Origin: Geminicoccaceae bacterium | GTDB lineage: Bacteria > Pseudomonadota > Alphaproteobacteria > Geminicoccales > Geminicoccaceae | Length of the DNA: 35,339 nucleotides | Reading direction: 5' to 3' | Assembly (NCBI GenBank): GCA_020445645.1 | Contig: JAGRGG010000033.1 | Span: forward strand, 1 to 35,339 | Shown: in pieces, positions 1 through 35,339 of the stretch | Numbering within the stretch: the first letter of the stretch is position 1 | Layout: every line of letters starts with the position of its first letter | Position numbers and translations under genes: made by a program | The notes under the pieces: generated by a model | The model's database searches: none | Told to the model about the DNA's origin: nothing | Seen by the model: only the letters and a program-made list of their open reading frames with translations

Positions 1-22
1 TCAAATCCTGCCCCCGCAACCA
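1..22 (+). tRNA. 3' end of initiator tRNA-fMet (partial)
   Basis: The first 22 bases read as the T-loop, the 3' strand of the T stem (CCTGC), the acceptor 3' strand CCCCGCA, discriminator A and an encoded CCA at 20-22. This ending is nearly identical to the 3' end of bacterial initiator tRNA-fMet, as I recall the E. coli sequence. The rest of the gene lies to the left of the window, so the anticodon and the C1xA72 mismatch cannot be checked. A hairpin terminator follows 22 nt later. Confidence 0.8.
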
Positions 23-44
23 CAAGACGGCACGACACGTGACC

Positions 45-79
45 AAAAGCCCGCAGCCACAACAGGTTGCGGGCTTTTT
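45..79 (+). terminator. Rho-independent terminator after tRNA-fMet
   Basis: A 13-bp stem pairs 46-58 with 65-77, with one G-T wobble and a 6-nt loop (ACAACA), and runs into five T residues at 75-79. The A run at 45-48 means the hairpin could also act on minus-strand transcripts leaving the decayed gene that ends at 174. Confidence 0.85.
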
Positions 80-173
80 GATTTCGGGGCCTGCCTCCAG
101 CGCAACACCTGCAGGAAGCATATGGGAAGCACGGGGCACGCGGTCCTGGATCTTGCCTGCCCCATTGGCCGGC

Positions 174-2063
174 TCACGGCCACCACCGCGCCGCATCCCG
201 CACCGCCCGTACCGCCTCGCCAGCCAAAGCCGAGCCGCCCAGAGCCGCCAGCGTCGGCGCGAGCCTGCCAAGAATGTCGAGCGCTTCGCTACGGCGCATC
301 TGGCCAAATAGCGCCACGGTCTCGTCCACGACCTCCTTCCGCCCGGCCCCGCTCAGGTGCCAGCTGACCCGCGTCCAGTTTCCGCACCGTATCGCGGCCC
401 CAGCGCACGAAGCCGGCGCGGGTCTGCTCCAGCGCCGGCCCGCCGGCGAAATGGTCGTCGTGGAAGTAGGCGGCGGGCTTGGGGTGGGTGAAGACGTAGC
501 CGCTCTCGAACCCGTCGCCGATCAGGAAACGCCGCAGCGGCGCCAGCGTGTCTTGCGTGATGATGCGTTCGATCCCGTGCGCCGTTCGCGCGACCTCGGC
601 GAGTTCGGCCAGCTTCAACGGGCCGAGGGCGCAGGCCAGTACCGCCAATAGCGCGTCGCGGGTGGCCTCATCGATTGGTGTCCCCTCCGCCTTCCAGGCA
701 CGCTGCTGATGCTCCCACCACGTCCTGAAGTAGCCACTGAAGCCGGGATCCAGCGCGCGAAGGTCGTCCGGCCGAAGATCGAGCGCCGCCTCGCCCCTGC
801 CAAGCAGGTCTTCGACGTAGAGTTGGATGAGGAAGGGCTCGCCCTCGGTCAGGCGCGTCAGTTCGCCCAGCACGTCGACGTCGGCCGCCAGCGGGGCGAG
901 TGGTTAACCCATCCGCTCGATCACGTCCTTGATGCCGTCCCGGTCGAGCAGCGGCACCAGCATCGTTGCTGCCGCGCCCCGCCGCTCCCGGCCGAGGCGG
1001 CGCAGCCAGCCCTTGGAGCCGTCGTCGTCGGCCAGAAGGCGGGCCGAGGCCACGATGCGCAGGCCCGGCGGCGGGTCGAGCGGCAGCACGCTCGTGTTGA
1101 CCTCTCAGCCGGCCGCCTCGTCGAGGCCGTCGATTACGACGAGGCAGCACCGCTCGCATTCGTGGAACAGGTCGAGGTACTCGATTACCTCGTCGCGGTA
1201 GGATGAGGCGGGATCGACGTTGAGGGTCTTGCCGTGGATCTCGGCCAGACGCGCGGCCAGCGTCCCGTAGAAGACCTCGGCGCGGTTGGTCTCGTAGCGG
1301 ATGCTGATCGGCACGAAGACGGTCGGCCATATGTTTATGTCGAGTTGGTCGAGCCAGTTGGGCGGCGCGTCGGGATCGGCCAACCAATCGTTCAACGCGG
1401 CCAGTTGCTTGCCACGGCCACCGAAGGGTACAGGCGTGCGCGGAGTGCCTAGATAGCCTTGAATAAAGCGCTTGATGAGGCTGCAATTGCTGATCGAGAC
1501 CGCCCGCAACCCGAACTGAACGATAATGTTTCCGCCGGCGGTGTTGTTGCTGAGGTTGAGGGCGAGACCGGCGCCGTGCGGCCCCGCCCCTACCGGTTTC
1601 CCGCCTGATCCTCCGCCAAGTCTGTCGCCGTCGTGTCGTGCAACTTGAAGTTCCTGACAGCCTTGGCGCCATCGACGCGGATGCCGCCGCCCACGGCCTT
1701 GAGGTTCTTGAGGATGATCGAATGCCCGGCCTTGATGTTCCGCAAGTCGATCAGCATCTTATCGGAGGCGTCGCGGGGCTGCGCCTGAAGCAGCGCCTTG
1801 CCTGGACTCTCAACCAGTCCCAAGGCCTCCTCGTCCTGCACTACGCCGGCGGCTTCAATTTCCTCGGCGAGTACCTGCTTGCGACTTTCCCTTGCTGGGT
1901 CTTTCTCAAGCGCCGCGACATCCAACGATGCGAACTTACGCGAGACGAGGCCTTTCAGACCCGTGTAAGCGTCCTGAACGGCGGCGTAGCCGGCGCCGCT
2001 CGCGGCCACGATGGCCCCGGCGCTGAAGGCATCGACGATGGCTTGAAGGGCTTCGGCGGGCAT
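174..2063 (-). pseudogene. Decayed STAND/NACHT-type NTPase gene
   Basis: Pieces of one protein can be followed through several breaks. The N-terminal part (2063 to about 1600, starting MPAEALQAIVDAFSAG) is a helical domain and then a Gly/Asn-rich, beta-like segment. After a frameshift near 1590-1605 the frame continues into an ATPase module: a GGR-containing entry at about 1430, a TVFVPISIR strand, and a Walker B-like CLVVIDGLDE at about 1120. Where this family normally carries its P-loop, the sequence jumps from ADPDAPPN straight to WLDQLDINIWP near 1355-1365, so Walker A looks deleted in frame. An in-frame TGA lies at 1105-1107 and an in-frame TAA at 904-906. The helical C-terminal part runs to about 365, where a second frameshift is needed to reach the tail (LGRLAPTLAALGG) ending at 174. 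Family assignment is from motif style; its former role, possibly in defence or signalling, is inferred. Confidence 0.75.
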
Positions 2064-2194
2064 GATCCAAACTCCGACGCTTCCTATTTACGCCAGAGAA
2101 GCTCAAAGGTCATGGTGGGCCAGGGTTGGGTTCGTCCTGGCCGATGAGGAGCCGCAGGCGCTCCCGTCCCTTCGCTGGCTCGGCAGGTGGTGGA

Positions 2195-2762
2195 CTAGAT
2201 GTTGGGTCCCGCGGTGTTGTGGACCGGGTTGAGCCTGGAGCGTCGGGGCTCTTCGGTCCAGCATTCGGTGATGAACCCGAAGGGCGTGAGGTTCTCGATG
2301 CGGGCCTCGGCAAGATCGACGTGAACCGAAAGCGGCACCTTCAAGGTCGATCGGGTAGCGCTTGAACCTTGAGCATCGCGGTTTGTCGCCCCCGGTTTCA
2401 GGCGGGCGCGAGACGGCGTGGCGCCGCAGGCGGCGGTGCAGCGACGAGCGTGCGAGACGCGGGATGGTGGCCTGTGCAGGGCATGAAGGCCATCGTCGAA
2501 CGGCGGCAGCGTGTGGCGGCGAAAGGCGACGCAGACGGCTTCTTCTGACGGCGTCGGCACCCCGAGCGCGGGAGCTGCGGCCCCATCGGCGGGTCGTCGA
2601 CGCCCGTGCGCTTGCGCCCCCTCCCGGCCGCTCGAAAGCGCTGCTTTCAAGCTCGTTCAGGCCGTACCGCCCGGCGGGCCTTGTGACCGAAGCCTGCGAT
2701 CGCCGTAGCGCCGCCCGAGTGGCGTGCGTGGTCGTGGCGCTGCCGTGAAGAACTTGGCCCAT
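2195..2762 (-). pseudogene. IS481-family transposase remnant
   Basis: The start at 2762 (MGQVLHGSATTTHATR) followed by a helix-turn-helix region, then VAFRRHTLPPFDDGLHAL, ARSSLHRRLRRHAVSR, GGDKPRCSRFKRYPI and the C-terminal ENLTPFGFITECW, match the order of blocks in IS481-type transposases. The blocks alternate between two frames, with shifts near 2650, 2475 and 2335. Around 2300 the sequence jumps from the first catalytic strand (HVDLAEAR) to the extreme C-terminus, so the second Asp and the Glu of the DDE triad are gone. About 190 residues remain of roughly 310-320. I could not find terminal inverted repeats or a target duplication. It cannot encode an active enzyme. Confidence 0.8.
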
Positions 2763-2938
2763 GGCGCGTCCCCCTCGTCAGGCGATGGCAACCTCCCGCC
2801 ACACTGCGGGACCGAACAGCCAGTCGTGGAACTTCTCGGTCGTGCCGAGGCGGCGGTGGCGGCAGGGCAGCCGTGGAACGGATCCAGAGCGACGCTACCG
2901 ACTTGCCCGCGCGTCTTCTCGCCGCCAAAGGCGCTGCT

Positions 2939-3337
2939 TCATGGCCCCAGCGAGACGTGGGCGCTGACGACGCGCCATCCTTCGGCAAAGCGAACCCACG
3001 TCTGGCTCTGGCGGCCGACGCGCGGCTCGCCCTCGCGCCGGAATTCGAGGTTGGCGACCGCCACGTCGTCGCCGAAGGTCGTGATCTCCAGCCGACGGAC
3101 GGTGCGGTCGAGGCCCTTGGCGCTGCGGGATCCCCTGAACGCCCGTATCTCCGCCTCGCCGTAGAGGTTCTCCCGGGCGCCGTAGCGGACCGTGTGGGGG
3201 CTCGCCCAGAACAGTTCGTCGAGCACGGCGAGGTCGTTGCCGGTGAGGGCGGCCTCGTAGCGCATCACGGCCGCCCGGACCTCGGCCTCGACCGTGGGGC
3301 GGTTGATCGCAAGGGCCGCATTGGCGGGCGTTTCCAT
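2939..3337 (-). CDS. HpxZ/AtzH-like protein (DUF3225, NTF2 fold)
   Basis: A 132-residue protein of the small alpha+beta SnoaL/NTF2-like group that includes HpxZ (oxalurate catabolism) and AtzH (cyanuric acid catabolism). Typical blocks are NRPTVEAEVRAAVMRYEAAL, the LDELFW segment, TVRYGARENLYG, IRAFR, and the C-terminal QTWVRFAEGWRVVSAHVS. The ATG at 3337 is used here; a GTG at 3343 overlaps the stop of the upstream amidase gene and is an equally possible, translationally coupled start. It is the last gene of the minus-strand operon that begins with the binding protein at 10471. In this family such proteins sit beside amidases and are thought to act on small ureido or carboxyurea compounds; the substrate here is unknown. 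Confidence 0.85.
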   Translation of the reverse strand: METPANAALAINRPTVEAEVRAAVMRYEAALTGNDLAVLDELFWASPHTVRYGARENLYGEAEIRAFRGSRSAKGLDRTVRRLEITTFGDDVAVANLEFRREGEPRVGRQSQTWVRFAEGWRVVSAHVSLGP

Positions 3338-3339
3338 CG

Positions 3340-4575
3340 TCACGCCGTCCCCGGATCGGTTCGGGGCGGGTCCGCGCAGACGGCCGCCGCGAGGGCGATG
3401 AGGTCGGCGTCGGTGCCCCTGGCGCCCACGAGCGACAGGCCGATGGGCAGCCCGTCCACCTCCGCCATCGGCAGGGAGATTTGCGGCAGCCCCCCGAGCC
3501 CCGCGACGCACAGGAGGTTCATCGCCTTGTGGCGGTAGGCCACCTCCAGGTCCTCGGCGGCGGAGCCGCGGCGGGGCGCGCCGCGCGGTACGGTCGGCAG
3601 GACGAGTGCGGTGCCAAGCGGCAGCAGCCCCGCCAGCCGTTCGACGACGGCCCGGCGGCGCTCGCGCGCGTCGGCGACCCTGGCGGGGTCCGTCGCCGCC
3701 GCGGCGGCGAAGCGTTCCCGGACGCCGGGGCCGAAGACCGGCCGGACCGCCTCGATCCAGCCGCCCAGCGACCCCCAGATCTCCGCCGCCTGGATAGTGC
3801 GGAAGGCCTCCGACCAGACGGCCAGCCCCTCGTCGGCCAGCGTCACGCGTGCCACTGGCCCGACCGCCGCCTCGACGCGGGCGATGGCGGGCGCCAGCGC
3901 CCCGGCCGCCTTCGGATCGAGTTCCGCCAGCGCGTCCACGGCCAGCAGCAGCCTGACGATGGGCCGGGCGGGGGGATCCCCCAGGAGCACCCCGCCGACG
4001 CGGGCGAAGAGGTCCACGTCGCGGGCGAACCAGCCGGCGCAGTCGAAGCTCGGCGCGAAGGGGATGGCGCCTTCGAGCGAGACCCGGCCGTGGGTCGGCC
4101 GCATCCCGTAGAGCCCGCAATAGCTGGCGGGCACGCGGACGGAGCCGCCGCAGTCCGACCCGAGGGCGAAGTCGACCAGCCCGCCCGCCACCGCCGACGC
4201 CGATCCGCTCGACGATCCGCCGGGGATGCGCGAAGGGTCGCGCGGGTTGACCGGCGTGCCGTAGTGGTGGTTCTCGCCGGACAGGGAGTAGGCGAGCTCG
4301 TCGCTCACCGTCTTGCCGACGAGGGTGGCGCCCGCGTCCAGGAGCCGCCGCACGACGGGCGCCGTCTCGGGCTCGACCCCGTGCGTCCGCAGCCAGTCCG
4401 GATGACCGTAGCCGGTGACGCCGCCCTCGACGTGGAAGACGTCCTTGACCGCGAAGCTGAGGCCGGCGAGGGGGCCGGTCGCCGCCCCCGCGACGGCGAT
4501 GTGGTTGTCGCGGCAGAACGCGCCGAGCGGGTCGTTCGGCGGCGTCCAGCCCGCCGTGGGGCCGGCGGCGCTCAT
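3340..4575 (-). CDS. Amidase-signature hydrolase, AMI1-like
   Basis: A 411-residue amidase-signature enzyme expected to hydrolyse a C-N amide bond in the cytoplasm. The Ser-cisSer-Lys triad can be placed as Lys44 (FAVKDVF), Ser121 (GGSSSGSA) and Ser145 (SDCGGSVRVPA). The length and blocks such as VTGYGHPDW and DELAYSLSGENHHYGTP resemble the compact AMI1 (indole-3-acetamide hydrolase) branch rather than the longer GatA branch. The ATG at 4575 overlaps the stop of the amidohydrolase gene by 4 nt (ATGA) and has GGGAGG just upstream, so translation is probably coupled. Its pairing with an HpxZ/AtzH-like protein and a deaminase-like amidohydrolase suggests it cuts a ring-opened ureide or amide intermediate. 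The exact substrate cannot be read from sequence. Confidence 0.88.
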   Translation of the reverse strand: MSAAGPTAGWTPPNDPLGAFCRDNHIAVAGAATGPLAGLSFAVKDVFHVEGGVTGYGHPDWLRTHGVEPETAPVVRRLLDAGATLVGKTVSDELAYSLSGENHHYGTPVNPRDPSRIPGGSSSGSASAVAGGLVDFALGSDCGGSVRVPASYCGLYGMRPTHGRVSLEGAIPFAPSFDCAGWFARDVDLFARVGGVLLGDPPARPIVRLLLAVDALAELDPKAAGALAPAIARVEAAVGPVARVTLADEGLAVWSEAFRTIQAAEIWGSLGGWIEAVRPVFGPGVRERFAAAAATDPARVADARERRRAVVERLAGLLPLGTALVLPTVPRGAPRRGSAAEDLEVAYRHKAMNLLCVAGLGGLPQISLPMAEVDGLPIGLSLVGARGTDADLIALAAAVCADPPRTDPGTA

Positions 4576-5810
4576 GCGGCCTCCCGCCCCGGCCGGTGCA
4601 GCTCGGCGGGCTTGCGGGTCATCGTCCGGCGCCCGCGCTTGAACGCGTGGAGCACGGGCGCCAGCTCGGCCACCGCCGCCTCGGGGGTCTCGCAGTCGAG
4701 GACGACGAGGTCGGCCCAGTCGCCGGGGGCGAGCCCGTAGCCGGACAGGTTCATCAGCCGCGCCGAGCGGGCCGTCACCATGTCGAAGCAGGCCCGGATG
4801 TCGTCCTTGGCGCCGATCTGGCAGACGTTCGCGTTCAGGTTCGCCATGCGGATCAGCGAGCAGTCGCCGAACGGGGTGAACGGGTTCAGGACGTTGTTCG
4901 TCGACAGGGAGCAGTTGACGCCCCGGTGCAGCAGCTTGTGCGCCGGCGTCACGCCGCGCATGACCGAGTGCTCCATGTGCCGGCCCATCAGGAAGAGGTC
5001 GGTCGAGGGCAGGACGGTGAGGGCGACGCCGGCGTCGGCCATGCGGCGGGCGGCCGCGTCGAAGCGTTCCGGGGAGGCCGCCGACAGCTTGGTGACGTGG
5101 CCGATGGCGGTGCGGCCGCCGCGCCCGAAGCGTTCGGCGAGATCGCAGACGTAATCGAGGTCGAGACCATCCGGGGACGGCCCGAAATCGAGGTGCATGT
5201 CGATGTCGACGTCGAATTCGCGGGCCATCTCGAAGACCCGGTCGATCTGGCCGTGGGGATCGGCGTCGGTGTAGGGCGCCGCGCCGACGACGGAGGCGCC
5301 CCCGGACAGGGCCGCCAGCATCAACTCGTCGGTGCCGGGGTTGTTCAGCAGCCCTTCCTGGGGAAAGACGCAGATCTCGACGTCGATCGCCCAGCGGTAG
5401 TCCTGGACGAGCCGCTTCACCCCCTCGAAGCCGCGCAGGCCGATGCCGGGGTCGACCTCGAGCTGGGTGCGCATGTGGGTCGTGCCGTTGAGGATGCACT
5501 TTTCGAGCGTGCGCCTGCCGCGCTCGTAGACGTCTTCCGGCGTGAAGCCCCCCTTGGCCTTGGCGACCTCGCCGATCGCCTCCTCAAGGTCGCCGCGCGA
5601 GGAATTGCAGCGCTCCAGGATGCACGACTTGTCGAGGTGGATGTGGGTCTCGACGAACCCCGGCGAGACGAGCCGGCCGCCGAGGTCCAAGGTTTCGCCC
5701 TCGGCGGCGAGCCTGGGTTCGACGGCGGCGATGCGGCCCCCCTCGATCCCGATGTCGACGGTGCGGGTGGGGTCGTCCGGCAGGCGGGCGCCCCGCAGGA
5801 TCAGGTCCAT
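4572..5810 (-). CDS. CodA/AtzC-like amidohydrolase
   Basis: A 412-residue metal-dependent amidohydrolase (TIM barrel with an N-terminal beta domain) resembling cytosine deaminase and AtzC. Likely metal and active-site residues are His56 and His58 (ETHIHLDK), Gln151 (VFPQEG), His206 (DIDMHLDFG) and His238 (AIGHVTK). Where CodA has the catalytic Asp (GHDDV) and AtzC has SDN, this protein has STNNV, so Asn305 occupies the expected Asp position. The start at 5810 is preferred: AAGGA lies 6 nt before it but directly abuts the alternative ATG at 5816. It is co-transcribed with the transporter genes upstream (gap 31 nt) and overlaps the amidase by 4 nt. Deamination or ring opening of an N-heterocycle is inferred; the substrate is unknown. 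Confidence 0.85.
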   Translation of the reverse strand: MDLILRGARLPDDPTRTVDIGIEGGRIAAVEPRLAAEGETLDLGGRLVSPGFVETHIHLDKSCILERCNSSRGDLEEAIGEVAKAKGGFTPEDVYERGRRTLEKCILNGTTHMRTQLEVDPGIGLRGFEGVKRLVQDYRWAIDVEICVFPQEGLLNNPGTDELMLAALSGGASVVGAAPYTDADPHGQIDRVFEMAREFDVDIDMHLDFGPSPDGLDLDYVCDLAERFGRGGRTAIGHVTKLSAASPERFDAAARRMADAGVALTVLPSTDLFLMGRHMEHSVMRGVTPAHKLLHRGVNCSLSTNNVLNPFTPFGDCSLIRMANLNANVCQIGAKDDIRACFDMVTARSARLMNLSGYGLAPGDWADLVVLDCETPEAAVAELAPVLHAFKRGRRTMTRKPAELHRPGREAA

Positions 5811-5841
5811 GCGCATTCCTTCGGCTTTCGGTTGGTCACGG

Positions 5842-8352
5842 TCACGAAGCGGTCGCCGCCTCCCCGCCGAGATAGGCCTTTTGCAGCGCGTCGCTCCGGC
5901 GCAGTTCGGCCGCCGTTCCGCTCTCGACGACGGCGCCGGAACCGAGCACGTAGGCGCGGTCGGCGACGCCGAGCGCCATCTCCGCCATCTGGTCGACGAG
6001 GAGGATGGTCACGCCGCCGTCGCGCAGTTCGGCGAGGATCGCGTAGAGTTCCTGGATCAGCGCCGGCGCCAGCCCGAGCGACGGCTCGTCGAGCAGCAGC
6101 ACCTTGGGCCTCGAAGCGAGCCCCCGCGCGATGGCGAGCATCTGCTGCTCGCCGCCCGACATGAGCCCCGCGCGCTGGCCGCGGCGCTCCTGCAGCCGGG
6201 GGAAGCGGGCGATGATCCTCTCCACCTCGGCGTCGAGGTCGGGCGGCATCCGGCCGTAGGCGCCGAGCCGGACGTTCTGGATCACCGTGAGCTCGGGGAA
6301 GACCTGCCGCCCCTCGGGCACGAGGACCAGCCCGCGCCTCGCCACCTCGTGCGCCGGCAGGGCCTCGATCGCCTCGCCGTCGAAGAGGACCCGCCCGCGC
6401 ACCGGTCGGTGCAGGCCGCTCAAGGCGCGCATGAGGGTGGATTTTCCGGCGCCGTTCGCGCCCAGCACCGCGACCAGCTCGCCTTCGGCGACGGAGAGCC
6501 CCACGTCGCGCAGGACGTCGCTCGCACCGTAGGCGGCGCAGAGGCCCGAGACGTCGAGGATCCGGCGCCCGGCCCCGGTCGATCCGGCCCCGTCGCGCGC
6601 ACGTCCGGCGAGATCGGCCTCGCCGAGATAGGCCTTGAGCACGGCGGGGTCTTCCCGGACCGTCTCGGGCGCGCCGTCGCAGATCTTCTGCCCGGCGTCG
6701 AGGACGAGGATCCGGTCCGATATTCCCATGACGAGCGGCATGTCGTGCTCGATCAGGATGACGCAGCGCCCGAGCCCGGCGAGGCGCTTCAGGAGCCGCC
6801 CGACGCGCGCCGTGTCCTCCTCGCCGAGGCCCGCCGCGGGCTCGTCGAACAGGAGGACCTGGGGTTCGAGCGCCAGCGTCCGGGCGATCTCGACGAGCCG
6901 CTTGTCGATGTGGGCGAGCGATCCCGCCTCGACCGCCAGCGGGCCTTGGTAGCCGACGAAGGCGAGCAGCGCTTCGGCCCTGGCCCGACGCCGGGACGTT
7001 TCGGCGGCGCCGGCGAATTCCGCGAGGCTCAGCCGCCCGCGGCGCATGGCGATCAGCAGGTTGTCGACGACGCTCATGTGCTCGAAGAGCTGCGTCGTCT
7101 GGTAGGTGCGGCCGATGCCGGCGCGGGCGACCTCGTGGGACGCGCGGCCGGTGAGGTCGACGCCGCCGAGCCGGACCGACCCGGCGGTTGGCCTGTAGTA
7201 GCCGGCGATCAGGTTGAGCGCGGTCGTCTTGCCGGCGCCGTTCGGCCCGATGATGCTGGTGACGGCGCCGGGTGCCGCCTCGAAGCTCAGGTCCTGGACC
7301 GCCTTGACGCCGCCGAAGGCGATCGAGAGGCCGTCGACGACGAGCGGCGCCGCTTCGCCGGAAGACCGCAGGAAGGCCGGCGCCGCGCCGTCGCCCGAAA
7401 CGGGGGTGCCCTTCGCCTTGCCCCCGATCAGGCGCGTGACCAGGGACGAGAGGCCGCCGACGATGCCGCGCGGTGCCAGCCGCAGCACGACGAGGAGGAG
7501 AAGGCCGACGAAGAGCAGCCGGTACTCCGCGAGGGAGGACAAGGCTTCGGGCAGGAGCACGACGATCGCGGCGCCGACCAGGGGGCCGAGCACCGTGTCG
7601 GCGCCGCCGATCACGACGACGAGCAGGAACAGGATGGACTCGAAGAAGGGGAAGGATTCGGGGCTGATGAAGCCGCTCATCGCCGCGAAGACGCCGCCCG
7701 CCACCCCGGCGAACACGGCCGAGAGGGCGAAGGCGACGCAGCGCAGCCACACCGGGTTGAGGCCGATCGACTGCGCCGCGATCTCGGAATCGCGCAGCGC
7801 CCGCAGCGCCTTGCCCCAGGCGCCCCCGCTGAACCTCGCGTAGAAGACGACCGCGAGCACGGCGAGCGTGAGCACGAGGAGCGCTATCCCGCGCTGCCGG
7901 AACGAGGCCCCGAAGAGCGAGGGCGGCGCGATCCCCATGATGCCGTTCCAGCCGCCGGTCAGCCCCTCCATCTCGGCGGCGCTCTGCTCGACGACGAAGG
8001 CGAACGCGATCGTGATCATGGCGAGGTAGGGACCGCGGACGCGCAGCGCCGGGATCGACAGGAGCCCGCCCGCCGCCCCGGCGAAGAATCCTGCGGCCGG
8101 CAGGGCGAGCCAGAAGCTCCAGCCGTAGCCGGCGGTCAGGATGGCGACCGTATAGGCGCCGATGGCGTAGAAGCCCATGTGGCCGAGGGAGATCTGCCCC
8201 GACAGGCCGACCAGGATGTTGAGCCCGACGCCGACGATCGCGGTGAGCCCGACCAGCGACAGGACGAATAGGTGATAGCCGTTGGCGTTGAGGATCGCGG
8301 CCACGAGGAGGCCGATCAGCGCGGCGCCGATCAGGAGGTTGCGGGCGCTCAT
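5842..8352 (-). CDS. Fused LivM-LivG-LivF ABC transporter protein
   Basis: A single 836-residue frame joins three usually separate subunits of the branched-chain-amino-acid/urea (HAAT) importer class. Residues about 1-320 are a LivM permease with many membrane segments (starting MSARNLLIGAALIG, with GLNILVGLSGQISLGHMGF). Residues about 330-590 are a LivG ATPase with Walker A GPNGAGKTT near 370 and Walker B VLLFDEPAAGL. Residues about 600-836 are a LivF ATPase with Walker A GANGAGKST near 635, signature MSGGEQQ near 733 and VLLLDEPSLGL. The LivG half carries LAHIDKR in place of a normal LSGGQ-type signature near 480. The ATG at 8352 overlaps the stop of the LivH gene (ATGA). No stop or shift is seen at the domain joints. 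The cargo is probably the compound processed by the downstream hydrolases. Confidence 0.9.
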   Translation of the reverse strand: MSARNLLIGAALIGLLVAAILNANGYHLFVLSLVGLTAIVGVGLNILVGLSGQISLGHMGFYAIGAYTVAILTAGYGWSFWLALPAAGFFAGAAGGLLSIPALRVRGPYLAMITIAFAFVVEQSAAEMEGLTGGWNGIMGIAPPSLFGASFRQRGIALLVLTLAVLAVVFYARFSGGAWGKALRALRDSEIAAQSIGLNPVWLRCVAFALSAVFAGVAGGVFAAMSGFISPESFPFFESILFLLVVVIGGADTVLGPLVGAAIVVLLPEALSSLAEYRLLFVGLLLLVVLRLAPRGIVGGLSSLVTRLIGGKAKGTPVSGDGAAPAFLRSSGEAAPLVVDGLSIAFGGVKAVQDLSFEAAPGAVTSIIGPNGAGKTTALNLIAGYYRPTAGSVRLGGVDLTGRASHEVARAGIGRTYQTTQLFEHMSVVDNLLIAMRRGRLSLAEFAGAAETSRRRARAEALLAFVGYQGPLAVEAGSLAHIDKRLVEIARTLALEPQVLLFDEPAAGLGEEDTARVGRLLKRLAGLGRCVILIEHDMPLVMGISDRILVLDAGQKICDGAPETVREDPAVLKAYLGEADLAGRARDGAGSTGAGRRILDVSGLCAAYGASDVLRDVGLSVAEGELVAVLGANGAGKSTLMRALSGLHRPVRGRVLFDGEAIEALPAHEVARRGLVLVPEGRQVFPELTVIQNVRLGAYGRMPPDLDAEVERIIARFPRLQERRGQRAGLMSGGEQQMLAIARGLASRPKVLLLDEPSLGLAPALIQELYAILAELRDGGVTILLVDQMAEMALGVADRAYVLGSGAVVESGTAAELRRSDALQKAYLGGEAATAS

Positions 8353-9224
8353 ACCTTCTTCACCGCGGCGCGGCCGAACAGGCCCTCGGGCCTGAGGGCG
8401 AGGGTCAGGATGACGAGCGAGAAGGCGACGATCTGCGTGTAGGTCGACCCGAAGGACGCCGTGACCGTCGCTTCCAGGACGCCGTAGAGGAGCCCGGCGA
8501 TCATCACCCCCCACGGGCTGCCGATCCCGCCGAGGATGGCGACGGCGAAGGCCTTGATGCCGAACAGGGTGCCCATCGTCGAGGAAACCGTGAACAGCGG
8601 TGCGATGAGGATCCCGGCCACGCCGGCGAAGAAGCCGGACAGGGCGAAGGCGGCGGTGACGGCGGCGCCGACGTTGATGCCCATGAGGCGGGCCGCGTCC
8701 CCGTTCTGGACCACGGCCAGCATCGCGGCGCCGTGCCGGGTGCGGCGGGCGAACAGCGTCAGCGCGAATGCGAGGCCGAGTCCGACCAGGGGGATCAGCA
8801 TCTGCTGGAGCTGGACCCGCACCCCGCCGACCGCGAGCGATTCGGTGACGAGGAAGGTCGGTGGCATCCCGCGCGGGTCCTTGCCGAAGGTGAACAGCAC
8901 GGCGTTGTCGACCACGATGCCGAGCGCCACCGTCGCCATCAGCCAGCCGTCCGAGCCCCGCCGGACGAAGGGTCGGACCGCGACCCGCTCGACGGCGACG
9001 CCCCAGGCCGCGCAGAGGAGGAGGGCCGCGACGATCGCCGCGGGGAGGGGCCAGCCGAGGGTCGCCCAGAAGGTGAAGCACAGCACGGCGCCCAGCATCA
9101 TCGTGCTGCCCTGGGCGAAGTTGACCGTGTTGGAGACGGCGTAGGTGACGTAGAAGCCGAGGGCCAGGAGGCCGTACATGCTGCCGAGCCCGAGCCCGAT
9201 GATCATGGCCGAAATGATGAGCAT
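8349..9224 (-). CDS. LivH-type ABC transporter permease
   Basis: A 291-residue inner-membrane permease of the LivH/UrtB class, with about eight hydrophobic segments and class-typical stretches (GLGLGSMYGLLALGFYVTY, NTVNFAQGSTMMLGA, GIKAFAVAILGGIGSPWG). It should pair with the LivM part of the fused protein encoded next, whose start codon overlaps its stop. The ATG at 9224 is chosen because AGGGG lies about 8 nt upstream and the hydrophobic part begins right after it; a longer in-frame start would add an Arg/Pro-rich leader with no membrane character. It is separated from the binding-protein gene by 71 nt containing a strong hairpin. Confidence 0.92.
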   Translation of the reverse strand: MLIISAMIIGLGLGSMYGLLALGFYVTYAVSNTVNFAQGSTMMLGAVLCFTFWATLGWPLPAAIVAALLLCAAWGVAVERVAVRPFVRRGSDGWLMATVALGIVVDNAVLFTFGKDPRGMPPTFLVTESLAVGGVRVQLQQMLIPLVGLGLAFALTLFARRTRHGAAMLAVVQNGDAARLMGINVGAAVTAAFALSGFFAGVAGILIAPLFTVSSTMGTLFGIKAFAVAILGGIGSPWGVMIAGLLYGVLEATVTASFGSTYTQIVAFSLVILTLALRPEGLFGRAAVKKV

Positions 9225-9257
9225 CCGTTGCCCCTGCCGCGCCTTGAGGGGGTGGCG

Positions 9258-9289
9258 GGCCGGACGGCACCTTCGAGGGCCGTCCGGCC
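9258..9289 (-). other. Intercistronic hairpin between binding protein and permease
   Basis: A perfect 11-bp stem pairs GGCCGGACGGC (9258-9268) with 9279-9289 around a 10-nt loop, 6 nt after the binding-protein stop codon. There is no T run on the minus-strand side, so it is not a standard terminator. Hairpins in this place often protect the upstream mRNA segment and keep binding protein in excess over membrane subunits; that role here is inferred. Confidence 0.7.
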
Positions 9290-9295
9290 GCCGAC

Positions 9296-10471
9296 TCACT
9301 CGGCGGGAACGATCCTGTCGCCGTCGTACCGCACCATGACGTAATCGTCCGGCCCGAGCGCGTCGTGGTCGTCGGGCGAGAAGGGCTTCTCGTAGGTCTT
9401 GATGAGCCCCTCATACGTGCCGTCGAGGTTCTCCAGCGCCTCGCGGACGGCGTCGCCGTCGGTGCCGCCGGCCTGCTCGATCGCCATCCCCAGGAGGTGC
9501 ATCGCGTCGTAGGCGTTGGCCGTGCCGACCGGCGAGACGACCTCCTCCGGCCCGGCGACGCCGTACTTCGCCTTCAGCTCCTCCAGCACCTTCTTGCCGG
9601 CGGGACCCTGATCGCCGAAGAAGCTGTAGGTCTGGACAAAACGTGCATCGCCCGCCGTCGGTCCGGCCAACTCCGGAAAGCGTCCGCCGGAGATCCCCCA
9701 GTGCGACACCACCGGCACGTCCCAGCCCATCCGCGCGCGCGACTTCATCATCTGCGCCCCGGGCGGCGCGTTCACCACCAGGACCACCGCCTCGGCCCCG
9801 GCGTCCTTCAGCCGCGTCAGCTGCGGGGTCATGTCAACGTCGGTGGATTCGAACTTCTCGGTGCCGACGATCTCGACCTTGTCGTTCGCCTCGTCGGCGG
9901 CTTCGAGCCCCTTCTCGTTGGACTGACCCCAGGGGTTGTTGATCAGCATCAGGCCGACCTTGTGCGCGCCAAACGCGCCATTGGCGTAGTTCAGGAGCTT
10001 CACGTCGACGAGCGCGTCGACGGCGGAGACGCGAAAGACGTAGTTCGGATCGGCGTCGTTCTGGGTGATGCCCGTGGCGGCGGCCCAGACGCCCATGAAG
10101 GGGACGCCCTCCTGGTTGGCGAGCGGCACGATCGCCAGCGAGACCGGCGAATCGATCCCGCCGATGATCGCCGCGACGCCCTCGTTGTAGATCAGCTCGC
10201 GCGCCGCCAGGAGGCCCTTCGGGGGCTTGGACTCGTCGTCGCGCTGGACCAGCTCGATCATCCGCCCGTCGAGGAGGCCGCCGGCCCCGTTGATCTCGTC
10301 GATGGCGATCTGAAGCCCCCGCGTGATCGCCTCGCCCGACTGCGCCGAGGCGCCCGACAGGGCGGCCACTTGGCCGATCCTGATCGGGTCGGCGGCCGTC
10401 GCGGCCGTCGGCGCCCAGGCGAGAGCCATCGCCGCGCCCGCTAGAAAAACGCCCTTCGGGTTGGTCTTCAT
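9296..10471 (-). CDS. HAAT-family periplasmic substrate-binding protein
   Basis: A 391-residue type I periplasmic binding protein of the LivJ/UrtA/amide-binding group. It has a Sec signal peptide (MKTNPKGVFLAGAAMALAWA, cleavage expected after the ATAA region), then the family start IRIGQVAALSG and ITRGLQIAIDEINGAGG, and IIGGIDSPVSLAIVPLANQ in the first lobe. The ATG at 10471 has AGGGAG about 8 nt upstream and starts a clear signal peptide; a longer in-frame start would bury it. It is the first gene of the minus-strand operon, divergent from a TetR regulator. The ligand is not evident: the operon ends in amidase and amidohydrolase genes, so a urea-, amide- or ring-containing nitrogen compound is more likely than a branched-chain amino acid. 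Confidence 0.92.
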   Translation of the reverse strand: MKTNPKGVFLAGAAMALAWAPTAATAADPIRIGQVAALSGASAQSGEAITRGLQIAIDEINGAGGLLDGRMIELVQRDDESKPPKGLLAARELIYNEGVAAIIGGIDSPVSLAIVPLANQEGVPFMGVWAAATGITQNDADPNYVFRVSAVDALVDVKLLNYANGAFGAHKVGLMLINNPWGQSNEKGLEAADEANDKVEIVGTEKFESTDVDMTPQLTRLKDAGAEAVVLVVNAPPGAQMMKSRARMGWDVPVVSHWGISGGRFPELAGPTAGDARFVQTYSFFGDQGPAGKKVLEELKAKYGVAGPEEVVSPVGTANAYDAMHLLGMAIEQAGGTDGDAVREALENLDGTYEGLIKTYEKPFSPDDHDALGPDDYVMVRYDGDRIVPAE

Positions 10472-10489
10472 GAAGCTGCTCCCTGACCG

Positions 10490-10508
10490 GGCCATTCCTC
10501 GAATGGCC
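10490..10508. promoter_or_regulatory. Palindrome in the divergent tetR control region (candidate operator)
   Basis: GGCCATTC (10490-10497), CTC, GAATGGCC (10501-10508) form a perfect 8-3-8 inverted repeat, 19-37 nt upstream of the binding-protein start. It is well placed to be the TetR operator, or else a 5'-UTR hairpin. The same intergenic region (10472-10689) also holds a smaller AAACGTTT dyad at 10614-10621, closer to the tetR start. I could not identify confident -35/-10 boxes for either direction. Confidence 0.5.
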
Positions 10509-10689
10509 TCCTCATCGACCGCTCCTAAGCAGGAAACGTGCAAATCGCGGGGGCAAACCCTACCATACCGGCGCGAGATGCTTCTCTCCAGGATGGGGCG
10601 TCGCTATGTAAGCAAACGTTTAATACGCAGTGGGAAGCCGCGTCAACCACCTCGCGCGGCCGAAACGCACGTTCGTTGGAGGGTCGAAG

Positions 10690-11415
10690 GTGACATCAGC
10701 GGCTGTCAGGCGGTGGGCGATGAAGGAACGGGGAGACGACGAGAAGGCGCCGAGGCGCGACGCGGCGCTGACCCGCCAGCGCATCCTGGACGCGGCGCGC
10801 GGCGAGTTCTCCCTGCACGGCTACAGCGGCGGCCGCATGGACCGCATCGCCCGCGCCGCGGGCGCCAACGTGCAGATGATCTACCGGTACTTCGGCGGCA
10901 AGGACGACCTCTACTTGGCCGTTTTGGAAGACACCTACGGCCGCATACGCGCGCTGGAGCGCCAGTTGGATCTGGCCGCCCACCCGCCCGTCGACGGGAT
11001 GCGGCGCCTCGTCGAGTTCACCTTCGACTACCTCGTCGAGAACGCCGACTTCGTGCCGATCATCCGCAACGAGAACGTCGCCGGCGGGCGCTTTGCGAAG
11101 CGCTCGAAGGTCGTGCCGAACACGACGCCGCCCCTCGTCGCGGCGATCAAGGACCTCCTGGAGCGGGGCGGGGCGGCGGGCGCCTTCAGGGCCGGCGTCG
11201 ATCCCATGCAGCTCTACGTCACCGTCCTCGCGCTGTGCTTCACCCACCTGTCGAACCGGCACACGCTGTCGGTCATGTTCCAGCACGACCTCGGCGACCC
11301 CGAATGGCTCGCGCAACGTCGCCGGCACGTGGTGGAGGTGGTGTGCGCCTACCTCACCAAAGGGCCATCGGAAGGGCGGGATCAAGAACGGCATCACCAG
11401 CCGGCCTTGCCTTGA
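10690..11415 (+). CDS. TetR-family transcriptional regulator
   Basis: A 241-residue regulator with an N-terminal TetR helix-turn-helix at about residues 25-72 (LTRQRILDAARGEFSLHGYS, MDRIARAAGANVQMIYRYFG, KDDLYLAVL) and a helical ligand-binding domain. The GTG at 10690 is chosen because GGAGGG at 10678-10683 sits 6 nt upstream; the ATG at 10720 has no comparable site. It is divergent from the import/hydrolase operon and therefore probably controls it, with the ligand being the transported compound or a breakdown product. The last ten or so residues (from about SEGRDQE) are polar and may not belong to the folded domain. Repressor activity is the family norm, not shown by the sequence. Confidence 0.88.
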   Translation: MTSAAVRRWAMKERGDDEKAPRRDAALTRQRILDAARGEFSLHGYSGGRMDRIARAAGANVQMIYRYFGGKDDLYLAVLEDTYGRIRALERQLDLAAHPPVDGMRRLVEFTFDYLVENADFVPIIRNENVAGGRFAKRSKVVPNTTPPLVAAIKDLLERGGAAGAFRAGVDPMQLYVTVLALCFTHLSNRHTLSVMFQHDLGDPEWLAQRRRHVVEVVCAYLTKGPSEGRDQERHHQPALP

Positions 11416-11790
11416 GGGCAGGAGCCGGGGCTTTCCGCAGGCGGGCCGAGGCGTGGCCGATCGGCCTGAGCAGGACCCATTGCCAGCGGCGGCGCGGGTG
11501 GCGGCCACCGCTCCCCGGTGTGGCACGGCGTTTCTGCAGCCGCTCAAGGGCCGGGTCGAGGCCGGCGCTTGGGGGAGGGCACGACAAGGTCTCTCCTCTC
11601 GCCGGCGACCAATATCTCATGGGGCTGGAACGCGCCATCCGCGCGACCAACACTTGTAGAAGCGGGCTTCGATGGTGCGCAGCCGGTTCTGGTGGAGGCC
11701 TTTTGCGCGAGGCCGGCTTGCGAGGAGCCGGTGTCGTCGTAGACGCGCACGAACCGGTTGTCGCCTGAATGCCCGATCGGGCCGTCCGGC

Positions 11791-12070
11791 GCCCTTGCGA
11801 CCGCCCTTCATCTCGAACAGACAGACGAGGTCGACGCCCTTGCCCTTCCGACGAAGGAAGCCGCCCGCGGACCCCTGGGACCAGTCAAGATCGAGCTTGG
11901 TCTCACCGAAACCCACCGCCTTCTTCTCGATGCTGACGTTCTGCCCCTTCTTTTCGAGCGTGACCTTATCTTGGCAGGGGAGGGGGTTCGGTCGGCCGCG
12001 TCGATCCCGTAGGAGGCCGCGAGCGGCGCCAACCCGCCGTTGAACCCCTGGCCGACCGCCCGGAACTAGG
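11791..12070 (-). pseudogene. TerD/TerA-like stress protein fragment
   Basis: Reading minus from about 12065, FRAVGQGFNGGLAPLAASYG resembles the C-terminal end of a TerD domain. It is followed by a short Pro/Ala linker and, after a frameshift near 11975, by KVTLEKKGQNVSIEKKAVGF, GETKLDLDWSQGSAGGF and GVDLVCLFEMKGGRKG, which resemble the start of a TerA (COG4110) domain. The match fades after about 11790, where TerA proteins continue with a calcium-binding beta-sandwich. A TAG codon lies directly before the TerD-like block. This looks like a fused TerD-TerA gene that has lost most of its length. The assignment rests on remembered family motifs, so it is moderate. Confidence 0.5.
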
Positions 12071-12363
12071 GCGACGACGATCTGCTCGCCGTCGCCCTCA
12101 CCCGTCCGTATGTCGCCTGCGCAGGGCGGCGGTCATCAAGGCCCAAACGCCGGCGGTTCCGTCGGGCTTCAGGCAAAGGAACGAGCCTGCGCGGTCGTCC
12201 CGCGCCGGCCGGGGAGAGCGGCTCCAGGATGGGTTGCGGCGTCGACAGGGTGCCGCGCGCTTTTCAGGGCTGAACGGGAAGCACACAAACCGCGCGTCAG
12301 GCTCACGGCGTCCCGGCATCGATCCGGCCCTTCCGGCGGTCGCGGGCGATGCCCCGCCGCCCG

Positions 12364-12385
12364 CTTGACAGCTTGGCCACAAGCT
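12364..12385 (+). promoter_or_regulatory. TTGACA box overlapping an inverted repeat
   Basis: TTGACA (12364-12369) overlaps a perfect dyad CAGCTTG (12368-12374), GCCA, CAAGCTG (12379-12385), about 135-150 nt upstream of the binding-protein start at 12519. This is a possible regulated -35 region for the amino-acid-type transporter operon. No good -10 box at 16-18 nt spacing follows, so the call is weak. Confidence 0.3.
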
Positions 12386-12518
12386 GCGCTCATCGCGGCG
12401 ACAATACAGTGTTATGCAAGACGCGGCTCAAGTAACGGACGGGTCGCGCAAGCCCCTGGTCTCCCGACCCGTCGATGCCGGTCGGGAGCTTGAAGCGAAC
12501 CAAGGAGGAGAGCGGGAA

Positions 12519-13415
12519 ATGCCCACGAGTCGTCGACTGCACCTGTCGCTCGTCGCGGCCTTCGGCGCCGCGCTGGCGCTCATCGGGACGGGGGCCGTCG
12601 CGCAGGAGGCCTGCAAGGACCCGGAGCTGATCGAGAAGGGCAAGCTGCTCGTCGCCTACAACGGCGACATGCCCGGCACGGGCACGAAGGACGGCAGGCT
12701 CGTGGGCATCGACGGCGGGATCGTGAACTGGATCGCGGGGCAACTGGGCCTCGAGGTCGAGCCGCAGCTGATGGAGTGGGCGGCCGAGATCGAATCGGTC
12801 AAGTCGCGCCGGGTCGACGCCATGCACGGCATGATGGGCTGGAACGAGGCGCGCTCGAAGGTCATCCGCATCTCCGACCCGATCTACTACGCCGGCCCCC
12901 TGATGACCCAGAAGAAGGGCGGCGGCGTCGACAGGATCGAGGCCCTCAAGGATCTCAGGGTCGCCACGGTGCAGGGCTTCGGCTGGGTGCCGGAACTCCA
13001 GAAGGTCAACCCCGACCTCAAGCTCTACGACACGAGCGACGCGATGATCCGCGACCTCGTCGCCGGCCGCGTCGACGTGGCGTTCGCCGACCCGCCGCTG
13101 ATCCAGTACGTCACCGAGCAGCAGCCGGACCTGAACCTCGAGTCGCTCCCGGTCGCCACGCCCTACGACCCGGAACTGCCCACCATCACGGGGAACTATC
13201 AGGTCGTCATCGGCCTCTCGCAGGACGCGCCCGAACTGGAGACCTGCATCAACGAGGCGATCGCCGAGATGTGGAAGTCGTGCAAGAACCTCGAGATCGC
13301 CTCGGAGTACGGCTTCTCCGACAGGCACTGGTTCTCGCCGCCCAAGGAGAACATCCGCGTCGGCATCGACCGGCCGGAAGGCTGGCAGTACCCCCAATTG
13401 GGCGACTGCCAGTAG
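12519..13415 (+). CDS. Polar-amino-acid-type ABC substrate-binding protein
   Basis: A 298-residue family 3 (type II fold) periplasmic binding protein. The signal peptide is MPTSRRLHLSLVAAFGAALA with cleavage expected after GAVAQ. The mature part has the usual blocks: KLLVAYNGDMPG near the N-terminus, GIDGGIVNWIAGQLGLEVE, the hinge VDAMHGMMGWNEARSK, ISDPIYYAGPLM, LRVATVQGFGWV and VDVAFADPP. The ATG at 12519 follows GGAGGAG with good spacing; an in-frame upstream start at 12414 would only add residues before the signal peptide. It heads a four-gene importer operon with the ATPase and two permeases downstream. Four cysteines in the mature part (near its N-terminus, two in the C-terminal third, one at the C-terminus) could form two disulfides. 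The ligand is not predictable. Confidence 0.92.
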   Translation: MPTSRRLHLSLVAAFGAALALIGTGAVAQEACKDPELIEKGKLLVAYNGDMPGTGTKDGRLVGIDGGIVNWIAGQLGLEVEPQLMEWAAEIESVKSRRVDAMHGMMGWNEARSKVIRISDPIYYAGPLMTQKKGGGVDRIEALKDLRVATVQGFGWVPELQKVNPDLKLYDTSDAMIRDLVAGRVDVAFADPPLIQYVTEQQPDLNLESLPVATPYDPELPTITGNYQVVIGLSQDAPELETCINEAIAEMWKSCKNLEIASEYGFSDRHWFSPPKENIRVGIDRPEGWQYPQLGDCQ

Positions 13416-13464
13416 CCGCCGGCAGCACCCGCGCGGCACGGGCGCGTCGCTTCGGAGGGTTGCC

Positions 13465-14235
13465 GTGACCGACCCGCTCCTGAAGATCGAGGGGCTGCGC
13501 AAGAGCTTCGGCGCGCTCGAAGTGCTGCACGGCGTCGATTTGGCACTCGACCAGTCGCGGAAGGTGGCGATCATCGGCCCCAGCGGGTCGGGCAAGACCA
13601 CGATCCTGCGCTGCGTCAACTACCTGGAGGTGCCGACCGGCGGGCACGTCTGGCTCGACGGCGAGCTGATCGGCGAGAAGCGCGTCGGCGACCGCTTCGT
13701 GCACCTGAGCGAGCGCGAGCTGGCGCCGCAGCGCCGGGAAATGGGGTTCGTCTTCCAGAACTTCTACCTCTGGCCGCACCTCACCGTGCTGGAGAACGTG
13801 GCGCTGGGGCCGTGGCGCGTGCAGGGCATGGCCCGGCGCGAGGCGATGGATCTGGCCGAAACGATGCTCGACAAGGTCCACATGGGCCACAAGAGGGACG
13901 AATACCCGGAGCGGCTGTCCGGCGGCCAGCAGCAGCGGGTCGGCATGGCGCGGGCGCTGGCGCAGCAGCCGAAGGTGATCCTGTTCGACGAGCCGACCTC
14001 GGCGCTCGACCCCGAACTCGTCGGCGAGGTCTTGAGCGTCATCCAGGAACTCGCCGCCGAGGGCCGCACCATGATCCTCGTCACCCACGAGATCCGCTTC
14101 GCCCGCGACGTGGCCGACGTGGTCGTCTTCATGGACGGCGGCCGGATCGTCGAGCAGGGCCCGCCGGCCGCGGTCATCGACGACCCGCGGCACGAGCGCA
14201 CCCGCCGCTTCCTCGGCCAGCTCGGCCGCGGGTGA
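13465..14235 (+). CDS. Polar-amino-acid-type ABC transporter ATPase
   Basis: A 256-residue GlnQ/HisP-like nucleotide-binding subunit that powers import through the two permeases encoded next. Walker A is GPSGSGKTT near residue 38, the Q-loop lies in FVFQNFYLWPHLTVLENV, the signature is LSGGQQQR, Walker B is VILFDEPTSALDPELVGEV, and the switch His is in LVTHE. The GTG start at 13465 is supported by GGAGGG 4 nt upstream and by the family-typical N-terminus. It follows the binding-protein gene by 49 nt and precedes the first permease by 7 nt. Confidence 0.95.
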   Translation: MTDPLLKIEGLRKSFGALEVLHGVDLALDQSRKVAIIGPSGSGKTTILRCVNYLEVPTGGHVWLDGELIGEKRVGDRFVHLSERELAPQRREMGFVFQNFYLWPHLTVLENVALGPWRVQGMARREAMDLAETMLDKVHMGHKRDEYPERLSGGQQQRVGMARALAQQPKVILFDEPTSALDPELVGEVLSVIQELAAEGRTMILVTHEIRFARDVADVVVFMDGGRIVEQGPPAAVIDDPRHERTRRFLGQLGRG

Positions 14236-14242
14236 CGGGGGG

Positions 14243-14890
14243 ATGTTCGAGCGGGTCCCCTACTACATCGGCGTCCTCCTGAAGGGCGCCACGGTCACGG
14301 TCGGCATCACGCTGGGTGCCCTCGCCATCGCGCTGGCGCTGGGCCTCGCCCTGGCGGTCCTGCGCACGACGCGGCTGCCGCTGGCCCGCCCGTTCGTCCG
14401 GTCCTGGGTCGAGGTCTTCCGCGACATCCCGCCCCTGACCCAGCTCTTCATCATCTATTTCGGGCTCACCTACGTCGGGATCCGGCTCGACCCCTTCACG
14501 GCGGCGGTGGTCGGCCTCGGGCTGAACGGCTCGGCCTACTGCGCCGAGATCTTCCGCTCCGGCTTCTCGGCGGTCCACCACGGCCAGCGCGAGGCGGCGG
14601 CCTCGATCGGCATGACGCCGATGCGGGCGATGCGCTTCGTCGTCTTCCCGCAGGCGTTCCGCGTCACCCTGCCGCCGCTCGCCAACTACGCCATCGGGCT
14701 GATCAAGGACACCGCCGTCGCCTCGGCGGTGGCCGCCCCCGAGATCCTGTTCCGCGCCCGCAACCTGACCAGCGAGACTTTCGAGACGCCGCTCATCTAC
14801 CTGCTCGTGGCGATCCTCTACTTCTGCCTCACCTTCCCGATCGCACGCCTCGTCGACCGGCTCGAAGCCCGCCGGAAGGCCTGGGCATGA
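14243..14890 (+). CDS. Polar-amino-acid-type ABC permease 1
   Basis: A 215-residue HisMQ-type inner-membrane permease with about five hydrophobic segments. It carries the DIPPLTQLFIIYFGL block near residue 60 and the coupling-helix EAA-like loop GQREAAASIGMTPMRAMRFV, followed by FPQAFRVTLPPLANYAIGL, which contacts the ATPase. It starts 7 nt after the ATPase gene, and its stop overlaps the start of the second permease by 4 nt, so the two are probably made in equal amounts and form a heterodimer. Confidence 0.94.
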   Translation: MFERVPYYIGVLLKGATVTVGITLGALAIALALGLALAVLRTTRLPLARPFVRSWVEVFRDIPPLTQLFIIYFGLTYVGIRLDPFTAAVVGLGLNGSAYCAEIFRSGFSAVHHGQREAAASIGMTPMRAMRFVVFPQAFRVTLPPLANYAIGLIKDTAVASAVAAPEILFRARNLTSETFETPLIYLLVAILYFCLTFPIARLVDRLEARRKAWA

Positions 14891-15585
14891 GCCTGCTCGC
14901 CGAGCTTCAGGCGTTCTTCGCGGTCTACGCCCTGAAATGGCCGGAATGGTCCGGGCCGATGGGGCGGGCGGTCATAGTCACGCTTCAGATCACGGCGCTC
15001 GCCTACGCGCTCGGCCTCGTCGTCGGCCTCGTGGTGGCGCTCGGGCGGCTCAGCCGGAACCCCTTCCTGCGCCGCGCCGCCGCCGTCTACGTCGAGGTCG
15101 CCCGCGGGGTGCCGGCGCTCGTCGTCCTGTTCCTGATCTACTACGGGCTGGTGCCGCTCGGCGTGGTGCTGGACGCCGTCCCGGCGGCGGTGATCGGGCT
15201 CGGCCTCAGCGCCGGCGGCTACGTCGCCGAGATCGTCCGCGCCGGCATCGGGGCCACGCACCGCGGCCAGCGCGAGGCCGGCGCGTCGATCGGCCTGACG
15301 CCGCTCGGGGTCTATCGCTTCATCCTGATCCCGCAGGCGGCGCGGATCGCGCTGCCGCCGCTCGTGGGCGTGCTGATCGCGGTCCTCAAGGACAGCTCGC
15401 TCGCCTCCCTGATCTCGGCGCCCGACATCATGCTGCGGGCCAAGGACATCAGCTCGTCGGACTTTTTGCCCCTGCACATCCTGCTCGTCGCCGGTGCCCT
15501 CTACTTCGTGCTGGCGCTGCCGCTGTCCGCCGCGGCGAGCGCCCTGGAACGGCGCATGAGCCGGGGGCTGAAGAGCCGCCCTTGA
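14887..15585 (+). CDS. Polar-amino-acid-type ABC permease 2
   Basis: A 232-residue HisMQ-type permease, partner of the preceding one. It has the block GVPALVVLFLIYYGLVPLG, the EAA-like loop GQREAGASIGLTPLGVYRFI and IPQAARIALPPLVGVLIAV, then KDSSLASLISAPDI. The ATG overlaps the stop of permease 1 (ATGA). A 185-nt gap follows before the next gene, so it is probably the last gene of the importer operon, although no convincing terminator is visible. Confidence 0.94.
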   Translation: MSLLAELQAFFAVYALKWPEWSGPMGRAVIVTLQITALAYALGLVVGLVVALGRLSRNPFLRRAAAVYVEVARGVPALVVLFLIYYGLVPLGVVLDAVPAAVIGLGLSAGGYVAEIVRAGIGATHRGQREAGASIGLTPLGVYRFILIPQAARIALPPLVGVLIAVLKDSSLASLISAPDIMLRAKDISSSDFLPLHILLVAGALYFVLALPLSAAASALERRMSRGLKSRP

Positions 15586-15770
15586 GGCTTTTCAGGGGTT
15601 TGGACCGATGTCCGCCGCCAACGCCCGACCCCGCCCTAGCGAGCCGGCCGGGGGGACCGCTTCCCGGCGTGCGGGGCCATATCTTCTTCCCGCCGGCCCC
15701 GGCGGCTATAGAATGTCTGCAACGCCGGGGCGCTTTCGGCCCTGCGCCGACAACAAGGGAGGCGAAAGCC

Positions 15771-16394
15771 ATGTCGATCACGGTGCACGCGCGCGCGCCG
15801 CGGGGCGAAGCGCCGCCCCGGCTGGGCCGGCGGATCCGGTTGGACCGGCGGCGGTTCCTGGCGTCCGGGCTCACGGCCGTCGGCGCCTACGTGGTGGCGT
15901 TTCGGGGCGTCACCTGGATCGTCGGGCCGGGCAAGGCCTGGGCCGCGGGCGTCGACACGTTCGAGCCGGAATTGGCCGACACGCTTCTCAAGATGACCCG
16001 CGCCCTCTACCCGCACGATTTTCTCGGCGACGTGCACTACGCGCAGGTGGTCCAGGACCTGGACGGCGAGGTATCGGGCTTCGACGACAAGGAGCGGCTC
16101 CAGATGCTGCGGGGCGGGATGGCCGAGCTGGACGAGGCGGCGGGGGGCACCTTCGTCACCGCCGATGCCGGGGGCAAGCAGGCGGCGTTGGGGAAGATCG
16201 CGGGCTCGCCGTTCTTCGAGGCGGTGCGCTCCAAGACGGTGGTCTCGCTCTACAACCAGCCCGAGGTCTGGAAGAAGTTCGGCTACGAGGGGCCGTCCTA
16301 CGACGAGGGCGGCTACCTGCACCGCGGCTTCGACGACTTGAGTTGGCTGCCCGACCCGCCGGCCGAGGCGAGTCCGCCGGTGCAGGCAGGTTAG
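15771..16394 (+). CDS. Small subunit of GMC-type dehydrogenase (gluconate 2-dehydrogenase subunit 3 family)
   Basis: A 207-residue protein with a twin-arginine signal (LDRRRFLASGLTAVGAYVV at about residues 24-42), so it and probably its partner are exported folded through Tat. The mature part resembles the small subunit of membrane-bound gluconate 2-dehydrogenase and related sugar dehydrogenases, which helps fold and export the FAD subunit. Blocks include ALYPHDFLGDVHYAQVVQDL and YNQPEVWKKFGYEGPSYDEG. The ATG at 15771 follows GGGAGG with good spacing. The FAD subunit gene starts 14 nt downstream. A TATAGA box at 15707-15712 may be part of a promoter, but its -35 is poor. Confidence 0.85.
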   Translation: MSITVHARAPRGEAPPRLGRRIRLDRRRFLASGLTAVGAYVVAFRGVTWIVGPGKAWAAGVDTFEPELADTLLKMTRALYPHDFLGDVHYAQVVQDLDGEVSGFDDKERLQMLRGGMAELDEAAGGTFVTADAGGKQAALGKIAGSPFFEAVRSKTVVSLYNQPEVWKKFGYEGPSYDEGGYLHRGFDDLSWLPDPPAEASPPVQAG

Positions 16395-16408
16395 GGGGGA
16401 CGGGGACC

Positions 16409-17983
16409 ATGGCAACGAAGACTTTCGACAAGAGCGACGACGGCGTCGTCGTCATCGTCGGCTCGGGCGCCGGCGGCGGCACGCTCGCGCACGAGCTTTG
16501 CCTGCGGGGCATCGACGTGGTGCTGTTCGAGGCGGGCGCGCAGCAGAGCATCGAATCGTATGTCAACGACGAGTGGGCGTCGTTCTCGCAACTGGCGTGG
16601 CTCGACAACCGCTACGCCAAGGGCGGCTGGCGGGTGGCGACCGACTTTCCGAACCTGCCGGCCTGGATCTGCAAGACGGTGGGCGGGACGACGACCCATT
16701 GGGCGGGGGCATCCCTTCGCATCCAGGAGCACGAGTTCAAGGCGCGCACGCATTACGGCGACGTCGACGGGGCGAACCTGCTCGACTGGCCGATCACGCT
16801 CGCCGACCTGGAGCCCTACTACGCCAAGGCCGAGTCGAAGCTGGGCGTGACCCGCACCAACGGGATCCCGGGTCTGCCCGGCAACAACAACTTCAAGGTG
16901 ATGTACAACGGGGCGACCAAGCTCGGCTACAAGACGGTCCACACCGGGCGGATGGCGATCAACTCGGAGCCGCGCGACGACCGCAACGCCTGCCAGCAGC
17001 TGGGCTTCTGCTTCCAGGGCTGCAAGATGGGCGCGAAGTGGTCGACGCTCTACTCGGAGATCCCGAAGGCGCTCGCCACCGGGCGGCTGGAGCTGCGCCC
17101 GAACAGCCACGTCCTCCAGGTGCTGCACGACGACGGCGGCAAGGTGACGGGCGTGCTCTACGCCGACGAGAAGGGAGAGCGGCACGAGCAGAAGGCAAGG
17201 ATCGTCGCCGTCGCCGGCAACTCGATCGAGAGCCCGCGTTTGCTGCTCAACTCGGCGTCGTCGAAGTTCCCGGACGGGCTCGCCAACTCGTCGGGGCAGG
17301 TGGGCCGCAACTACATGCGGCACACGACGGGTTCGGTCTACGCCGCGATGCCGGAGCCCGTCCGCATGTGGCGCGGCACAACGATGGCCGGGATCATCCA
17401 GGACGAGTCGCACCACGACGAGAAGCGCGGCTTCGTCGGCGGCTACGAGATGGAGACCATCTCCTTGGGCGTCCCCTTCATGGCCGCCTTCCTCGACCCC
17501 GGCGCCTGGGGGCCGGACTTCGCCAGGAAGATGGAAACCTACGAGAACATGGCGGGCATGTGGATCGTGGGCGAGGACATGCCGCAGGCGGACAACAGGG
17601 TGACGCTGCACGCCAGCGAGAAGGACCCGTTCGGGATGCCCGTGCCGGTGGTTTCCTTCACCGACCACCCGAACGACGCCGCCATGCGCGAGCACGCCTA
17701 CAGGCAGGGCGAGGCGGTCTACGACGCCGTGGGGGCGAAGGCCACCTACCGGGTGACGCCCTATCCCTCGACCCACAACCTCGGCACCAACCGGATGTCG
17801 GAGAAGCCGGAGGACGGGGTGGTCAATTCCTACGGGCAGACGCACGACGTGAAGAACCTGTTCGTCTCGGACGGCAGCCAGTTCACGACGGGGGCGACCG
17901 AGAACCCGACGCTCACCATCGTGTCGCTGGCGATCCGGCAGGCGGAGAAGATGGCCGACATGATGGGGAAGAACGAGATCTAG
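16409..17983 (+). CDS. GMC-family FAD-dependent dehydrogenase, large subunit
   Basis: A 524-residue GMC oxidoreductase, expected to oxidise a sugar, sugar acid or alcohol in the periplasm. The FAD Rossmann motif VVIVGSGAGGGTLAHELC is at about residues 12-29, the ICKTVGGTTTHWAGAS block near 90 is typical of GMC enzymes, and the C-terminal THNLGTNRM with SDGSQFTTGATENPTLT carries the catalytic His/Asn region and closes the FAD site. Around residues 195-205, CQQLGFCFQGC supplies three cysteines, as in subunits of the gluconate dehydrogenase group. There is no signal peptide, consistent with piggy-back export with the Tat-tagged small subunit. The usual third partner, a multihaem cytochrome c, is not encoded next to it. 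A strong terminator follows. The substrate is unknown. Confidence 0.9.
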   Translation: MATKTFDKSDDGVVVIVGSGAGGGTLAHELCLRGIDVVLFEAGAQQSIESYVNDEWASFSQLAWLDNRYAKGGWRVATDFPNLPAWICKTVGGTTTHWAGASLRIQEHEFKARTHYGDVDGANLLDWPITLADLEPYYAKAESKLGVTRTNGIPGLPGNNNFKVMYNGATKLGYKTVHTGRMAINSEPRDDRNACQQLGFCFQGCKMGAKWSTLYSEIPKALATGRLELRPNSHVLQVLHDDGGKVTGVLYADEKGERHEQKARIVAVAGNSIESPRLLLNSASSKFPDGLANSSGQVGRNYMRHTTGSVYAAMPEPVRMWRGTTMAGIIQDESHHDEKRGFVGGYEMETISLGVPFMAAFLDPGAWGPDFARKMETYENMAGMWIVGEDMPQADNRVTLHASEKDPFGMPVPVVSFTDHPNDAAMREHAYRQGEAVYDAVGAKATYRVTPYPSTHNLGTNRMSEKPEDGVVNSYGQTHDVKNLFVSDGSQFTTGATENPTLTIVSLAIRQAEKMADMMGKNEI

Positions 17984-18005
17984 GGCGTCCCGCGCGGCCT
18001 TTTTC

Positions 18006-18037
18006 GAAAGCCCCGGCCTTGCCGGGGCTTTCTCTTT
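18006..18037 (+). terminator. Rho-independent terminator after the GMC dehydrogenase
   Basis: A perfect 12-bp stem (GAAAGCCCCGGC at 18006-18017 with 18021-18032, loop CTT) is followed by TCTTT. It lies 23 nt after the GMC stop and 25 nt before the stop of the convergent DUF815 gene. Confidence 0.85.
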
Positions 18038-18061
18038 CAAGGGACAGGCGATCGGCGGATC

Positions 18062-18919
18062 CTACGCCGTCGCCCCGCCCGACCGTCCCGCGAGGTCCTG
18101 GATGAACTGATAGGCGACCCGGCCCGAGCGGTGGCCGCGCGTCGTCGCCCACTCCAGCGCCTCCCGGCGCAGGTCCGCAGGGTCGCCGCCGAGGCCGAAG
18201 CGGGCGGCGTAGCGTTCCACCATCGTCAGGTAGGTTGCCTGATCGCAGGCGTGGAAGCCGAGCCAGAGGCCGAAGCGGTCGGAGAGCGACACCTTCTCCT
18301 CCACCGCCTCGCCGGGGTGGAGGTTGTCCCGCCGCTCGTTCTCGATCGCCTGACGCGGCATCAGATGACGCCGGTTCGAGGTGGCGTAGAAGAGCACGTT
18401 GTCGGGCCGGCCCTCCAGGCCACCCTCCAGGACGGCCTTCAGGGACTTGTAGCTGGTCTCGCCGGCGTCGAAGCTGAGGTCGTCGCAGAAGAGAAGGCAG
18501 CGCCGCCCGCTCATGGCTATCGCGCCCAGCAGGCGGGGCAGGGCCTCGATGTCTTCGCGGTGGATCTCGATCAGCGTCAAGGCGCCGGCCTTCGCGGCGT
18601 TGATCTCGGCGTGGACCGCCTTGACGAGCGAGCTTTTGCCCATCCCCCTCGCCCCCCAGAGAAGGGCGTTGTTCGCCGGCAGCCCGGCGGCGAAGCGCTC
18701 GGTGTTGCCGAGCAGGATCGCCGCCACGTGGTCGATGCCGCAAAGGAGGTCGAGGTCGACTCCGGCCACGCGCGCCACCGGGCGCAGGCGGCCCGACGCC
18801 GCCTCGTAGACGAAGGCGTCGGCACCTTCCAACGACGGCGGCGCGGCCGGCGGGGGGGCCAAGCGCTCCAGGGCCGCGGCGATGCGCTCAAGGACGGCGA
18901 AACGATCCTGGTCGGCCAT
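18062..18919 (-). CDS. DUF815 AAA-type ATPase
   Basis: A 285-residue protein of the DUF815 (COG2607) AAA+ family, found widely in proteobacteria with no settled function. It has a P-loop GARGMGKSSLVKAV near residue 92, a Walker B-like strand CLLFCDDLSFD near 140, LYATSNRRHLMP-like sensor 1 (as VLFYATSNRRHLMP) near 178, and a DRFGLWLGF block followed by a helical lid. The ATG at 18919 is chosen because the N-terminal helix (DRFAVLERIAAALERL) is family-like, while a longer reading adds only Arg/Ala-rich sequence. It is divergent from yajC-secD-secF, a common arrangement in alphaproteobacteria. Confidence 0.9.
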   Translation of the reverse strand: MADQDRFAVLERIAAALERLAPPPAAPPSLEGADAFVYEAASGRLRPVARVAGVDLDLLCGIDHVAAILLGNTERFAAGLPANNALLWGARGMGKSSLVKAVHAEINAAKAGALTLIEIHREDIEALPRLLGAIAMSGRRCLLFCDDLSFDAGETSYKSLKAVLEGGLEGRPDNVLFYATSNRRHLMPRQAIENERRDNLHPGEAVEEKVSLSDRFGLWLGFHACDQATYLTMVERYAARFGLGGDPADLRREALEWATTRGHRSGRVAYQFIQDLAGRSGGATA

Positions 18920-19005
18920 GCGACGGCGGTTCCGGGGTTGGACAGGGGAAGCCGCGGAGGCTAGCAGCCTCCGCGGCCGTGACAAGCCCGCACGCGCGGC
19001 CCTTG

Positions 19006-19034
19006 TTGGCACAGGCGCCAAGCCTAGCTATAAC
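19006..19034 (+). promoter_or_regulatory. Sigma-70-type promoter of yajC-secD-secF
   Basis: TTGGCA (19006-19011), a 17-nt spacer and TATAAC (19029-19034) make a good housekeeping promoter. The -10 in its context GCTATAAC also fits the alphaproteobacterial GCTANANC pattern. It lies 45 nt upstream of the yajC start codon. Confidence 0.7.
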
Positions 19035-19078
19035 GCCCGCGCCGGACCCTTCCGCTCCCCATCATCCCCGAGGCTCCC

Positions 19079-19465
19079 ATGCTCTTCTCGACGGCCCAAG
19101 CCCAGACGGCGGCCCCCGCCGCCAGCGGCGACTTCCTCGTCTCCATGCTGCCCCTGGTCCTCATCTTCGTCGTCTTCTACTTCCTGCTGATCCGGCCGCA
19201 GCAACAGCGCATGAAGGCCCACCGCAAGCTGATCGAGGCCGTGAAGCGCGGCGACGAGGTGGTCACGGCGGGCGGGATCTACGGGAAGGTCACGCGGGTC
19301 GAGGATATGACCCTGACCGTGCAGATCGCCAAGGACGTGGACGTGAAGGTGGCCAAGGGCACGATCACCGACGTGCTCAACAAGACCGTGCCGCCCGCCG
19401 GCAACGACAACGCGAAGGCGACGGCCGCGGGCGGCTTCATGGGCAAGTTCCTCGGCAAGAAGTAG
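19079..19465 (+). CDS. yajC: Preprotein translocase subunit YajC
   Basis: A 128-residue single-pass inner-membrane protein of the Sec holotranslocon. The one membrane helix (LVSMLPLVLIFVVFYFLLI, about residues 21-39) is followed by the family motif RPQQQRMKAHRKLIEAVKRG and DEVVTAGGIYGKV, which is the conserved cytoplasmic domain. The C-terminal tail ends KATAAGGFMGKFLGKK. It starts the yajC-secD-secF operon, 45 nt after a good promoter; GAGG lies upstream of the ATG. SecD begins 6 nt after its stop. Confidence 0.97.
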   Translation: MLFSTAQAQTAAPAASGDFLVSMLPLVLIFVVFYFLLIRPQQQRMKAHRKLIEAVKRGDEVVTAGGIYGKVTRVEDMTLTVQIAKDVDVKVAKGTITDVLNKTVPPAGNDNAKATAAGGFMGKFLGKK

Positions 19466-19471
19466 GCGGCG

Positions 19472-21067
19472 ATGCGGGGCTACCCTACCTGGAAAGCGGC
19501 GCTCGTCGGGCTCGCCTGCCTGCTGGGCCTCCTCCTCCTCGTGCCGAACCTCATCCCCAGGGCGACCCTCGACGCCCTGCCCGACTGGCTGCCGAAGCGG
19601 CAGATCACGCTCGGGCTCGACCTCCAAGGCGGCTCGCACCTCCTGATGGAGGTCGACGCCGGGGCGGTCGTGCAGGAGCGGCTCGAAACCCTGGTCGGCG
19701 ACATCCGGCAGACCCTGGCCGCCGAGCGGATCGGCTACCGCAACCTCGGCCTGCGCGGCGGCGAGGTGGGCTTCGAGTTGCGCGACCCCGGCACGGCCGA
19801 CGCCGTGCGCGACAAGCTCGCCGCCCTGAACCTTCGCCTCAACAGCGCCGCCGGCTTCGCCACGACCGAGCGCGAGTTCGAGGTCACCGAGAACGGCGGC
19901 CGCTTCGCCCTGCGCCTGACCGGGGACGGGCGGGCGCAGCTCCTCCGCGCCGCCGTCGACCAGTCGCTCGAAGTGATCCGGCGCCGCATCGACGAGACCG
20001 GCACGCGCGAGCCCACGATCCAGCGCCAGGGCAACGACCGCGTCCTCGTCCAGGTGCCGGGCGAGCGCGACCCCGAGCGGATCAAGCGCCTGATCGGCCA
20101 GACGGCGAAGCTCACCTTCCACATGGTCGACATGGAGGCCAGCGTCGCCGACGCCCGCGCCGGGCGGCTGCCGCCCGGTACCGAGCTGCTCGAAGGCCAG
20201 AACGGCGAGGCGGCCTACGTCGTCCGGCGCCGCACCGAGGTCTCGGGCGAGAACCTCGTCGACGCGCAGCCGTCGTTCCAGAACAACGAGCCCGTCGTCA
20301 GCTTCCGCTTCGACCAGACCGGTGCCCGCAAGTTCGGCCGCATCACCCAGGACAACGTCGGGCGCCTGTTCGCCATCGTCCTCGACGACAAGGTGATCTC
20401 GGCGCCACGCATCCGCGAGCCGATCCTGGGCGGGTCCGGCATCATCTCGGGGAACTTCACCGTCGAGAGCGCCAACGACCTCGCCGTGCTCCTGCGCGCG
20501 GGCGCGCTCCCGGCCCCGCTCAACGTCGTCGAGGAGCGCTCGGTCGGCCCCGACCTCGGCGCCGATTCGGTCAGGGCCGGCGAGATCGCGGGCGTCATCG
20601 GCCTCGTCGCCGTGGCCGTCCTCATGGCGGTCTATTACGGCCTGTTCGGCCTGTTCGCCGACGTGGCGCTGCTCGTCAACATCGTCCTCCTCCTGGCGAT
20701 CCTCTCAGTGCTCCAGGCGACGCTGACCCTGCCCGGCATCGCCGGGATCGTGCTCACCATGGGCATGGCCGTGGACGCCAACGTGCTCATCTTCGAGCGC
20801 ATCCGGGAAGAGGTGGGGCTCGGCCGCACGCCGCTCTCGGCGATCGACACCGGCTTTGCCGAGGCGCAGCGCACCATCGTCGACGCCAACCTCACGACCC
20901 TCATCGCCGCCGTCCTCCTGTTCCAGTTCGGCACCGGCCCGGTCAAGGGCTTCGCCGTGACCCTCTCGGTCGGCATCGCGACGACGATGTTCACGGCGAT
21001 CGTCGTCACCCGCCTCCTCATCAGCCTCTGGTACGGCCGGCGGCGCCCTGCGGCCCTGCCGCTCTAG
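19472..21067 (+). CDS. secD: Protein-export membrane protein SecD
   Basis: A 531-residue SecD, which with SecF uses the proton gradient to pull exported proteins through SecYEG. Membrane helix 1 is at about residues 11-28; the GLDLQGGSHLLMEVD motif near 48 marks the start of the large periplasmic domain (P1), and residues about 345-520 form the RND-type five-helix bundle with GMAVDANVLIFERIREE (D4 motif). The length is normal for short SecD proteins. It starts 6 nt after yajC, and secF follows after 23 nt. Confidence 0.97.
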   Translation: MRGYPTWKAALVGLACLLGLLLLVPNLIPRATLDALPDWLPKRQITLGLDLQGGSHLLMEVDAGAVVQERLETLVGDIRQTLAAERIGYRNLGLRGGEVGFELRDPGTADAVRDKLAALNLRLNSAAGFATTEREFEVTENGGRFALRLTGDGRAQLLRAAVDQSLEVIRRRIDETGTREPTIQRQGNDRVLVQVPGERDPERIKRLIGQTAKLTFHMVDMEASVADARAGRLPPGTELLEGQNGEAAYVVRRRTEVSGENLVDAQPSFQNNEPVVSFRFDQTGARKFGRITQDNVGRLFAIVLDDKVISAPRIREPILGGSGIISGNFTVESANDLAVLLRAGALPAPLNVVEERSVGPDLGADSVRAGEIAGVIGLVAVAVLMAVYYGLFGLFADVALLVNIVLLLAILSVLQATLTLPGIAGIVLTMGMAVDANVLIFERIREEVGLGRTPLSAIDTGFAEAQRTIVDANLTTLIAAVLLFQFGTGPVKGFAVTLSVGIATTMFTAIVVTRLLISLWYGRRRPAALPL

Positions 21068-21090
21068 ACCGCCGCCCCTGGAAAGCCGAC

Positions 21091-22056
21091 ATGCGTACCT
21101 TCCGCTTCATCCCCGACCACACCCGCATCGGCTTCATGCGCTGGCGGGTCGTCTGCTTCGCCCTGTCGGGGGTCGTGATCCTCCTCTCGCTCGTGCTCGC
21201 GGCCTATCCCGGCCTCAACTACGGGATCGACTTCGAGGGCGGCACCCTCATGGAGGTGCAGACGCCGGGACCCGCCGACCTCGGCGCCATGCGCGCGACC
21301 CTGACCGGCCTCGGCCTCGGCAGCGTCGCCCTGCAGGAATTCGGCGAATCCGACGACGTCCTCATCCGCATCCAGCGCCAGGAGGGCGACGACGCGGCGC
21401 AGCAGGCGGCGGTGACGAAGGTGAAGGCGGCGCTCGACCGCATGATGCCGGACGGGGTCAACTACCGGCGGACGGAGTTCGTCGGGCCGAAGGTCAGCCA
21501 GGAACTGCTCAGCGACGGCGTCATGGCGCTGGGCCTCTCCCTCGTCGCCGTCCTCGTCTACATCTGGTTCCGCTTCGAATGGCAGTACGGGATCGGCGCC
21601 ATCGCCGCCCTCGTCCACGACATCACGAGCACGATCGGCTTCTTCGCCATCACGAGGCTCCAGGTCGACCTCTCGACCGTGGCCGCCCTCCTCACCATCG
21701 TCGGCTACTCGCTCAACGACACCGTCGTCATCTTCGACCGCGTGCGCGAGAACCTGCGCCGCTACAAGTCGATGAACATGGTCGAGCTGCTCGACCGGAG
21801 CATCAACGAGACCCTCGCGCGCACCATCATGACCTCGGGTACGACGCTGCTCGCCCTCTTCGCCCTGTTCTTCTTCGGTGGCGAGGTGATCCGCGGGTTC
21901 ACGGCGGCGATGATCTGGGGCGTGTTCGTCGGCACCTACTCGACCGTCTACATCGCCACCCCGCTCCTCGTCTATCTCAACCTTCGGGCGATCGGCGCCA
22001 AGGAGGAGGCGAAGGCCGCGAAGGCGCCCGCAAAGGCCAAGGGCGCCGGCGCCTGA
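21091..22056 (+). CDS. secF: Protein-export membrane protein SecF
   Basis: A 321-residue SecF, partner of SecD. It has helix 1 near residues 20-40, the YGIDFEGGTLMEVQ motif near 49, a small periplasmic domain, and a five-helix membrane part with GYSLNDTVVIFDRVREN (D4-type motif) near residue 210. The C-terminal tail is Lys/Ala-rich (KAAKAPAKAKGAG). GGAAAG precedes the ATG at 21091. It is the last gene of the yajC-secD-secF operon; a hairpin shared with the convergent sod gene follows. Confidence 0.97.
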   Translation: MRTFRFIPDHTRIGFMRWRVVCFALSGVVILLSLVLAAYPGLNYGIDFEGGTLMEVQTPGPADLGAMRATLTGLGLGSVALQEFGESDDVLIRIQRQEGDDAAQQAAVTKVKAALDRMMPDGVNYRRTEFVGPKVSQELLSDGVMALGLSLVAVLVYIWFRFEWQYGIGAIAALVHDITSTIGFFAITRLQVDLSTVAALLTIVGYSLNDTVVIFDRVRENLRRYKSMNMVELLDRSINETLARTIMTSGTTLLALFALFFFGGEVIRGFTAAMIWGVFVGTYSTVYIATPLLVYLNLRAIGAKEEAKAAKAPAKAKGAGA

Positions 22057-22085
22057 AGCGGGTGGGCCTTTCCTGTCCGGTGCAG

Positions 22086-22113
22086 CAAAAAGGGGCCGTC
22101 GATGACGGCCCCT
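22086..22113 (-). terminator. Rho-independent terminator of sodB
   Basis: A 10-bp stem (AGGGGCCGTC at 22091-22100 with 22104-22113, loop GAT) reads on the minus strand into TTTTT (the complement of 22087-22091). It lies 20 nt beyond the sodB stop. On the plus strand it lacks a T run, so it is a weaker stop for secF. Confidence 0.8.
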
Positions 22114-22132
22114 CCTTCCGCGCGCCGGCGGT

Positions 22133-22735
22133 TCAGGCCGCCTTCGTCATCTCCGCCTCGACCGCGTCCCAGTCGACGAGGTTGTTCAGGAAGGCCTGGA
22201 CGTAGTCCGGCCGCTTGTTCTGGTAGTCGAGGTAGTAGGCGTGCTCCCAGACGTCGATGCCGAGCAAGGGGCTCATGCCGTGGACGAGGGGGTTCTCGCC
22301 GTTCGGGGTCTTCATGACCTTGAGCCGGTCGCCGTCGAGGGCGAGCCAAGCCCAGCCGGAGCCGAACTGGGTGACGGCGGCTTCCTTGAACTTCTCCTTG
22401 AACTGGTCGAAGGAGCCGAAGGCGTCGTCGATCTTCCGGGCAAGCTCGCCGCCCGGCTTGCCGCCGCCGCCCTTCTTCATCGTCCGCCAGAAGAGCGTGT
22501 GGTTCCAGTGCTGGCCCGCGTTGTTGAAGATGCCGGCCTTGGCCGGGTCCTTGTAGGAGGACGTGACGATCTCCTCCAGGCTCCTGCCTTCGAGGTCGGT
22601 GCCGGCGATCAGGTTGTTCAGGTTGGTGACGTAGGTCTGGTGGTGCTTGTCGTGGTGGAGGTGGAGCGTCTCCGACGACATGTGGGGGCTGAGCGCCTCG
22701 TAGTCGTAGGGCAGTTCCGGCAGTTCGAAGGCCAT
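22133..22735 (-). CDS. sodB: Superoxide dismutase, Fe type
   Basis: A 200-residue Fe/Mn-family superoxide dismutase that converts superoxide to oxygen and hydrogen peroxide. Metal ligands can be placed at His27 (LHLHHDKHH), His79 (QHWNHTLFW), Asp161 and His165 (GIDVWEHAYYLDY). Gln75 in NNAGQHWNH is the position that marks iron enzymes; manganese enzymes usually have Gly there. No signal peptide, so cytoplasmic. AAGGGA precedes the ATG at 22735. It is divergent from the NDUFAF6-like gene and convergent with secF, with its own terminator. Confidence 0.96.
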   Translation of the reverse strand: MAFELPELPYDYEALSPHMSSETLHLHHDKHHQTYVTNLNNLIAGTDLEGRSLEEIVTSSYKDPAKAGIFNNAGQHWNHTLFWRTMKKGGGGKPGGELARKIDDAFGSFDQFKEKFKEAAVTQFGSGWAWLALDGDRLKVMKTPNGENPLVHGMSPLLGIDVWEHAYYLDYQNKRPDYVQAFLNNLVDWDAVEAEMTKAA

Positions 22736-22844
22736 CTTGAGGTCCCTTCCCTTGGCTGTTCCTTGGGTCGCCCGAAGGCGGCCGCTTGCGACGAGAAGCT
22801 AGCAGCCGGCGCAAAGGTTCCACAAGGCGTCTAGGACAGACTTC

Positions 22845-23693
22845 ATGGAAACGGCACCCCTGGACCTCGTCGCGGCGGCGCTCCGGGCCGATCCGGAGCG
22901 CGCGAGGCCCGCCCTCCTGGCGCCCGCGGGGCCGAGGCCGATCCTCCTCGCCCTCGTCCTCCTCAACCAGGAATGGGCGCGCGTGCCCGAGACGGTCAGC
23001 CAGCCCATGCCGGGCCTGATCCGCCTGCAATGGTGGCGGGACGGCATCGATGCGGCGGCGGAGGGCGGGGCGCCGCCGCCCCATCCCCTGCTCGACGCGC
23101 TGAAGGCCCCCCTCGCCGCCGGCCGCCTGCGCGCCCAGGACCTGCACGCCATGATCGAGGCCCGCGAGGCCGAGCTGGAGGGGCTGGCGCCCGAGAACCT
23201 GGACGAACTCGCCGCCTACGTCGACGCCACGGCCGGGACGCTGCAGCGGACGTGGATCGACGCCCTCGCTCCCCCGTCCGGCGGCGGGCCGTGGCGGGAG
23301 GCGGCGGCGGCGGCGGGCCGCGCGTTCGGCCTCCTCGGCGTCGTCCGCGCCATCGGCCATCAGGCGGCGATGCGCCGCGTCCTCCTGCCCCGCGACCTGC
23401 TGGCGTCGGCGGCGATCGCCCCGGAAACGATCATCGCCCGCCAGGGCGAGGAGCGGCTCTCTCGCGTCGTCGAGCGCGTCGTCGAGCGGGCGGAGGCGGC
23501 CATCGGCGAGGTCGCGCGCGCGGGAAAGCCGCCGGCCGCCCTGATGCCCGCCTTCCTCATCCTCGGCGAGGCGAGGCGCCACGCGGGGGCGCTGCGGCGC
23601 GCCGGCTTCTCGGCCGAGGCGGCGGCAAGGCTGGCGCCGCCGCCCTTCGCGGGGATCCGCCACCTCGGCCGGCTTCTGGCGCGGCGGCCCTAG
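22845..23693 (+). CDS. NDUFAF6-like protein of the squalene/phytoene synthase fold
   Basis: A 282-residue all-helical protein of Pfam PF00494. It resembles the alphaproteobacterial and mitochondrial NDUFAF6 (C8orf38) branch, linked to respiratory complex I assembly, rather than true phytoene synthases. It has LLNQEWARVPETVSQPMPGL, IRLQWWRDGIDAA near residue 60 and MIEAREAELEG near 104, but no clear pair of Asp-rich DxxxD motifs needed for prenyl-diphosphate chemistry. The ATG at 22845 has a weak ribosome binding site (AGGAC). It is divergent from sodB. The complex I role is by homology only. Confidence 0.8.
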   Translation: METAPLDLVAAALRADPERARPALLAPAGPRPILLALVLLNQEWARVPETVSQPMPGLIRLQWWRDGIDAAAEGGAPPPHPLLDALKAPLAAGRLRAQDLHAMIEAREAELEGLAPENLDELAAYVDATAGTLQRTWIDALAPPSGGGPWREAAAAAGRAFGLLGVVRAIGHQAAMRRVLLPRDLLASAAIAPETIIARQGEERLSRVVERVVERAEAAIGEVARAGKPPAALMPAFLILGEARRHAGALRRAGFSAEAAARLAPPPFAGIRHLGRLLARRP

Positions 23694-23736
23694 AGCGGCG
23701 AAAGCCTCGCGCGGCGGGCACGGAGCGTTTGCGGGC

Positions 23737-24207
23737 CTAGCGGTCTTTCCAGGTCACGTCGCCGCCGTAGAGGGCCACCGTGCTGATGCCCATCTTGGCG
23801 CTCGATTCCTTCACCTGCCGGCTGTAGATGACGTAGACGAGGGTGTCGTTCTTCGCGTCGTAGATGCGGCGCACGGCGAGCGCCTTGAAGACGAGGCTGA
23901 GGCGCTGGCTGAACACTTCCTCGCCCTCCTCGTCCTTCTCGATGTCGCCGATGGCGATGGGGCCGGTCTGGCGGCAGGCGATCGCGGCGTTGGAGGGGTC
24001 CTCGAACCAGTTGCCCTTGGTGACGCGGTCGATCAGACCGCGCTCGAAGCGGGTGATGTGGCAGGTGACGCCCTCGACCTTCGGGTCCTGGATCGCTTCC
24101 ACGACGATGTCGTTGCCGGTCCAGTCGTTGGCAAAGCTGCCGACCTCTTCGGCCGCCGCCGCCGAGGACAAGAGGAGGAGGGCCACAAGCGATGCCGCAC
24201 GGATCAT
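23737..24207 (-). CDS. creA: CreA-like periplasmic protein
   Basis: A 156-residue protein of the CreA family, small secreted proteins of unknown biochemical role named after the E. coli cre locus. A signal peptide MIRAASLVALLLLSSAAAAE is clear. Family blocks include GNDIVVEAIQDPKVEGVTCH (two conserved Cys, at VTCHI and IACRQTGP, may form a disulfide), RGLIDRVTKGNWFEDPSN and VYVIYSRQVKESSAK. There is no cre regulatory or sensor gene nearby, so a cre-type function should not be assumed. It stands alone, 53 nt from minE. Confidence 0.85.
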   Translation of the reverse strand: MIRAASLVALLLLSSAAAAEEVGSFANDWTGNDIVVEAIQDPKVEGVTCHITRFERGLIDRVTKGNWFEDPSNAAIACRQTGPIAIGDIEKDEEGEEVFSQRLSLVFKALAVRRIYDAKNDTLVYVIYSRQVKESSAKMGISTVALYGGDVTWKDR

Positions 24208-24259
24208 CGGGCATTTCCCAGGAAGGTTCGTGAGCGAACCGGAAAGCGAAAAAAGTCCG

Positions 24260-24532
24260 TCAGGCCACCGCGGGCGCGCGGGCGGCGTTCGGCAGCTCGA
24301 CGTTGACCTCCAGGGTCGAGAAGCCCTGCCCGTGCTGGAAGTCGACGATGACCCGCTTCTCGTCGACGTCGACGTACTTGCGGATCACGTCCATGAGTTC
24401 CTTTTGCAGGAGCGGCAGGAAGTCCGGCCCCCCTTGGCGGTCGATCGCCAGGAGGAACTGCAAGCGCTGCTTGGCGGTGTCGGCGCTCGGCGGCTGCTTG
24501 CGCGCCAGCTTGAAGAACTCGAAGAGTTTCAC
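24260..24532 (-). CDS. minE: Cell division topological specificity factor MinE
   Basis: A 90-residue MinE. The N-terminal amphipathic membrane/MinD-binding segment is KLFEFFKL, followed by the anti-MinCD helix region (ADTAKQRLQFLLAIDRQ) and the topological domain (LLQKELMDVIRKYVDVD and VIVDFQHGQGFSTLEVNVEL). It releases MinD from the membrane and drives pole-to-pole oscillation. The GTG start at 24532 overlaps the minD stop by 4 nt (GTGA), so translation is coupled. It is the last gene of minC-minD-minE. Confidence 0.95.
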   Translation of the reverse strand: MKLFEFFKLARKQPPSADTAKQRLQFLLAIDRQGGPDFLPLLQKELMDVIRKYVDVDEKRVIVDFQHGQGFSTLEVNVELPNAARAPAVA

Positions 24533-25344
24533 GCGCTCCTCCGCAGCAGCCAGCCCATGAAGCCCCGCTTTTGCGGGGTGATGAAGCGAAGCTCGCGCTC
24601 CTCGCCGAGGAGCCGCCCGACGGCGTCCGCGTAGGCGCGGCCGGCTTGGCTCTTCTCGTCGAGGATGACGGGCGTGCCGAGATTGGAGGCCTGGAGCACG
24701 GCGCTGTCCTGCGGGATGACGCCGAGCACGGGGATGTGGAGGATTTCCAGCACGTCGTCGAGCTTGAGCATCTCGCCCTTCTCGACCCGGGCCGCGTCGT
24801 AGCGGGTGAGGAGGAGGTGCTGGCGCACGGGCTCGTCGTTCAGTTCGGCGCGCTTCGACTTGCTGGCGAGGATGCCTAAGATCCGGTCGCTGTCGCGGAC
24901 CGAGGACACTTCGGGGTTGGTGACGACGATGGCCTCGTCGGCGTGGTAGAGCGCCATGTAGGCGCCCTTCTCGATCCCGGCCGGGCTGTCGCAGATGATG
25001 AAGTCGAAGTCCTGGCGCAGCTCGTCGATGACCTTCGCCACCCCTTCGCGGGAGAGCGCGTCCTTGTCGCGGGTCTGCGAGGTGGGGAGGATGTAGAGGT
25101 TCTCGATGCGCTTGTCGCGGATCAGCGCCTGATTGAGGCGGATGCCGTCGTTGATCACGTTGATGAAGTCGAAGACGACGCGGCGCTCGCACCCCATGAT
25201 GAGGTCGAGGTTGCGCAGGCCCACGTCGAAGTCGATGACGACGGTCTTCTTGCCGCGCTGGGCGAGGCCCGTGCCGATGGCGGCGGCGCTCGTCGTCTTG
25301 CCGACGCCGCCCTTGCCCGAGGTAACGACGATGACCTTCGCCAA
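24529..25344 (-). CDS. minD: Septum site-determining ATPase MinD
   Basis: A 271-residue MinD, a deviant-Walker ATPase that places MinC on the membrane. The P-loop KGGVGKTTSAAAIG begins at about residue 10, the switch II region is FIICDSPAGIEKGA near 120, and the C-terminal amphipathic membrane-targeting helix is KRGFMGWLLRRSA. The start is a TTG at 25344: GGGAGG lies 6 nt upstream, and the P-loop is only about nine residues in, so no later start is possible and no earlier in-frame ATG is seen. It follows minC by 79 nt and overlaps minE by 4 nt. Confidence 0.96.
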   Translation of the reverse strand: MAKVIVVTSGKGGVGKTTSAAAIGTGLAQRGKKTVVIDFDVGLRNLDLIMGCERRVVFDFINVINDGIRLNQALIRDKRIENLYILPTSQTRDKDALSREGVAKVIDELRQDFDFIICDSPAGIEKGAYMALYHADEAIVVTNPEVSSVRDSDRILGILASKSKRAELNDEPVRQHLLLTRYDAARVEKGEMLKLDDVLEILHIPVLGVIPQDSAVLQASNLGTPVILDEKSQAGRAYADAVGRLLGEERELRFITPQKRGFMGWLLRRSA

Positions 25345-25423
25345 GAGGAACCTCCCTTCGATCCGATGCCGATGATGACCTATCCGTGCGCCCGGTCAAG
25401 CGGCCCGCGTCCCGGCCGCCCGC

Positions 25424-26155
25424 TCAAGAGGGCGTATCGATGACGAGCCGCTCCTGATGGCAGCGGATGCGGACCCGCCTGCCGATGAACCGGGCCTCGA
25501 TCGCCTCGCTCACGAGGTGGATCCCGGCGATCGAGACCAGTTCGGCGTGGAGCTGATCGCAGAAGATCATGGCGCCCTCGTCGCCGTTGATCCCGGCGAA
25601 GGCGCGGCCGCGGAGCGGCGCGTAGACGTGGATGTGCCCGGCGGCCGCCACCTCGGCGCCGTGGCCGACGGGGGCGGTGACGACGAGGTCGCCGCCGTCG
25701 GCCAGGACCTGCTGGCCGCCGCGTACGGGTTGGGCGATGACGAGCCCGCCGCCGGCCTTGCCCTGCGCCGGCGTCTGCGGCTCGCGGCGCTCGGCCGGGT
25801 TGGCGCCGGCGCCGCCCGCGCCGAAGAGGGCGAGGCCGAGCGCGCCCGCGGCGTCGTTCCAGGCGGGGGTGCCGTTCTGGATGCCGACGGGCACCAGCCG
25901 CTGCTGGCGCAGCCGCTCGACCAGATCGCCCAGGTCGTCGGGCGCGCGCTCGCCCAGGACCGCGACGTCGAGGAGGACCGGGGCCGAGCGGAAGAAGTCC
26001 GGCGCGTGGGCGATCTTGTCGAGGAGAAGGCGGAAGAAATCCGGGTCGTCCGGGCGCAAAAGGCGCAGGCAGAGGAGGGTCTGCAACGAGCCGCGCAGCT
26101 GGAAGGGCAGACCCTTGCCCTCCGCCGGCGCCGTCGCCACCCCTGCTTTCTCCAC
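25424..26155 (-). CDS. minC: Septum formation inhibitor MinC
   Basis: A 243-residue MinC that blocks FtsZ ring assembly away from mid-cell. The N-terminal FtsZ-inhibiting domain (LPFQLRGSLQTLLCLRLL onward, about residues 15-115) is joined by an Ala/Gly/Pro-rich linker to the C-terminal beta-helix domain (GHIHVYAPLRGRAFAG, then GDEGAMIFCDQLHAELVSIAG), which dimerises and binds MinD. The GTG start at 26155 has GGAGG at about 11 nt. It is the first gene of the min operon. Confidence 0.95.
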   Translation of the reverse strand: MEKAGVATAPAEGKGLPFQLRGSLQTLLCLRLLRPDDPDFFRLLLDKIAHAPDFFRSAPVLLDVAVLGERAPDDLGDLVERLRQQRLVPVGIQNGTPAWNDAAGALGLALFGAGGAGANPAERREPQTPAQGKAGGGLVIAQPVRGGQQVLADGGDLVVTAPVGHGAEVAAAGHIHVYAPLRGRAFAGINGDEGAMIFCDQLHAELVSIAGIHLVSEAIEARFIGRRVRIRCHQERLVIDTPS

Positions 26156-26240
26156 GGACAGATCCCTCCAAGAGGTCGGACAAAGGCGAGGGCCGCGACC
26201 AAGATCGCGGCATCGACCCTCGGCGTCGACCGGAATGCAT

Positions 26241-26261
26241 CGGCGCCCCGCAAGGGCGCCG
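26241..26261. other. Hairpin between trmFO and minC
   Basis: An 8-bp inverted repeat (CGGCGCCC at 26241-26248 with 26254-26261) sits in the 129-nt gap between the trmFO stop and the minC start. Neither side has an adjacent T run in the needed orientation, so it is not a clear terminator. It could mark the boundary of the two transcripts or leave trmFO and minC as one unit. Confidence 0.4.
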
Positions 26262-26284
26262 GGACGCGGCGGCCCTTTTTAGCC

Positions 26285-27646
26285 TCACGCGACGGATTGG
26301 CAAGAGGCCAGCGCCCGAGGATGCCAGCCGTCGAGGGCGGCGAAGGCGCGCTCGGCGAACGCCCGCTTGCGCGCCTCCTTGCGCACGTCGGGTCCGAGCG
26401 GCGGGAAGAGGCCGAAATTGACGTTCATCGGCTGGAACGTGCCGGCGGAAGCACCCCCGGTGATGTGGGCGACGAGGGCGCCGTGCGCCGTCTCGGGCGG
26501 GGGTGGCGCCAGGGATCCGCCCAGCACCTCGGCCGCCGTGAGAAGGCCCGCGACGAGGCCGACGGCGGCGCTCTCGACGTAGCCCTCGCAGCCGGTGATC
26601 TGCCCGGCAAAGCGCAGGTGCGGCATGGCCCGCAGCCTGAGCGTGCCGTCCAGGACCGCCGGGCTCTTCAGGAACGTGTTGCGGTGCAGGCCGCCGAGGC
26701 GGGCGAAGGTCGCGTTCTCGAGCCCCGGGATCAGGCGGAAGACCCGCGCCTGCTCGGCGTGGCGCAGCTTCGTCTGGAAGCCCACCATGTTGTAGAGGGT
26801 GCCAAGCGCGTTGTCCTGGCGCAGCTGGACGACCGCGTGGGGGCGCCGCCCCGTCCTCGGGTCGACGAGGCCGACGGGCTTCATGGGGCCGAAGCGCAGG
26901 GTCTCCCGCCCCCGCGCCGCCATGACCTCGATCGGCAGGCAGCCCTCGAAGTAGGGGGTGCCCCGCTCCCAGTCCTTGAAGTCGGCGGTCTCGGCGGCGA
27001 GCAGGGCGTCCACGAAGGCCGCGTAGCCGTCCCGGTCGAGGGGGCAGTTCAGGTAGTCGGCCCCGGTCCCCCCCGGCCCCGGCTTGTCGTAGCGCGACTG
27101 GAACCACGCCACGTCGGGGTTCACGCTGTCCTTGTGGACGATGGGGGCGATGGCGTCGAAGAAGGCGAGGCCCTCCTCGCCGGTCGCCGCCCGGATCGCT
27201 TCGGCGAATGCTGGCGAGGTGAGGGGGCCGGTGGCGACGATCGCAAGGCCCGCCTCGGCCCCCGGCAGGCCCGTCACCTCCCCGCGCCGGACCTCGATCA
27301 AGGGGTGCGCCTCGATCCTCGCCCCAACCTCGGCCGAGAAGCCGTCGCGGTCGACGGCGAGCGCGCCGCCCGCCGGGAGCTTGTGCCGGTCGGCGGCCGC
27401 CATGACGAGCGAGCCCAGGCGCCGCATCTCCTCGTGGAGGAGGCCGACGGCGTTGTTGAGGGCGTCGTCGGAGCGGAACGAGTTCGAGCAGACGAGCTCG
27501 GCGAGCCCGCCCGTCTTGTGGGCGTCGGTACCCCGATGCGGGCGCATCTCGCAAAGAACGACGGGCACGCCTTTCTGGGCCATCTGCCAAGCGGCCTCGC
27601 TGCCGGCAAGGCCGCCGCCGACGACGCGGACGCGGGGGGGTGACAC
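26285..27646 (-). CDS. trmFO: tRNA m5U54 methyltransferase TrmFO
   Basis: A 453-residue folate/FAD-dependent enzyme that makes 5-methyluridine at position 54 in the T-loop of tRNAs, using methylene-tetrahydrofolate instead of S-adenosylmethionine. FAD binding is at the N-terminus ([18 protein letters not shown]). The two conserved cysteines are in [11 protein letters not shown] near residue 53 and in [14 protein letters not shown] near 350; [20 protein letters not shown] is the family's C-terminal block. Length is normal. The GTG start at 27646 is preceded by AGGAG at 9 nt. It is divergent from a DUF985 cupin and upstream of minC. Confidence 0.96.
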
Positions 27647-27725
27647 GGGGCAGGGCTCCTTCCATCGGGAACGGCGGGGTGCTAAGGGTGGGGCAAGGTG
27701 CTGGCAAGCTCAAGGGAGCCGTGGC

Positions 27726-28142
27726 ATGGACCCGGACCGGATCATCGAGGCCCTGACGATGCAGCCCCACCCCGAGGGCGGACACTACGCCGAGACTTAC
27801 GCCGAGCGTGGGGACGGCGGGCGGGGCGCGCTCACGGCGATCTACTTTCTCCTCCGGGCGGGGGAGCGTTCGCATTGGCACAAGGTCGACGCCGTCGAAG
27901 TCTGGCTCTGGCACGCGGGCGCGCCCCTGGCGCTGGAGGTGCGGGGCGGCGATGCTCCCCGCGGCCACCACCGTCTCGGCCCCGCGATCGACGCCGGCGA
28001 GCGGCCGCAGGCGGTGGTGCCGAAGGGGGCGTGGCAGGCGGCGCGAAGCCTCGGCGCCTGGACGCTCGTCTCCTGCGTCGTGGCCCCGGGCTTCACCTTC
28101 GCCGGGCTCGAACTGCCCGACGACCCCGCCTTCGTCCCTTGA
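27726..28142 (+). CDS. DUF985 cupin-fold protein
   Basis: A 138-residue cupin of the DUF985 (COG3542) family, predicted to bind a small sugar or metal but of unknown role. Blocks are LTMQPHPEGGHYAETYAE, TAIYFLLRAGERSHWHKVDA with the cupin His pair, EVWLWHAGAPLAL and VVPKGAWQAARSLGAWTLVS. The ATG at 27726 follows AAGGGAG at good spacing. It is divergent from trmFO and convergent with the GtrA-like gene, only 9 nt separating their stops; a short dyad TTGAAA/TTTCAA spans that junction. Confidence 0.88.
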   Translation: MDPDRIIEALTMQPHPEGGHYAETYAERGDGGRGALTAIYFLLRAGERSHWHKVDAVEVWLWHAGAPLALEVRGGDAPRGHHRLGPAIDAGERPQAVVPKGAWQAARSLGAWTLVSCVVAPGFTFAGLELPDDPAFVP

Positions 28143-28151
28143 AAAGGGGTT

Positions 28152-28739
28152 TCAAACGGTTTCGGGGATACGGCGGACCGACGCGCGCGGCGGCAGGGGG
28201 CGGCTGGACGGCGGCTTGGTAGGCGAGGCTTGGCCCGTGGGTTGATCGCCGAAGGTCCACAGGCGGTGGACGACGAAGTTCCAGAAGAACAGCGTGAAGG
28301 TGGCGAGAACCTGCGCCGCCAGATAGGGCAGGCCGATGAGGTCGAGGCCAACGGCGACGACGAAGCTGTTCAAGGTGAGGCCGACCGTCGCCGCGACGGC
28401 GAAGCGCGGGATGCCCCGCCGGTGCGGCGTCGACCGCCGGAAGACGAAGTTGCGCCGCAGCACGTAGTTGGTGCCGGCCCCGGCGACGAATGCCACGACC
28501 GCCGCCGCGAGGGCGGCGGTGCCGAGCCCTTCGACGAGGAGGAGGAGGAGCGCGTACTGCAGCCCGGTTGCGAGGAGGCTGGCGCCGAGGAACCGGCCGG
28601 TTTCCCGCAGCAGGGCGGCGAGCCCGGCGGGCGGATCGCCCGCCTTGAGGGCGCCGGGGCGAAAGCGGGTCGCGGCGCTTCGCCACGGGCGGCCCCGTCG
28701 CGGCGTGGTCGACGTGGTGGCGGGGAAGGTGGCCGTCAC
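28152..28739 (-). CDS. GtrA-like membrane protein
   Basis: A 195-residue small membrane protein of the GtrA family (PF04138), whose members help move undecaprenyl-phosphate-linked sugars across the membrane or take part in cell-wall glycosylation. It has four hydrophobic segments with family blocks FLGASLLATGLQYALLLLL, GAGTNYVLRRNFVFRR, FFWNFVVHRLWTF, and a basic N-terminal region. The GTG at 28739 (AAGGGA upstream) is used because the 17 extra residues of a longer GTG start at 28790 have no ribosome binding site. No glycosyltransferase partner is encoded nearby, so its role here is open. Confidence 0.78.
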   Translation of the reverse strand: MTATFPATTSTTPRRGRPWRSAATRFRPGALKAGDPPAGLAALLRETGRFLGASLLATGLQYALLLLLVEGLGTAALAAAVVAFVAGAGTNYVLRRNFVFRRSTPHRRGIPRFAVAATVGLTLNSFVVAVGLDLIGLPYLAAQVLATFTLFFWNFVVHRLWTFGDQPTGQASPTKPPSSRPLPPRASVRRIPETV

Positions 28740-28872
28740 GGCATCCCTTTTGGGCGATGATGAGGCGTTGCAACGTGTCTTTGGGGACACGCTTACGGAA
28801 CGAGGACGAGGCCGGCAGCCGGCTTATTCCGTCCCCGTGCCGGCAAGAGCGAAAAAACCGCCGGACTGTAGG

Positions 28873-30111
28873 TCAGGCCGACGATTCCCGGCCGGGGCCG
28901 ACCAGCATGGCGCAGACGAGGCTGCACAGGACGAAGCCGGCGATGACGGTGAAGATGCGGTCGCCGTGGCCGTGGTCGAGGAGGGCGCCCATGAGGACGG
29001 GGGCCAGCGTGGCGCCGAGGTCGAGGCCGGAATAGACGAAGCCGAAGACCCGGCCGGTGGCGCCGGGCGGGGCCGCGCGGCGGACGAGGAGGTCGCGCGA
29101 CGGCGTCGTCATCCCCAGGAGCGCGCCGGCCCCGGCGGCGAGCGCGTAGATCCCCCAGGCCGGCAGGAAGGGCAGGCCGAGGAGCCAGACGAGCCCGGCC
29201 GCCAGGACGAGGCCGACGCCGATGATCGCCTGCAGGCGCACGCCCCGGTCGGCGAGGTGGCCGCCGACGAGGGTGCCGGCGGCGCTGCCGAGCATGAGGG
29301 CGGTGACGGCGGCACCCGCCGCGAGCGCGTCCATGCCGCGCAGGCGCTCGAAGCCGAGCGGCATGAAGGTCTGCAGCCCGAGCAGCACGAGGGATACGAA
29401 GATGAAGAAGGCGAAGCACATGAGGATCGACGGGTGGGAGACGAGGCGGAGGTAGTCGATGGTGGCCGACCCCCGCGACTTCCCCGGAACGGCGGCGAGG
29501 AGCGGGGTTTCGAGCCGCGCCCGGCCGGCCGCGACGAAGAAGGACAGCCCGAAGCCGATGAGGGCCGCGACGACGAGGGCCGTCCGCCAGCCGGCGACGC
29601 CCGCGATCCCCGCCATGGCGATGGGGGCCAGCGCCCAGCCCACCGAGCCGCCGACCGTGTGGATGCCATACGCCCGGCCGAGCCTGCCGGGGCTCACGTG
29701 GTGGCTCAAGATCGCGTAGTCGGCGGGGTGGAAGACGCTGTTGCCGAGGCCCATGAGGACGACCGCCGGGAGGAGGAAGGCGAAGGTCGGGGCCAGGGCC
29801 GCGATCAGCGCGCCGACGCCGAGGAGGGCGAGGCCCACGGTGAGCACCCGGCCGCCGCCGAAACGGTCGACGAGGATCCCGGCGAAGGCCTGGGCGACGC
29901 CGGAGACGGCGAAGAACACGGCGAGGAGCAGACCGAGCCGCGTGGCGGAGACGGCGAAGGCGTCGATGAGCCAGGGGAAGAGGGAGGGCAGGACGAGCTG
30001 GAAGAAGTGGCTGCCGCCGTGCGCGACGCCGATCGTGCCGATCACTTGGCCATCGCGCCCGAGGCCGAAATTCGGGCCGTGCGTGAGGGTGGAGGCGGAC
30101 TCGAAGGCCAT
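28873..30111 (-). CDS. MFS transporter, FsR-like
   Basis: A 412-residue major facilitator protein with about 12 membrane segments, resembling the fosmidomycin-resistance (FsR) branch of drug efflux proteins. Supporting blocks are VAHGGSHFFQLVLPSLFPWL near residue 28, the loop 2-3 motif AGILVDRFGGGRVL, GLGNSVFHPADYAILSHHV near 105 and GRAYGIHTVGGSVGWALAP in the first half, with HLADRGVRLQAIIGVG in the second. The ATG at 30111 lies 8 nt beyond the ppx stop, so it is probably co-transcribed with ppk-ppx. Substrate unknown; export is the family habit. Confidence 0.88.
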   Translation of the reverse strand: MAFESASTLTHGPNFGLGRDGQVIGTIGVAHGGSHFFQLVLPSLFPWLIDAFAVSATRLGLLLAVFFAVSGVAQAFAGILVDRFGGGRVLTVGLALLGVGALIAALAPTFAFLLPAVVLMGLGNSVFHPADYAILSHHVSPGRLGRAYGIHTVGGSVGWALAPIAMAGIAGVAGWRTALVVAALIGFGLSFFVAAGRARLETPLLAAVPGKSRGSATIDYLRLVSHPSILMCFAFFIFVSLVLLGLQTFMPLGFERLRGMDALAAGAAVTALMLGSAAGTLVGGHLADRGVRLQAIIGVGLVLAAGLVWLLGLPFLPAWGIYALAAGAGALLGMTTPSRDLLVRRAAPPGATGRVFGFVYSGLDLGATLAPVLMGALLDHGHGDRIFTVIAGFVLCSLVCAMLVGPGRESSA

Positions 30112-30119
30112 GCGGGGGC

Positions 30120-31619
30120 TCAATCGCTCGTGGTGGAGGGGGAAACGACGCGGATCTCGGCGCGCCGGAGGCCCAGCGCCTTGGCGAGCGACTTCAGGCA
30201 GGCGCGGACCGGCTCGCTGTCGGGCAGGGCGGCGTCGGTGCCGACTTCGAGGCGGACGACGTCCGGCCCGATCCGCAGCCTCGCCTGACCCAGAAGGGCC
30301 GGGACGCTGCCCGAGAAGCGGTAGCCGAGCCGCATCGCGCGACCCAGCACCTGCGCCCGCCCGCGTTCCCGCGCCGCGAGCAGCGAGAGCGCCGGCTGCA
30401 GGGACGGCTCGTCGTCGCGCCCGTCGTAGCGGGCGTGGACGATGGCGGCCAGATGCACCCGCTCCTTGTGGTCGAGGCCGATGAAGGGCAATTGCGAGAG
30501 CCTGTGGAAGGTGTCGGTCGCCCGCACGTCGGGGTGGTCGCGCCAGCCGATGTCGGAGAGTTCGCAGGCGGCGTGGCGCAGCCGGGTCTCGGCCGGGGTC
30601 TCGTCGATGAACAGGGCGTCGGTCCAGCGGATCATCGCGGGGCCGATCTCCGGCACCCGGGCGCGGGGGCGGCCGAAGTCGCGGGCGCCGGCGTTGAGCG
30701 GGTCCTGGGTTCGTTCGTGTTCGGGCAGGGTGGCGTAGAGCCAGCCCTCGCGCACGCCGAGCGCCGAGAAGACGATCCGCTCCGGGGCGAGTCGCTTGAG
30801 GACGCGGTCGAGGACGAGCGCCGCCGCCGCGACCTGCGGCACGCGGCGAGGCGGCACGCCCGGAAGGCCCGCCGCCTCGCCCGCCGCGACGCCGCGCAGC
30901 GCCTTCGTGAGCGCCCGCGCCTTCTTGAAGGGGATCTCGTAGCCGTGGACGTTGTGGAGGGGTGCGTCGTCCATCGCCATGTGGACCCGGGCGAGCGCCC
31001 GCCAGCTGCCGCCGACGGCGTAGAAGGTGTCGATCCCGCCCTTCGGGAGGGCGTCCTTCAAGAGCCGGTCGACCGCGGCCTTCGCAACGTCGGGCCCCCG
31101 CGCCAGGAGAGGGTCGACGCGAAGGGTGCCGAGCGGCAGGCTGATCAGGTCGTCCGTGACCTCGCCCCTGTGGATGCTGCAAAGCTCCAGGCTGCCGCCG
31201 CCGAGGTCGCCCATGAGGCCGTGCGCCGCGTAGAAGCCGGACGCGACGCCGAGCGCCGCCATCCGCGCCTCCTCCTCGCCGGAGAGGATGCGCATCTCGC
31301 AGCCGGCCCGCGCGCGCGCGGCCTCGACCAGGGCGGGGCCGTTGCCGGCGCGGCGCACGGCCTCGGTGGCGATCACGTCGATCCGAACGGCACGCATCGC
31401 CCGCGCGATGCCGACGAAGCGCTCCAGCGCCTTCAAAGTGCATTCGAACGCGCTCGACGGCAGCTCCCCCGTGGCGTCGAGCGCCTTGCCGAGGCCGCAG
31501 AGCGACTTCTCGTTGAAGCGCGGGAAGGGGGAGCGGGCGTGACGGTCGTAGACGACGAGGCGGATCGAGTTGGAACCGATGTCGATGACGGCGACGGGGG
31601 CGGCGTCGTCCCCGCTCAT
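30120..31619 (-). CDS. ppx: Exopolyphosphatase / Ppx-GppA phosphatase
   Basis: A 499-residue Ppx/GppA-family enzyme of the sugar-kinase/Hsp70 fold, expected to release phosphate from polyphosphate (or hydrolyse pppGpp). The phosphate-1 motif [16 protein letters not shown] is at about residues 9-24, [15 protein letters not shown] near 112, and the phosphate-2 motif [13 protein letters not shown] near 135. The second half (from about residue 300) has the HD-like helical domain of long Ppx proteins. The ATG at 31619 overlaps the ppk stop by 4 nt, so synthesis and breakdown of polyphosphate are encoded together. GppA activity cannot be excluded. Confidence 0.92.
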
Positions 31620-33916
31620 GCCTTCGCTCCCTGCTTCTTGCCGTTCGCGGGGCGGCCGGCCCCGTTCTCGTGCCCCCGGCCGAGGTCGAGCTTGCCGACC
31701 CCCTTCTGGCGGAGCGCGCTGCCGCGCCCCGACAGGCTCGGGTTCGTCATGAAGTAGCGGTGCGCCGAGAAGCTGTCCTCGCCGTGGGTGCGGACGCGCT
31801 GGTAGTGCCCGTCGGCCTTCAGCAGCCAGGAGGACGCGCGGTCCTTCAGGTTGGCGATCATGATCTGCGCCATGATCTGGCTGTGGACGGTGTCGTTCTC
31901 GATCGGGACCAGCAACTCGACCCGGCGCGACAGGTTGCGCTGCATCCAGTCGGCCGAGGAGATGAAGACCTTCGCCTTGCGCGACGGCAGGCCGTGGCCG
32001 TTGCCGAAGCAGACGATGCGCGAGTGCTCGAGGAAGCGGCCGACGATGCTCTTCACCCGGATGTTCTCGGAGAGGCCGGGCACGCCGGGACGCAGGCAGC
32101 AGATGCCGCGGATGATGAGGTCGATCTTCACCCCCGCCTGGCTCGCCTGGTAGAGGGCGCGTATCGTCTGCTCGTCGACGAGGGCGTTGAGCTTCGCCCA
32201 GATCGCCCCCTTGCGCCCGGCGCGCGCGTGGTCGATCTCGGCCTGGATCAATTTGAGGAGGGTCGAGCGCAGGGTGAGCGGCGCCACCGCCAGCCGTTCC
32301 AGGTTGTCGGGCTCGGCGTAGCCGGTCATGAAGTTGAAGGCGCGGGCGGCGTCGCGGCCGAGCGCCGGGCCGCAGGTGAAAAACGACAGGTCCGTGTAGA
32401 TCTTGGCGGTGATCGGGTGGTAGTTGCCGGTGCCGAAATGGACGTAGGTGCGCAGGCCCTGCGGCTCGCGGCGCACGACCATCGACACCTTCGCGTGGGT
32501 CTTCATGGCGATGAAGCCGTAGACCACCTGGACGCCCGCGCGCTCCAGGTTGCGCGCCCAGCGGATGTTCTGCTCCTCGTCGAAGCGGGCCTTCAGCTCG
32601 ACCAGCGCCGTCACCGACTTGCCCGCCTCCGCCGCCTCGATGAGGGCGGCGACGATCGGCGAATCGTCGCTCGTGCGATAGAGCGTCTGCTTGATGGCGA
32701 CGACGGCGGGGTCGCGCGCCGCCTGCCAGACGAACTGGACGACGACCTCGAAGCTCTCGTAGGGGTGGTGGACGATGAGGTCCTTTTGCCGGATCGCGGC
32801 GAAGCAGTCGCCGCCGAACTCTTTGATGCGCTCGGGGTAGCGGGGCGCGTAGGGCTGGAAGATGAGGTCCGGGCGGTCCTTGCCGATGAGCGCCTTCGTG
32901 TCGACGAGCCCCAGCATCCCTTCCATGGAGAACACGTCCGCCTTGCCGACGTGGATGTGGTCGATCAGGAACGCCCGCAGGTGCTCCGGCATCTCGGCGT
33001 CGATCGTGAGCCGGATGACGCTGCCCCGCCGCCGGCGCTTCAGGAGCGTCTCGAACAGGCGGACCAGATCCTCCGCCTCCTCCTCGACCTCGATGTCGCT
33101 GTCGCGGATGACCCGAAAGTAGCCGATGCCGCGCAGGGTGAAGCGGGGGAAGAGGATCTCGACGTGGTCCTGGATCACCTGCTCCAGGCGCACGTAGCGC
33201 TGGCCTTCGGGCAGGCGGACGAAGCGGCCGAGCTTGCCCGGCATCAGGATGAGGCCGATGAGCGGGTCGCCGTTCGGCCGCCCCAGCTCCATGACGAGGC
33301 CAATCCCGGTGTTCTGGATGAAGGGGAAGGGGTGGGCGGGGTCGATGGCGATCGGCGTGAGGACGGCCAGGATCTCGTCGATGAAGTAGTCCTTCAGCCA
33401 CGCCCGTTCCTCGCCCGTCAGCTCCTTCGAGTCGAGGACGTGGAGCCCGTGCGCGCGCATCTGTCGGGACAGGTCGTGCCAGCAGCGCTGCTGGCCGGCC
33501 ATCAGCTCCTCCACCTTGGCATTGATGGCGACGAGCTGCTCCGAGGGGGTGAGCCCGTCCTGGCTGATCGTCGTCACCCCGGCGTTGGCCAGCGCCTTCA
33601 ATCCCGCGACGCGGACCATGTAGAACTCGTCGAGGTTGGAGGCCGAGATCGAGAGGAAGCGCAGGCGCTCCAGGAGCGGGTGCGCCGGGTTTTCCGCCTC
33701 CTCCAGCACCCGGTCGTTGAAGGCGAGCCAGGACAGCTCGCGGTTGATGAAGTGCTCAGCGCGGACGGCGATGGCGCCCGGGACGGCGGCCGGCTGGTTG
33801 GTCGCCGCCCGTTCCTCCTGCTCGTGGATGATGTCGCCCTCGAGCTCGGCCAGCGGCATCTCGACGACCGCCGCGCCCTCCGCCTCCTCGCCCAACGCCT
33901 TGTCCGCGTCCGTCAC
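31616..33916 (-). CDS. ppk: Polyphosphate kinase 1
   Basis: A 766-residue PPK1 that builds inorganic polyphosphate from ATP. It begins with an acidic N-terminal tail, then the N domain ([20 protein letters not shown] near residue 50, a family hallmark), the H domain, and the two phospholipase-D-like C domains. The catalytic His equivalents are in [16 protein letters not shown] (phospho-His) and [16 protein letters not shown]. The C-terminal tail is Gly/Lys-rich. The GTG at 33916 has GAGG 12 nt upstream. It overlaps ppx by 4 nt and is divergent from sixA. Confidence 0.96.
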
Positions 33917-33987
33917 CGTTTCGACCTCGCTGCCGTCCTCTGCCGCACCATGTATGAACCACCATAAACCGCGAAGGGTACCGTGTC

Positions 33988-34509
33988 ATGGCCGCGCGCG
34001 AACTCCTCCTCCTTCGCCACGCGAAGTCGCGCCAGGGCGGGCCGGGGGTGAACGATCACAACCGTGCTCTGGCCCCAAGCGGCCTGGAGGACGCCCCTCG
34101 CGTGGGGGCTTACCTCAAAGGGGCGGGCCTCGTTCCGGACCGGGTGCTGACGTCGAGCGCCACCCGCGCACGGCAGACGACGGACCTCGTGCTGAAGGCG
34201 GCCGGCTTCGAGGGCGAGCCGAAGGTTCGTACTGAACTCTACCTTGCCAAGCCCCCCGCCATCCTCGCCGCCGTCCGCGGTCTGCCCAATGGCTGCCGCC
34301 GGGCCATGCTGGTGGGCCACAACCCGGGGCTGGAGCAGGCAACCCTCAAGCTCGTCGGGGACGGACCGCCCGACCTCGTCGATGCCGTGCGCGAGAAGTT
34401 TCCCACGGCGGCCCTGGTCCATCTGGTCTTCCAGGCCGACGCCTGGGGCGAGGCCGGCTTCGGCAAGGGCAGCCTGCAAGCCTTCGTCCGCCCGCGCGAC
34501 CTTGGTTGA
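33988..34509 (+). CDS. sixA: SixA-like histidine phosphatase
   Basis: A 173-residue short histidine phosphatase of the SixA group, which removes phosphate from phospho-histidine in phosphorelay or PTS proteins. The catalytic motif LLLLRHAKSRQG is at about residues 6-17, SSATRARQTTDLV near 56 carries the second Arg, and MLVGHNPGLEQ near 107 carries the second His. No signal peptide, so cytoplasmic. It is divergent from ppk (71 nt). The SixA target here is not evident; no histidine kinase or PTS gene is in the window. Confidence 0.88.
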   Translation: MAARELLLLRHAKSRQGGPGVNDHNRALAPSGLEDAPRVGAYLKGAGLVPDRVLTSSATRARQTTDLVLKAAGFEGEPKVRTELYLAKPPAILAAVRGLPNGCRRAMLVGHNPGLEQATLKLVGDGPPDLVDAVREKFPTAALVHLVFQADAWGEAGFGKGSLQAFVRPRDLG

Positions 34510-34544
34510 GGCGCGTTGGTTGAAAGTTTCAAAGGGAAGGAAAG

Positions 34545-34625
34545 ATGACCAAGATCGTCATCCCACTGCGGCGCAAGGACCTCCTGCGCGGCAAGCCGAT
34601 GGCGGGCCAGCAGATGGTCAATTAG
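34545..34625 (+). CDS. 26-residue small protein candidate
   Basis: ATG at 34545, preceded by AAGGGAAGGAAAG (34531-34543), opens 26 codons starting MTKIVIPLRRKDLLRGKPMA and ending at TAG 34623-34625. The product is short, basic and Met/Gln-rich near its end. It lies 35 nt after sixA and so could be in the same transcript, and it is convergent with uvrA. I do not recognise it. It could be a real small protein, a leader ORF, or a chance reading with a good ribosome binding site. Confidence 0.5.
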   Translation: MTKIVIPLRRKDLLRGKPMAGQQMVN

Positions 34626-34690
34626 CGGAGGCGTGAAATCGATCCTTGATGCATTGGAGCCCATGGGAACGGGGTCTCGAAGGGAACGGC

Positions 34691-35339
34691 TCAGGCCGCC
34701 CCCCGCCGCCTCGGCCGCGCCTTCTTCCCCTCGGGCAGGAGGCGGGCGAGGTAGTGCCCCGTGTGGCTGTTCGGGGTCGCCGCCACGTCTTCCGGGGTGC
34801 CCGCCGCGACGACCTCGCCGCCGCCGTCGCCGCCTTCGGGGCCCATGTCGACGATCCAGTCGGCGGTCTTGATGACTTCGAGGTTGTGCTCGATGACGAG
34901 GACCGAGTTGCCCTGCTCGACGAGGGCCTGGAGGACTTCGAGGAGCTTCTTCACGTCCTCGAAGTGGAGGCCCGTCGTCGGCTCGTCGAGGATGTAGATC
35001 GTCCGCCCGGTGGCCCGCCTTGCGAGTTCCTTGGCGAGCTTCACCCGCTGCGCCTCGCCCCCCGAGAGGGTCGTCGCCTGCTGGCCGAGCCTGATGTAGC
35101 CGAGGCCCACCTGCTCCAGGGTCTTTAGCTTATTGTGGACCTGCGGCACGGCCTCGAAGAAGCGGGCGCCGGTCTCGACCGTCATGTCGAGCACGTCGGC
35201 GATCGACTTGCCGCGGTAGAGCACTTCGAGCGTTTCGCGGTTGAAGCGCCGGCCCTTGCACACGTCGCACTCGACGTAGACGTCGGGGAGGAAGTGCATC
35301 TCGATCTTGATGACCCCGTCGCCCTGGCAGGCCTCGCAG
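34691..35339 (-). CDS. uvrA: Excinuclease ABC subunit A, C-terminal part (runs off the window)
   Basis: The C-terminal 215 or so residues of UvrA, the DNA-damage sensor of nucleotide excision repair. Visible are the end of the second zinc finger ([20 protein letters not shown]), the ABC signature [20 protein letters not shown], Walker [21 protein letters not shown] and the switch His in [20 protein letters not shown]. The stop is at 34691, after a basic tail ([11 protein letters not shown]). The start and the N-terminal two thirds lie to the right of the window. Confidence 0.97.

What the first reader, a model, noticed from the sequence alone, without database searches (positions are those of the whole stretch)
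2939..10471. Import-and-hydrolysis operon for an unknown nitrogen compound
Six genes in one direction with 4-nt overlaps combine a HAAT-type importer with a CodA/AtzC-like amidohydrolase, an AMI1-like amidase and an HpxZ/AtzH-like protein, under a divergent TetR. The enzyme types match successive hydrolysis of a cyclic amide or ureide, but this trio does not match a pathway I know (triazine, oxalurate, hydantoin, pyrimidine or creatinine). It is the best candidate in the window for an undescribed catabolic system.
Basis: partly seen in the sequence, partly recalled or inferred. Interest (0 to 1): 0.7.

Follow-up and report, generated by a model that had tools for sequence, protein, structure and literature searches.

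The report
Conserved ureide uptake and breakdown operon
A bacterial gene set that probably imports a small nitrogen-rich compound and dismantles it by way of oxalurate turns out to be conserved in many distant bacteria, although nobody has tested it and its key enzyme lacks a residue that its known relatives need for catalysis.

Summary
On the - strand, 2939-10471 encodes a HAAT binding protein, LivH, one 836-aa LivM-LivG-LivF fusion, a CodA/AtzC-type amidohydrolase (AmH), a PRK08310 amidase (Ami) and an HpxZ/AtzH-like protein, with a divergent TetR. The set is conserved: Aurantimonas aggregata has all seven genes in the same order, and about 20 other loci have the importer plus AmH. In orthologous operons, Ami-HpxZ is swapped for the oxamic transcarbamylase set (AllG, AllF, carbamate kinase, AllH), and some add an HpxW-like oxamate amidohydrolase. 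This points to an oxalurate-type ureido acid as the intermediate. The window's HpxZ keeps all nine AtzH pocket residues, which suits decarboxylation of an N-carboxy amide. AmH is odd: in 100 of 100 relatives the metal-binding Asp of CodA/AtzC is Asn, and CodA's Glu217 is lost. So 'cytosine-deaminase-like hydrolysis' is not established. The imported compound is unknown; a cyclic ureide that yields oxalurate, such as parabanate, is my guess. Nothing here was tested biochemically. Verdict: a real, conserved, uncharacterised catabolic operon that is a new variant of oxalurate/ureide catabolism, not a new kind of system.

The parts
9296..10471 (-). SBP: HAAT-type periplasmic binding protein (Peripla_BP_6), 391 aa
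   Evidence: PF13458, 3.8e-58; orthologues at 55-77% identity beside AmH in 21 distinct loci
8349..9224 (-). LivH/UrtB-type permease, 291 aa
   Evidence: 22 distinct loci
5842..8352 (-). LivM-LivG-LivF fusion in one 836-aa polypeptide; overlaps LivH by 4 nt
   Evidence: BPD_transp_2 28-290; two ABC_tran; LivG/UrtD-like 337-579, UrtE/LivF-like 598-830; matches in 25 distinct loci, single continuous frame where the whole gene is held
4572..5816 (-). AmH: CodA/AtzC-type amidohydrolase, 414 aa (start possibly at ATG 5810); carries the signature TNNVLNPFTPFG in which the metal-ligand Asp is Asn
3340..4575 (-). Ami: amidase-signature family PRK08310, 411 aa; overlaps AmH by 4 nt
   Evidence: 535 bits, cutoff 391; directly downstream of AmH on the same strand in 35 of 73 distinct loci
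2939..3343 (-). HpxZ/AtzH-like NTF2-fold protein (GTG 3343 or ATG 3337)
   Evidence: about 60% identical to AtzH, all nine AtzH pocket residues conserved
10720..11415 (+). divergent TetR regulator, 231 aa from ATG 10720
   Evidence: TetR models; orthologues at 45-67% identity in 14 distinct loci
10472..10719 (.). intergenic control region; weak candidate operator TATTAAACGTTTGCTTACATAG
   Evidence: similar GTAA..TTAC palindromes in L141, L099 and L072 (suggestive only)

Best explanation
A TetR-controlled operon for using a small ureide-type nitrogen compound. The HAAT importer brings it in. AmH converts it to a ureido acid (R-CO-NH-CO-NH2), most likely oxalurate or an N-substituted oxalurate. 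Ami hydrolyses the terminal amide and releases NH3, leaving an N-carboxy amide. HpxZ decarboxylates that, as AtzH is thought to do after AtzEG, giving oxamate plus CO2. Ami-HpxZ would thus replace the AllFGH plus carbamate kinase module that orthologous operons carry. Shown: gene order, conservation, module exchange, and the conserved HpxZ pocket. Inferred: every reaction, the order of steps and all substrates. The starting compound is not identified; parabanate or a related imidazolidinone is the simplest candidate.
For: Complete seven-gene orthologous operon in L100. In L141 the same TetR, SBP, LivH, LivMGF and AmH are followed by AllG-AllF-carbamate kinase-AllH instead of Ami-HpxZ. E. coli AllG is 52-53%, AllF 40% and AllK 38-39% identical to these proteins, but AllH only 26-29% over part of its length. 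The All set occurs in 11 distinct loci; only 2 of those 11 also have Ami, against 38 of 73 others (Fisher P = 0.05, not corrected for relatedness). On the AmH tree the well-supported branches force at least 4 changes for All and 9 for Ami. A GGT-family gene closest in the PDB to 5hft, Klebsiella HpxW by my own knowledge, lies near AmH in 12 loci, with either module. The window's HpxZ keeps 9 of 9 AtzH pocket residues (PMC6219798). Ami and HpxZ genes lie within 1 kb in 17 of 54 HpxZ matches in the class sample (my count) and are adjacent in Azospirillum and Roseomonas without AmH.
Against: AmH has Asn where CodA and AtzC have the metal-ligand Asp, and no Glu217 equivalent, so its chemistry is uncertain. 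Many AmH loci have neither Ami nor All genes. HpxZ accompanies AmH in only 5 of 96 distinct loci besides the window. Other recurrent neighbours (urease, molybdenum hydroxylase, N-methylglutamate-type genes) suggest more than one substrate or product. The AllH match to E. coli is weak. No biochemistry exists for any protein of the set.
Confidence: 0.5

Rival explanations
1. Hydantoin or dihydropyrimidine pathway: AmH opens a cyclic ureide to an N-carbamoyl amino acid, Ami is a carbamoylase, and HpxZ speeds loss of CO2 from the resulting carbamate.
For: Ring-opening hydrolases occur in this fold. In Methylobacterium currus an AmH relative sits with HyuA/HyuB-type genes and an M20 hydrolase. A hydantoin-racemase family gene lies next to AmH in L069 and an arylmalonate-decarboxylase-family gene in Ancylobacter loci.
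Against: It does not explain the repeated AllFGH and HpxW-like neighbours. No hydantoinase is in the window operon. Carbamates of alkyl amines lose CO2 quickly without an enzyme (general chemistry, not tested).
Confidence: 0.2
2. Variant of the s-triazine/cyanuric acid/biuret route: AmH acts like AtzC on a triazine, Ami like AtzE or biuret hydrolase, HpxZ like AtzH.
For: AmH is of the AtzC/CodA type, Ami resembles AtzE-family amidases and the amidase-type biuret hydrolase, and HpxZ is about 60% identical to AtzH.
Against: No atzD, atzG or atzF in the operon, and none stood out among the AmH-linked gene clusters that I scanned. AtzC's zinc ligand Asp303 is Asn in all 100 AmH relatives. Ami fails the AtzE cutoffs (203-213 bits against 426-461) but passes PRK08310.
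Confidence: 0.1
3. AmH is not a hydrolase at all (binding protein, isomerase or dead enzyme), and the operon takes up oxalurate or a similar linear ureide directly.
For: Invariant loss of the catalytic Asp and of Glu217. Ami-HpxZ also occurs with a HAAT importer but without AmH in Azospirillum.
Against: The three His ligands, His246 and Gln156 equivalents and a new Asp (D273) are invariant or nearly so, as expected of an enzyme under selection. AmH is kept when Ami and HpxZ are absent, although the loci were found through AmH, so this is weak.
Confidence: 0.15

Closest known systems
HPX/ALL oxalurate catabolism (HpxXY-HpxZ-HpxW in Klebsiella; AllFGH-AllK in E. coli)
   Same: HpxZ family protein; AllG, AllF, carbamate kinase, AllH or HpxW-like genes in orthologous operons; same inferred intermediate
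   Different: no ureidoglycolate dehydrogenase and no HpxX/HpxY; the amidase is of the PRK08310 family; an AmH and a HAAT importer with a fused LivMGF are added
AtzDGEHF cyanuric acid operon (Pseudomonas sp. ADP)
   Same: amidase of the amidase-signature family plus AtzH-like decarboxylating partner with all nine pocket residues conserved
   Different: no AtzD, AtzG or AtzF; AmH is not AtzC (Asp303 replaced by Asn)
Cytosine deaminase (CodA) / 5-methylcytosine deaminase / AtzC
   Same: fold (TM-score 0.84-0.91); three His metal ligands, His246 and Gln156 equivalents
   Different: 26-29% identity; Asp313 is Asn, Asp314 is Asn (as in AtzC), Glu217 is Phe/Leu/Val/Ser/Met, Trp319 is Phe

Membership tests
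HpxZ/AtzH (DUF3225) | full-length family match above the curated cutoff | tested here: met
   NF033625 192.4 bits against 135; PF11533 2.5e-56
HpxZ/AtzH (DUF3225) | Tyr22/Arg46 and the Arg-rich pocket | tested here: met
   9 of 9 residues, pocket as listed in PMC6219798; numbering offset of 3 inferred from residue spacing
PRK08310 amidase | score above the equivalog cutoff | tested here: met
   534.8 bits against 391
AtzE/HpxY-type amidase | score above the AtzE cutoffs and a small AtzG/HpxX partner gene | tested here: not met
   203-213 bits against 426-461; no AtzG-like gene in the operon by inspection
CodA/AtzC cytosine-deaminase-type hydrolases | fold and the His metal ligands | tested here: met
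CodA/AtzC cytosine-deaminase-type hydrolases | metal-ligand Asp (CodA Asp313, AtzC Asp303) and CodA's acid residue Glu217 | tested here: not met
   Asn in 100 of 100 relatives, 20 of 20 in the set found without a sequence motif; Glu217 position is Phe/Leu/Val/Ser/Met. The equivalent of AtzC His219 was not assigned here
HAAT ABC importer | binding protein, two permeases, two ATPases | tested here: met
   all five components present, three of them fused; ligand not testable here
Oxalurate catabolic pathway | conversion of oxalurate to oxamate | not testable with these tools
   inferred from module exchange only

The most novel reading that the evidence does not exclude
AmH founds a subfamily of amidohydrolases with a rebuilt active site (Asp to Asn, new invariant Asp273) that opens parabanate or N-methylparabanate-type rings, products of oxidised purines or creatinine, and the operon is a first dedicated salvage route for them through (methyl)oxalurate and (methyl)oxamate. 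The molybdenum hydroxylase, HpxW-like and N-methylglutamate-type neighbours would be further steps of it.
Probability: 0.15. Interest if true: 0.75.

Novelty: new variant of a known kind. Interest (0 to 1): 0.5.

Why it matters
It would add a widespread, untested entry point to oxalurate/oxamate metabolism, explain what HpxZ/AtzH proteins do outside triazine and purine pathways, and give a testable case of an amidohydrolase subfamily that has lost a catalytic Asp yet is strictly conserved. It also makes the module swap between hydrolysis (Ami-HpxZ) and carbamoyl phosphate recovery (AllFGHK) directly testable.

Tried and rejected
Plain branched-chain amino acid or urea uptake: the binding protein and LivH score far below the curated cutoffs of both kinds of models (only the ATPase parts pass, and they pass both), and an amino-acid importer would not explain its fixed place before AmH. 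Creatinine by the classical deaminase route: no creatininase or N-carbamoylsarcosine hydrolase in the operon, and AmH lacks the CodA acid residues. Nisaea genes first taken by length for a molybdenum hydroxylase turned out to be a histidine kinase, an OmpA protein and ATP synthase subunits. A shared TetR operator between loci was not convincing. Paper searches for parabanate hydrolases gave nothing useful. Structure model: good fold (pLDDT 85) but below 50 at residues 310-316, next to N307/N308, so no side-chain geometry was read from it.

Full report
1. What is there. The window operon on the - strand reads SBP (10471-9296), LivH (9224-8349), a LivM-LivG-LivF fusion (8352-5842), AmH (5816-4572), Ami (4575-3340) and HpxZ (3343 or 3337-2939), with a TetR gene divergent from ATG 10720. 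Two details were missed: the second permease and both ATPases are one polypeptide, and not all junctions are 4-nt overlaps (three are; two are gaps of 71 and 25 nt). AmH has one 33% paralogue in the genome, HpxZ none, and Ami only distant relatives.

2. Distribution. In the window's own family no other genome had an AmH above 34% identity; in an even sample of the class, 26 of 385 genomes had one at E 1e-70 or better, the window's own included. The distribution is patchy, which suggests horizontal transfer (inference). A named scan returned 80 loci at 58-79% identity from Alphaproteobacteria, Gammaproteobacteria, Burkholderiales, Binatia, Chloroflexi and others (many are metagenome bins, so some assignments may be wrong).

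3. Conservation of the gene set. After removal of duplicates, 96 distinct loci were compared. Ami lies within 400 nt on the same strand in 35 of the 73 with enough flank. The importer (at least 50% identity) is present in 21 (SBP), 22 (LivH) and 25 (LivMGF). HpxZ is present in 5, TetR in 14. Locus L100 (Aurantimonas aggregata) has all seven genes in the window's order at 62-80% identity. HpxZ is the least constant member beside AmH, but Ami and HpxZ genes lie within 1 kb of each other in 17 of 54 HpxZ matches of the class sample (counted by eye) and are adjacent in Azospirillum and Roseomonas plasmids.

4. The oxalurate link. Gene clusters recurring near AmH were identified. Eleven distinct loci carry at least two of AllG, AllF, AllH and carbamate kinase, the oxamic transcarbamylase set that turns oxalurate into oxamate and carbamoyl phosphate in E. 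coli (PMC11326118). Against E. coli, AllG is 52-53%, AllF 40% and the kinase 38-39% identical, while AllH matches weakly, 26-29% over part of its length. In L141 this set stands exactly where the window has Ami-HpxZ, behind an orthologous TetR, SBP, LivH, LivMGF and AmH. Only 2 of the 11 All loci also have Ami, against 38 of 73 others (Fisher P = 0.05; the loci are related, so this is a description, not a proof). On the AmH tree the well-supported branches force at least 4 changes for All and 9 for Ami, so the pattern is not one inherited event. A gamma-glutamyltranspeptidase-family gene occurs in 12 loci with either module; its best solved match by far is 5hft (332 and 262 bits for the two chains, against 172 for E. 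coli-type GGT, 2e0w), which I know as Klebsiella HpxW, the oxamate amidohydrolase (the enzyme is cited in PMC5270733). The simplest reading is that both modules act on oxalurate or a close analogue and give oxamate.

5. HpxZ. The window protein is about 60% identical to AtzH and keeps all nine pocket residues, among them Tyr22 and Arg46. AtzH is thought to decarboxylate 1,3-dicarboxyurea, the product of the amidase AtzEG (PMC6219798). By analogy Ami would release NH3 from the ureido end, and HpxZ would decarboxylate the N-carboxy amide. This is inference by homology.

6. AmH. Fold and His ligands are those of CodA/AtzC, but the position of the metal-ligand Asp (CodA Asp313, AtzC Asp303; PMC4577212) is Asn in 100 of 100 relatives, and in 20 of 20 of those found without a motif-based scan; the Glu217 position is Phe, Leu, Val, Ser or Met. 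Canonical relatives in the same taxonomic family keep the Asp. D273 and D210 are invariant and could act instead (inference). The predicted model is too poor at residues 310-316 to decide. The first step of the pathway is therefore the least certain.

7. Other contexts. Urease subunits with intact active-site motifs lie directly upstream of AmH in five distinct loci. A CoxL-type molybdenum hydroxylase gene lies near AmH in four loci and a CoxM-type gene in six. GlxD/glutamate-synthase-like genes, as in the N-methylglutamate pathway, lie near it in seven. A SnoaL_2-like small protein accompanies 15 loci. These may mean several related substrates or products.

8. Verdict. Observation confirmed; interpretation partly supported. 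It is an uncharacterised, conserved catabolic operon, best seen as a new variant of oxalurate/ureide catabolism fed by a HAAT importer. The imported compound remains unknown; parabanate-type rings are a guess that fits but is not shown.

Noticed in passing
L070 7656-11296, L110 7584-11224; also L107, L127, L132, L136: A urease (fused UreA-UreB plus UreC, active-site motifs intact) directly upstream of, and sometimes overlapping, an AmH orthologue.
   Followed up: partly
L096, L097, L099, L101, L123, L154, L161: Glutamate-synthase-like GlxD genes, as in the N-methylglutamate (methylamine) pathway, lie near AmH, hinting at a methylamine-yielding substrate.
   Followed up: partly
L103 12524-17142, L125 11468-15233, L105, L106; L173 4651-8942: CoxLMS/xanthine-dehydrogenase-type molybdenum hydroxylase genes near AmH or, in Azospirillum, upstream of Ami-HpxZ.
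   Followed up: partly
L167 9489-9911 and 14 further loci: A small SnoaL_2-like (NTF2-fold) protein beside AmH or the importer, often where HpxZ is missing; below Pfam's gathering score.
   Followed up: partly
window 10472-10719: Weak palindromic candidate operator TATTAAACGTTTGCTTACATAG between TetR and SBP; a GTAA..TTAC theme recurs in L141, L099 and L072.
   Followed up: partly
window 1-2900 and 11420-13400: Stretches flanking the operon with no clean family matches among the ORFs tested; possibly decayed or mobile DNA.
   Followed up: no
window 13465-17983: A second ABC importer (ATPase plus two BPD_transp_1 permeases) followed by a GMC oxidoreductase, not connected to the finding.
   Followed up: no
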